Shown here piece by piece: positions 1 to 49,874 of a stretch of 49,874 nt of DNA (position 1 is the first letter of the stretch; each line of letters begins with the position of its first letter). This DNA is from an uncultured Bacteroidales bacterium (GTDB lineage: Bacteria > Bacteroidota > Bacteroidia > Bacteroidales > UBA932). The position numbers were made by a program, and so were the translations under genes. Under the pieces are notes generated by a model that had not been told where the DNA came from, did no database searches, and was given only the letters and a program-made list of their open reading frames with translations. The stretch is from the NCBI GenBank assembly GCA_946625485.1, contig CAMOTB010000004.1, forward strand, positions 1 through 49,874, in the 5' to 3' direction.

Positions 1-673
1 CCCGGGACTCTTGCCCCAGATCCTTGAAATAGGCTTTCAAACCGACGAGGCGCTCCTCCGAGTTATAGGAAATCACATTTCCGATGCTCATCGCGCTAAA
101 TACTGCAAAACGACCCTTTTCGGGACTCAGGCCATACATGATCCGACCCAGGATGCGTCCGCAGGCAAACTGGTTCGTCGCAAAGGAAGCAACGGGCGAA
201 GTGCCTTCCAGATAGGAATCCACGAACGCATAAGGGATACCACGGGCTTCGAGAGTCGCGCACAGTTCCAGGGTTTCTTCCCGGAAAGACGAGCCGATGA
301 TGACCCCATCCGGCGCGGACTGCTCAATAATCTCATAGGATGAGCGGCAGGAATAGATATCGAACTGATTGAAAAAGAAATACTTCAAGGATATCGACAC
401 GTCCTGCATCTCCTTGACGGCCCGCTCGATGCCTTCATAAATCGACCCCCAGTACTCTCCTGCAACCGGTGTCGGGATAGAAACGATGATCTTGTATTCG
501 CGAGCCGGAGGAAGATGCTGGGGATGCTTCTGGTCTATCATGGCCAAAACGGACTCGACAGCCTCCCGACTTTTCGGAGAGACGTTTCCCCGATTGTGCA
601 GTACACGGTCAACCGTGCCGGCCGAGACTCCGGCCATCCTTGCAATTTCCTTAATACTCACCGTTGTGGTCAT
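1..673 (-). CDS. LacI-family transcriptional regulator (C-terminus cut by window edge)
   Basis: The frame is open from an ATG at 673 to the window edge, 224 codons, and is missing from the ORF track because no stop is present. The N-terminus reads SIKEIARMAGVSAGTVDRVL, the LacI helix-turn-helix with the start of the hinge helix. A periplasmic-binding-protein-like effector domain follows (for example YKIIVSIPTPVAGEYWGSI). The family binds DNA as a dimer and responds to a small sugar or sugar derivative. It lies just past the end of the susCD operon on the same strand but has its own TATATTTG promoter box. A CTGTGC-N4-CTGTGC motif overlaps that box and recurs near susC, so autoregulation and control of the adjacent locus are inferred. 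The ligand is unknown. The effector domain is incomplete here. Confidence 0.9.
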   Translation of the reverse strand, partial: MTTTVSIKEIARMAGVSAGTVDRVLHNRGNVSPKSREAVESVLAMIDQKHPQHLPPAREYKIIVSIPTPVAGEYWGSIYEGIERAVKEMQDVSISLKYFFFNQFDIYSCRSSYEIIEQSAPDGVIIGSSFREETLELCATLEARGIPYAFVDSYLEGTSPVASFATNQFACGRILGRIMYGLSPEKGRFAVFSAMSIGNVISYNSEERLVGLKAYFKDLGQESR

Positions 674-686
674 CACTCAAATCGAT

Positions 687-709
687 CTGTGCACTTCTGT
701 GCAAATATA
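687..709 (-). promoter_or_regulatory. lacI promoter -7 box with overlapping candidate operator
   Basis: On the minus strand TATATTTG (702-709) fits the Bacteroidetes -7 consensus TAnnTTTG. Directly overlapping and downstream is CTGTGC-N4-CTGTGC (687-702, plus-strand reading), which also contains the inverted repeat TGCAC-ttct-GTGCA (690-703). The nearest -33-like TTTG is only 16 bases upstream, so the -33 element is weak. A repressor bound here would block its own promoter. The related motif at 16462-16477 supports a shared operator; this is inference from two sites. Confidence 0.55.
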
Positions 710-733
710 ACAAATTATAACAACTCAAAGAAA

Positions 734-3700
734 CTAGCGAGTCTTTACTTCCATCTTCCAATAAGCATTCGCATTGGTCGATCCGCTCCCCTGACCCATC
801 CTACACCCATGCAGGGACACACGCATCAGACGAGCCTCAGTGCCTGCCGGGAAAACGAATGTTTCCTGGTCGCCGGCATCATTCCCCTTGCCGGGAGAAA
901 GCACTTTGCCCATGACATGCCCCTTGCCGAGATTGTCCGGTGTCCATTCAGAAGAAGATACCTTGCGCCAGTGATAGCCGTCATCGGACACTTCAAAATC
1001 AAAATAGTATTGCCGGCGAGACTGCGTATTGCGGCAATAACCCATCGTTACGGACTCCACGGCCACAGGCTTGTCACCCAGATAGAACTGCACCCAGGGG
1101 TTGCCGGAGCGGCTCCAGGAAGTCCTGGGATTTCCATCCGCCAGGGCGGCCACATCCTCCGGACCGCTGTCAGAAGCGCTGACCGGCTCCTTGGATACGG
1201 ACTCGAATTCCACCTCATAGCTGACGGGATATCTGCCGGGTGCAGACGTATGGATGAGGACCGACGAGGATGAAGTCTCGTAAGCGATCCGGACTTGCCC
1301 GGCAGCACTGGCTTTGACGGCAGGCACATCCGTACAGTCGATATCAAGCGGAACGAGATAATGCGTCACTTCCGGATCGAAAGACTTCAGCGGCTTGCCT
1401 CCGACGCGAAGGGACGAAAGGAAAGCGAATCGTTCTGTAAAACCGACGGAACGGTCTTCTGCGACACCGGGAGTCCGCTCGCCGGCACGCTCAACCGCAT
1501 CATTCCCCAGACGATCGGAGAGTTGCTGAAGATACAGACTCCGCGGCGTCATTCTGGTGCCCGTAGAATACTCATAAGCCCGATAATTGGGGACATGTCC
1601 CGGATCCACGGCCTCCATTACGAACGGGAGACGGTCGGACTCGGAAGATTGTCCAAACAAATAATTGGGAGTCAATCCATTGCGGCTGATAATAAATTTC
1701 CCTTCACAATTGTAAAGCACATAGTTGGAGCCGGCCCATCCGTGCGCCGTGCCATTGTTCCAACGGTTCTGGACATAGATGCGGCTCCGGACATTGTCGA
1801 ACAAACCGGCAGAAGACCAGCGGAGATGAGGTTCACTGGCGTCAAACTGATAATCCGCACTGCAGTCCAGGAAAACATTGGGGCCATTGACCTGTCCCAT
1901 GACAATGAAAGCGTGCCGGGTATAGCGGGCATAACAGCGGTTGTTCAGCACGAAAGAAGCTCCCGAATTGGAAAAACTGTAACGCCGCTCTCCTCCCGTA
2001 CCGCTGACCGGCTCCAGGCAGTTGACATCCTGGACGGTGATTCTCCGGGACTTTCCTGCAAGTGAAACGGCCACGTCGATGTGATACGTCGTCACATTAC
2101 GGATCCAGGCGTCCTCGACACCACGGGCCATTACGCCTACCTGCGCATGGCATTCATCGCTGTAATACTTATATTCGATGCCGAAGGCAGAGTTTTCACC
2201 GGTCTGGGACTTATCGAAAGATGACAGCATCTGGATGTTTTCGATACCGACCCGGGAAAGACGGTCCGGATTCTCATAGAGACTCAGCGTCGAGATCCCG
2301 TACTGCATGTCCAGCGGGTCTCCCAGGGGTTCCTTCAGGGTTATGGTACCCTCTGCCTTGCTGACGGAAGAAACGGTTCTTTCCACTGCATTTCCCTGAT
2401 AGTACTTGTCGAGGCGGCCGTCGTGCGCCCACTGGTTGACGGACAATACGCCTGGAGCCTCCGTGATGGCGTCCATCTTGAGATCTGCCGCCCAAGCGGC
2501 ATTGGCCCCGCGGACGATCTGCACGTTGTCCCCGGGATGGAAGGCAGACACATCCGAAAGATGAAGTTTCGTTGCGCCGGCCGGAACATATTGGTCCAAG
2601 ATTTCAACAGCCGAACGGCTCTTTCCTTCCTGTCCGCCGGAAATGTTGAATATACCCACGCTCTTGTCGTAGGCATCGCTTATCCAGGTCGCTACAAGGC
2701 GGGTCACACCAGCCGGCTTATGCCCAAGTTGCGAATAATCCCGCCAATTGTCAGGTCCCAGCGGCGCATCGTGCTTCTCGATCATAGCTGCACCGTCCCC
2801 TTCGCCACGGACCACGATTCCAGAAGCCCGGATGTATAATGGCCTGGCGATGCGATAGGTCCCCGCCTTGAGAAGCAGCGCACCGCGGAATCCATCACCG
2901 TCCATCGGCGCTAGGGAAAGAAGATCGATTGCCTTCTGGATCCGAGCGGCATCGTCCGCATTTTCCAAAGGGGAAAGCGTGATGCAGACCGGAACCACGG
3001 GCAGCCGCACACCGCCGCCCATATATCCGGCAGAAGAGAAATCCGGCACGCGATTACCCTTGTAGTCCGGGACATAGGAAAGATGGCCATCCGTCAGGGA
3101 AAGGGCCGGGTATTGCTCCTCGCGCCCCTTCCACTCACTTCCGACCACGGTGAAACAGCGCCTGTCATACACTTTGCCGCCGTCCGGACCGGTCAAGGTA
3201 AACAACACCTCGCAAAAGCCCGCATCCGCGGGAATGACGCCGTTGAAACAAACGGTGCCGCTCTCACCCCGGGCCAGCCGCCGCGTCACTCGGGCAAGCG
3301 GTTTTCCTCCGCATTGCAGGACAGCATCGACTTCCAGGTCACGGGCCGCCTCCAGGTAATAGGAGGGCCAGGATTCACCGGCGAACGCCAGTGCGGGAAA
3401 ACCGGGGGACAGGGTCATCCGGCCGCCGGACGGAATGATGTCCGCCCAGGCGTGACGCTCCTGCGCAGGCCGCGGCAGGTTTCCCTGCACCCGCTCCCTG
3501 CGGAAGGGCATCAGCTCATAGATTTCGACCGTACTCTGCTGCGCCTTGCCGGAAACCATGATGTAGCGAGCCTCGACGGGTGAGTCCAGCGTCTTGATAA
3601 ACAACTTGTTGCCATTGGCATCAGGCAGGTCGGACGCATTTTGCCGAAACAAAGGAATCCAGTCCTGGGGAGGTGAATAGCGGTCCAGCCCCGCCTTTCC

Positions 3701-6019
3701 GTCGCGCCCGGCATCCGACAGTGAGGCCCAAACCGCTCCATCGCAAGAATAACTCACCATATAGGTCCCGTCCTCCAGGCGCTTGCGGAGATTACCCACG
3801 GAAGTGCCCCAGGCGATTCCGAGGGCATCGATGCGTTGTACGGAGCCTAAATCCACGGCCAGCCAAACCAATGACTTGTCCGGAGATCCGGTCTGGGACT
3901 TGTCGAACGCCATTCCTGTCCCGGACGTACCGGTGGTAATACCATCAAAGGCACTCGTTTTCGAAGTGCCTTTGGACAGGGAGCTGACCTTGATCCGGTC
4001 AGCAGGAACACCCTTTGCAAGATGGATCAGGGAATCGCGCCAGACTTGCACGGGAAGGCAGATGTCCACCCCACCGATCCCTTTCAGTGTCAGGACGTCC
4101 CCATCCTGCAGTTCCTCGCTGCCCAGCCGCGGACGGCCCGTAGGGGAGGTGGCGGACACGTGGGCACCGGGAGGCAGGCCCAGATAGCCGCCCAGGGACT
4201 CCAGACTGACATCGCCAGGTAGGGTGACAGCCGGGTTTTTCGTCGCTTCGAAGGCCTCGCGGACCTTCTGCAGATAATGGAGGGTTTCCTCGTAGGGAGG
4301 CGTATCGAGCGACCCGGGGGCCCCTTCGTCTTTATTGACCCACAGCAGTTCGATCGGGATGTAGCCCCGGTACGGGCTCATCCGGATGTCCCGTGCCACC
4401 CGCAGGAAGTCCATCGGAATGGACGTTTCGGCGCCGGCCGGTTTCTTTTTCAGCTGGAAATTGGTCGTGTAGGGGAGGACCAGGGCGATATCCCGGTACC
4501 AGTCATAGTTGCGGGCATCCGTGCTCATGAAGTCGCGGTAGAAGCCCGTGTCATTGATGATGCCCACATTGTCTCGGTCGATCCAAGCGAGTGTCTGGAT
4601 GACCTGGTTGGCCGTCGCGAGCATGCCGCCGTGATTCTGCAGCCCGATCTTAACCGAAGGGTAATGGTCGCGGGCGAAGTCGGCCACTTCCTGCACAGCA
4701 GGAACGATACGCTCCCGGGCGATCTTCTCCCAGCCTTCCCGGCGGATGTCCGCGGGCGGCGGTCCTGCGAAAATACGGATGACAGGGGCACCCATTTCAT
4801 GGGCGATCTTGATCCAGAACTTGATCCGTTCGATATCCGTCGCCCTTCTGGCGGCGTTGGGATCGGCGAAATTATTCTGGATGCCGGTGCCGCTGATGGC
4901 GATGTGTTTCTTTTCGCAAAGCCGGCGCAGCTCCCGAGCATACTTGACAATCTCCGCCTCAGGGCGGGTCGGCATCGATGTATTGCTATATCCGGGGATA
5001 TAGTAGCACGTGATGTCAACGGCATCGAAACCGGCCTTCGCCGCCCATTCGATGCAACTCTTCGTATCCAGCGCAGGAGCACCGGAAGAGTTGCCGAGCC
5101 AGGCATTCAGGTTCTGGTTGAAAGTATAAAGATTGAGGCTGAACTTATAGTCCCCCGTATAGTATCCGCCACTGAAATCCTTGCCGCTTCTGTCGAAGTG
5201 GTCCAGCAGGTGTTCGCGGACATGGTCCAGGTCGGCATCCACGTAGGGAGCCGCGGAGGCGGCACGCGGGAGCGTATCGCCATTGACGGCTGAGAACTCG
5301 AAGGCGCTCCAGTCCAGTTCGCGGCAATTGGACGGATCCAGATAGCGCCCGTATGTCGCTTTGTCCGGAACATATATGACCAGGGAAGACACGCGTTCGA
5401 ACCACAGTCCCTCCTTCCCTTCGGGCCTGACCGCCACGGGCGGTGCACCGAGATGCAATTCGTTCAAATGGGTGCAATAGTAAAAAACTCGTGACCCGAG
5501 TTCCTCCAGGGAAGGAAGGTAAACGCGGGACAGGGCGGAGTTGCTGCTGCCCTTGGCCTGTGCGAAAGCCTGCACGCCGACCTTCGTGACGGACGGCAGG
5601 TCCGCAATCTCCAAGCCGCTGCAGAGGCTGAATGCCTTTGAACTGATTTCTCGGGTCCGCTCCAGGCGCACGGCGCGCAGGCTGGCAAGCCCTTCGAAGG
5701 CGGATTTCGGCACCTTGGACCCGGTGAAGTCGGCCTGTCCTTCAGCAACGAGCACCTCCAGCGAGAGCAGGTTCTCCTTGATGAAACGGCAGTCGGCGGC
5801 AGAGATCTCTCCCCCGCTGACCACCAGTTTCAACAATTGCGAATAATCCGCGAATGCGGCATCCACCTTGTCTTTCAGGGAGCCGGGGACGAGGTTGCTT
5901 ACCGTCAGCGTACGGTCTGCAGGGACCTGGAAGGCTGCATCCTCCCCTTGCTTCTCGCCGGCATACGCACCCACCGACAGGAGGCAGATAGACAAAACGG
6001 TCCAGATTATCTTTTTCAT
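734..6019 (-). CDS. Giant secreted multidomain protein: LRR, TIM barrel, discoidin-like, beta-helix
   Basis: The protein has 1761 residues from the ATG at 6019, which gives a clean signal peptide (MKKIIWTVLSICLLSVGAYA). The ORF track starts 12 bases earlier at a GTG that overlaps the upstream TGA. Domains, by rough residue: BspA-like leucine-rich repeats (60-230); a xylose-isomerase-like TIM barrel (300-590); a discoidin/F5-8C-like sandwich (680-840); a right-handed beta-helix of pectate-lyase type (1020-1455, opening DDAARIQKAIDLL and LLKAGTYRI); and a second F5-8C-like domain at the C-terminus (1610-1761). In the barrel, the places where a related metal enzyme has E/D/H/E appear to hold Q (IGLQNHGG), D (NDTGF), Q (NFQLK) and E (IPIELLW). 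It is the last gene of the susCD operon and probably acts at the cell surface or in the periplasm on the imported polymer. The domains are recognised by pattern; the activity is unknown. Confidence 0.8.
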   Translation of the reverse strand: MKKIIWTVLSICLLSVGAYAGEKQGEDAAFQVPADRTLTVSNLVPGSLKDKVDAAFADYSQLLKLVVSGGEISAADCRFIKENLLSLEVLVAEGQADFTGSKVPKSAFEGLASLRAVRLERTREISSKAFSLCSGLEIADLPSVTKVGVQAFAQAKGSSNSALSRVYLPSLEELGSRVFYYCTHLNELHLGAPPVAVRPEGKEGLWFERVSSLVIYVPDKATYGRYLDPSNCRELDWSAFEFSAVNGDTLPRAASAAPYVDADLDHVREHLLDHFDRSGKDFSGGYYTGDYKFSLNLYTFNQNLNAWLGNSSGAPALDTKSCIEWAAKAGFDAVDITCYYIPGYSNTSMPTRPEAEIVKYARELRRLCEKKHIAISGTGIQNNFADPNAARRATDIERIKFWIKIAHEMGAPVIRIFAGPPPADIRREGWEKIARERIVPAVQEVADFARDHYPSVKIGLQNHGGMLATANQVIQTLAWIDRDNVGIINDTGFYRDFMSTDARNYDWYRDIALVLPYTTNFQLKKKPAGAETSIPMDFLRVARDIRMSPYRGYIPIELLWVNKDEGAPGSLDTPPYEETLHYLQKVREAFEATKNPAVTLPGDVSLESLGGYLGLPPGAHVSATSPTGRPRLGSEELQDGDVLTLKGIGGVDICLPVQVWRDSLIHLAKGVPADRIKVSSLSKGTSKTSAFDGITTGTSGTGMAFDKSQTGSPDKSLVWLAVDLGSVQRIDALGIAWGTSVGNLRKRLEDGTYMVSYSCDGAVWASLSDAGRDGKAGLDRYSPPQDWIPLFRQNASDLPDANGNKLFIKTLDSPVEARYIMVSGKAQQSTVEIYELMPFRRERVQGNLPRPAQERHAWADIIPSGGRMTLSPGFPALAFAGESWPSYYLEAARDLEVDAVLQCGGKPLARVTRRLARGESGTVCFNGVIPADAGFCEVLFTLTGPDGGKVYDRRCFTVVGSEWKGREEQYPALSLTDGHLSYVPDYKGNRVPDFSSAGYMGGGVRLPVVPVCITLSPLENADDAARIQKAIDLLSLAPMDGDGFRGALLLKAGTYRIARPLYIRASGIVVRGEGDGAAMIEKHDAPLGPDNWRDYSQLGHKPAGVTRLVATWISDAYDKSVGIFNISGGQEGKSRSAVEILDQYVPAGATKLHLSDVSAFHPGDNVQIVRGANAAWAADLKMDAITEAPGVLSVNQWAHDGRLDKYYQGNAVERTVSSVSKAEGTITLKEPLGDPLDMQYGISTLSLYENPDRLSRVGIENIQMLSSFDKSQTGENSAFGIEYKYYSDECHAQVGVMARGVEDAWIRNVTTYHIDVAVSLAGKSRRITVQDVNCLEPVSGTGGERRYSFSNSGASFVLNNRCYARYTRHAFIVMGQVNGPNVFLDCSADYQFDASEPHLRWSSAGLFDNVRSRIYVQNRWNNGTAHGWAGSNYVLYNCEGKFIISRNGLTPNYLFGQSSESDRLPFVMEAVDPGHVPNYRAYEYSTGTRMTPRSLYLQQLSDRLGNDAVERAGERTPGVAEDRSVGFTERFAFLSSLRVGGKPLKSFDPEVTHYLVPLDIDCTDVPAVKASAAGQVRIAYETSSSSVLIHTSAPGRYPVSYEVEFESVSKEPVSASDSGPEDVAALADGNPRTSWSRSGNPWVQFYLGDKPVAVESVTMGYCRNTQSRRQYYFDFEVSDDGYHWRKVSSSEWTPDNLGKGHVMGKVLSPGKGNDAGDQETFVFPAGTEARLMRVSLHGCRMGQGSGSTNANAYWKMEVKTR

Positions 6020-6027
6020 GGTATTGA

Positions 6028-8187
6028 TCACTGGGCGTTACCGTAAATGGCGAACTTATTGTCCTTGGCCAGGCCGAACTTGCCGGCAGAGGCCGTGCTA
6101 TACGGCACGAGGCGGAAAGTCACCACGCTGCCGGCAGGGATCGCCTTGAAGAAATCCATCTTCCCGAGCGGAACGGTGCCGGCAGACACCTCCGTCGTCG
6201 AGCAGGTGAAGAAGGAAGTGAACTCTCCGCCATTGAGCGAATACAGGAAGTTCACATCGAAGTCGCCGCTCGCCGAACGGAAGGCGAAATCCAGGCCGCT
6301 CAAGGCGAGCGTCGTGCCGGACGCGACGGTGAGGGTGGTCTCATAATACTGGACCTGCGCACCGCCCGCGTTGACATCCCAGCCGGTCGCGCCCCAGTCG
6401 CCGGACCACTTGGTCGCGCTTTTGTTTGACGCACTCGCATTCAGGGTTAGGGCAGACACGCCGACGGCGGAAGGATTGGTGTTCTCGTCGCAGTTCAGCA
6501 AGTCGGGGATGTTATTCTTGGGCACGTTGGCGGTCGTCGGGATCCAATAGACGTTGAAATTGCCGACGGTCGGGACGAACGGCGCAGCCACGACGGCCGT
6601 GCAGGAATTGTCCGTCAGGGCGGTAATCCCGTTGACCGTGAAGACGACCTCTCCCTCGGCGGCGGGCGTGCCGGACACGGCGAAACGGATAGAGCCGTTG
6701 CCGGCCGCCACGGTGACGTCGGATAGGGTCTCGACCGTAATTCCTTCGGCACCGGGGCCGCTGACGGCCACGGTCAGTTCACCCGCGAGTACGGAATTGT
6801 CACCATTCTTATAAGGGACTTCGACCGCACACCCGGAGATATCTTCCCCAACCGTCATCATACCGGAGAAAACCGGTTTGAGGAAAGTCAGGTCCAGCAG
6901 GGACTCGAAACGGGCGGATGTCAGGGCGGCGTCCTCGAGCATCAGGATGCATCCGGACCCGTCGGCAAGCACGATACCGCTGACGGTACCGCTGCCACGG
7001 CCGGGCGCCTCGGTGGCCAGGCCCGAAACGGCAGGAACGAAGACATCGTACGAAACCGTGCTGCCTTCCACCTCCAGCGTAAACTTGGGAGCGGAGCCCC
7101 AGGAGGGGTAGGACGCTGCGTCGAGGTAGATCATCAGCAATTGCGTCTTCTCGACCGCGACATACATGTTCTCATACGCGCCCAGGTCGGTGTGGGCGAT
7201 GACGACCGGCTCCAGCGTATTGCCGGAAGACAGGGTCTTGACCTCGCCAATGATGGAAGATAGGGTCAATGCGCCCGACTTGGATAGTTCCATGGCGGCA
7301 CCCTTCGCGCGGATGGACAGGCGGTCACCGGCCTTGACACCCTCCACGCCGCTGACGGTAACCACGTCGCCGGGGTTGTTGCCATCCTGCAACAGCACTC
7401 GGGCGGTCGTAATGTCGGCCGCTTTGGTGGATGTCAGGGGGAACACCTTGCTCACGACACCCTCGACCAAAAGGTTGTCTGCAACCGTCGAAGCGCCGGC
7501 GGCCGCTGCCTCCCGCAGACTGGCGATTCTCGCCACGACGGGCGCCTTGTCCGTCGTGAAGGTGACCGTCGGTCCTGTATAGGTCTGCCCGTCCGTCGTC
7601 GTCAAATATGCGCGGACCTCATAGGAGGTTTCCGGACTGAGATCCTGCAGGCGGAGCGAGTAACTGCCCGGAGCGGTCGCTTCAGCAATTGCGTGGTTCG
7701 TCGTAACACCGCCGCCCGTCAGGGAAATGCCGGCCTCGGCGACCGAGATCTCTCCGGAATACTTCCAAGACATCCCGAGCGTAGCCGAGTTCTCATCCAC
7801 GGCGGTGGCTTCCGACGTCGTAAGGACGGGGACGCCCGTTTGCATGATGACAATGTCGCTGACGGCAGCCGATGCATTGAGCATCAGAACCGTCTGGCGG
7901 AAATCACCGTCGAGGGCATCCACCCGGACAGTAATCTCGCTTTCACCCTTTTCTCCACCGGAGACGGACACCCGGCACCATTCAGCGTCGGACTCATTGA
8001 GCAGCGTGGCCGTATAGGCCCGGTTCGTACTGACCTTGATGGTCTGCGAGCCCCCCTCCCGGGGAAAGACGATCTCGGACAGGTCCGATTTCATCTCCGG
8101 CTTGGTCGGAAGCGAGTTGGTCTGGTCGCACGAGAGCAGGGCGAACAGCAGCGCAATACCGGTCAACAGATACTTGAAAGACTTCAT
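6028..8187 (-). CDS. BACON/FN3-domain surface lipoprotein, probable glycan-binding protein
   Basis: This 719-residue protein starts with a lipoprotein signal (ALLSC, Cys20). A BACON-like domain follows (about 33-115: LSEIVFPREGGSQTIKVSTN), then an FN3-like domain (118-215: SPETSYEVRAYLTT), a DUF5689-like OB-fold region (about 225-420), and C-terminal beta-sandwich modules ending in KFGLAKDNKFAIYGN. Such proteins occur in polysaccharide-utilisation loci next to SusD as extra surface glycan-binding proteins. No catalytic motif is visible. It lies 10 bases after the TIM-barrel gene, and its TGA overlaps the alternative GTG start of the giant protein, so the two are probably co-translated. The ligand is not predictable from the sequence. 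Confidence 0.8.
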   Translation of the reverse strand: MKSFKYLLTGIALLFALLSCDQTNSLPTKPEMKSDLSEIVFPREGGSQTIKVSTNRAYTATLLNESDAEWCRVSVSGGEKGESEITVRVDALDGDFRQTVLMLNASAAVSDIVIMQTGVPVLTTSEATAVDENSATLGMSWKYSGEISVAEAGISLTGGGVTTNHAIAEATAPGSYSLRLQDLSPETSYEVRAYLTTTDGQTYTGPTVTFTTDKAPVVARIASLREAAAAGASTVADNLLVEGVVSKVFPLTSTKAADITTARVLLQDGNNPGDVVTVSGVEGVKAGDRLSIRAKGAAMELSKSGALTLSSIIGEVKTLSSGNTLEPVVIAHTDLGAYENMYVAVEKTQLLMIYLDAASYPSWGSAPKFTLEVEGSTVSYDVFVPAVSGLATEAPGRGSGTVSGIVLADGSGCILMLEDAALTSARFESLLDLTFLKPVFSGMMTVGEDISGCAVEVPYKNGDNSVLAGELTVAVSGPGAEGITVETLSDVTVAAGNGSIRFAVSGTPAAEGEVVFTVNGITALTDNSCTAVVAAPFVPTVGNFNVYWIPTTANVPKNNIPDLLNCDENTNPSAVGVSALTLNASASNKSATKWSGDWGATGWDVNAGGAQVQYYETTLTVASGTTLALSGLDFAFRSASGDFDVNFLYSLNGGEFTSFFTCSTTEVSAGTVPLGKMDFFKAIPAGSVVTFRLVPYSTASAGKFGLAKDNKFAIYGNAQ

Positions 8188-8197
8188 AATAAACGTT

Positions 8198-9037
8198 TTA
8201 AATATATTTCATCTCTAATTTGTCAAGATAATCCCGGACCCTTCCGCAGGCAAGGGCGAACTGTTCTCCGGAGGTCGTTCCGCCGAACCGTCCGCCGCCG
8301 GACAGATGGGGTTCCAGGGTCAGGAAACCATCATACCCTTCTTCAGAAAGTGCGGATAGCAATCCAGGGATGCAGCCGTCGCCATCGCCGGGCAGGGTGC
8401 CGGCCCGGGTATGGCCGGCCGTCCAGTCCTTAAGGTGGACGTGCCCTACGTATGGACGCATCAGCGGCCAGCATGTCTGTATGCCGTCCGTAATGCCTTC
8501 GCCCCAGACAAAGTTGCCAGGGTCATAGACGAGGGCCAGGGTTTCGCCCCCGAAGCGCGCCCCTAGGGCGGCACAGTTGCGGGCCGAATGGCCGTATACC
8601 GCCGATTCGTTTTCAAGAAGGAGCCGCACGCCGTAGGTGCGGGCCACCTCCACCATCCGGGCGAAACGCTCGAATACGCGTTCCTCGACGGTCGCTTCGT
8701 CCCCATCTGGATAGAAACTGAACACCCGCACGTTGGGCGTGCCGAGGATCCCGGCCTGGCGACAGACATGACCGAGCCGTTCGAGCACGGGCTTCAGGGG
8801 CTCGGACAGCGGAGACTTGCCGATCGGGGAAGCGACGGCGCTGACACCGATACCGGCCTCGCGCAGGCGTCCGGCCACGATTCGCGTCTGTTCCGCGGAA
8901 AGCGTCGTGACATTCAAGCCGTCGACGATGCGCAGCTCGATCCAGCCCACGCCAAGGAATGCGGCCAGAGCAATCTGGCCTTGCAGATCCTCGTGCGCCT
9001 CATCGGCAAACATGCTGATTTTGACTCTTCTATCCAT
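8198..9037 (-). CDS. Sugar phosphate isomerase/epimerase-like TIM-barrel enzyme
   Basis: The product is 279 residues with no signal peptide, so it is cytoplasmic. It belongs to the xylose-isomerase-like (AP endonuclease 2) TIM-barrel family. The usual divalent-metal ligands are all visible: E142 (LLLENES), D172 (VYDPGN), H201 (HVHLKD) and E242 (LTLEPH). Members isomerise or epimerise sugars, and some act on 3-keto-sugars or eliminate 3-keto-glycosides. Its place between an Nramp-like transporter (the start directly abuts that gene's stop codon) and a surface lipoprotein, with an oxidoreductase two genes upstream, suggests it processes the oxidised sugar. Reaction and substrate are inference. 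Confidence 0.85.
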   Translation of the reverse strand: MDRRVKISMFADEAHEDLQGQIALAAFLGVGWIELRIVDGLNVTTLSAEQTRIVAGRLREAGIGVSAVASPIGKSPLSEPLKPVLERLGHVCRQAGILGTPNVRVFSFYPDGDEATVEERVFERFARMVEVARTYGVRLLLENESAVYGHSARNCAALGARFGGETLALVYDPGNFVWGEGITDGIQTCWPLMRPYVGHVHLKDWTAGHTRAGTLPGDGDGCIPGLLSALSEEGYDGFLTLEPHLSGGGRFGGTTSGEQFALACGRVRDYLDKLEMKYI

Positions 9038-10483
9038 CTAACAGGAAAAATGGCTCACAAGATAATACACGGCGCAGACAATGGTCACTACGATTGTGAC
9101 TGACATCGCCAGGTTCCACCAGAAACGCTTCCTTCCCCGCGGCATGTCTTCCTTGAGATACTTGGAAGAGTTGTTGAGCAGGAAAAAGCCCAGGTAAGCA
9201 ACGGGCAGGACGATCAGCGTAAGCGCGGAAGTGGGAATGACGATCCAGGTCCCGATAGATGACCAGAATATGGCTCCCAACACGCCCACGGATGGGATCA
9301 AGGTGCACAGGCGATACTTCCAGCCTTCAGCGGGAATTCCGAACAGTTCCGTCGCGGCAAAGCCGCAGACGACCATGTGCATCGTGATGGCATTGAAACA
9401 CATACCCACGATACCGAGGCCGAAGATCAGCCGGGAGACGACATGCGGTAGTCCCGCTGCCTCCAACATGCTGGCTGCCGCTATCGGCGAGATGCTGGTG
9501 GCGCCCGAAGACAGGAATTCTTCGGTATGGAGAGTGGACCCGGCGGCGATGATCATCAGCGACGTGGCGACTGTATAAGGAATCAGCATGCCGGTCACCA
9601 GATCGAACTTGGCCAGGCCCTTGTACTCCTTGGTCCATCCTTTCGCCAGGAACGAATACCCATACAGGAAGGTCATGTTGATGCCGACGGCCGCGCTGAG
9701 CGAGGCGACGAAAATACTGAAACCCTGGTGGCCTTCCGGCACGTTGAAATGGAACCCGCCGTCGAAGGAGAATGGGATGAATCCCCGACCGACCGCGCGC
9801 CAGTCGATGGCCCCGTTCACGCTGCACACGATGACGACGAGAGCGAACGCGAAGATAATGAACCAGATGATGCCTTTGATGATACGCTCGATCAGCCGGA
9901 CACCCTTTCCCCCCTTGCCGTAATTCCAGACCACCTTGCAAGCCAAGGCGAACACGACGAACGCCAGGCCTAGCAGGACGACGGTCTGCAGCGGGCTGCC
10001 GGACGCGATGCGGAATCCGCCCACGGTCTCCAGCATGTCCAACGTCATCCCGGTGATTAGGGAATATTGGGAGAAATGCCACACGACAGTGGCAAGGATC
10101 GTACAGATTGCCCACCCCCAGGCAACGGGCTTCCCCACGTAAGTGCACATCGCCCGGAACGGGCGCTCCCCGGTAGAGAGTGTCTGGTAGGCAAGGGCGT
10201 AAAGCATCACGATGCCGAGCAGGATCGCGACAGGCTGGACCCACAGCATCTGATAGCCGAGATAGGCTCCGGAATACAGGGAGGCGATGGCGCTGCCGCC
10301 GCCGAGGGTCATGGCGCTCTGCATCCATCCCGGACCGGATTTGGAGAAATACCATTTCAGCTTTTTCCAGCCGCCCTGGGACTGGAGCGCACGCAATTGC
10401 TCGACCTCCCGGCGAACCAGTTCAGGATCTCCAGTCTTGTACATCGGGACATTGCCCGTATTTGCCCTTTCCTGTGACATCAC
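9038..10483 (-). CDS. Nramp-superfamily membrane transporter lacking the metal-binding motifs
   Basis: This is a 481-residue protein with about eleven hydrophobic segments after a hydrophilic N-terminus. SKSGPGWMQSAMTL and GAYLGYQMLWVQPVAILLG match the Nramp TM1-TM2 layout. The canonical TM1 DPGN is replaced by LGGGS (60-64), and the TM6 MPH preceding NLYLHS is replaced by NMT before FLYGYS (269-277). These residues bind the metal ion in true Nramp proteins, so divalent-metal transport is unlikely. It lies three bases after the Gfo/Idh stop and directly abuts the isomerase start, inside a glycan operon. Import of a sugar or keto-sugar across the inner membrane is the natural guess. Automatic annotation would probably call it a metal transporter. 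Confidence 0.8.
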   Translation of the reverse strand: MMSQERANTGNVPMYKTGDPELVRREVEQLRALQSQGGWKKLKWYFSKSGPGWMQSAMTLGGGSAIASLYSGAYLGYQMLWVQPVAILLGIVMLYALAYQTLSTGERPFRAMCTYVGKPVAWGWAICTILATVVWHFSQYSLITGMTLDMLETVGGFRIASGSPLQTVVLLGLAFVVFALACKVVWNYGKGGKGVRLIERIIKGIIWFIIFAFALVVIVCSVNGAIDWRAVGRGFIPFSFDGGFHFNVPEGHQGFSIFVASLSAAVGINMTFLYGYSFLAKGWTKEYKGLAKFDLVTGMLIPYTVATSLMIIAAGSTLHTEEFLSSGATSISPIAAASMLEAAGLPHVVSRLIFGLGIVGMCFNAITMHMVVCGFAATELFGIPAEGWKYRLCTLIPSVGVLGAIFWSSIGTWIVIPTSALTLIVLPVAYLGFFLLNNSSKYLKEDMPRGRKRFWWNLAMSVTIVVTIVCAVYYLVSHFSC

Positions 10484-10486
10484 ACG

Positions 10487-11668
10487 TTACAAGTTAGTAA
10501 TGGCAACCTCCGCTCCGCCCCGCTGGGCGGAAAGATAACCGGCGTAGATCGTCGCGATGGTATCAGACGCCAACTGGCTGTTGCTCTCGACGAAAGCGTC
10601 TTCTGCGACAGCTTTGTAAAAAGCCTCCAACTCATGCTGATAGCCCAGATACCACCCTTCGTCGGGGGCGATCTCGGACCAGCCCGCCTTCGTCTCTATC
10701 TTCTCCACGACATAGACGTCGTCGTAGATGGAAGCCTCGGGCGTAAAGGTCTGCATTGTATTGTTGTGGCTCATATTGCAGAGCGTGCGGTGATTGTTCG
10801 CATTGACGCGGATCCAGTTGTTGGTTCCGCCCAGGCTCAGTTCGTTGGCGATCAGGTCGGCGACGGTGCCGTCTTCGAAGACAACATGGATCAGGGCGAA
10901 ATCTTCTGTATCTTTATAAGTCGTCTTGAGATAACCCTTATCCACGAACCCGTCCATCCGTGTCATCGCATGGGTGCGGGCCGACACGGCCACAGGGCGG
11001 ATCGCCCTTCCCAGCCGGGTGCGCCCTTCGACGCCCTTCAGATAGAGGGCGGCGGTGAGGGGATGACAACCTTTGCCGATGAGGGAGCCTCCTCCGGACA
11101 GTTTCCACTGGCCGTATGCCAGGGAATGGGAGCCGGAATGGGACTGCTCACCATTGATCCAGAGAATCTGGGCACCGGTCTTTTCGATGATTTCGCGTTC
11201 TTTTTGCACGGGGGGCGCATAGACCCAGTTCTCCGCATAGAAAATCTTACCTGCGCTGTGCTTTTCGGCCTCGAGCACCTGCGCACAACTCTGCAGGGCG
11301 GCCTTCAGGCCGACTTCCCGGTCGAAGGTGTCGCCACAGAAATCCTCGCTTCCGTCGCCGAAATAGCCGGTGAAAGGCTTCTCGACGATTGCATTCTTAC
11401 CCTTATTCAAGATTTGGATGGCGATGGGTGCGTGCGTGACGGGAGGCGTGCAGACGTGCAGTACGTCCGCGGCATCGATGAGCGCATCCAACGAATCGAA
11501 CGTGGGGATCCCCCGTTCTTTCGCAAAGGACTCCATCCCGGCCTTGTCGGCCGAATAGACGCCGGCGACCTCAACCTTGGCGCTGACGACGTGCTGCAGC
11601 GCACGATAATGGAACGCGGCTGCAAAGCCGGATCCCACAAAACCACATCTGATTGTCTTCTTTTGCAT
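10487..11668 (-). CDS. Gfo/Idh/MocA-family NAD(P)-dependent oxidoreductase
   Basis: The protein has 393 residues. The N-terminal Rossmann fold shows CGFVGSGFAAAFHYRAL as the dinucleotide-binding motif and NAIVEKPF as the family EKP motif with its lysine. The C-terminal alpha/beta domain is complete. There is no signal peptide, so it is cytoplasmic; many Bacteroidetes relatives are Tat-exported. The family oxidises or reduces sugar hydroxyls, often at C3. It lies 17 bases after susD and 3 bases before the Nramp-like transporter. With the DUF1080 protein and the TIM-barrel enzyme it points to 3-keto-sugar metabolism. The exact substrate and direction are not visible. Confidence 0.9.
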   Translation of the reverse strand: MQKKTIRCGFVGSGFAAAFHYRALQHVVSAKVEVAGVYSADKAGMESFAKERGIPTFDSLDALIDAADVLHVCTPPVTHAPIAIQILNKGKNAIVEKPFTGYFGDGSEDFCGDTFDREVGLKAALQSCAQVLEAEKHSAGKIFYAENWVYAPPVQKEREIIEKTGAQILWINGEQSHSGSHSLAYGQWKLSGGGSLIGKGCHPLTAALYLKGVEGRTRLGRAIRPVAVSARTHAMTRMDGFVDKGYLKTTYKDTEDFALIHVVFEDGTVADLIANELSLGGTNNWIRVNANNHRTLCNMSHNNTMQTFTPEASIYDDVYVVEKIETKAGWSEIAPDEGWYLGYQHELEAFYKAVAEDAFVESNSQLASDTIATIYAGYLSAQRGGAEVAITNL

Positions 11669-11685
11669 GGTTCGTCCGCTTTAAA

Positions 11686-13461
11686 TCAATTAAATCCCGG
11701 ATTCTGCTCCATCTTTCTATCGATGTTGGCATCAATTACGTTCTGGGGCACAGGGTAATAGTAGTCACGCTCGGTCATGCCGGCGTCCTTCTTGTTACGG
11801 GCTTTGATCCAGGTGACAAAATCAGCCGGTGCGAGGGTGCGCTGCAGGGTGTAGCGGCGCTGCTCCTCGCCGAGCAGTTCGCGGGAGCGCTCTTCCAGGA
11901 TCAGGCTTAGGGAGACATCCCCTGCCGATACGTTCAAGGCGTGTGCTCGGTTGCGCAGCGCATTGATGTCATCCGCCGCAGCGATAGCGTCCCCGAGTTT
12001 GAAATTGGCCTCGGCACGCAGGAGATAGGTTTCCGCCAGACGCAGGAAGACCTGGTCCTGGTGAGACTCATTCGCCTTGGGATATCCCGGATCGCAGTAA
12101 TTGTATTTGAGGATGAAGGGCCAGTTGCTGCTGTCGCCTTCCGAAGATCCGGATTTGAGTCCGGAGAAAGAGTCCATGCAGCTCTTGGCGACGAGTCCGG
12201 CGTCAGCCGCCTTGCTGCAGCCGATATACACGGTGTCGCCCACGGCAAACAGCTGCCCGGTCTTGGCGTTGACCCCCTTGTTGGAAATGACGTCCTGGTT
12301 TCCGATGATAAAGTATTTGGCGATGGCATACTCGTCGCCGCGCTGATCCCGGAAGCCGTGGGCGACGTCGCTGGACGCATCGTAGAGTTCGAGCGCCCAC
12401 TTGGTCGTCGCCGTCCGGGCGAATCCGCGTCCGCCGCGGCTCTCGTCCATGTAGGACAACTCAACACCCGTAGCGACCTTGCCGTTGCCATCAAATTTCG
12501 GCTTGAAGGAGAAACGCATCAGGTTGTCGCCTCCGCCCACGGAGGTCTGGTCCCACTGGAGCACCCAGAGGGCCTCGGTGTTGCCCGATTCGATGTTGAC
12601 GTTCTCCGGAGCGAACTGGTCCATGAATGCGCTGCCCTTGCCGGAGCCCATGCGGTCGGTGATGAGTGCATGGGGGCCCTGGGTGATACAGGCATCGGCG
12701 GCATCACGCGCTTTGGAGAGCAGTTCGGTGTCGTAATTGTCGATGCCCGCCTGGGCAAGGTACATTTCGGCAAGATAAGTATAGGCGGCTCCCTTGCCGG
12801 CCCGGCCTGGCTGGACGGGAGTCCAGGGCAGATGCTCCACGGCAAACTTGAGGTCCTCGATGATGAAATCACGGACGGCGGACACCGGCTCCCGGGTGTA
12901 ATCCGTGCGGAACGTATCGCCCGTCACCTCGACCTTGACCAGCGGGACGGGGCCCCACATATAACTCAGGTGGCGGTAGGCCCAGGCCCGGATGAGGCGT
13001 GCCTCCGCTTCGACGCGTTCTTTGACGCCGGTCTTCCAGGTGAATTCCGCCTTGTCGGCGTAAGCGATGACCGTGTTGGCCGAAAGGACCACGTTGTACA
13101 GCCAGGAGAAAACGCTGGCAAGGCTCTTGTCGGTCGCGACGTTGGCCGTCGCCCAATCCTTGAAGATGGCGGAGAATTCGCCGGCTGCGCCGGCTCCGCA
13201 AGTATAATTGTCCGTTCCTCCGGTGTACATCAAGGCACGCAGGCCGGTGTCACCGAATGAATCGGTATGGCCATAGCCCTCCCGCTCGCAGCGGACGAGG
13301 GAGTACAGGCCGTTGAGTCCCAGTTCGAAACCGACCTCGTCGACATACAGGTTCTCGGCCGTCATTTCGGTCTTGGGCATTTCTTCCAGCATCTTTTCGC
13401 TGCAGGAAACCATCGCCAGCAGGGCGGCGACAAATCCAAACAATGCAACTATCTTTTTCAT
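11686..13461 (-). CDS. susD: SusD/RagB-family outer-membrane glycan-binding lipoprotein
   Basis: A protein of 591 residues from the ATG at 13461; the ORF track begins 33 bases earlier, inside the end of susC. The chosen start gives a good lipoprotein signal (LLAMVSC, Cys20), lies 19 bases after the susC stop, and follows a purine-rich GGAGGAAACAAG. The region YVDEVGFELGLNGLYSLV and the C-terminal FLRLAETYLLRAEANFKLGD are typical of SusD. It forms the lid over the SusC channel and captures oligosaccharides at the surface. The symbol is used in the family sense; the substrate is not starch by any evidence here. Confidence 0.93.
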   Translation of the reverse strand: MKKIVALFGFVAALLAMVSCSEKMLEEMPKTEMTAENLYVDEVGFELGLNGLYSLVRCEREGYGHTDSFGDTGLRALMYTGGTDNYTCGAGAAGEFSAIFKDWATANVATDKSLASVFSWLYNVVLSANTVIAYADKAEFTWKTGVKERVEAEARLIRAWAYRHLSYMWGPVPLVKVEVTGDTFRTDYTREPVSAVRDFIIEDLKFAVEHLPWTPVQPGRAGKGAAYTYLAEMYLAQAGIDNYDTELLSKARDAADACITQGPHALITDRMGSGKGSAFMDQFAPENVNIESGNTEALWVLQWDQTSVGGGDNLMRFSFKPKFDGNGKVATGVELSYMDESRGGRGFARTATTKWALELYDASSDVAHGFRDQRGDEYAIAKYFIIGNQDVISNKGVNAKTGQLFAVGDTVYIGCSKAADAGLVAKSCMDSFSGLKSGSSEGDSSNWPFILKYNYCDPGYPKANESHQDQVFLRLAETYLLRAEANFKLGDAIAAADDINALRNRAHALNVSAGDVSLSLILEERSRELLGEEQRRYTLQRTLAPADFVTWIKARNKKDAGMTERDYYYPVPQNVIDANIDRKMEQNPGFN

Positions 13462-13480
13462 CTTGTTTCCTCCCTGTTCA

Positions 13481-16435
13481 TCAGAAATTAACATTCAGTC
13501 CAAACACGAACTCCCGCTGCAGCGGCTTCGCCCGCTGCTCGTCCAATTCGGGATCCATGCCGGTATAGTCCGTGAAAGTCAGCAGGTTCTTGGCGTTGAA
13601 ATACACTTTCGCGCCGGACATACCCAGCTTTCCGGCCACCTTACCCGGCAGGCTGTAGGACAGCATCAGGTCCTTGACCCGCCAGAAATCGGCTTTCTGG
13701 TAGTAGGACGGGGTGATGGTCTTGGAGGCTATATACTGGTTGGCGTTCTTGTTGACGGACCAGTAATCATAGTCCGGATCGTCCGCCGACCAATAGTGGC
13801 GCTTGACATAGACGTTCTTGGCATAGAAGGGATTGGCCTTGACCATGCCGAGCATGCCATACAGATAAACGGACAATTCGAAGCGGCGGTAGGTGAAGGT
13901 GTTGTTGAGGCTCCAGGTGAAATCGGGTTCGGGCGAGCCGATGACCTGACGGTCGCCGGCATCATAGACGAAGTTGTTGTTGACGTCGTCATATTTGGCA
14001 TATCCGGGCTGGGCACCGTACTTCGCGGCGGAAGCGCTCTCCGCAGCCTGCCAGACACCGGTGATATAGTAATCGAAGTTGGTCTTGACAGGGAAGCCGA
14101 TGAACCACTTGTTGTCGATGTCATCCTCCTGATTGCCGTAAAGGTCACGGATGCGCGTCTTGTAGTAGGCAAGGTTGACCGTCGTCTTCCACGAGAAGTC
14201 CTTCTTGGAGATGTTGGTAGAGGTCAGGGACAATTCTACGCCCCGGTTGTCGGTGCGCCCGATGTTCTGGTAAATGGAGGTAATGCCGTTGACCGGGGAG
14301 ATCGAGCGCTTGAGCAGGAGGTCACGCGACTCGTTGTAGTAGACGTTGAACTCACCGGTGATGCGCGACTTGAACATAGCGAAATCAAGACCTGCGTTGC
14401 GGGAAACCGTCTTCTCCCAAGAAAGACTCGGTGTGCCGAGCGAGCCGGGCGTGTATCCGACGGCCAGGCTGGTGCCGTTCATGTAAGCGTTGTCCGTCAT
14501 CTTGGAGATGGACTGGAAAGGGGAGATTGCCTGATTGCCGTTGCTGCCGTAGGACAGCTTCAGTTTCAACTGGTTGAAGACATCTTTTGCTCCCGCAAAG
14601 AAAGGCTCGTTGGCGATATTCCAACCCAGGGCGACGGACGGGAAGATGCCCCATTTGTTATTCTCGCCGAAACCGGAATAGCCGTCCCGGCGGATTGTGG
14701 CGGTCAGCAGATAACGGCTATCGTAGGAATAGTTCAGGCGCGCCATCTGGGAAATCAGGGACGTATCGGTCTCGTCGAACTGGGGGATGACCCTGCCCGC
14801 TTGCGAAATGGCATACCAGGAAAGCAAGTCATTGGTGAAATTCTCACCCTCGATGATCTTCGTCCGGTTGTTGGTATACTCATAGCCATACAACAGCGTC
14901 AGGAACAAGTGATGGCGGCCGAATTCCCGGTCGAAGTTGACGAGGTTCTCGATCAGGTAGTAGGATTTACCCTTGTCAGCCATACTGCCCCATCCGTTTG
15001 TGCTGGTGGAGGCGGCCGTATTGAGGCCCTGGTACTCGTTGTGGTTCTGGAAGAAACGCTGGTAGCCGGTGTTGAGGGTGTAACTCAGTCCCTTGGTAAT
15101 CGTCGCCTTGAGGGAGTTGTTCGTCGCCACGCGGAACGACTTGTTCTCGTCGTCGTAGAGCTTGGACTCGATCGGGTTGATGCGCTTCTCGTTGGATGGG
15201 TCGGGATGAATGTTGATCGAACCATCTTCGTTGAAAGGGCGCAGGAGGGGCGACTTGTTGAACGCATCCGTGAAGCGCGGACTCGCTCCGCTGTTGTCGG
15301 CTCCCATCAGTTGGGTGGAGGTATTGAAGGTCAGCCACTTGGCCAGACTGACGGTCATGTTCAGCCGGAACGACAGTTTCTTATACTGGTCGTTGGTCAC
15401 GATACCCTTGGTCTGCAGATAACTGACCGTCGAATTGTACTTGACCGCCTTGACGCCGCCGGATGCGGAAACGCTGTGGGACGTGCTGTATCCGGTACGG
15501 GTGATGAGATCCCGCCAGTTCCAGTTTTTCCAACTTCCGTCATTGTAGACGGCAAGTTCGGAGTCCGACAAGAAGGCTTCGGGATCCTCATCCCCTTCGT
15601 CCGCCCAGGTCTTCTTGAAATCGTAGTAATCCTGGCCGTCCATCATGTCAGGATAGTTGGCGACCTTCTGGATGGAAAAGTAGCCGTTATAGCGGATGCT
15701 GGCCTTGCCCTCGCTCCCCTTGCGCGTATTGATAAGAATGACGCCGTTGCTGGCGCGCGAGCCGTAGATGGCGGCCGCCGATGCATCCTTGAGGACCTCG
15801 ATAGACTCAACGTCGACCGTGGCGATGTCGGAGACGGACCCGTAGTACGGCACCCCGTCCAGGATCAGGAGCGGATCGTTGCTGGCAGAAATCGAGTTGC
15901 GCCCCCGGATCAGCATCAAGCCGCTCTGGCCTTCGGGATTAGCGCCGGCCTCGGTTGTCATCACCGTCAGGCCGGGAACGGAGCCCTGGATCATTTGGGC
16001 CACGTCGGTGACGGTATTGGACTCGATCCGGTCGCGGCTCACGGAGCCGACGGCACCGGTGATGTCGCTCTTCCGCTGCGTACCGTAACCGACGACCACG
16101 ATCTCGTCCAGAAGCAGTTTGTCTTCATAAAGCCGGACGACCACATCCGTTCCGGATGCGGGAATCGCGCTTTCGGTATAACCGAGCAGGGAGAAACGGA
16201 TCAGGTTGTCGGCTTTCGCGACAGAAATGGAAAAACGGCCATCTGCCCCTGTCACGGCGTATGCGCCAGAAGGCTCGGCCGTACAAACAACCGCCTCGAG
16301 GGGGGTTTCCGTGTCACCTTCATACACAATCCCGGTCACAACCTTTCCGCTGCGGTTCTGCGCAAAAACAGAAACAGTCAGCAGCAAAGATAAGACCCCG
16401 ATGGAAAGTCTGAAATGCTTCATTTTGGATATCAT
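13481..16435 (-). CDS. susC: SusC/RagA-family TonB-dependent outer-membrane transporter
   Basis: The product has 984 residues with a signal peptide (LSIGVLSLLLTVSVFAQ). A carboxypeptidase-regulatory-like domain follows (about 30-110). The plug domain carries DEIVVVGYGTQRKSDITGAV, the SusC signature, and LMLIRGRNSISASNDPLLIL. The rest is a 22-strand barrel ending in EFVFGLNVNF. There is no STN domain, so signalling to an anti-sigma factor is not expected, in keeping with the LacI regulator. An in-frame ATG at 16423 is an equally good start. It is the first gene of the seven-gene operon, with a strong promoter and candidate operator upstream. Confidence 0.95.
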   Translation of the reverse strand: MISKMKHFRLSIGVLSLLLTVSVFAQNRSGKVVTGIVYEGDTETPLEAVVCTAEPSGAYAVTGADGRFSISVAKADNLIRFSLLGYTESAIPASGTDVVVRLYEDKLLLDEIVVVGYGTQRKSDITGAVGSVSRDRIESNTVTDVAQMIQGSVPGLTVMTTEAGANPEGQSGLMLIRGRNSISASNDPLLILDGVPYYGSVSDIATVDVESIEVLKDASAAAIYGSRASNGVILINTRKGSEGKASIRYNGYFSIQKVANYPDMMDGQDYYDFKKTWADEGDEDPEAFLSDSELAVYNDGSWKNWNWRDLITRTGYSTSHSVSASGGVKAVKYNSTVSYLQTKGIVTNDQYKKLSFRLNMTVSLAKWLTFNTSTQLMGADNSGASPRFTDAFNKSPLLRPFNEDGSINIHPDPSNEKRINPIESKLYDDENKSFRVATNNSLKATITKGLSYTLNTGYQRFFQNHNEYQGLNTAASTSTNGWGSMADKGKSYYLIENLVNFDREFGRHHLFLTLLYGYEYTNNRTKIIEGENFTNDLLSWYAISQAGRVIPQFDETDTSLISQMARLNYSYDSRYLLTATIRRDGYSGFGENNKWGIFPSVALGWNIANEPFFAGAKDVFNQLKLKLSYGSNGNQAISPFQSISKMTDNAYMNGTSLAVGYTPGSLGTPSLSWEKTVSRNAGLDFAMFKSRITGEFNVYYNESRDLLLKRSISPVNGITSIYQNIGRTDNRGVELSLTSTNISKKDFSWKTTVNLAYYKTRIRDLYGNQEDDIDNKWFIGFPVKTNFDYYITGVWQAAESASAAKYGAQPGYAKYDDVNNNFVYDAGDRQVIGSPEPDFTWSLNNTFTYRRFELSVYLYGMLGMVKANPFYAKNVYVKRHYWSADDPDYDYWSVNKNANQYIASKTITPSYYQKADFWRVKDLMLSYSLPGKVAGKLGMSGAKVYFNAKNLLTFTDYTGMDPELDEQRAKPLQREFVFGLNVNF

Positions 16436-16461
16436 AGCGTTTTACTTGGTTATTGTCTTTT

Positions 16462-16497
16462 CTGTGCGAAACTGTGTATAATTTCAAAATTGCACAC
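16462..16497. promoter_or_regulatory. Candidate LacI operator in the susC leader
   Basis: CTGTGC-N4-CTGTGT (16462-16477) matches the motif at the lacI promoter (CTGTGC-N4-CTGTGC, 687-702) in sequence and spacing. It overlaps an imperfect 24-bp palindrome, GTGTATAATTTCAAAATTGCACAC (16474-16497), with 9 of 12 pairs matching. Both lie just downstream of the susC -7 box, where a bound repressor would block transcription. A single GCACAG half-site follows the divergent -7 box at 16599-16604. The role is inferred from position and recurrence. Confidence 0.5.
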
Positions 16498-16504
16498 TTT
16501 TTGG

Positions 16505-16535
16505 CAAATGTATATAATTTATTTAGATTGTCAAA
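16505..16535 (-). promoter_or_regulatory. susC operon promoter
   Basis: Read on the minus strand, TTTG (16532-16535) and TACATTTG (16505-16512) are separated by 19 bases. This is the Bacteroidetes primary sigma factor pattern. Transcription should begin near 16498, leaving a leader of about 60 bases that carries the candidate operator. Confidence 0.75.
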
Positions 16536-16567
16536 ACATTATGTAAATAAATATTTTTTGATTTTTC

Positions 16568-16599
16568 TTTGGGGATTTGATGCAGGTTTGTTAGATTTG
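16568..16599 (+). promoter_or_regulatory. Promoter of the DUF1080-VOC gene
   Basis: TTTG (16568-16571), 20 bases, then TAGATTTG (16592-16599) is an exact match to the Bacteroidetes -33/-7 pattern. The -7 box runs straight into GCACAGTACACA, sharing ATTTGCACAG with the lacI promoter. The ATG lies 23 bases further on. The promoter is divergent from susC, so both units can be controlled from one region. Confidence 0.75.
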
Positions 16600-16622
16600 C
16601 ACAGTACACATTTACACACATT

Positions 16623-18545
16623 ATGAAACGGATTCTGAAATGGGCCGGGTGGATGGCCCTGATCATTGCGACATCCTGCTCCATTGCAAACGCCGGCACC
16701 AAGGCCACGGACGGAGCAGACAAGGGAAAGAGGGGTGACGGTTTCGCATCCGAATGGACAGACGGGGCAAGCGGCGCATACGCCAAAGTCTTTTTTGACC
16801 GCGACGCGGCAGGATACAAGCTTGTTTTGCTGAAAGAAGCATTCGCCAACGCCGAACCGGAGGCAACCCTTACCCTTTCTGAGAGGACTGGGAAAGAGGC
16901 CACGTTCGCCGGTGAGGAAGGATGGAGCGCCAGCATCCGCAAAGGGATGCTGCAGATTTCCGGACCGCAGGGCACCGTGTTCAAGGGAAAAGAACTGATA
17001 CGGGAGAGCGAGACCCTGGGCAAAGCGGCGCCCGAAGGAGCGGAAGTGCTGTTTGACGGCACCTCCCTGGACAAATGGCTGAAACTCGAACCAAAGAAGT
17101 GGACCGAAGGCAGCGGACCGGCCTCCGAGAGCGCCGAACTGCTTCCAGAAGGGGCACTCCGGCTCATTCCCCGCGAGGGGAAGAACGGTTCCATCATCAC
17201 ACGGGATACCTGGTCAGACTTCCTCCTGCACGTGGAATTCCGTGTCCCCGTCGAGAACCAGGTCAACGGCGGCGTCTATCTGCTGAGCAAATACGAAATC
17301 AATATAAAGGACACATTCGGACAGGGTCGCGGAGCGAGCTGCTGCTCCCTTGGCAACCTGAAAGAGCCTTCCCTCCCACAGCCCGACCACAACTATTCCC
17401 TCCCTCCCATGGTCTGGCAGACGCTGGACGTCGACTTCACCGCTCCCCGGTTCGACGCGGACGGCAACAAAACGGCCGACGCATGCGCAACGATATGGTT
17501 CAATGGATACAAGATCTATGACCGCGTGGAGCTTCGGAGCCTCAAAGGCGCCGTGGCCCGTTCCCTCGAACGGAGCGAAGGTCCCATCTACCTCCAGGAA
17601 CACGGGGTCTCTTACGATTTCCGCAACATCTGGATTCAGGACAAGTCTGTCTCGGCACCCGCACGACCTAAGGTCCTGGGTGTCGCGCATGCGGGATTCT
17701 TCACCAGCGACTATGAGAGCACCTGCCGACTGTACGGAGAATTCTTCGGCTACGAGAACCCCAGTACGATCCGCCGAGACGATGGAAGTGTCAACCTCAC
17801 CATCTTCAAGATCAATGACCGGCAGTACGTGGAAATCTTCAAGGAACGCGAAGCAGGTACGCCGCGACTGTATCATTTCGCCATAGAGACCGACGATGCG
17901 GAAGCGATGAGGCTCTACCTACAGTCGAAGGGCGTGAAGGTGCCGGAAAAGACCTCGAAAGGCAGGATTGGCAACCTGAACTATTTCGTGACGGATCCCA
18001 ACGGCGTGATCTGCGAAATCGTCCAGTACGGGGAAGGGGGTGAGACCGTAGCAAACTACGGGAAGCACATGCCCCAGACGAGGATTTCCGCCCACATGAG
18101 CCACGTCGGTTTCCAGTGTCCCGACCTGGACAAGGCCGTAGCGTTCTACGGGGACATCCTGGGTTTCAAGGAGGTCTGGAGAGGCGGGCCCGACCCGGCC
18201 AAGGTCAAGTGGGTCCACATGCAGGTGCCGGACGGGAAAGAGACGATCGAACTGATGCTCTACGAAGACGATCCGACCGCTGAGCGCAAAGGCTCCATGA
18301 ACCATATATGTCTCGAGGTGGATGACGTCCAGGCCGCAAAAGCGATCCTGGACCGGCGCACCTACCCGCAGTCCTGCAAGGCCCCTTCGGCGCCCAAATA
18401 CGGCTTCAACAAGAAGGAACAGATCAATTACTTCGATCCCGATGGCACGCGGATCGAAATCATGGCGAAGGACACCTACGACGGCGTCCCTGCACCCTCG
18501 TCCACCGGCGTCCCGATGAAATACGGCAAACCCGTGAACGAATAG
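16623..18545 (+). CDS. Secreted DUF1080 (3-keto-glycoside hydrolase family) protein fused to two VOC domains
   Basis: The protein has 640 residues. The signal peptide could be cut as a lipoprotein (IATSC) or after SIANA. Residues 80-135 form a small beta region. Residues 140-340 are the DUF1080 jelly roll (VLFDGTSLDKWLKLEPKKW through YDFRNIWIQD), the family of 3-keto-disaccharide and 3-keto-glucoside hydrolases. Two vicinal-oxygen-chelate domains follow. VOC1 (353-470) has H/E/H/E candidates in GVAHAGF, YVEIF, LYHFAIE and ICEIVQ. VOC2 (490-611) has them in SHVGFQC, IELMLY, NHICLE and RIEIMA. Both keep a full metal set. VOC enzymes act on alpha-dicarbonyl or enediol-like compounds, so one chain could hydrolyse a keto-glycoside and then handle a reactive product. 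The coupling is a hypothesis. Confidence 0.85.
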   Translation: MKRILKWAGWMALIIATSCSIANAGTKATDGADKGKRGDGFASEWTDGASGAYAKVFFDRDAAGYKLVLLKEAFANAEPEATLTLSERTGKEATFAGEEGWSASIRKGMLQISGPQGTVFKGKELIRESETLGKAAPEGAEVLFDGTSLDKWLKLEPKKWTEGSGPASESAELLPEGALRLIPREGKNGSIITRDTWSDFLLHVEFRVPVENQVNGGVYLLSKYEINIKDTFGQGRGASCCSLGNLKEPSLPQPDHNYSLPPMVWQTLDVDFTAPRFDADGNKTADACATIWFNGYKIYDRVELRSLKGAVARSLERSEGPIYLQEHGVSYDFRNIWIQDKSVSAPARPKVLGVAHAGFFTSDYESTCRLYGEFFGYENPSTIRRDDGSVNLTIFKINDRQYVEIFKEREAGTPRLYHFAIETDDAEAMRLYLQSKGVKVPEKTSKGRIGNLNYFVTDPNGVICEIVQYGEGGETVANYGKHMPQTRISAHMSHVGFQCPDLDKAVAFYGDILGFKEVWRGGPDPAKVKWVHMQVPDGKETIELMLYEDDPTAERKGSMNHICLEVDDVQAAKAILDRRTYPQSCKAPSAPKYGFNKKEQINYFDPDGTRIEIMAKDTYDGVPAPSSTGVPMKYGKPVNE

Positions 18546-18562
18546 CCCGGCGGGAGGGCTCT

Positions 18563-19627
18563 TCAGACTTTCGCGCTGAGCCGGCGGGCGATGTCGAGGA
18601 AAGCGAGGGCGTCGGGGCGGGAGCCGAGAGCGACGGGTTCGCCGCTGTCGCCGCCTTCGCGGATGCCCTGCACGATGGGGATCTGCCCCAGCAGGTCGAT
18701 ACCGAACTGCTCCGCCATCCGGGTGCCGCCGTCGCGGCCGAAGAGGTAGTAGCGCTCTTCAGGATGCGCCTCCGGCGTGAACCAGGACATGTTTTCGATC
18801 AGGCCGAAGATGGGCTTGGCTATGCTGGGATTGCGGAACATGTTGACGCCTTTCTCCACGTCAGCGAGGGCCACGTTCTGGGGTGTCGTCACGATGACGG
18901 CCCCGGAAACGGGGATGTCCTGCACCAGGCTGATATGGATGTCGCCGGTCCCCGGCGGCATGTCGATCAGCAGGAAGTCCAATTCGCCCCAGGCGACCTG
19001 CAGAACCATCTGTTTCAATGCATTGCAGGCCATCGGGCCGCGCCAGATCAAGGCTTGTCCGCGATTGGCGAAATAGCCGATGGACATCCACTTGACGCCG
19101 TATTTCTCGATGGGCAGGATCCATTCCTTGTCCCCGTCCTGGAAGGCCTGGGGCGTGAACCCTTCGGTGCCCGTCATCGTGGGAACCGAAGGACCATAGA
19201 CGTCCGCATCGGCCAGTCCGACCTTGTATCCCAGGCGCGCCAGGGCGACCGCCAGGTTGACGGCGACCGTGGACTTGCCTACGCCGCCTTTGCCCGAAGC
19301 GACACCGATGATGTGTCCGACCTTTTCCAGGCCGGAGAAATCAAGGTCGAGCGCCTTTTTCTTGGCCGGTGCCGCAGGCTCTTCCACCACCGTCTTGACC
19401 TCGGCTTTGACGCCTTCCGGCAAATGGCGGTTGAGCGCCGCCCGGGCGCTGCCGATCAGGTATTCCGCGAGCGGATCGCGGCGCTTCGGGAAGGCCAGGG
19501 TCACCGTGACCGCCCGCTCTTGAATTTCAATGTCTTTTACCATCCCAAGTTCCACGAGGGACTGCTCGCCCTTCGCCGGGTGCTTCACCTCGGACAGGAT
19601 GGACAGAAGTTCTTCTTTCGTCATCAT
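18563..19627 (-). CDS. mrp: Mrp/NBP35-type iron-sulfur carrier P-loop ATPase
   Basis: The product has 354 residues. An N-terminal DUF59 (MIP18-like) domain covers about 1-85. The ParA-like ATPase domain starts at HIIGVASGKGGVGKSTVAVN, the deviant Walker A of the Mrp family, and includes DADVYGPSVPTM and LIDMPPGTGDIHISL. The CxxC found in many Mrp proteins is not evident, as in a number of DUF59-fused bacterial forms. It is expected to bind and transfer Fe-S clusters in the cytosol. Two ATGs in a row follow directly on the S46 peptidase stop codon, so the genes are probably co-transcribed. It converges with the DUF1080-VOC gene across only 17 bases. Confidence 0.92.
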   Translation of the reverse strand: MMTKEELLSILSEVKHPAKGEQSLVELGMVKDIEIQERAVTVTLAFPKRRDPLAEYLIGSARAALNRHLPEGVKAEVKTVVEEPAAPAKKKALDLDFSGLEKVGHIIGVASGKGGVGKSTVAVNLAVALARLGYKVGLADADVYGPSVPTMTGTEGFTPQAFQDGDKEWILPIEKYGVKWMSIGYFANRGQALIWRGPMACNALKQMVLQVAWGELDFLLIDMPPGTGDIHISLVQDIPVSGAVIVTTPQNVALADVEKGVNMFRNPSIAKPIFGLIENMSWFTPEAHPEERYYLFGRDGGTRMAEQFGIDLLGQIPIVQGIREGGDSGEPVALGSRPDALAFLDIARRLSAKV

Positions 19628-21784
19628 TTATCTTACCAGGTTCATTTCGTCAAGGAGATAGCCGGCGCCGCCGAATTTGTCGAGCATGAGGAGGACGTAG
19701 CGGATGTCCACGCAGATGCAGCGCTGGAGGTCGGGCTCGAACATCACATCACTGGACATCGACTCCCAGTTGCCGTCGAAGGCGAGGCCCACGAGGGCGC
19801 CGTCGGCATCCAGGACCGGCGAGCCGGAGTTGCCGCCGGTGATATCACAATTGATCAAGAAGCAGGTCGGAAGCTCGCCCGCGGCGTTGGCATACTGGCC
19901 ATAATCCTTCGCAGCGTAGATTTCCTTCAGCTTGGCCGGCACGCGGAACTCATAATTGTCCGGGTCCTCTTTCTCCATCACGCCCTTGAGCGTCGTGTAG
20001 TGGCGGTAGAGCACGCCATCCTTCGGCGAATAGGACTTGACCGTGCCGTAGGTGAGGCGGCAGGTGCTGTTGGCGTCCGGATAGGAGGGCTCACCCTTCT
20101 TCCATTCCATCTGGCCGGCGGTGAAGGCCTTGCTGCCCTCGGCGACGGCGGCCTGGCCCGCCATCAGGTGCTGGCGGTATTTCATCATGCCCATGTACAT
20201 GTCGGCGAACATTTTGCTGGCCGGATCGTTGCTCAGGTCCTCCGAGGTCTTGATGCGCTCCTTGACGCGCGCCGCCGAAGTGAAGGCCGTGCTGTCGAAA
20301 AGCTGCTGCACAAAGGCTGGAATATCCATCGTGCGCACATCCTGGCCCAGGAGCGTTACGCGGTCCTCGTCCTTGACATTGTCGCGGTAGAACGCAATCA
20401 GCGCAGCGGCCTCCTTACGGTCCAGCGCCTCATTGTAATCCTTGTACAAGGGCTCGCCCATCACCTCGACGGCCTTCGTCAGCGCTTCCTCGTAGCTCAT
20501 GTCATCCTTCTTGATGGCGGCGATGGAGCGCAGGAAGGAATTGGCGAAACCCAGGACCTCGATGCGGCCGATGCTCTCGCTCAGAAGGGTGAGGGCCTCC
20601 ATCGCGGGCGCGGACTCCTCGACACCCTTCTCAATCTGCGCCAGGGCGTTGCCATACTTCTCCTGGCGGGGCTTCTTGGCACCGACCCACTGCATGAATT
20701 CGGCTTCAGACTGCTCCTTGCGGGAAATGATGCCGAGCTTGTCGAAGGCCTGCTTCATGGCGATCCACTTCTTCCAGCCATTGGCGGAACCGGCATATTT
20801 GTTGGCATACTGGAGGTTGACGACGGGATCCGCCATCCGCGCCTCCCACATCAGGTCCTGACGCACGGTGCGGGCGCCGATGGAAATATCCTGGGTCCGG
20901 AGCATCTCCTTGAGCTGGGCGGAAGTCTGGAAGCGCTGGGTGCGGCCCGGGTAGCCCATGATCATGGCGAAATCGCCGTCCTCGAGGCCCTTGAGCGAGA
21001 CCTTGAGCGACTGCCGGGGACGCATCGGACGGTTGTCGGCGGCATAGTCGGCCGGCTCGTTGTCGGCGCCGGCATAGACGCGGAACATGGAGAAATCGCA
21101 GGTGTGGCGGGGCCACATCCAGTTGTCGGTCTCCCCGCCGAACTTGCCCATGGATGCCGGCGGTGCGCCGACGAAACGCACGTCGCGGTACACCTTGGAC
21201 ACAATCAGGTAGAAGACGTTGTTGTTGTAGAAGGGGACGACCTGAGCGGTGCAGGTAGGGCTAGCCTCCTTGGCTATGGCAATCAACTCTTTAATCGCTT
21301 TTTCAGCCGCTTCTTCGGAGGCTTTCTCAATCTCAACGGGATCCTTCAGCTTCTTGGTGGCATCCTTGACCGCTTTTTCGATCGTTTTCGTCACATCGTC
21401 CATCCGCTGGAGGAACCTGACGGTCAGTCCGGGGACGGGGATTTCTTCGCTGCGGTTCATCGCCCAGAAGCCGTCCTCCAGATAATTGTGTTCCGGGGTG
21501 GAGAGGCTCTGGATGGAGCCGTAGCCGCAGTGGTGGTTGGTCACCAGCAGGCCTTCGTCGGAGATGATCTCACCCGTGCAGCCGCCGCCGAACTGGACGA
21601 CAGCGTCCTTGATCGACGAGTTGTTGACACTGTAGATCTGTTCCGGGGTGAGGCGGCAACCCAGGTCGGCCATCGCCTTGCCGTTCATTTTCTGGAGAAG
21701 AGGCAGGAGCCACATTCCTTCGTCCGCAAAGGCTGAGACGCTGAGCGTCAGGGCAGCCAGGACCATACAAACAAGTTTTTTCAT
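19628..21784 (-). CDS. S46-family dipeptidyl-peptidase, DPP7-like
   Basis: The protein has 718 residues with a signal peptide (VLAALTLSVSAFA), so it is periplasmic. The S46 fold shows the catalytic histidine at H85 (LVTNHHCGYGS) and the serine in TGGNSGSPV at about S653. The residue 18 positions after the serine, the specificity site of the family, is glycine (AFDGNW), as in DPP7 rather than the arginine of DPP11. This predicts removal of N-terminal dipeptides with hydrophobic rather than acidic P1. The length matches the family. Upstream rnhB ends 29 bases before it and mrp begins at its stop. Such enzymes feed amino-acid use in asaccharolytic and gut Bacteroidales. Confidence 0.93.
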   Translation of the reverse strand: MKKLVCMVLAALTLSVSAFADEGMWLLPLLQKMNGKAMADLGCRLTPEQIYSVNNSSIKDAVVQFGGGCTGEIISDEGLLVTNHHCGYGSIQSLSTPEHNYLEDGFWAMNRSEEIPVPGLTVRFLQRMDDVTKTIEKAVKDATKKLKDPVEIEKASEEAAEKAIKELIAIAKEASPTCTAQVVPFYNNNVFYLIVSKVYRDVRFVGAPPASMGKFGGETDNWMWPRHTCDFSMFRVYAGADNEPADYAADNRPMRPRQSLKVSLKGLEDGDFAMIMGYPGRTQRFQTSAQLKEMLRTQDISIGARTVRQDLMWEARMADPVVNLQYANKYAGSANGWKKWIAMKQAFDKLGIISRKEQSEAEFMQWVGAKKPRQEKYGNALAQIEKGVEESAPAMEALTLLSESIGRIEVLGFANSFLRSIAAIKKDDMSYEEALTKAVEVMGEPLYKDYNEALDRKEAAALIAFYRDNVKDEDRVTLLGQDVRTMDIPAFVQQLFDSTAFTSAARVKERIKTSEDLSNDPASKMFADMYMGMMKYRQHLMAGQAAVAEGSKAFTAGQMEWKKGEPSYPDANSTCRLTYGTVKSYSPKDGVLYRHYTTLKGVMEKEDPDNYEFRVPAKLKEIYAAKDYGQYANAAGELPTCFLINCDITGGNSGSPVLDADGALVGLAFDGNWESMSSDVMFEPDLQRCICVDIRYVLLMLDKFGGAGYLLDEMNLVR

Positions 21785-21813
21785 CTTTTTTTATGCGTTT
21801 TATATGTTTTTTA

Positions 21814-22434
21814 TCAAAACAACGTCGGTTCCAACTCCTTGGGATGGAAACTCTTACGGTGGTAGGGCGTATAACCGAACTCCCGGATTGCCGCGATATG
21901 CGCCGGCGTCGGGTAACCCATATTGTGCTCCCAGCCATACTGCGGATACTCCGCCGCAATCCGACGCATGTATTCATCCCGATGCGTCTTCGCGAGGACC
22001 GAGGCCGCCGCAATGCTGGCATAGGTCGCATCCCCGTGAACGACGGTCCGGTAATCCGAAGCCTTGTAGCGCCCGAAGGGACGGAAACGGTTGCCGTCCA
22101 CCAGGAGGAATTCCGGTGCCGGGGCGAGCCGGGACACGGCGCGCTGCATCCCGAGAATGGAAGCATTGAGGATGTTGACCGTATCGATCTCCTCCGGGGA
22201 AACGGCTTCCACAGCCCAGGCAATCGCCTCCCGTTCAATCACTTCCCGAAGTTCATCCCGAGCCTTCTCGCTCATCTGCTTGGAGTCGTTGAGCCGGGGA
22301 TGCGAAAAGCCTTCCGGCAGGATGACGGCAGCCGCAAATACCGCTCCGGCGAGGGGACCGCGGCCCGCCTCGTCACAACCGGCCTCCAGGAGGCCTTCCG
22401 TCATCCGGCTAAGGAGGTGAATTTCTTGCGACAT
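21814..22434 (-). CDS. rnhB: Ribonuclease HII
   Basis: The product has 206 residues, the usual length. Active-site acids are visible in [12 protein letters not shown] (Asp and Glu), LLVDGNRF (Asp) and [16 protein letters not shown] (Asp). It removes ribonucleotides and RNA from RNA-DNA hybrids during replication. A TAAATTTG box (22440-22447) lies only five bases before the ATG and overlaps the stop codon of the upstream XRE gene, so a leaderless or nearly leaderless transcript is possible. Confidence 0.95.
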
Positions 22435-22439
22435 TGTCG

Positions 22440-22447
22440 CAAATTTA
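22440..22447 (-). promoter_or_regulatory. Possible rnhB -7 box, five bases from the ATG
   Basis: TAAATTTG on the minus strand fits TAnnTTTG. It overlaps the end of the XRE coding frame. If used, transcription would start at or next to the rnhB start codon. Confidence 0.4.
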
Positions 22448-22867
22448 GCGAATTTCTGTATCAGATTCTGCTCCCGGGAGAGAATTCGACTTATTCAAGG
22501 CCATTTTGCAGAGAGACTGCATGTATTCGAGGTCATGGCGGAGCTGCGCGTTCTGCTCTTTCAGGTAATCGATCTCGGACTGTTTGGCCTGCAATTCACG
22601 GGCGTGTTCTTCGTTGATCCGGTCAAGCTGGAGGCGGATATGATCGCGTTCGTTCTTCAGGGAACGTTCGGAATCCGGGATGTGATAGCCCATCAATTCG
22701 GCCGGAGAGATATCGTACACCTTGGCCAGTTTCTCAGCCATGTCCCGCGAAAGCGGCCTTTTCTCATGTTCCAACGCACTCAGATATTCACGCGAGATTC
22801 CGACTTCCGCGGCGATGTCCGCCTGAAGCCGTCCCGTCCTGTCCCTTAATATCTGCAACGTTGTCAT
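22445..22867 (-). CDS. XRE-family helix-turn-helix protein with C-terminal coiled coil
   Basis: The protein has 140 residues from the ATG at 22867; the track starts 21 bases earlier at MTPKPRV. The first 60 residues are a Cro/cI-type HTH ([20 protein letters not shown]). Residues 70-125 are rich in charged residues and heptad-like leucines ([19 protein letters not shown]), a probable coiled coil for dimerisation. There is no ligand or peptidase domain. Target genes are unknown. The AT-rich upstream region contains a 20-bp tandem repeat that could be its own operator. Confidence 0.8.
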
Positions 22868-22885
22868 AACCCTTGGTTTCGGGGT

Positions 22886-22893
22886 CAAAAGTA
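22886..22893 (-). promoter_or_regulatory. -7 box of the XRE gene
   Basis: TACTTTTG on the minus strand fits TAnnTTTG and lies 18 bases before the ATG at 22867. No clear -33 TTTG is present, so regulation by an activator or weak expression is possible. Confidence 0.4.
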
Positions 22894-22955
22894 CAGCAGT
22901 GCGCGAAGAATGTGTGTGATATATTTGTTACTTATGTGAATTTCTTTTTACACCA

Positions 22956-22995
22956 CTATAAAAAACACATAATTTCTATAAAAAACATAAAATTC
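22956..22995. repeat. 20-bp tandem repeat in the intergenic region
   Basis: CTATAAAAAACACATAATTT is followed directly by CTATAAAAAACATAAAATTC, with 17 of 20 positions equal. It lies in a 213-base AT-rich gap between the divergent XRE and small HTH genes, in a genome that is otherwise GC-rich. It may be a paired operator for the XRE protein, or simple AT-rich promoter sequence. Confidence 0.45.
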
Positions 22996-23080
22996 TTACC
23001 CGTATGGCTATTTTTTATTTTTTAGGACATTGTTTTTACTGTTTACAAATTGCACATTTGTAGAAAAACACGTAATCACT

Positions 23081-23290
23081 ATGTTCACACCCGAAGATTA
23101 TTTCGCAGACTTTTCCCAGCTGCTGGACACTGAGAAAATCTGGCTCGATCCCTCCGTCAGTTTCGCTTCCATCTGCCGCCGGCTCGGCGTCTCCAGACAT
23201 CGGTTCGACCGCTTCCTGCAGAAGGATCTGGGATTCCGCGGAGAGGAAATCCTGGCGGTTTATCGCCGGTCCGCCGACAAAATGGCTTGA
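23081..23290 (+). CDS. Small HTH-like protein (69 residues)
   Basis: The chosen start MFTPEDYFADFSQLL is 51 bases inside the track ORF, whose N-terminus (MFLLFTNCTF) lies in AT-rich promoter sequence. The segment SFASICRRLGVSRHRFDRFL looks like the first half of an AraC-type HTH. The residues before it (LLDTEKIWLDPSV) resemble the linker that precedes AraC DNA-binding domains. No effector domain is present. Similar short orphan HTH proteins occur in Bacteroidales, but I cannot name a function. It lies upstream of the EF-G2 gene on the same strand. Confidence 0.6.
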   Translation: MFTPEDYFADFSQLLDTEKIWLDPSVSFASICRRLGVSRHRFDRFLQKDLGFRGEEILAVYRRSADKMA

Positions 23291-23329
23291 GGCAAGGGCT
23301 TTTTCATTGTTATTCATTGTATTTTTTAT

Positions 23330-23337
23330 TAGATTTG
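23330..23337 (+). promoter_or_regulatory. -7 box of the EF-G2 gene
   Basis: TAGATTTG is an exact TAnnTTTG match, with an ATTG 20 bases upstream as an imperfect -33. The expected leader is about 50 bases. Confidence 0.6.
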
Positions 23338-23396
23338 CGGACTTGAATGCCCTGATTCGGGCCGAAGTGGTAAACTCATAAAAATAAATTGATAAC

Positions 23397-25505
23397 ATGA
23401 AAGATTATTCCACCAAAGACATCCGCAACGTGGTTCTTCTGGGCAGCACCAAATCCGGAAAGACCACACTCGCTGAAGCGATGCTGTACGAAGGCAAGGT
23501 CATCGACCGCCGCGGCACCGTCGAGGACAAGAACACCGTTTCCGACAACGATGAGCTCGAGAAACTGAACCAGCGCTCCATCTATGCGACTCCGCTGTAT
23601 GCCGAGTTCCAGGGCACAAAGATCAATTTCATCGACGCTCCGGGCTCTGACGATTTCATCGGCGGTGCCTACTCCGCTTTCCGCGTCTGCGAGAGCGGCA
23701 TCCTCGTGATCAACGCCCAGCAGGGTGTCGAGGTCGGCACGGAAAACTTCGTCCGTCGCGCTGAGGAGAACAAGCTCCCTCTGGTGATCGCGGTCAACCA
23801 GCTCGACACCGACAAGGCCGACTGGGACAACATCCAGGCTTCGATGAAGGAAGCGCTCGGCGGCAAGCTGGTCTATGTCCAGTTCCCCACCGCCACCGGC
23901 GCCAGCTTCGACGGTATCGTGGATGTCCTGACGATGAAGTACTATCATTTCAAGGATGCCAACGGCACTTGCGAGGTGCTCGACATCCCCGCCGCATTCG
24001 CCGACCAGGCCGAAGAAGCCCGCAATGAGCTGATCGAGAAGGCTGCCGAATTTGACGATGCGCTGATGGAAAAGTTCTTCGAGGAAGGCACGCTTTCCGA
24101 GGAGGAGATCATGAGCGGCCTCAACCAGGGCGTCACCTCCGGCCAGGCCTATCCCGTCTTCTGCATCTCCGCCAAGAAAGACATCGGTGTCAAGCGTCTC
24201 CTCGAGTTCATCAAGGGTGTCGCCCCGGCCCCGAAGGTGGACGAGAATGGCCAGCCCGCCCTCTTCATCTACAAGAATGATGTCGAGCAGCACCTCGGTG
24301 AGGTTTCCTACTTCAAGGTCATGAGCGGCACGATCACCCCTGGTCTCGACCTCGAGGACCCCGCTACCGGCAACAAGGAGCGTTTCTCCGCCATCTACGC
24401 CGTAGCCGGCTCCAAGAAGGAGAGCGTCCCCGCCCTCAAGGCCGGTGACTTCGGCTGCGTCGTCAAGCTCAAGAACGGCAAGTCCAGCACCACCCTGTCC
24501 GCGATCGGTTCCGGTATCGAGTATCCGAAGATCGCCTACCCGGCTCCGAAGTACCGCTGCGCCATCAAGGCCAAGGTCCAGCAGGAAGAGCAGAAACTCG
24601 GCGACGCCCTCAAGAAGATCGCGTCCCAGGATCCCACCACGATCGTGGAATACTCCAAGGAGCTCCGTCAGACCATCCTCAGCGGCAACGGCGAGCAGCA
24701 CATCAACGTCACCAAGTGGCGCCTCAACAACGAGTTCAACGTCGAAGTCGAACTCTTCGCCCCGAAGGTCCCGTACCGCGAGACCATCACCAAGGTCGCC
24801 CAGGCCCAGTACCGTCACAAGAAGCAGTCCGGCGGCGCCGGCCAGTTCGGTGAGGTCCACCTCCTCGTCTGCCCGGCCGAAGGCGAGCTCAACACCAAGT
24901 TCAAGATCGACGGCAAGGACACCCAGCTCAACATCAAGACCCAGGACATCACGGAACTGGAGTGGGGCGGCAAGCTCGAGTTCTACAACTGCGTCGTCGG
25001 TGGTGCGATCGACCTCGGCTTCATGCCCGCCATCTTGAAGGGTATCAAGGAACGTATGGTCGAAGGTCCTCTGACCGGTTCCTACGCCCGTGACATCCGC
25101 GTCTTCGTCTATGACGGTAAGATGCACCCGGTGGACTCCAAGGAAATCGCGTTCATCATCGCCGGCCGTAACGCCTTCCGTGAGGCCTTCCGCAACGCCG
25201 GTCCGAAGATCCTCGAGCCGATCTACAACGTCGAGGTCATGACCCCGGCCGAGTACCAGGGAGCCGTCATGTCTGACCTCCAGAACCGCCGCGGTATCCT
25301 CGGCGACCTGGGTGCCGACAAGGGCTTCTCCATCCTCCGTGCCCGCGTCCCGCTCGCAGAGCTGTACCGCTACTCCACCACCCTGAGCTCGCTGACCTCC
25401 GGTTCCGCGACCTTCACCATGGAGTTTGCCGACTACCAGCCCGTCCCGGGAGACGTCCAGACCAAGCTCCTCGCGGACTACGCCGCCCAGGAAGAAGAGG
25501 ACTAG
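23397..25505 (+). CDS. EF-G paralog, EF-G2 type (probably GTPase-deficient)
   Basis: The product has 702 residues with the full EF-G domain order: G domain (1-270), domain II, and domains III-V (VPYRETITKVAQAQYRHKKQ and GSYARDIRVFVYDG). The P loop is intact (GSTKSGKTT). Switch residues differ from housekeeping EF-G: the usual DTPGHVDF is DAPGSDDF, with Ser84 in place of the catalytic His; RGITI is replaced by QRSIYAT; and NKxD is NQLD. These losses fit the EF-G2 paralog of Bacteroides, reported to support translocation without GTP hydrolysis and to aid gut colonisation. Codon use is strongly biased to C/G-ending codons, suggesting high expression. It is a single-gene unit ending in the double-hairpin element. 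Confidence 0.9.
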   Translation: MKDYSTKDIRNVVLLGSTKSGKTTLAEAMLYEGKVIDRRGTVEDKNTVSDNDELEKLNQRSIYATPLYAEFQGTKINFIDAPGSDDFIGGAYSAFRVCESGILVINAQQGVEVGTENFVRRAEENKLPLVIAVNQLDTDKADWDNIQASMKEALGGKLVYVQFPTATGASFDGIVDVLTMKYYHFKDANGTCEVLDIPAAFADQAEEARNELIEKAAEFDDALMEKFFEEGTLSEEEIMSGLNQGVTSGQAYPVFCISAKKDIGVKRLLEFIKGVAPAPKVDENGQPALFIYKNDVEQHLGEVSYFKVMSGTITPGLDLEDPATGNKERFSAIYAVAGSKKESVPALKAGDFGCVVKLKNGKSSTTLSAIGSGIEYPKIAYPAPKYRCAIKAKVQQEEQKLGDALKKIASQDPTTIVEYSKELRQTILSGNGEQHINVTKWRLNNEFNVEVELFAPKVPYRETITKVAQAQYRHKKQSGGAGQFGEVHLLVCPAEGELNTKFKIDGKDTQLNIKTQDITELEWGGKLEFYNCVVGGAIDLGFMPAILKGIKERMVEGPLTGSYARDIRVFVYDGKMHPVDSKEIAFIIAGRNAFREAFRNAGPKILEPIYNVEVMTPAEYQGAVMSDLQNRRGILGDLGADKGFSILRARVPLAELYRYSTTLSSLTSGSATFTMEFADYQPVPGDVQTKLLADYAAQEEED

Positions 25506-25538
25506 TCCGACCGAACGCCCCTGTGGCGAGATTCAAAA

Positions 25539-25625
25539 TGCGCCCAATGGAACGAAAAGATGTCCATTGGGCGCATTTTTGGGCTTTTTTGCTCCCAATG
25601 GCACCATTTTCTTTCCATTGGGAAC
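25539..25625 (+). repeat. Double-hairpin intergenic element, copy A
   Basis: Arms TGCGCCCAATGG/CCATTGGGCGCA enclose a 13-nt spacer. A 15-nt linker with T runs follows, then GCTCCCAATGG/CCATTGGGAAC around another 13-nt spacer, with one arm mismatch. It lies 33 bases after the EF-G2 stop in a convergent gap. Hairpin 1 plus the T run could end transcription from the plus strand. It shares size and layout with four other copies in the window. Confidence 0.85.
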
Positions 25626-25650
25626 ACCCGGCAAGGAATCTGGCTGCCGG

Positions 25651-25724
25651 CAAGGCAAGGCCGGTGCGGCGTCACTCAGCCGCAGCGCAGCGAGGATGGA
25701 CGTAGCCGCACCGGCCTTGCTTTG
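25651..25724. terminator. Long GC-rich hairpin between EF-G2 and aspS
   Basis: CAAGGCAAGGCCGGTGCGGC (25651-25670) pairs with GCCGCACCGGCCTTGCTTTG (25705-25724) at 19 of 20 positions around a 34-base loop. It starts six bases after the aspS stop, so it is placed to end or protect the aspS transcript. There is no T run on the aspS side, so a classical intrinsic terminator is not certain. Confidence 0.55.
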
Positions 25725-25730
25725 TCGGTC

Positions 25731-27503
25731 TTATTCCGCGGCTGGGGCCGTCGAAGCGATGCAGAGCTCCTGCATCTGGGTCTCGTCGATCAGGGACGGG
25801 GAGTCGATCATGACGTCGCGGCCCTGGTTGTTCTTCGGGAACGCAATGTAGTCGCGGATCGTCTCCTGGCCGCCGAAGAGGGCGCAGACGCGGTCGAAGC
25901 CGAACGCCAGGCCGCCGTGAGGCGGAGCGCCGAACTTGAAGGCATTGATGATGAAGCCGAACTTGTATTCCGCTTCCTCCTTGCCGATGCCCAGCACCTC
26001 AAACATGCGGCTCTGCATGTCGGCGTTGTGGATACGGATCGAGCCGCCGCCGAGCTCCGTGCCATTCAGGACGAAATCATAGGCATTGGCGCAGACACGC
26101 TCCAGATCCTCTTTCTTGTCCGAATAGAACCAGGCCTCGTGCTCCGGCTTCGGCGCCGTGAAGGGGTGGTGCATCGCATAGAAACGCTGATCCTCCTCGC
26201 TCCACTCGAGCAGCGGGAAGTCCACGATCCACAGCGGCGCAAAGACCTTCGGGTCGCGATAGCCCAGACGGTTGCCGAGCTCGATACGCAGCACGCCGAG
26301 CTGGGTCTGGGTCTTACGCTTCTCGCCGCACAGGACCAGGATCAGGTCGCCCTTCTTGGCTTCCATCGCCTCAGCGACAGCCGCCAGATCTTCCGGCGTA
26401 AAGAACTTATCCACAGAGGATTTCAGGGAACCGTCCTCATTGACCCGGATATAGACCAGGCCCTTGGCGCCCACCTGCGGACGCTTGACCCATTCGGTCA
26501 GCTCGTCCAGCTGCTTGCGCGTGTAGGAGGCCAGGCCGTCGGCGCAGATTGCACCTACGTACGGCACGCTGTCGAACACGCCGAAGCCATGGCCCTGGGC
26601 CAGGGAAGTAATCTCGTGGATCTTCATGCCGAAACGGATGTCCGGTTTGTCGGATCCGTAGTAATCCATTGCATCGTACCAGCTCATCCGCGGCAGCGGG
26701 TTGGGAATATCGACGCCCACCGCGTTCTTGAACATCTGGCGCATCATGCCCTCGAACATGTTCAGGACATCTTCCTGCTCGACGAAGGACATCTCGCAGT
26801 CGATCTGCGTGAATTCCGGCTGGCGGTCGGCCCGCAGGTCTTCGTCGCGGAAGCAGCGCACGATCTGGAAATAGCGGTCGTATCCGGCGACCATCAGCAA
26901 CTGCTTGAAGGTCTGGGGGCTCTGCGGCAGGGCGTAGAACTGGCCCGGGTTCATGCGGGAAGGCACGACGAAGTCGCGGGCGCCTTCCGGCGTAGATTTG
27001 ATCAGGTAAGGGGTCTCAATCTCCATGAAACCCTGCTGGTCCAGGTAGGTGCGTACCTCCTGGGCGAGACGGTGACGCAGCGCCAGGGCGCGCTGGAGGG
27101 GCGGCCGGCGCAAATCGAGATAGCGGTACTTGGCGCGGATATCCTCACCACCGTCGCTGTTCTCCTCGATGGTGAAGGGCGGGGTGACGGATTTGTTGAG
27201 AATGCGGATGGCATCCAACTTGATCTCGACGTCGCCGGTGGGCATTTTGGCATTCTTGCTCTGCCGCTCGACGACGGTTCCCGTGACCTGAAGGACGAAT
27301 TCGCGGCCGAGGGAGGCCGCCGTCTCGACCAGGGCCGGATCGGCATCCGCTTCCACGACCAGTTGCGTGATACCATAGCGGTCGCGCAGGTCAATAAAGG
27401 TCATGCCGCCGAGTTTACGGGCCCGCTGGACCCAGCCGGCGAGGGTGACTTTCTCCCCGGCATTGCTGATGCGGAGCTCTCCGCAAGTGTGTGTCCTGTA
27501 CAT
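25731..27503 (-). CDS. aspS: Aspartyl-tRNA synthetase, bacterial type
   Basis: The enzyme has 590 residues, typical of bacterial AspRS with the GAD insertion. The N-terminal OB fold ([20 protein letters not shown]) reads the anticodon. Class II features include [13 protein letters not shown] and [20 protein letters not shown] (motif 2). [15 protein letters not shown] is motif 3, with the ATP-binding Arg. The GAD domain spans roughly 290-420. It charges tRNA-Asp in the cytosol. It has its own promoter, 42 bases after the SGNH esterase gene. Confidence 0.97.
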
Positions 27504-27524
27504 AGTCTAATCTTGAAAGGAGTG

Positions 27525-27532
27525 CAAAAATA
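27525..27532 (-). promoter_or_regulatory. -7 box of aspS
   Basis: TATTTTTG on the minus strand fits TAnnTTTG and lies 21 bases before the aspS ATG. A clear -33 element was not found. Confidence 0.45.
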
Positions 27533-27545
27533 CGAAAAATCCCCG

Positions 27546-28700
27546 TTAGTTGGTCGTTTTCATCGTTTTTGATGTGCGCCAGACCTCCATGATTTTCTTT
27601 TCGAAAGCGCTGGAGAGGAAACGCATCCCGTAATCGTTGGGATGCACACCCTCGATCATCCCGTCCATCGGCATGCCTAACTCGTCGTGAGACAGGTAAT
27701 AGATCTCCGGTTCGCCCCGTTTTTTCAGGGTCTCGTAAGCGCTTCGGACCTGCGCATTCGCCTGCCGGTAAGCTTCTTTGGCCTTGCTGGCAATTTCGCC
27801 GGTATTGCCGGCATGCTCCGCGATCAGGATGGGGCAGTCGCTGCGGCTGCGCAAGATGCGGACCGCTTCCAGCAGGCGCGGCTCGATGTCCGTAGCCCGC
27901 GTCAGATTGGCGGTGCAATCCAGGACATACAGGGACGCGTCGATCTCGGAGAGCAGCGTCAGCACTTCCGGGTCCAGCTTCCCGTTTCCGGAGAAACCGA
28001 GGTTGACGACCGGAAGCCGGAGTTCGCGCTCGACGATCGTGGTCCAGGCATTGCCCGGCCGCGAAACGCAACCGCCCTGGGTGATGCTGGTGCCGTAGAT
28101 GACCACCGGATGCTTCCGCGTCTCCGGGATGAAACGGATCTGCGCGTCGCCCGGAATGCCGATCTTGAGCCAGGTGACGGTGTTGTAGGGCGGCAGGTAG
28201 AGATGGTACTCGTAGCTGCGGGCGCCTTCCGGATAGTAACTGATTCCGCTGTAAATATAGCGGGTCGTGTCGTTGCTGACCTTGGCGGGGAAGTCGGGCG
28301 CCACCCAGCGCAAGCGCCCTTCGGCATCTGTCGCATAGAGATCCACGCCCGAGCGCCCGGTCGAGGGCATGTGGAACATGTTGAGGCCGTCCTTGAGGCC
28401 GTAAAGCACGATGATTTCGGGCGCATCCGATTCGAAGACCAGGCTCAGGCCCGCCGCATTGAGGCTCAGGTCCCAGACCTGGTCCCGCACGACGCCGTGC
28501 GCCCGCTCCGGCAGCCGCACGTAGCCCCCCTTCAACTCGTCCCAACCTACGCCGTGCACGACGGGGCCCTCATCCAGGGGATCCACCCATTTGAACGGGG
28601 CGAGGGCTTGTTGGGGCTGAGCCCAGACTTGTGTCAAGGAGGCCAGCATGCCGGCAAAGAGCAGGGCGGCAAGGGCCGGAAGGAAGAAGATCTTTTTCAT
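27546..28700 (-). CDS. Secreted SGNH/GDSL esterase with N-terminal GxDLY domain
   Basis: The protein has 384 residues with a signal peptide (LPALAALLFAGMLASL). A beta-sandwich N-terminal domain (about 40-185) contains GRSGVDLYA, the GxDLY motif. The SGNH hydrolase domain has block I VIYGTSITQGG with the nucleophile Ser, a Gly/Asn oxyanion pair (NLGFSGNG and a later Asn), and EGVHPNDYGM with the catalytic Asp and His. Such enzymes deacetylate carbohydrates in the periplasm, but no substrate is visible. It stands alone between a double-hairpin element and aspS, with its promoter box five bases before the ATG. Confidence 0.88.
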   Translation of the reverse strand: MKKIFFLPALAALLFAGMLASLTQVWAQPQQALAPFKWVDPLDEGPVVHGVGWDELKGGYVRLPERAHGVVRDQVWDLSLNAAGLSLVFESDAPEIIVLYGLKDGLNMFHMPSTGRSGVDLYATDAEGRLRWVAPDFPAKVSNDTTRYIYSGISYYPEGARSYEYHLYLPPYNTVTWLKIGIPGDAQIRFIPETRKHPVVIYGTSITQGGCVSRPGNAWTTIVERELRLPVVNLGFSGNGKLDPEVLTLLSEIDASLYVLDCTANLTRATDIEPRLLEAVRILRSRSDCPILIAEHAGNTGEIASKAKEAYRQANAQVRSAYETLKKRGEPEIYYLSHDELGMPMDGMIEGVHPNDYGMRFLSSAFEKKIMEVWRTSKTMKTTN

Positions 28701-28705
28701 ATCCT

Positions 28706-28713
28706 CAAAGATA
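28706..28713 (-). promoter_or_regulatory. -7 box of the SGNH esterase gene, five bases from the ATG
   Basis: TATCTTTG on the minus strand is an exact TAnnTTTG match, followed by AGGAT and the ATG. Transcription would begin at or near the start codon, so a leaderless mRNA is possible. The same octamer precedes mutS and the Na/Pi transporter gene. Confidence 0.5.
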
Positions 28714-28751
28714 CAAAAAAATGTTCACGACCGAAAAGACCGTCTCTCCAC

Positions 28752-28839
28752 TGCTGCCGATGGCGCAAAAAAAGTTCCATCGGCAGCAAAAAAGCCTAAA
28801 AATGCTGCCGATAGCGCGGATTTTGCGCCATCGGCAGCA
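28752..28839 (-). repeat. Double-hairpin intergenic element, copy E (variant stems)
   Basis: The 12-nt arms are TGCTGCCGATGG/CCATCGGCAGCA and TGCTGCCGATAG/CCATCGGCAGCA, each pair around a 13-nt spacer. The linker read on the minus strand (TTTTTAGGCTTTTTT) is nearly that of copies A-C. The stems differ from the other copies at several positions, yet both sides change together and still pair. It follows the stop of the 148-residue gene at 28872. Confidence 0.85.
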
Positions 28840-28871
28840 CCTTATCTTATTGAACCCGCTGGGCGAAGCGA

Positions 28872-29318
28872 TCAGAATTGGAGAGCAACGCCGTTGGGAC
28901 CGTAGCGCAGAATCAAATGGTCATTGATCTTGCGCTGGCTGTTGACCATCTTGAACTCATTGACTATCATCCAGATGCCGCCGGTTAAGAAAGCAAGCTC
29001 TCCCGCGACAATACCCACGGTTGCCGCAACGGGGACATCGACCATCTCAACATCTCCTCGGGAATTATACTGAAAGGTGGCTCCGGCAACACCAAGAACG
29101 CCGCTCGTTACACAAACGCCCAAGCCGGACAGCGTGACAATCATGGCCGTCTTGCGGTTTTTCAACAAATGATTCTGATAGCTCAACAGGTCGGCATATT
29201 GGGTGTTGAGAGCGGTGACTTCCGCAGACCGGTTCATACCGCGACCCGGAGCAATCTGCGCGTTGGACAATACGGCCGACGCCACCAGGGCGACCAGGGC
29301 CAATAATACTTTTTTCAT
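28872..29318 (-). CDS. Small exported or membrane protein, unknown function
   Basis: The product has 148 residues. The N-terminus is a signal peptide (LLALVALVASAVLSNAQ). A polar segment with coiled-coil character follows (VTALNTQYADLLSYQNHLLKN), then two hydrophobic helices (MIVTLSGLGVCVTSGVLGVA and AATVGIVAGELAFLTGGIWM). I do not recognise a catalytic motif. It begins 13 bases after the GH97 stop and is probably the last gene of the mutS-GH97 unit. Confidence 0.75.
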   Translation of the reverse strand: MKKVLLALVALVASAVLSNAQIAPGRGMNRSAEVTALNTQYADLLSYQNHLLKNRKTAMIVTLSGLGVCVTSGVLGVAGATFQYNSRGDVEMVDVPVAATVGIVAGELAFLTGGIWMIVNEFKMVNSQRKINDHLILRYGPNGVALQF

Positions 29319-29331
29319 AACTCAGAAAGGT

Positions 29332-31323
29332 TTATTGTTTGACGATCTTGGCGACCCAGCCGCCGCCGGGGGCCATGTGGAGTTTGAGGCGGTCGCCGGG
29401 AACGACGGTGGTTTCCTCCTTGGCATAGTCGCGGGCAGCCCGGTGGGCGTTGGCGCCATCCTTGAAGATTTCGACGCTGTAGCGACCGGCGGGCAGGAAG
29501 CCCAGCTCGACCGTCATGTCGCGCTCGTTCCAGTCGGTCATCGAGCCGACATACCAGGTGTCACCCTTGCGGCGCGCCATCGTGATGAACTCGCCGATCT
29601 TTCCGTTCAGCACCAGGGTCTCATCCCAAACCGTCGGGATCTCGGCGATGTATTTCGTGCACTCGGGCTCCTGCAGGTAGTTGGACGGGGAGTCGCAGAG
29701 CATCGTGAACGGGGCGTCGAAAATGACGTATTCTGCCAGCTGGCGGCAGCGGGTGCCGGGACTCATGGGCTCGCTGTTGACGGCGCGGTAGTTGCGAAGG
29801 GTCGCATTGCGCATCGCGCCCTGCGTGTAGTCGAGCGGGCCGGCCAGCATGCGCAGGAAGGGGATGGAGACATCGTAGATCACCTGCTGTTTGCCATCCT
29901 GCAACCACTTCATCTGCTCCAAGCCGTGTACGCCCTCGAAGTTGATGACATTGGGATAGGTGCGGTGCAGGCCCGTCGGCTTGTAGGCACCATGGAAATC
30001 GATCATCATCTTGTACTTGGCACCCATCTTGGCGCAGGCGGTATAGAAGTTGACCATATCCTGGTCGTCACGGTCCATGAAATCGATCTTGAAGCCCTTG
30101 ACACCCATGCGGGAGAAATGCAGGAAGACATTCTCCATGTCGCGGTTGACCGCCCAGTAGCCGGCCCAGAGGATCAGACCCACGTTCTTTTCCTTGGCGT
30201 ATGCGCAGAGCTCCTCGAGGTCGATCTCCGGCACGACCTGCATCAGGTCGGCCTGTTTGTTGACTGCCCATCCTTCGTCCAGGATGACGTACTCGATGCC
30301 CTTCTCGGAAGCGAAATCGATGTAGTATTTGTAGGTGTCGTTGTTGATCCCCGCCTCGAAATCAACCCCGTAGATGTTCCAGTCGTTCCACCAGTCCCAG
30401 GCGACCTTGCCGGGCTTGACCCAGCTCCAGTCGCGGGCCTCGGGCGCCGTGGAGAGTTTGTACACCATATCGCTGCAGGCCAGTTCCTTGTCCTCACGGG
30501 CGATCTGGATCACGCGCCAAGGGAAGGCGCAGCCGGGCACGCAGTCCTTGGCGATGAAGTCCTCGCTGCTGAGGATCACGCCCTGGAGCATGTTGTGGCC
30601 GCCCTGCTTGACCAGTTTCGGGACAGGAGCATGGAAGCCTTCGATGGTCTTGGAGCCATTCAGGTTGCGGACGTTGAGGCCCGGGAAATTGAACAGGTCC
30701 GCCTCGGTGATCGCGACCTTGTAGCCGTTGGGGGCGCCGACGACCAGGGGAAGGAAGGCGGCCCGGGTCTTATCCCAGTCCTGCAGCTTGAAGTTGTAGT
30801 AGATATTCTCGAAAGAGCACTGGATCTGCTTTTCGATCGGCCGGTCCGACTCGCGGCAATAGGGCACGACGGCGTCCCAGTTGCCGGGGAAGGTGAACTC
30901 CGCCTGCTCGGACTGCACGTCCACCCGCTTCTCGCTGCGGGAGACGAAGCGGTAGGCGACGCCCTCGTTGTAGGCGCGGAACACCAGGTCGAAAGCCTTG
31001 TAGCGCAGCGTCAGCTCGTTGTAACGGTCGCGCACGGAAGCCTTTTTGTAGATCGGCGTATCGAAGGTCTTGTCGTAGCTCTTGCGGATCGCCTTGACCA
31101 GCGACGCATTGCCGCCATAGACGGTCCCGTCGGTCAGGGTCATCGAGATCGCCGAGGGGGCGAGCATCTGGACACCGTCCGCCGTGACGGAATATTTGAA
31201 CTTGTCGATCGTGACGGCGATGCGTCCGTCGGGAGACTTCAAGGTCTGCGGCTTCGGCTTGGCCGCAAAAGCGCTGAACGCACAGAGGCAGAGCAGCAGG
31301 GAGAGAAGCACGTGTTTTTTCAT
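29332..31323 (-). CDS. GH97-family glycoside hydrolase
   Basis: The enzyme has 663 residues from the ATG at 31323; the track starts 30 bases earlier within the mutS end. The chosen start gives a signal peptide (LLSLLLCLCAFSAFA). The N-terminal super-sandwich (about 25-280) contains LKSPDGRIAVTI. The (beta/alpha)8 barrel contains WDWWNDWNIYGVDF, YVILDEGW and GFKIDFMDRDDQ. The C-terminal domain ends in LKLHMAPGGGWVAKIV. GH97 enzymes are periplasmic alpha-glucosidases (inverting) or alpha-galactosidases (retaining). The Asp in KIDFMDRDDQ suggests the retaining group, which uses an Asp nucleophile there. Substrate assignment is tentative. It lies 19 bases after mutS. Confidence 0.92.
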   Translation of the reverse strand: MKKHVLLSLLLCLCAFSAFAAKPKPQTLKSPDGRIAVTIDKFKYSVTADGVQMLAPSAISMTLTDGTVYGGNASLVKAIRKSYDKTFDTPIYKKASVRDRYNELTLRYKAFDLVFRAYNEGVAYRFVSRSEKRVDVQSEQAEFTFPGNWDAVVPYCRESDRPIEKQIQCSFENIYYNFKLQDWDKTRAAFLPLVVGAPNGYKVAITEADLFNFPGLNVRNLNGSKTIEGFHAPVPKLVKQGGHNMLQGVILSSEDFIAKDCVPGCAFPWRVIQIAREDKELACSDMVYKLSTAPEARDWSWVKPGKVAWDWWNDWNIYGVDFEAGINNDTYKYYIDFASEKGIEYVILDEGWAVNKQADLMQVVPEIDLEELCAYAKEKNVGLILWAGYWAVNRDMENVFLHFSRMGVKGFKIDFMDRDDQDMVNFYTACAKMGAKYKMMIDFHGAYKPTGLHRTYPNVINFEGVHGLEQMKWLQDGKQQVIYDVSIPFLRMLAGPLDYTQGAMRNATLRNYRAVNSEPMSPGTRCRQLAEYVIFDAPFTMLCDSPSNYLQEPECTKYIAEIPTVWDETLVLNGKIGEFITMARRKGDTWYVGSMTDWNERDMTVELGFLPAGRYSVEIFKDGANAHRAARDYAKEETTVVPGDRLKLHMAPGGGWVAKIVKQ

Positions 31324-31342
31324 TATGCTGTAAGTTAATGGT

Positions 31343-33967
31343 TTATATTCCAAGTTCTGCCTTCATGCTCCGCAGCAGGTCGAAGGCCTGGAGCGGGGTC
31401 ATGTTGTTGAGGTCGGCCCCTTTGAGCTGGTCGCGCAGCGATTCCAGCGTCGGGTCGTCCAGCTGGAAGAAAGACAGCTGCACGGCACCGTCGTCCTCGA
31501 CCGTACCGAGTTTGGTGGTCTGCTGCGCCCGGGCGATGACATTCTCCCCGGCCTCGAGGGCCTTGAGGGTCTTTTCCGCGGAAGCGATGACCTCGCGGGG
31601 CATGCCGGCGAGCCGTGCCACATGGATGCCGAAGCTGTGCGCCACGCCTCCCTCCTTGAGCTTGCGCAGGAAGATCACGTCCTTGCCGGACTCCTTGACC
31701 GCGATGTGGAAGTTCTTGACGCGCGGATAAATGCCCTCCAGGTCGTTGAGCTCGTGGTAGTGGGTCGCGAAGAGGGTCTTGGCCCCCTTACCGTGCTCAT
31801 GGAGGTACTCAACCAGGGCGCGGGCGATGGACATGCCGTCGTAGGTGGAGGTGCCGCGGCCGATCTCATCCAGCAGGACCAGCGAACGCGCGGAGAGGTT
31901 GTGCATGATCATCGAGGTCTCCAGCATCTCGACCATGAAGGTGGATTCGCCGCGGGAGATGTTGTCGGACGCTCCGACACGGGTGAAAATCTTGTCGAAC
32001 CAGCCGATCCGGGCGCTGGACGCCGGGACGAAGGAACCGATCTGGGCCATCAGCACGATCAGGGCCGTCTGCCGCAGGAGGGCCGATTTACCCGCCATGT
32101 TGGGACCGGTCAGGATGATGATCTGCTGCTGTTCCGAGTCGAGGTAGACGTCGTTGGGGACATAATCTTCGCCGGCGGGCATCATCTTTTCGATCACCGG
32201 ATGCCGCCCGGCCCGGATGTCCAGCACCAGGCTGTCATCCATCTGGGGACGGCAATAGTGGCTGTCGGCGGCCAATTCGGCGAAGCCGGCAAGCACGTCC
32301 AGACGGGCGAGAATCTGGCAATTGGCCTGGATCTCACGGATGTGGCGCTGGATCTCGGCGACCAGTTCGCCGTAGAGCCGGCTCTCCAGCTCGTAGATGC
32401 GTCCTTCCGCGGAGAGGATCTTTTCTTCGTATTGCTTGAGCTCTTCGGTAATGTAGCGCTCCGCGCCGACGAGGGTCTGCTTGCGCACCCATTCCGGCGG
32501 GACCTTGTCCTTGAAGGTGTTGCGCACCTCCAGGTAGTAGCCGAAGACGTTGTTGTAGCTGATCTTGAGGGAGGAAATGCCGGTGCGCTCGATCTCGCGC
32601 TGCTGCATCTCCAGCAGGTAATCCTTGCCGCCGCGGGAGATGGAGCGGTATTCGTCGAGCTCGGCGCTGACGCCGGAGGCGATGATGTCGCCCTTGCCCA
32701 GGGCGGCCGCCGGATTCTCGGCCATCGTGGTGCGGATGCGCTCCAGCAGGGGTCCGCAGCCGTGCAGGGCACCCATCATCCGGTCTAATTCCGCGACGCC
32801 CTTGCCCTGGCAGAGGGCACTGATCGGCTCCATCTGGGCAAGCGAACGCCCGAGCTGCATCACCTCGCGGGGCAGGATCTTGCCTGCCGCGGCGCGGGAA
32901 ATGATGCGCTCCAGGTCGCCGACGTCGCCGAGATGCTCCTGCAGCCGGAGCAGGTCCTCGGGGGCCTCGACGAAGTGCTGGACCACGTCGTAGCGGGCAT
33001 TCAGCTCCTGCAGGTCGAGGACCGGCATCGCCAGCCAGGACCGGAGCTCCCGGGCGCCCATCGGAGAGGAACAGCGGTCGACCACGTCCACGAGCGCCGT
33101 GCCTTCACCGCCCGCCGCGGACTGGAAGACTTCCAGGTTGCGGAAGGTGAAACGGTCCATCCAGACGTACTTGCTCCCGTCCACGCGGGAGATCGAGCAG
33201 ATGTTGCCCAGGCCCGCATGCTGCGTCTGCTCCAGATAGACGAGCAGGGCTCCGGCCGCGCAGATTCCCAGCGGGCAGCTGTCGATGGCGAAGCCTTTCA
33301 GGGAACGCACGGCCAGCTGCTGCTTCAACTTTTCGACGGCGGCCTCTTTGACGAAGGCCCATTCGTCGAGGGTGCTGATATAGGCGTCGGTGCGGATGCG
33401 TTCTTTCACGATGCGGGCCGCGCTGCGGGTGACGACCAGCTCCTTCGGCGCGAAGGAGGAAAGCAGCGACGCAACATAGTCGATGCTGCCTTGGGCGACC
33501 TTGAAGGTGCCGGTGGACACGTCCAGGAAGGCCGCGCCGCAGGTTTCTCCGTTGAAATGGAGGCCGGCGAGGAAATTATTTTCTTTCTGGGAGAGCATCT
33601 GTTCGCCGAAAGCGACGCCGGGCGTCACGATCTCGGTGATGCCGCGCTTGACGATGTTCTTGGTGAGCTTGGGGTCTTCGAGCTGGTCGCAGATGGCGAC
33701 CTTGTAGCCGGCGCGGACGAGCTTGGGCAGATACACGTCGATGGCATGGTAGGGGACGCCGGCCATCGGGATGGAGTCGGCCATCGCGCTGGAGCGGCGG
33801 GTCAGCACGATGCCGAGCACCTTGCTGGCGGTAACGGCGTCGTCGCCGTAGGTTTCGTAGAAATCTCCGCAACGGAAGAGCAGGACGGCCTCGGGGCACT
33901 GGGCCTTGAGGCTGAAGTACTGCTTCATCATCGGGGTCATCGGATCTTTTTCCTTCGTCTTTGCCAT
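31343..33967 (-). CDS. mutS: DNA mismatch repair protein MutS
   Basis: The protein has 874 residues from the ATG at 33967 (MAKTKEKDPMTPMM); the track start seven codons earlier would fall within the promoter box. The mismatch-recognition domain has the Phe-x-Glu signature in FRCGDFYETYGDDA. The connector, lever and clamp domains follow. The ATPase domain shows GPNMAGKSALLRQ (Walker A) and LVLLDEIGRGTSTYDG (Walker B and signature). It binds mismatches as a dimer and starts repair with MutL. It diverges from ksgA, with 79 bases between the starts. Confidence 0.97.
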   Translation of the reverse strand: MAKTKEKDPMTPMMKQYFSLKAQCPEAVLLFRCGDFYETYGDDAVTASKVLGIVLTRRSSAMADSIPMAGVPYHAIDVYLPKLVRAGYKVAICDQLEDPKLTKNIVKRGITEIVTPGVAFGEQMLSQKENNFLAGLHFNGETCGAAFLDVSTGTFKVAQGSIDYVASLLSSFAPKELVVTRSAARIVKERIRTDAYISTLDEWAFVKEAAVEKLKQQLAVRSLKGFAIDSCPLGICAAGALLVYLEQTQHAGLGNICSISRVDGSKYVWMDRFTFRNLEVFQSAAGGEGTALVDVVDRCSSPMGARELRSWLAMPVLDLQELNARYDVVQHFVEAPEDLLRLQEHLGDVGDLERIISRAAAGKILPREVMQLGRSLAQMEPISALCQGKGVAELDRMMGALHGCGPLLERIRTTMAENPAAALGKGDIIASGVSAELDEYRSISRGGKDYLLEMQQREIERTGISSLKISYNNVFGYYLEVRNTFKDKVPPEWVRKQTLVGAERYITEELKQYEEKILSAEGRIYELESRLYGELVAEIQRHIREIQANCQILARLDVLAGFAELAADSHYCRPQMDDSLVLDIRAGRHPVIEKMMPAGEDYVPNDVYLDSEQQQIIILTGPNMAGKSALLRQTALIVLMAQIGSFVPASSARIGWFDKIFTRVGASDNISRGESTFMVEMLETSMIMHNLSARSLVLLDEIGRGTSTYDGMSIARALVEYLHEHGKGAKTLFATHYHELNDLEGIYPRVKNFHIAVKESGKDVIFLRKLKEGGVAHSFGIHVARLAGMPREVIASAEKTLKALEAGENVIARAQQTTKLGTVEDDGAVQLSFFQLDDPTLESLRDQLKGADLNNMTPLQAFDLLRSMKAELGI

Positions 33968-33985
33968 CTTTTCTCTCTTATCCTT

Positions 33986-34006
33986 CAAAGATAATCATTA
34001 TTTTTG
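33986..34006. promoter_or_regulatory. Divergent mutS and ksgA -7 boxes
   Basis: On the minus strand TATCTTTG (33986-33993) lies 18 bases before the mutS ATG. On the plus strand TATTTTTG (33999-34006) lies 40 bases before the ksgA ATG. Both fit TAnnTTTG. They are five bases apart, so the two polymerases would compete for the same DNA. Confidence 0.55.
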
Positions 34007-34046
34007 TGCGGTGCGACACTTTGCCGCGTCTGCAAGATTCTATTTT

Positions 34047-34820
34047 ATGGAAGTTAGAGCCAAGAAAGCCCTCGGGCAGCATTTCCTGACGGACCAGGGC
34101 GTGGCCCGGTCGATCGTGGCGGCCCTGTCCGCCGATTCTCCGGTACGGGATGTACTGGAGATCGGGCCGGGGATGGGCGTATTGACGCAGTATCTGATCG
34201 GGCGGGAGGATATCGACGCCCGGATGATCGAGATCGACTCCGAGTCGGTATCGTATCTGCTGACGCATTTCCCGGGAATGGAGGGGCGTTTGATGGAGGG
34301 GGACTACCTGAGGCTGGACATGTCCCGGGTCTTTCCGGGGCCGTACCGGGTGATCGGCAATTTCCCCTACAACATTTCCTCGCAGATTTTCTTCAAGATC
34401 CTGGAGGACAAGGACCGGGTGCCGGAGGTGGTCTGCATGATCCAGAAAGAGGTGGCGGACCGCATCGCCGAAAAGCCCGGATCCAAGGTGTACGGGATCC
34501 TGTCCGTGCTGCTGCAGGCCTGGTATGACATCGAATATGTGCTTTCGGTGGGGCCCGGCGCCTTCGTCCCGCCGCCCAAGGTCCATTCGGCGGTGATCCG
34601 CCTGCGCCGCAACGCGCGGACTTCGCTGGGCTGCGACGAGAAGTTGTTCAAGCAGGTCGTCAAAACGGCCTTCAACCAGCGGCGCAAGACGCTTCGGAAC
34701 GCACTGAAGCCGTTGCTGCCGGAAGGCCTGGACACCTCCGACCCGATCTTCGACCTCCGCGCCGAGCGCCTCAGCGTCGAAGACTTCATCCGCCTCACCC
34801 AGATGCTCGAAATCCATTGA
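34047..34820 (+). CDS. rsmA: 16S rRNA dimethyladenosine transferase (KsgA/RsmA)
   Basis: The enzyme has 257 residues from the ATG at 34047 (MEVRAKKALGQHFLTDQG). The track ORF extends 47 codons upstream through the promoter and into mutS, which is not credible. The SAM-binding motif I is VLEIGPGMGVLTQYL and the catalytic motif IV is NFPYNISSQIF. The C-terminal domain has KTAFNQRRKTLRNAL. It dimethylates two adenosines near the 3' end of 16S rRNA during 30S maturation. It ends five bases before double-hairpin copy B. Confidence 0.97.
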   Translation: MEVRAKKALGQHFLTDQGVARSIVAALSADSPVRDVLEIGPGMGVLTQYLIGREDIDARMIEIDSESVSYLLTHFPGMEGRLMEGDYLRLDMSRVFPGPYRVIGNFPYNISSQIFFKILEDKDRVPEVVCMIQKEVADRIAEKPGSKVYGILSVLLQAWYDIEYVLSVGPGAFVPPPKVHSAVIRLRRNARTSLGCDEKLFKQVVKTAFNQRRKTLRNALKPLLPEGLDTSDPIFDLRAERLSVEDFIRLTQMLEIH

Positions 34821-34825
34821 AGCAG

Positions 34826-34912
34826 TGCGCCCAATGGAAAGATTTTAGTTCCATTGGGCGCATTTTAGGCCTTTTTTGCTCCCAATGGCATCATTTTCTT
34901 TCCATTGGGAGC
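34826..34912 (+). repeat. Double-hairpin intergenic element, copy B
   Basis: TGCGCCCAATGG/CCATTGGGCGCA encloses AAAGATTTTAGTT. The linker is TTTTAGGCCTTTTTT, then GCTCCCAATGG/CCATTGGGAGC encloses CATCATTTTCTTT. All arms pair perfectly, so this is the clearest copy. It fills the convergent gap between ksgA and the BspA-like gene and could end transcription of ksgA. Confidence 0.88.
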
Positions 34913-34930
34913 AGTTCGGGCAAACAAACG

Positions 34931-37900
34931 TCAGACTCCGAGCTGCCGGAGTTGCTCATCCACCTGCGCAATCTGCACCTGCATATCCTGGATCTGATAC
35001 CGAATATTGGTAAGTTGCTCCTGCGTCGTAGCCGCCAGTAGCGCCTGACTTACTACGTTGAGCACCTGAGCCAGTTCGTCAATCTGTTCGGCCAGCCTGG
35101 CCTTCTGCTCACTCGAGGGAAGCTGTTGCAGCCTTTGCGTGAGATACACCACCATCTTCTGGCACTCCATCAACTCGTTCTCCAGCGCCGTCCTCATCTC
35201 CGACAGATCCGCCTGGATCCGGGTCGCATAGCTACTCCAGCCGCTCGTCGTTTTATAAGTGTTAACGCTGGCCTCTGGGACGAAGATCGGGCAGTCATTC
35301 GTACTGTCAAAGGCAGACGTGCCCAATTCGGGCGGGTTGGCAACCAAGCAGCTAATCTGAGTCAAACTAGAACAATTCATAAAAGCACGCCGTCCTATTT
35401 CTCTCAGCGTAGAAGGCAGAGAGAGCCGAGTCATGCCTGTCGTATGAAAAGCTTGTGCGCCAATGGAAGTAATTCCCTCCGGGAGCCGGATATCGGTTAG
35501 TGTGCGGATTCCCGTGAAAGATGAGGCGCTGACCGTGGTAACCGTTGCCGGTATTGTCGTCTTTTTACACCCGGCCCGCAAATCATTCGTTGCCGTCTCA
35601 ATCACGGCATTACAGCCATCCCGAGAATCAAACACGGTGTTCTCTGAAGAAACGACAATCGTCTCCAAAGAAGTACATTCAGACGTTGATCCCCAACCGA
35701 AAGCCGAAACACCCGCGGGAATCCGAAGCTCGGTCAAACTGGAGCAGCCACCGAACGTAATGGAACCTATCTCCGTTACTTTCCCGGGAATACTGATACT
35801 CAAAAGAGTCTTGCATTTGTAAAATGCGTAATACCCCAAACTCTTTACGTCTCCGTCAAAGGAAATAACTCCCTTGCCATCCTTATATTCATTGGAAACT
35901 ATCTTCGCGCCGAAACAGGTCTCTTCATCAATGTTGCCAAGTGTATATTGCGGCGTCACCACCTGACCGTCCGTGGAGGTGTACCAGATCTCATTGTCGG
36001 GCTGGGTATCGGACCCGAGCGCTTGGATCCGGTCGGCATAGTCGCTCCAATACGGCGCCGCCTTATAGGCCTCCACACTCCCTGCCGGGACGTAGATCAA
36101 GCAAGACGTCTGATAGAAAATCCTGCTGGCCGCGGTGGGAGGCACAGTGGCAAGACAAATGATTTTTTGCAGGTCGGGGCAAGAATAGAACGCCATTGAG
36201 CCAATAGACGTCACGCTCTCAGGAATCGTTAATGTTTTAAGGCCGCTGCATTCCGAGAAAGCATTTTGACCAATTGCTGACACTGATTCCGGGATCGTAG
36301 AAACAGGACACCCTGAGATTAAAGTATTGGTGGCAGTTTCAATGATTGCATTACAATTGTCCCGGGAATCATAGACCGGATTCTCCGAAGATACAATAAC
36401 GGAATGTAAGACTGGACAGGCAGATAATACATTCACCTCGATTTTATTTGTGCTTGCCGGAATGGTTATGCTTGTCAAATCCGGACAGTTGCCGAAAGCG
36501 GCGCCCCCAAGCTCTGTTACGCCGTTCGGGAGATCAACAGTATATAAGCCGGAGCAGCCCGAAAACGCGACTGCAGCTATCTTGGTCACGGACGTCGGGA
36601 TTGTTGTGTTTACACAACCGCGGATAAGTGAATTTGTCGACGTCTGGATAATTGCATTGCAGCCCTCTCGGGAATCAAAGAACGGATTATCCTCTGAAAC
36701 GACAATGCTCGTAAGCATAGAACAATTTTGAAACGCGGTAGATGAAATATTATTAACCTGTGGCGGGATCGTAATACTTTTCAAACCGCTGCCAGAGAAT
36801 GAAGATCCACCAATGGTCGTAAGCGAGTTGGGAAAGACGATCTGGGATAAACTTGTACAGTTATGAAAGGTTGATGACTGAATCTCTGTCTGTCCTTCCG
36901 GAATCTTAATTTCAATCAAATCTCTGCAACCGGTAAAGCTATAAGACAGAATTCTGTCAACCGTCTTTGGGAGTAAAACCGTTTTCAAACGCAGGTTTGA
37001 CCAAAAAGCCCCTCTACACCTGGTCACAGGACCATCGAAGGTAATGACACCTTTCCCTCCTACATATTCATTGGAAACAATGTGGGCACCGAAAGCAGCG
37101 TCTTCTGAAATTTGGAATGCGCTGTAGCCGGGAACAATCACTTCCCCATCCGTCGTCGTATACCAGATCTCATTGTCGGGCTGGGAGCCTTCGATGCGGG
37201 GGGCGTATTCGCCCCAGGCGGCGGTGTAGGCGTCCGTGGTGCCGGCGGGGACGATGATCGGACAGTTGTTCGTGTCGGCGAAGGCATCTGGGCCGATTGT
37301 CGGCGGAGTCGGGGCCAGGACGATGATCGTCTGCAGGTTCGTGCAACCCTTGAAGGCGTTGGCACCGATTTCCGTGGTGTTCTCCGGGATTGTGACGGAG
37401 GTCAGCGCCGTGCAGCCCTCAAAAGTGCCGGCTTCGATCTTCGTCACGCCCGTGAAGTACTGGATTTCGTCGAAAGAGGTGATTCCCGTGCCGGCGAAGA
37501 CGCTGACCTGCTCCCCTTCGGCACGCGTGAGCGCCTCGTCCACGAAGAAGGAACGCACGGCGGCCGCTTCCTTGTAGGACAGTTCGCCGTCCTTGCCCGT
37601 GTCGAAGTAACGCACCACGATCTCCTTGACCTTGGCATCTTTGAAACGGATGTTCTCGTCCGTATCGGGGATGAAACTGGCGCCCTCGTCCGCATCCCGG
37701 ACTTCACCGAAGATGCTCCGCTTGACGGTCACGGCCTTGGAGAATGTCTTCTTGGCGACGGTCGTTCCCTTATAGAACGTCAGCGTGAAGCCCTTCTCCA
37801 GGGCCCCGGGAAGCGCGACGATATAGTACCAGACCCCCGTTTCCAGCGTCGTGCCCTCCGGGGCGGACAGGGTCACGGACGTGCTGCCCTCGCTGACCTC

Positions 37901-38485
37901 CTGCACCACCGGACGCTCGTCTTGGAAGGCGACCTTAACCTTGCCGGCCAGGGTCTCGCCGTTCAGGCCTTCGAAGACGACCTTGGTGATTCCTTCCTGC
38001 GTCAGCGTGAAGCACAGACCGCCGCCCACATTGTAGAACTGCAGGCTGGGGCTCGTCGTGCGGGCTACCGAGAGATTCTTGCCTTTCGCGAACGACTGGG
38101 CACGGGCGACCTGCACGGCCGGAAATTCAACGGCCAGCGTCTCCCCGTCCAGGACGGCACCCTCGGAGAAAGGATACACCGCCCACAGGGGCGAGCCCTC
38201 GGTCCAGGCGCCATCCAGCGAGCCCGTAAAGTCAGCCGTCGCGGCCGGGCTCGTCAGGTCCGTGACAAAACGGGCCGATTTCGTCCCGGCGAACACCTTG
38301 ATCTCGTCTCCTTTCTCCCACCAGACCTGAGAGTCTCCCGCAATGAGGGTCCGGGTGCCAACGGGCTGCTCCACCGACGCCGTCAGGGTAAGCGCCGTAG
38401 TCTTCATGAAATCCTTTTCCTGGAGATCCTGGCAGGCACTCAAGGACAGGGCAAGGCCCGCAAGGGCTGCAATATACTTTTTCAT
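34931..38485 (-). CDS. BspA-like LRR surface lipoprotein with fimbrillin-like N-terminus
   Basis: The protein has 1184 residues from the ATG at 38485, which gives a lipoprotein signal (LALSLSAC, Cys18); the track starts 126 bases upstream inside the small leader ORF. Residues 25-275 resemble a fimbrillin-like domain (VWWEKGDEIKVFAG, WAVYPFSEG). A 12-residue EF-hand-like loop, DTGKDGELSYKE, lies near 295. Leucine-rich repeats of the BspA type fill about 330-1080 (TKIEAGTFEGCTALTSVTIP). They are interrupted by two copies of an EIWYT(T/S)TDG(E/Q)V module. The last 90 residues form a coiled coil (QLPSSEQKARLAEQIDEL). It is probably surface-exposed, in binding or adhesion; the ligand is unknown. 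Confidence 0.85.
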   Translation of the reverse strand: MKKYIAALAGLALSLSACQDLQEKDFMKTTALTLTASVEQPVGTRTLIAGDSQVWWEKGDEIKVFAGTKSARFVTDLTSPAATADFTGSLDGAWTEGSPLWAVYPFSEGAVLDGETLAVEFPAVQVARAQSFAKGKNLSVARTTSPSLQFYNVGGGLCFTLTQEGITKVVFEGLNGETLAGKVKVAFQDERPVVQEVSEGSTSVTLSAPEGTTLETGVWYYIVALPGALEKGFTLTFYKGTTVAKKTFSKAVTVKRSIFGEVRDADEGASFIPDTDENIRFKDAKVKEIVVRYFDTGKDGELSYKEAAAVRSFFVDEALTRAEGEQVSVFAGTGITSFDEIQYFTGVTKIEAGTFEGCTALTSVTIPENTTEIGANAFKGCTNLQTIIVLAPTPPTIGPDAFADTNNCPIIVPAGTTDAYTAAWGEYAPRIEGSQPDNEIWYTTTDGEVIVPGYSAFQISEDAAFGAHIVSNEYVGGKGVITFDGPVTRCRGAFWSNLRLKTVLLPKTVDRILSYSFTGCRDLIEIKIPEGQTEIQSSTFHNCTSLSQIVFPNSLTTIGGSSFSGSGLKSITIPPQVNNISSTAFQNCSMLTSIVVSEDNPFFDSREGCNAIIQTSTNSLIRGCVNTTIPTSVTKIAAVAFSGCSGLYTVDLPNGVTELGGAAFGNCPDLTSITIPASTNKIEVNVLSACPVLHSVIVSSENPVYDSRDNCNAIIETATNTLISGCPVSTIPESVSAIGQNAFSECSGLKTLTIPESVTSIGSMAFYSCPDLQKIICLATVPPTAASRIFYQTSCLIYVPAGSVEAYKAAPYWSDYADRIQALGSDTQPDNEIWYTSTDGQVVTPQYTLGNIDEETCFGAKIVSNEYKDGKGVISFDGDVKSLGYYAFYKCKTLLSISIPGKVTEIGSITFGGCSSLTELRIPAGVSAFGWGSTSECTSLETIVVSSENTVFDSRDGCNAVIETATNDLRAGCKKTTIPATVTTVSASSFTGIRTLTDIRLPEGITSIGAQAFHTTGMTRLSLPSTLREIGRRAFMNCSSLTQISCLVANPPELGTSAFDSTNDCPIFVPEASVNTYKTTSGWSSYATRIQADLSEMRTALENELMECQKMVVYLTQRLQQLPSSEQKARLAEQIDELAQVLNVVSQALLAATTQEQLTNIRYQIQDMQVQIAQVDEQLRQLGV
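35982..36006. repeat. 25-bp direct repeat inside the BspA-like gene (copy 1; copy 2 at 37161-37185)
   Basis: The 25-base sequence starting TACCAGATCTCATTGTCGGG occurs identically 1179 bases apart, encoding the start of the repeated EIWYT module. It indicates duplication of a block of about 390 codons and could allow recombination within the gene. Confidence 0.75.
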
Positions 38486-38504
38486 CTCTGGGTCCTCCGC
38501 TATT

Positions 38505-38654
38505 TTAGTTCCAGTTTTCGAATCCAATCCCTTCGTTGCCGCCCGGCAGGGGGCTTTCGCAAAGGACTGCTTCAACTTCAAACGGAAGAAGGCACGCCCG
38601 CGGAGAAACATATTCCCGCTCCGCAGAGCAAGAAGACAGGAGTTCTTTTTTCAT
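38505..38654 (-). CDS. Small leader-type protein upstream of the BspA-like lipoprotein
   Basis: The product has 49 residues if it starts at MKKELLSSCSAEREY; the track ORF of 62 residues starts within the promoter region. It ends PLPGGNEGIGFENWN. Short proteins with a VSPRACLLPFEVEAVLCES-like core are often seen before secreted fimbrillin or BspA genes in Bacteroidales. The function is not known to me. It has no true signal peptide. The stop is 19 bases before the lipoprotein ATG, so the genes are co-transcribed. Confidence 0.65.
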   Translation of the reverse strand: MKKELLSSCSAEREYVSPRACLLPFEVEAVLCESPLPGGNEGIGFENWN

Positions 38655-38671
38655 AGCATTCATCATTTTTA

Positions 38672-38703
38672 CAAATGTCTGAATTATTTCCATTTAGTAC
38701 AAA
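38672..38703 (-). promoter_or_regulatory. Promoter of the BspA leader unit
   Basis: On the minus strand TTTG (38700-38703), 20 bases, then GACATTTG (38672-38679) matches the -33/-7 pattern with one mismatch in the -7 box. It lies 17 bases before the leader ATG at 38654. Confidence 0.55.
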
Positions 38704-38727
38704 TTTCTACGTGCATATCTATGCGAC

Positions 38728-38814
38728 TGCGCCCAATGGAAAGATTTTAGTTCCATTGGGCGCATTTTAGGCCTTTTTTGCTCCCAATGGCATCTTTTTC
38801 TTTCCATTGGGCGC
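38728..38814 (+). repeat. Double-hairpin intergenic element, copy C
   Basis: The first hairpin and linker equal copy B base for base (spacer AAAGATTTTAGTT, linker TTTTAGGCCTTTTTT). The second arm pair is GCTCCCAATGG/CCATTGGGCGC with one mismatch. It lies nine bases past the stop of the second NSS transporter gene and before the BspA promoter. The T runs face away from the transporter transcript, which argues against a simple terminator role. Confidence 0.85.
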
Positions 38815-38823
38815 AGGGGGGAA

Positions 38824-40176
38824 TCAGGACACCAGGTTGGTGACGAAGATGGTGAGGATCACCAGCGGGGCGACGTAGCGGATCAGGAACCAGACCGGGC
38901 CGAACAGGCGGCGGTTGCCGGGCAGGGAGCCGCCGTTGGTAAATTCGTTCCAGACGGTCATGCGCGGCATCTTCCAGCCGACGAACAGCACGAAGAGCAG
39001 GCTGCCGAAAGTCATCAGGTAATCGGAGGTCAGGTGGTCGCAGAAATCAAAGATCGTGCGGCCGAAAAGATGCACCCCGCTCAGCGGCCCGAACGACAGC
39101 GAACACAGCGCCCCCAGCAGCCAGGTCCCGGCGAACACCAGCAGCGACGCTTTCCGGCGAGACTGGCCCCGTTCTTCCACGAGGTATGCCACACCCACTT
39201 CGCACATCGAGATCGAAGAGGTCAGCGCCGCAATCACGATCGTCAGGAAGAACAGGATCGACACCGTCCGGCTGAGCCAGGGTGCAGCGGCCCCCATGTT
39301 TGCGAAAATGTACGGCAACGTCTCGAAGATCAGCCCCGGTCCCGCGCCCGGCTCGATCCCCGCCGCAAATACCGCCGGCATGATCGCAAAACCGGCAATC
39401 AGCGCAAACAGCAGGTCAAACGCCGCCGTCCCCAGACCTGAAGAGAAGAGGTTCTCGGAATGCTTCATGTATGACGAATAGGTCAGGATCGTCCCGACCC
39501 CCAGCGACAGTGAGAAAAAGCTCTGACCCATCGCCGCTGCCACCACGGAGGGCGTGATCTTGGAAAAATCCGGTTTCAGCAGATAACTCACGCCCGCATA
39601 AGCGCCCGGCAGCGTCAGGGAATAGACCATGATCACCACGATCAGGATAAACAGCAGAGGCAGCGAAACCCGGTTGAAGCGCTCGATCCCCGACTTCACC
39701 CCGGCCGACACGACCGCCACCGTCAAGAGCAGGAAGAGCGTATGGCAGATCAGCGGTGCCCAGGGCTTGACGATGAATTCCCCGAAGAGCGAAGACACTT
39801 CCTCGTTGAAACCGCTGCCGGCTGCCTTGATCAGGTATTCGATCGACCAGCCGCCGACCACGCTGTAGTAGGACAAGATGATCAGCGGTGAGATGACAGT
39901 CAGGAAGCCCAGCCATTTCCAGCGGGTCCCGGGCGCCAGCTTTTCCATGGCCCCGAACGTATTCGCATGCGTCGCGCGCCCGACGATCGACTCCGACAGC
40001 AGGATCGGCAGCGAAAGGAAAAACGCCGCCAGGAGGTAGACGATGATGAATGCCGCCCCGCCATTCTGCCCCACCATGTAGGGGAAACGCCAGATATTGC
40101 CCAGGCCGATCGCCGAACCGGCCATCGCCATCACCGCCGCGGCCCCGCTGCCGAAATGCTCCCTTCCTTTAGCCAT
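38824..40176 (-). CDS. NSS-family sodium-dependent transporter (second of a pair)
   Basis: The protein has 450 residues with about 11 membrane helices. The NSS signature GSAIGLGNIWRFPYMVGQNG in TM1 includes the unwound Na+/substrate-binding stretch. TM6 to TM8 carry SFFSLSLGVGTILTYSSYM. The family imports amino acids or related amines with sodium. It begins one base after the preceding paralog stops, and the two share long segments such as VFAAGIEPGAGPGLIF, so they arose by tandem duplication. The amino-acid substrate cannot be told from sequence. Confidence 0.93.
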   Translation of the reverse strand: MAKGREHFGSGAAAVMAMAGSAIGLGNIWRFPYMVGQNGGAAFIIVYLLAAFFLSLPILLSESIVGRATHANTFGAMEKLAPGTRWKWLGFLTVISPLIILSYYSVVGGWSIEYLIKAAGSGFNEEVSSLFGEFIVKPWAPLICHTLFLLLTVAVVSAGVKSGIERFNRVSLPLLFILIVVIMVYSLTLPGAYAGVSYLLKPDFSKITPSVVAAAMGQSFFSLSLGVGTILTYSSYMKHSENLFSSGLGTAAFDLLFALIAGFAIMPAVFAAGIEPGAGPGLIFETLPYIFANMGAAAPWLSRTVSILFFLTIVIAALTSSISMCEVGVAYLVEERGQSRRKASLLVFAGTWLLGALCSLSFGPLSGVHLFGRTIFDFCDHLTSDYLMTFGSLLFVLFVGWKMPRMTVWNEFTNGGSLPGNRRLFGPVWFLIRYVAPLVILTIFVTNLVS

Positions 40177-40177
40177 C

Positions 40178-41545
40178 TTACAGAATGAAATTGGTCACGA
40201 ATATCGCCAGGACGCTGATCGGCGCCACCCATTTGATCAGGAAATAAATGCCTCCGAAAAGTTTGGCGTTGAGCGTCTTGCGCCCGCCGTTGGTAATCTC
40301 GTCCCGCACATCCTCCCTCTTCATCACGAAGCCGACGAACACAACCACCGTGAAGGCCATCAGCAGGAGCAGCACATTGGACGCGAACCAGTCAAAAAGG
40401 TCGAAGATGTTCTTGCCGACGATCTGGATCCCGCTCAGCGGTCCGAAAGACAAGGAGCACACGACACCGACCGCCCCGCAGAGCACGAAGACCAGCGCGC
40501 AGGCTTTCGGTCTCGCCATCCCGAATCGCTCATGCAGGAAGGCGACGCCCACTTCGATCAGCGAAATGACCGATGTCATCGCCGCCACGACGATCGCCAG
40601 GAAGAACAGGATCGATACGATCGCGCTCACCACCGGCCACTTGGCCCCCATGCTGGAAAAGATGAACGGTACGCTCTGGAAGATCAGCCCCGGACCTGCC
40701 CCGGGTTCGATCCCGGCAGCAAAGACCGCCGGCATGATGGCGAAGCCCGCCAGAACGGCGAACAGCAGATCAAAGATCGCCGTCCCCGCGCTGGAGACCA
40801 CCAGGTTTTCGTCGGACTTGACATAGGAACCGTAGGTCACGATGGCGCCCATCCCGAGCGACAAGGAGAAGAAACTCTGCCCCATCGCATAGACGAAGGT
40901 CTTGACGTTGAATTCGGAAAAGTCCGGCTTCAGCAGGTACTTCACCCCGGCCGAAGCGCCCGGCAGCGAGACGGAATAGACGATCAGCAGGACGATGAGC
41001 ACAAACAGCGCCGGGATCGTCAGCCGGCTGAAACGCTCGATCCCGGACTTGACGCCCCGGGCCACGATCCAGGCACACACCGCCAGGAAAAGCAGGTGCA
41101 TCCAGACCGGCATCCAGACCGATGAGATGAAGCTGCCGAAAAGGCCGTTCACCGCCTCAGGAGACCCTTTCACGAAATCGAACGCACAAGACTTGATCAG
41201 ATAATACAAAGACCAGCCGCCGATCACGCTGTAATAGCAAAGGATGAAAAGCGGGATGAAGACGGACATCAGGCCCACCCACTTCCAGCGGTTCTTGTGA
41301 CGGGGGTCCATCTTGGACATCGCCCCGAAGGAACTGGTGCGGCTCCGGCGGCCCAGCGTGATTTCAGCGATGAAGACCGGCAGGGAGACCAGCAGCGTTG
41401 CCACGATGTAGATGAGGACAAACACGGCCCCGCCATGCTCCCCGACCATGTAGGGGAAGCGCCAGATGTTGCCCAGCCCGATCGCCGAGCCCGCCATGGC
41501 GTAAATGACAGCCTTCCGGCTGCCGAAATGTTCTCTCTCTTTCAT
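40178..41545 (-). CDS. NSS-family sodium-dependent transporter (first of a pair)
   Basis: The protein has 455 residues with the same TM1 signature (GSAIGLGNIWRFPYMVGEHG) and about 11 helices. It differs from its neighbour in the loops and C-terminus, suggesting related but distinct substrates. It follows folA after a 104-base gap that holds a 33-bp tandem repeat and has no clear promoter, so it may be read through from folA or driven from within the repeat region. Confidence 0.93.
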   Translation of the reverse strand: MKEREHFGSRKAVIYAMAGSAIGLGNIWRFPYMVGEHGGAVFVLIYIVATLLVSLPVFIAEITLGRRSRTSSFGAMSKMDPRHKNRWKWVGLMSVFIPLFILCYYSVIGGWSLYYLIKSCAFDFVKGSPEAVNGLFGSFISSVWMPVWMHLLFLAVCAWIVARGVKSGIERFSRLTIPALFVLIVLLIVYSVSLPGASAGVKYLLKPDFSEFNVKTFVYAMGQSFFSLSLGMGAIVTYGSYVKSDENLVVSSAGTAIFDLLFAVLAGFAIMPAVFAAGIEPGAGPGLIFQSVPFIFSSMGAKWPVVSAIVSILFFLAIVVAAMTSVISLIEVGVAFLHERFGMARPKACALVFVLCGAVGVVCSLSFGPLSGIQIVGKNIFDLFDWFASNVLLLLMAFTVVVFVGFVMKREDVRDEITNGGRKTLNAKLFGGIYFLIKWVAPISVLAIFVTNFIL

Positions 41546-41563
41546 AGGTTGTCAAGTTCGTTC

Positions 41564-41648
41564 CGCAGGGTTCGGTCCTCAGGGCTCGGTCCCTTTCGCA
41601 GGGTTCGGTCCTCAGGGCTCGGTCCCTTTCGCAGGGTTCGGTCCCTTT
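41564..41648. repeat. 33-bp tandem repeat, 2.5 copies
   Basis: The unit beginning CGCAGGGTTCGGTCCTCAGG starts at 41564, 41597 and 41630; the third copy is shortened. Each unit contains two similar halves (CAGGGTTCGGTCC and CAGGGCTCGGTCC). It lies in the folA-NSS gap. The length is a multiple of three, so a shadow ORF runs through it. Copy number could vary between strains. Confidence 0.8.
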
Positions 41649-41674
41649 GTCATTCTGAGCGCAGCGAAGAATCT
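41648..41674. repeat. Dispersed intergenic repeat overlapping the folA 3' end
   Basis: TGTCATTCTGAGCGCAGCGAAGAATCT resembles a short repeat I recognise as widespread in gut bacterial genomes. Here it supplies the folA stop codon and the last residues (GDSSLRSE), so it appears to have inserted at the end of the gene. Confidence 0.55.
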
Positions 41675-42162
41675 CCCCGCCTCTTGTATACGACAAACTC
41701 AAACGTAAACCCCGTCTCCTCATCCCGCACCGTCTCCGAGACGGAAGCCTTGTACCAGACCGCCGGATCAATCTCCGGGAAAAACGCATCTGCCTCTTCC
41801 ACCACGGTATGGACATGGGTGATATAAAGCGTATCCATCATGCCGATCGCAGCCCGGTACACCGAGGCTCCGCCCATGATGAAACACTTTTCGGCCGGCT
41901 CCGCTGCGGCGAAAGCCTCCTCGAAGGAATACACGCAGGTCACCTCCGGGATGGGATCTCCCCCGGCGTTCAGCACGATGTTCTTGCGACCCTTCAAAGG
42001 CCTGAACGGCAGCGAGAAGTAGGTCGTCCGGCCCATGATCACCGGATATCCGTGGGTGACCTTCTTGAAATACTTGAGATCCTCGGAGATGTGCCAGGGG
42101 AGTTCTCCCTTGACTCCGATGCCGTTGTTGTCCGCAATGGCGACGATCAGACACTTTTCCAT
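41650..42162 (-). CDS. folA: Dihydrofolate reductase
   Basis: The enzyme has 170 residues from the ATG at 42162 (MEKCLIVAIADNNGIG); the track ORF adds 32 residues that overlap the thyA end. DHFR features are GVKGELPWHISEDLKYFK (active-site Trp and acidic residue), VIMGRTTYFSLP and CFIMGGASVYR. It reduces dihydrofolate made by ThyA. The natural C-terminus seems to be at FEFVVYKR; the last residues, GDSSLRSE, come from a dispersed repeat. It starts 19 bases after thyA. Confidence 0.95.
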   Translation of the reverse strand: MEKCLIVAIADNNGIGVKGELPWHISEDLKYFKKVTHGYPVIMGRTTYFSLPFRPLKGRKNIVLNAGGDPIPEVTCVYSFEEAFAAAEPAEKCFIMGGASVYRAAIGMMDTLYITHVHTVVEEADAFFPEIDPAVWYKASVSETVRDEETGFTFEFVVYKRRGDSSLRSE

Positions 42163-42181
42163 ATGATGACAGGGATAAAAG

Positions 42182-42976
42182 TTACACTGCGACCGGAGCC
42201 TTGATGGCCGGCCAGGGATCATAATCCACCAGTTCGAAGTCCTCGTACTTGAAGTCAAACAGGCTCTTGACCTCCGGATTGATCTTCATCTTGGGCAGCG
42301 GCCGCGGCTCCCGCGAGAGCTGGAGATCCGCCTGCTCGGTATGGTTCAGGTACAGGTGCGTGTCGCCCGTCGTGTGGATGAATTCGCCGGGCTGCAGGCC
42401 GCAGACCTGTGCGATCATCATCGTCAGGAGGGCGTAGGAAGCGATGTTGAACGGGACACCCAGGAAGGTGTCTGCGCTCCGCTGGTACAACTGGCAGGAA
42501 AGCTTGCCTTCCGCCACATAAAACTGGAACAGGCAGTGGCAGGGCGGCAGGGCCATCTTGTCCACGTCGCCGGGATTCCAGGCGCAGACCAGCATCCGCC
42601 GGGAATCCGGGTGGTGCTTGATCATCTCCACGACCTGCGCGAGCTGGTCCACCTTGCGCCCGTCGGTCGTCTCCCAGCTGCGCCACTGGCGGCCGTATAC
42701 CGGACCGAGATCGCCGTTTTCGTCGGCCCACTCGTCCCAGATCGTCACCTTGTGGTCCTGCAGGAACTTGACGTTGGTATCGCCTGCGATAAACCACAGG
42801 AGTTCGTAGATGATGGACTTCAGGTGTACCTTCTTGGTCGTCAGGAGCGGGAAGCCCGCGCTGAGGTCATAGCGGCTCTGCCAGCCGAAGATGCTCCGCG
42901 TTCCGACGCCGGTGCGGTCCGACTTGATGACCCCTGTCTCCCGGACGGCCCGCAGCATGTCCAGATACTGTTTCAT
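42182..42976 (-). CDS. thyA: Thymidylate synthase
   Basis: The enzyme has 264 residues, the same as E. coli ThyA. The nucleophilic Cys lies in [12 protein letters not shown]. Other conserved parts are [20 protein letters not shown] and [12 protein letters not shown]. It makes dTMP from dUMP using methylene-tetrahydrofolate, producing dihydrofolate for the adjacent FolA. It begins six bases after the thioredoxin-fold lipoprotein gene. Confidence 0.97.
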
Positions 42977-42982
42977 ATCGAA

Positions 42983-43948
42983 TTAAATCAAATTATTATC
43001 AATAAATGATGCGACAGCGGAAGGAGTCGCGTCTTTCATCAGGATGCGCTTGTCCCGGTCCAGCAGATAGATCGACGGTATGGCCCGCACGTAATAGATC
43101 CGGTCCGCCCGGATGATCCCGTCCGGATCATAACCGTTGACCCAGTGGGCGGGAAGCTGGCCGGCGCGATCCTTCCAGGCCGCGATGTCCCCGTCGATAT
43201 AGATCCCGAGAATGCGCAGGGTCCCGTTCGCGACCAGGTTCTTGACCGCTTCGCTCTCGAAGGTACCGACCACCTCTTCGCAGGCCTGGCAGCCCGGATT
43301 GACAAAAAGCAGGACCGTCCAGGGCGCCTTCTCCCCGTACAGGCTGTGTACGCGGCCCCGCACATCGACGAAGCGGAAGTCCGCCGCCTGCATGCCGGGC
43401 CGGTTGGTCGCACAGACCTGCGCCGCGTGGGCATAACGGGTCCTCAACTCCTCCTTGGCAAAGGGAGAGCGGGCCAGCTTGGAAACAAAGGGCAGGAACA
43501 GCTCCTCGCTCCGGATCTCCGAATTGGGATCGAAGAGATAGAACTCAACGGCATCCGCCACCCAGGAAAACACGTTGGAAGACGTGTCGGCGGCCTGATA
43601 GCCCTCAACCTGATCGAAGAAGGCCGACATGACGGCCGACGCCTTCTCCTGCGGGCTGTTCTCCAGGATGGAAAGGAAAGAAGCCAACTGTGAGGCCAGC
43701 AGGCGGTCGTTGACGCCCCCGATATGGGTCGAATCACACAGCCAATGCCGGGTCGTATCCAGGTAGGCATCCCAGAAATGATCCAGCACATAGTCGGAGA
43801 GTTGCTCCTGCGGAAGCACCGACGGGATCTGGACTTCCGGGAAGCTCCGCGTGGGCAGGGGCTCCTGCCGCCCGCCTTGCCGGCAGGCCGCGAGCGACAG
43901 CAGCAGAAGCGCCGCTGACAGCAACCAAGCTTTTCCGCTATTTGCCAT
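42983..43948 (-). CDS. Thioredoxin-fold lipoprotein (TlpA-like, DUF5106-type N-terminus)
   Basis: The product has 321 residues with a lipoprotein signal (LLSLAAC). The N-terminal helical region (about 35-185) resembles DUF5106. The C-terminal thioredoxin fold (about 190-321) has the redox motif in NPGCQACEEV (CxxC) and a cis-Pro in VRAIPSIYLLD. It is probably a periplasmic disulfide reductase. Its start overlaps the Na/Pi transporter stop by 11 bases, indicating translational coupling. Confidence 0.85.
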   Translation of the reverse strand: MANSGKAWLLSAALLLLSLAACRQGGRQEPLPTRSFPEVQIPSVLPQEQLSDYVLDHFWDAYLDTTRHWLCDSTHIGGVNDRLLASQLASFLSILENSPQEKASAVMSAFFDQVEGYQAADTSSNVFSWVADAVEFYLFDPNSEIRSEELFLPFVSKLARSPFAKEELRTRYAHAAQVCATNRPGMQAADFRFVDVRGRVHSLYGEKAPWTVLLFVNPGCQACEEVVGTFESEAVKNLVANGTLRILGIYIDGDIAAWKDRAGQLPAHWVNGYDPDGIIRADRIYYVRAIPSIYLLDRDKRILMKDATPSAVASFIDNNLI

Positions 43949-45701
43949 CTTTGGGAATCAGGGCTTGAGAGATATTGATGATAAAGTCACCGATGCGCTC
44001 CAGTTCGGAAATGATATCCATGTAGAACACGCCGGCCGCATAGTTGTACTTGGCCTTTTCGAGGTTGGCGATGTGTTCCTCCCGCAGAATATTGCGGTAC
44101 TCGTTGATCGCGTATTCGGCGTCGGACGCATTGGAGATGTTGTCCAGCGGCTGGGAGATGGCGACCGTCAGGTTGGTCATCATCGCCTGGTAAGCCACAT
44201 CGACCAGATCCAGCATCCGGTCCAGTTTGGAGCGCATCGACTCGTCGAAGTCGTGCCCATGGACCCGGGCCCGGGTCAGCATCCGGCTGATCGCTTCGCC
44301 CGAATCGCCGAGGCTCTCCATCTCGCCGATGATCTTGTACATGCCCTTGATCTTGGCGGCGGAAGCATCGCTGATCTCGTCCTTGGTCACTTCGTTGAGG
44401 TAGGTCGCGATCTCGTATTCGATGTTGTCGGTGATCTCCTCGTACTTGACCAGCTGGTCGATCTTTTCATCCTCGGCATCCGTCATGTGGGCGTGGATCG
44501 CCTCCCGGATATGGCCGAAGCCCTTGTAGCAGATACGGCCGAAGTTGACAATCTCCTGCCGGGCCTCGTTGATGGACAGCTCGGCCGTGCCCAGCGGACC
44601 GCCGGAGATGTATTTGAGCCGGAAATTCTCCTTCTCGCCCTCCTGGCTCGGCACCAGCCACTTGACGATCTTTTCTATCTGGGGAATAAACCAGATCAGG
44701 ACCAGGGTATTGATCACGTTGAAGAGCGTGTGGAGCGTCGCCACGACATAGGGGAGCGAAGCAACCAGGGCCGCCCGCGTCGCGGCATCCGCCGTATCCA
44801 TGTCGGTCAGGACCGGGTTGGGGAAGCCGAACGCCGTGACGATCCGGCCGATCAGGCGCAGGAAATAGGGGAAGATCGCCGTCACCCAGACCACGCCGAA
44901 GACGTTGAAGAGCATGTGCGCCCGGGCCGTCCGCTTGGCGGACACGTTGGCCACCGAAGCGGCGATATTGGACGTGATCGTGGTACCGATATTCTCACCC
45001 AGCACCATGGCGGCCGCCATGTAGAAGGGGATAACGCCCAGCGAAACCAGGGCCATCGTCAGGGCCATCGTCGCCGCAGAGGACTGCATCATCAGGGTCA
45101 TCACCGCGCCGATCACCATGAAGAGCAGGACCGACCCCATCGGTGCATCGGCATAGTAGGGGCCGAAGCCCGTCAGCGGGCGCAGGAAGTTCTTGACGGC
45201 GTCGCTGGCCAGAATCCCGGTCGAGGTCTCCTTGAGCGTGCTGAGACCCAGGAACAGGAGGGCGAAACCCATCAGGAACTCGCCGAAGTTTTTCCATTTC
45301 TTATCCTTAGCCGACAGGCAGATGAACGCAAAGAACATCAGCGGGATCGAGATGGCTCCCAGGCTGAAGCTGCTGCCGCCGAAGGAAAGGGCGAAGATCC
45401 AAGCCGTGACCGTCGTACCGATGTTAGCGCCCATGATCACGCCGATCGCATTGGCCAGGGCCAGCAAGCCGGCGTTTACGAAACTCACGAGCATCAGGGT
45501 CGTAGCCGTCGAGCTCTGGACCAGAGCCGTCACGACAATGCCGGTCAAAACGCATTTAATACGGGTCGAAGTCATCGATGCCATGAAAGCACGCAACTTC
45601 TCACCGGCCATCTTCTGCAAACCGCCGCTCATCAAAGACATGCCATAGAGGAACATGCCCAGACATCCGAGCAACGTAAAGATCTGTAGGACTGTATTCA
45701 T
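43938..45701 (-). CDS. Na/Pi-cotransporter family protein with C-terminal PhoU domain
   Basis: The protein has 587 residues from the ATG at 45701 (MNTVLQIFTLLGCLG); the track start is 15 codons earlier, near the promoter. Two inverted transport repeats carry the QSS motif (ALVQSSTATTLM and MMQSSAATMAL). About 8 helices precede a PhoU-like helical domain from about 350 onward (IGEMESLGDSGEAISRM). The family moves phosphate with sodium in both directions in bacteria. It is the first gene of the transporter-TlpA-thyA-folA unit. Confidence 0.92.
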   Translation of the reverse strand: MNTVLQIFTLLGCLGMFLYGMSLMSGGLQKMAGEKLRAFMASMTSTRIKCVLTGIVVTALVQSSTATTLMLVSFVNAGLLALANAIGVIMGANIGTTVTAWIFALSFGGSSFSLGAISIPLMFFAFICLSAKDKKWKNFGEFLMGFALLFLGLSTLKETSTGILASDAVKNFLRPLTGFGPYYADAPMGSVLLFMVIGAVMTLMMQSSAATMALTMALVSLGVIPFYMAAAMVLGENIGTTITSNIAASVANVSAKRTARAHMLFNVFGVVWVTAIFPYFLRLIGRIVTAFGFPNPVLTDMDTADAATRAALVASLPYVVATLHTLFNVINTLVLIWFIPQIEKIVKWLVPSQEGEKENFRLKYISGGPLGTAELSINEARQEIVNFGRICYKGFGHIREAIHAHMTDAEDEKIDQLVKYEEITDNIEYEIATYLNEVTKDEISDASAAKIKGMYKIIGEMESLGDSGEAISRMLTRARVHGHDFDESMRSKLDRMLDLVDVAYQAMMTNLTVAISQPLDNISNASDAEYAINEYRNILREEHIANLEKAKYNYAAGVFYMDIISELERIGDFIINISQALIPKDGK

Positions 45702-45734
45702 TCGTGTTTTTTGTGTGTCAGGCGCAAAATCCCT

Positions 45735-45762
45735 CAAAGATAACAATTTTTGCGTAGATTTG
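45735..45762. promoter_or_regulatory. Divergent promoter boxes: Na/Pi gene and metallopeptidase-barrel gene
   Basis: TATCTTTG on the minus strand (45735-45742) lies 33 bases before the Na/Pi start. TAGATTTG on the plus strand (45755-45762) lies only four bases before the ATG at 45767, so that transcript would be leaderless or nearly so. Confidence 0.5.
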
Positions 45763-45766
45763 TAGT

Positions 45767-48700
45767 ATGAAACGGTACTCCTGGATCCTGCTCTGCTGTT
45801 TTTTGCTCACCGCGCTGCCGGCCCGGGGGCAATTCTATTCCGCAGGCACCGACCCCGGTGCCGTCCGCTGGTCCGAGATCCGTACCGACAACTACCGTCT
45901 GATCTACCCGCGCGGAACCGATTCGCTGGCACAGGCCTATGCGCTGAGCCTGCAGCGGCAGTATCCGCGCGTCGGCCTTTCCCTCGGCTATGCGCCCTCT
46001 GAGCTGTGCCGGAAGCCGATGCCGGTCATCCTGCACCCCTACACGTCCTACGGCAACGGGATGGTCATGTGGGCGCCGCGCCGGATGGAACTCTACAGCC
46101 TCGGCGACCCTTCCGACCCGGATCCGATGCCCTGGATGCTCAACCTCACCACCCATGAGCCCCGGCATGCCGCCCAGCTCCAATTCGGCCGCCGCTGGCC
46201 CTTCAAGGCCCTTCGCTACCTGGTCGGCGACCTGTCCGACGTCGCCTGGTGGTCCATCTACACCGGGATTGCCTTCTCCGAAGGGGACGCTGTCGTGACC
46301 GAAACGGCGCTGACGCCCTTCGGCCGCGGCCGGACCGCCGATTTCCTGGAATACGTCCGTGTCGCCTTCGACGAAGGGGACTGGCGGGACTACTGGCGCT
46401 GGCGCTACGGGTCCAACCGCCTCTACACCCCCGACCACTACCGGGCCGGCTACCTGCTGGCCGCAGGCTTGCGGACGAGCTGGGACGAGCCCCTTTTCTT
46501 GAAGAAATACCACGACAACCTCTTCTCGCGCAAGCTTCCGCTGCCGTTTTTCAACATGCCCTATACCATCCGGCAGGTGACGGGGCTGTCTTTCCAGGAG
46601 GCTTGGGATACCCTTTCGCAGGATTTCCAGGCCATCTGGGCGGCCAATGACTCGCTGCGGGCGCAAGCGGCCGGCGGCTCCGGGCTCCGGACGTCCGATT
46701 TCGCGCAGGCCTTCATCTCCGGCACGCCCCTGACCCCCTCCACACGCCGCTATTCTTCCTTCCGCGGCGCGACGGCCGCAGGAGACGACATCTATGCCGT
46801 CCAAACCGGCCTGGAACGGGCTGCCCGGCTGGTCCGGATTTCGCCGGACGGGACCGTTTCCTCCCTGGGTCCCTTCTCCGCCACCGCCTCCGACCTGCGT
46901 TACGCGGCAGGGCGGCTCTACTGGAGCGAAGAGATCCGGGACCCGCGCTGGGAACTGGCCGGAACCTCCGTCGTCCGGATGATGGACCTCTCGACGGGAC
47001 GCAAGCAGACGCTGATGGCCGGAGAGAATCGCCAGGCGCTGCCGGAGGGATTCCGGCCGGACGCACAAGCCATCCGCTGCCTGCCGGACGGCGGCCGCTA
47101 TTACAACCCTGCCCCCTCGGAAGACGGACAGCGGCTCGCCGCGATGCATTATGCGACGGACGGCAGCCACCAGGTTGTCATCACCGATGCGGCGACGGGC
47201 TTCTCCGGCAACGAAGTGACGCTTTCCATCCTGACCGCACCGGCCGGCCTGCAGCCGGCCCAGGGAGCCTGGATCGGGAACACGCTCTATGTAAGCGGAG
47301 TAACGGACGAGGGTTTCGGGATCTATGACGCGACCGGTGGCTGGCGGACCGTCCTGCCCGGGCGTTCGGTCAAGATCAAGCAGCTGCGCTCGCGGGAAGG
47401 GCGCCTCTGGTTCGTCTGCGACAAGAACGGGGTCAACGAATTGTATTCCTGCGATCCGGTCACCGACTCGCTCCGGCAGGAGACTTCGCTCCGGCACGGC
47501 GGCAGCGAATTCGTCTGGAGTGCGGCCGGGGACACGCTGCGCTATACCGTGCTCTCGACCGGAGGACGGCGTTTCCATTCCACGCCGGTATCCGCCCTGG
47601 CTCCGCAGGAGAGCAGCTGGGACGAGATCTGGCGGCATCCAGTCGCAGAAGAGCTGGCCGCCCAGGAGCGGGCGCTGGAAGCGGAACGCCTGGGCGCCGC
47701 CCGGGACAGTCTGGGACGGGGTCTGGCGGGCTCCGGTACGGAGGAAATCTTCATTTCCGAACCGAAGCCGTACCGCAAGACGGCCCACCTGCTACGTTTC
47801 CACACCTGGGCGCCGATGTACATCGATTATGACGCAGTTTCCGACCTGAGCTTCAGTTCCTTATACAGCGCGGCGACCCTGGGTGCGACGGCCTTTTTCC
47901 AGAACGACCTGGCCACGGCCGTCGGAAGCATCGGCTATTCCGCGAAGCGGCAGGCTGCGCAAGATTGGCGCCATCTGCTGGATCTGCGCTTCACCTACAA
48001 AGGCTGGTATCCGGTCATCGAGACGGCCCTTCAGATCAGCAACGGAACGCCTTCCCGCTACCAGTTCACGCGCCTGACGGCGGCGTATCCTTCGGTCCAT
48101 GAGATTACGGATCAGACTGACGGGGCCGTTGCGGGCCACGCGGTCGCGACCCAGCGGCGGACCGGCAACCAGGTTTCCTCCTCCGCCCTTTCCGGGCCCG
48201 ACGTTTCCTTCACGGCGCGCATCTACATACCACTGGTCTTCTCATCCGGCGGCTGGAACCGGGGATTCATCCCGCAGCTGCGCTACACCGTCAGCAACAG
48301 CCTCTATGACGGGACGGTCTTCTGGGGCGAGCGCTACGGACTCTTCCCGTCCAAGGACCGGAGCATGGCCCTGACAGGCAGGGAACCTGGGAGCACCGTT
48401 CTCCTGCAGAACCTGACGGCGAGCGTCCGGGGCTATGTCATGCGTCCGACCGCCGCTTCCGGCGTCTATCCCCGCTGGGGCATCGGAGCCGAACTGGGCG
48501 CCGGCATCCGGCCGGCCCTCACCCACATTTATGACCCGGCGGTGTATGGCTACCTCTACGGCTACCTCCCGGGAATCCTGCCGGAGCACGGCCTGAAACT
48601 GACCGCCCTGACCCAGATGCAATGGAGCCGGGGAGTCCTGGGAAGAACGGTGGCGGACAGGCTGGAGACAGGCTTGCACAACGATGCTGCCGGGAGGTCT

Positions 48701-49270
48701 GGAACGGCGGACAAGCCTGCGGCCGGATGGTCTGGAACAGCGGCCAAGCCGGCGGCCGGGCAGCCGGCGGCCTATATCCAGGAACAGCGGGTCGTCACCT
48801 ACCCTCGGGGCTATGCGGCCACCGGCGGAGCGCTGGGACGCTACCTGGCCGAACGTTATCCCTTCCAGGCCAAATGGACCGCCGACTACCTGATGGCCGT
48901 CCTGCCGCTGGACTGGTCCGGCCTCGGTCCCGTCGCCTATCTGAAGAATTTCGAGCTGGGACTGCACTTTGACGCGGCCCTGTATCTTCCGGGAACGCTT
49001 TCCCAAGAGACCCGCCCGGGCTCCGGCACACCGGGCAACGGCGGAGCCTCTCGGCAGGGATCGGGAGATCCGGGCAACGGCGGAGCCTCCCTGATGAGCG
49101 CCGGTAGTTCCCTGAGCGTCCGCCTGGGCAACCTTCTCTGGGTCCCCTTCGACACCCGCATCGGTGTCTCCTGGTCCTGCAACTTCGGTCCCTCCTACGA
49201 AAGTTTGCGCAGGGACGGCCTTTCCCTGAACCGCCACTACTTCGGCCTGCTATTCTCCATCGACTACTGA
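45767..49270 (+). CDS. Putative outer-membrane gluzincin/propeller/beta-barrel protein
   Basis: The protein has 1167 residues with a signal peptide (WILLCCFLLTALPARG). An HExxH motif is seen as THEPRHAAQ (130-134). About 40 residues on comes GIAFSEGDAVVTE, which could supply the third zinc-ligand Glu as in gluzincins. Residues about 320-640 have repeated four-strand blades (YAVQTGLERAARLVRIS, MHYATDGSHQVVITD), a TolB-like propeller. The remainder is rich in alternating beta strands and ends in HYFGLLFSIDY, an aromatic end typical of an outer-membrane barrel. Two low-complexity inserts, near 970-1005 and 1085-1110, look like extended loops. It is a monocistronic unit. Peptidase activity is inferred only from the motif. 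Confidence 0.7.
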   Translation: MKRYSWILLCCFLLTALPARGQFYSAGTDPGAVRWSEIRTDNYRLIYPRGTDSLAQAYALSLQRQYPRVGLSLGYAPSELCRKPMPVILHPYTSYGNGMVMWAPRRMELYSLGDPSDPDPMPWMLNLTTHEPRHAAQLQFGRRWPFKALRYLVGDLSDVAWWSIYTGIAFSEGDAVVTETALTPFGRGRTADFLEYVRVAFDEGDWRDYWRWRYGSNRLYTPDHYRAGYLLAAGLRTSWDEPLFLKKYHDNLFSRKLPLPFFNMPYTIRQVTGLSFQEAWDTLSQDFQAIWAANDSLRAQAAGGSGLRTSDFAQAFISGTPLTPSTRRYSSFRGATAAGDDIYAVQTGLERAARLVRISPDGTVSSLGPFSATASDLRYAAGRLYWSEEIRDPRWELAGTSVVRMMDLSTGRKQTLMAGENRQALPEGFRPDAQAIRCLPDGGRYYNPAPSEDGQRLAAMHYATDGSHQVVITDAATGFSGNEVTLSILTAPAGLQPAQGAWIGNTLYVSGVTDEGFGIYDATGGWRTVLPGRSVKIKQLRSREGRLWFVCDKNGVNELYSCDPVTDSLRQETSLRHGGSEFVWSAAGDTLRYTVLSTGGRRFHSTPVSALAPQESSWDEIWRHPVAEELAAQERALEAERLGAARDSLGRGLAGSGTEEIFISEPKPYRKTAHLLRFHTWAPMYIDYDAVSDLSFSSLYSAATLGATAFFQNDLATAVGSIGYSAKRQAAQDWRHLLDLRFTYKGWYPVIETALQISNGTPSRYQFTRLTAAYPSVHEITDQTDGAVAGHAVATQRRTGNQVSSSALSGPDVSFTARIYIPLVFSSGGWNRGFIPQLRYTVSNSLYDGTVFWGERYGLFPSKDRSMALTGREPGSTVLLQNLTASVRGYVMRPTAASGVYPRWGIGAELGAGIRPALTHIYDPAVYGYLYGYLPGILPEHGLKLTALTQMQWSRGVLGRTVADRLETGLHNDAAGRSGTADKPAAGWSGTAAKPAAGQPAAYIQEQRVVTYPRGYAATGGALGRYLAERYPFQAKWTADYLMAVLPLDWSGLGPVAYLKNFELGLHFDAALYLPGTLSQETRPGSGTPGNGGASRQGSGDPGNGGASLMSAGSSLSVRLGNLLWVPFDTRIGVSWSCNFGPSYESLRRDGLSLNRHYFGLLFSIDY

Positions 49271-49285
49271 GTTGGCCTGTCCGGA

Positions 49286-49373
49286 TGCGCCCAATGGAAG
49301 ATTTTCCGTGCCATTGGGCGCAAAAAACGTCAAAATTGCGCCCAATGGACCGTTTTTCAAGCCATTGGGCGCA
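49286..49373 (-). repeat. Double-hairpin intergenic element, copy D
   Basis: Two TGCGCCCAATGG/CCATTGGGCGCA pairs, all perfect, each enclose 13 nt (AAGATTTTCCGTG and ACCGTTTTTCAAG). Read on the minus strand the linker is ATTTTGACGTTTTTT, like that of the other copies, so it is in the opposite orientation. It fills the convergent gap between the barrel gene and the 93-residue gene. Confidence 0.88.
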
Positions 49374-49392
49374 CTGAGCCGTAGAGGGCCGG

Positions 49393-49674
49393 TCATTTCC
49401 GGCGGTCGATCCAGAGCCAGAGGAGGTACATCAGGGCTCCCCAGGCCAGGAAAAGGAGGATGGCGAGCCAGAGCGGCAGCTGCGAGTCATAGACGTCGGA
49501 GCGGACGATCTTGTCAAAATCCGGAATGTCGGCGTAGTAATAGGCGCCGGCGCCGAAATCCAGACCTTCGACCAGCCCCATGCCGCGCACCATGATCCAG
49601 AGTGCCAGCAGCAAAACTGCCACGGCCAGAACGACCGTGGCAATCTTGAAAACTTTCTTTCCTTTCGGACTCAC
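49393..49674 (-). CDS. Small membrane protein, unknown function
   Basis: The product has 93 residues with two hydrophobic helices (IATVVLAVAVLLLALWIMV and LWLAILLFLAWGALMYLLWL) joined by a polar loop of about 30 residues (DFGAGAYYYADIPDFDKIV). It ends in a positive tail (WIDRRK). It starts two bases after the YeiH-like gene and is presumably coupled to it. I do not recognise the family. Confidence 0.7.
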   Translation of the reverse strand: MSPKGKKVFKIATVVLAVAVLLLALWIMVRGMGLVEGLDFGAGAYYYADIPDFDKIVRSDVYDSQLPLWLAILLFLAWGALMYLLWLWIDRRK

Positions 49675-49676
49675 TG

Positions 49677-49874
49677 CTATTTGAACAGGGCCAGCTCAGG
49701 AACCGGGAAGACGACGCCGCTGAGCAGGAACCAGACGGCGAAGAAGGTCAGGGCAATGTTGAAGAGCTGTCCGATCACATAGAGCCAGAGGACCTTGCCG
49801 CCCTGCATCCGCTTAGCGATATCCTTGAAATTGGTGTCCAGGCCGATGCTGGTGAAGGCCAGCACGAACGCCCA
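49677..49874 (-). CDS. C-terminal end of a YeiH/UPF0324-like membrane transporter (partial)
   Basis: The frame is open to the window edge, with 65 residues visible. It reads WAFVLAFTSIGLDTNFKDIA, then a loop, then a hydrophobic helix (LYVIGQLFNIALTFFAVWFL). The SIGLxTNFKDI and GGKVLWLYVIGQ pattern matches the end of YeiH/UPF0324 putative sulfate-export proteins. Only the last part is present, so family assignment is tentative. Confidence 0.55.
   Translation of the reverse strand, partial: WAFVLAFTSIGLDTNFKDIAKRMQGGKVLWLYVIGQLFNIALTFFAVWFLLSGVVFPVPELALFK

Follow-up and report, generated by a model that had tools for sequence, protein, structure and literature searches.

Twin-hairpin elements of two arm types and their probable cognate Y1 transposases in an uncultured Bacteroidales genome

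Layout of copy E and its neighbours

How can four arms, distributed over two separate hairpins, come to change together in one copy of a repeat? This question is raised by copy E (28752-28839), one of five twin-hairpin elements of about 88 bp within a stretch of 49,874 nucleotides from an uncultured Bacteroidales bacterium (hereafter the window), which is contig C4 of a 1.83-Mb draft genome that is 55% complete. Each element comprises a 37-nt hairpin, a 14-nt linker and a second 37-nt hairpin, each hairpin having 12-bp arms and a 13-nt loop, and a geometry scan of the window returned exactly these five elements, A to E, and no more. Our analysis points, with a probability of roughly 0.85, to non-autonomous REPIN-like mobile elements that belong to sister families, each arm type having its own cognate transposase.

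Copy E is complete at 88 bp and carries the T2 (TGCTGCCGATGG) arm type; being dyad-symmetric, its strand is arbitrary, and the covariance model gives it 87 bits on either strand. Hairpin 1 (28752-28788, plus strand) has fully complementary arms (28752-28763 and 28777-28788) around a loop at 28764-28776, and is followed by the linker (28789-28802, 14 nt), an approximate fit to the family linker WWWWnGGCCnWWWW, and by hairpin 2 (28803-28839, plus strand), with arms at 28803-28814 and 28828-28839 and a loop at 28815-28827. The initial annotation of this locus had proposed that both stems of copy E depart from copies A-D in the same way. The paired nature of the difference is borne out, but the third arm (TGCTGCCGATAG) carries an A at 28813 that creates an A.C mismatch (28813/28829), three of the four arms being perfect. 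Its statement that the linker is kept applies to the length and not to the sequence, which on the plus strand reads AAAAAGCCTAAAAA in copy E, the reverse complement of the version first given, and aaaaacgtcaaaat in copy D.

Copies A-D share the T1 arm type (CCCAATGG), and the uniformity that had been attributed to their arms is not found: only copy D (49286-49373) has four identical arms, with TGCGCCCAATGG on each, whereas in copies A, B and C hairpin 2 has TGCTCCC in its left arm, so that these three mix TGCG and TGCT hairpins. Copy A (25539-25626), with TGCG in hairpin 1, TGCT in hairpin 2 and CCATTGGGAACA as its last arm, sits between an EF-G-like gene (23397-25505, plus strand) and an aspartyl-type tRNA synthetase gene (25731-27503, minus strand). 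Copy B (34826-34913) lies to the left of a BspA-type leucine-rich-repeat (LRR) gene (34931-38611, minus strand), and copy C (38728-38815), near-identical to B, in the same orientation and with a G/T arm mismatch in hairpin 2, completes the bracket around that gene. Copy E folds far better than its dinucleotide shuffles (z = -9.1); in isolation, both E and D adopt a single long hairpin. Rfam gave no match within the window.

The sites were compared with those of relatives. One of these (G156) is collinear with the window over 23120-48625, yet lacks A, E, B and C; the 148-aa ORF at 28872-29318 is missing along with copy E, and 61 bp stand in place of 34808-38823, containing neither element nor LRR gene. 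These absences are lineage differences and not clean empty sites: no precise empty site was found in relatives at A, E, B/C or the copies on contigs C11 and C55, every site differing by more than the element, and neither an excision product nor a target duplication was found. The 148-aa ORF, which adjoins copy E, has no Pfam match. Long intergenic inverted repeats of another kind, with arms of about 25-30 bp and a short loop, flank the copy on contig C25 (locus L029, 2759-2846), and the same kind occurs at the G156 site that matches C11 (L206).

Folding and arm covariation among genomic copies

A degenerate pattern, BLAST and a covariance model (R2) together identified at least 19 full copies of the T1/T2 type in the draft genome, a minimum given its incompleteness. 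Hairpins found by the pattern lie in doublets, so that the repeated unit is a pair of hairpins in inverted orientation. When 18 of the genomic copies are set against the two-hairpin structure, 97.0% of cells are paired and covariation is 0.229, against 0.100 in shuffles (0 of 500 shuffles reaching it). The alternative of a single long hairpin, in which arm 1 pairs with arm 4 and arm 2 with arm 3, was rejected: fewer cells are paired in it (93.8%) and covariation is lower (0.176), which indicates that the two-hairpin fold is the better maintained.

The three variable arm positions behave differently. Position 8 (A/G) is identical across all four arms in 18 of the 19 copies, the copy on contig C71 being the single mixed exception. 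At position 5 (C/G) the two hairpins are linked (0.74 versus 0.44 when shuffled, p = 0.00015), with frequent mismatches inside one hairpin, and position 4 (G/T) is paired within hairpins and free between them (p = 0.32). Taken jointly, positions 4, 5 and 8 are fully uniform in four copies (4/19). The expectation that clustering the genomic copies would always place four arms in one type is thus only partly borne out at the bases by which E-type and A-D-type arms are told apart, well at position 8 and less so at position 5. Random mixing of arm types, which the initial annotation had set against its own proposal, occurs at position 4 and at neither position 5 nor position 8. Intermediates are also present in the genome, both as position-5 mismatches and as CCC arms with G at position 8 (C38, C11, and half of C71 and of C104), and the latter blur the boundary between the two types.

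Transposases and the elements beside them

Four RAYT/TnpA_REP-like transposases (Y1_Tnp genes) are encoded in the draft genome. T1 (contig C46, 291 aa) has an A-D-type element on a single side, a helicase gene intervening before the next copy, and T2 (contig C54) has E-type elements on both sides; T3 (contig C23) is flanked on both sides by elements of a third arm type (TGCTCCCAACGTCC), and T4 (contig C101), also on both sides, by looser elements of a fourth type. T2-T4 share 51-66% identity with T1, the T1/T2 pair being at 66%. One feature by which a RAYT is recognised, the presence of dispersed palindromic repeats of one family around the gene, is thus found here, and the arm-recognising factor with subtypes that had been suggested from copy E finds good support in T1 and T2, two related HUH/Y1 transposases, the first accompanied by A-D-type and the second by E-type elements. 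The same genome encodes a fifth and more distant homologue (L232, contig C42, 1932-2762; E 2.9e-35), whose locus yielded no twin-hairpin element, and a Y1 gene of a different and more distant type lies on contig C38 (L025), about 9 kb from the nearest element on that contig.

All four proteins match, weakly, both Y1_Tnp and the NCBIfam model for REP-associated tyrosine transposases. The latter (REP_Tyr_transpos) is their best family match, but at 26-37 bits it misses the 80-bit cut-off, which places T1-T4 on a distant branch. Y1_Tnp was recovered in all 50 homologues analysed (E<=0.1), and these share the HUH motif N54-H55-V56-H57, in which V is nearly invariant, and an invariant Y115. Searching the PDB by sequence gave no match. 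The predicted fold of T2 resembles that of E. coli TnpA_REP in complex with a REP hairpin: the model is confident (pLDDT 91.5), and its best PDB match is that complex, 4ER8 (E 7.8e-5). The C-terminal 80 or so residues are modelled with confidence as a four-helix domain; this domain resembles the helix-turn-helix domains of ParB and DnaA, its best structural matches being ParB and, lower down, DnaA DNA-binding domains, none at E<=0.001, and the Pfam helix-turn-helix families Bac_DnaA_C, HTH_23 and HTH_28 gave no match in it.

The association between transposases and elements extends across related genomes. We fetched 80 homologous loci, nearly all labelled as Bacteroidales or Bacteroidia MAGs and mostly from ruminant gut samples, of which 79, together with T1-T4, gave 83 usable loci (534 kb). 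A geometry scan of these loci detected 109 twin-hairpin elements, against none in block-shuffled (3-mer) sequence, and 84 of the 109 lie within 400 bp of a transposase. At least one element accompanies 57 of the 83 transposase genes, with elements on both sides of 24, and the scan detected none for the other 26. Linkers are of two kinds, WWWWnGGCCnWWWW with 14 nt and, with 15 nt, a G/C run between A/T flanks. As the first scan had demanded similarity between hairpins 1 and 2, it was repeated on geometry and self-complementarity alone; with hairpins chosen in this way, the two hairpins of one element differ in their arms by 0.8 of 12 positions, and those of different elements by 5.0. Upstream and downstream arms of the same gene show 1.9 differences in 12, compared with 5.9 between different genes, and the distances between arms rise with those between the proteins (Mantel r 0.24, 0 of 5000 permutations), a correlation that includes any effect of shared ancestry. 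Several twin-hairpin elements stand in series near the transposase at L091, L101, L104 and L107, at steps of about 104 bp or longer, and four near-identical elements with TGCGTATGGTCT arms lie within about 1.2 kb downstream of the transposase at L054.

The outer flanks of the elements show a base bias, with G at position -1 in 57% and T in 3%, and A at position -2 in 52-54%, and this bias may serve as a guide or reflect a preference for certain targets. Classical REPs carry a GT[AG]G foot, which is absent here, GTAG occurring in 4 of 204 outer flanks, and eight tests of flank complementarity across the element gave nothing convincing (lowest p 0.035).

With respect to distribution, the transposase type was found in 152 of 200 sampled congeners (E <= 1e-20) and, across the order, in one of 198 sampled genomes besides the window's own, which is again a congener (E <= 1e-25). 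R2-like elements were present in 47 of the 200 congeners, and some element-bearing genomes (e.g. G101) had no detected close transposase. Copy E was not found in the plasmid and phage collections searched. One close homologue (L061) lies on a 3.4-kb contig labelled Clostridia, from water buffalo rumen; the label is probably a binning error, transfer being the alternative.

These data bear on three other explanations. The first is that a single transposase of broad specificity mobilises both arm types, which would then be neutral lineages of one repeat family. Intermediate and mixed copies (C71, C104 and C3) are in keeping with this, as is congener G011, in which dispersed mixed CCC/CCT and A/G-arm copies occur beside several transposases; however, neither the elements adjoining T1 nor those adjoining T2 mix types at position 8, and upstream and downstream elements match each other across genes, and we regard this explanation as unlikely.

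Much less probable is the gene-conversion-like homogenisation put forward in the initial annotation, taken here as one hairpin of an element overwriting the other time after time, or one copy overwriting another, with four arms changing together as a result. The agreement of the arms at position 8 would fit, and the loops are slightly more alike within a copy than between copies (6.6 versus 7.9 mismatches in 13 positions, with C19 one base off register in this comparison). Yet the loops lie between the arms and are far from homogenised, whereas conversion of a 37-nt hairpin should bring its loop along; position 4, moreover, varies freely between hairpins while remaining paired within them. Since cognate transposases account for the types without conversion, this process is unneeded as well as weakly disfavoured.

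Least probable of all is that the elements act mainly as bidirectional transcription terminators or as signals for RNA processing, with arms that drift under a base-pairing constraint: hairpin 2 of copy E followed by TTTTTAGGCTTTTT on the minus strand is the strongest terminator-like site in 25400-39000, with annotatable genes on both sides on that strand, but sites in this interval are not clearly above shuffles (17 versus 12.5, sd 3.8), copies B and C are not called, and pairing alone would link neither the hairpins to each other at positions 5 and 8 nor the elements to transposase genes. A secondary, exapted terminator role is compatible with the mobile-element explanation.

Origin of the E arm type and relation to known systems

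We therefore return to sister families of mobile elements with cognate transposases. Each element, two hairpins in inverted orientation flanking an A/T-rich, GGC(C)-centred linker, would be bound and cleaved, its hairpins probably being read as single-stranded DNA, by a TnpA_REP-like HUH/Y1 transposase (RAYT) with a single gene at another place in the genome; TnpA_REP reads hairpins as single strands in vitro (PMC8266576). T1 would serve the A-D type and T2 the E type, and copy E would be a copy from the sister family rather than an A-D copy converted at its site.

The phylogeny of the transposases suggests when the E arms arose. T2 is sister (99/98 support) to L034 (G071 C3, the same element), to which it is 75% identical, and the arms of the L034 element are CCCAATGG, as are those of the elements of T1 and L035. 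Since all three share these arms, the E type is best understood as a derived state of the T2 branch. The arms of the E family would thus have changed together with T2 after its split from the lineage of its nearest relative, which retained A-D-type arms. A shift in enzyme specificity would select matched changes in both hairpins, and the second arm of each hairpin would then follow through base pairing. The two hairpins would change together because one transposase must bind both, and the change would be kept within a hairpin because of pairing. Leaving aside the unaligned first residue, thirteen residues are changed in T2 where L034, T1 and L035 share one identical residue, including positions 17, 66, 72, 80, 147 and 163; from the alignment, these are candidates only for the specificity change. 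For a comparison of T1, T2 and L034, we propose the arm sequences CCCAATGG, GCCGATGG and CCCGATGG.

A close parallel for the elements is found in the GI, GII and GIII REPINs of P. fluorescens SBW25, whose types differ by about two bases, whose doublets are with rare exceptions of a single type, and which lie, type by type, near their own RAYTs (Bertels & Rainey 2011, PMC3116915). Both systems have an inverted hairpin doublet as the unit, several types per genome and compensatory hairpin changes. Unlike the SBW25 REPINs, each half is here a 37-nt hairpin in a fixed 37-14/15-37 layout with a GGCC- or GGGG-centred A/T-rich linker, copies number in the tens and not the hundreds, and the transposase has about 290 aa. 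E. coli TnpA_REP (4ER8) shares the HUH motif, the conserved tyrosine and, as the best structural match, the fold of the T2 model, but identity is 13%, an extra C-terminal helical domain is present here, and the elements lack a GTAG foot.

By motifs and length, the transposase appears nearest to subclass 2.1 of TnpA_Y1 (TIRYT; Bertels group 1), with which it shares NHVH, S209-S210 after the catalytic core and a long C-terminal extension, whereas its Y motif is YVQMNxVAA in place of YI/VxLNP. The three helix-turn-helix families named above are those expected in the C-terminal domain of this subclass. Some TIRs of TIRYTs are double palindromes that form repeat families, and published searches reported no REP-like sequences beside subclass 2.1 genes (PMC3733652, PMC6006769). 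Subclass 2.6 (Bertels group 5), from Bacteroidetes, is characterised by atypical secondary structures, a median length of 179 aa, an HUH-to-Y distance of about 82 and the motif YIH[QN]NP (PMC6006769); it resembles our system in phylum, in flanking non-GTAG hairpins and in further copies in the genome. Membership of this subclass is excluded by the length of about 290 aa, the HUH-to-Y distance of 58-60 and the YVQMNxVAA motif.

In the searched open-access literature, the transposase branch, which apparently occurs in one genus only, and the element architecture both appear to be new, and we found no earlier description of these intergenic repeats of a common rumen lineage, for which an explanation is now offered. 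We give about even odds to the broader proposition that this is a separate RAYT branch, found here only in one large uncultured genus of gut Bacteroidales, with its own non-GTAG twin-hairpin elements and a recently retargeted T2 lineage, in which all four arms and about a dozen residues of the protein would have changed after its separation from a sister with the old arms. If true, the retargeting of T2 would be a natural experiment on how a hairpin-reading HUH enzyme switches specificity. In vitro work on how REP/REPIN elements and their RAYTs keep in step as each of them diverges has covered very few enzymes. The genus offers many natural transposase-hairpin pairs that combine a fixed 88-90-bp layout with many arm sequences, in which the reading of the arms, and what may be a recent change of specificity (T2 versus L034/T1), would be directly testable.
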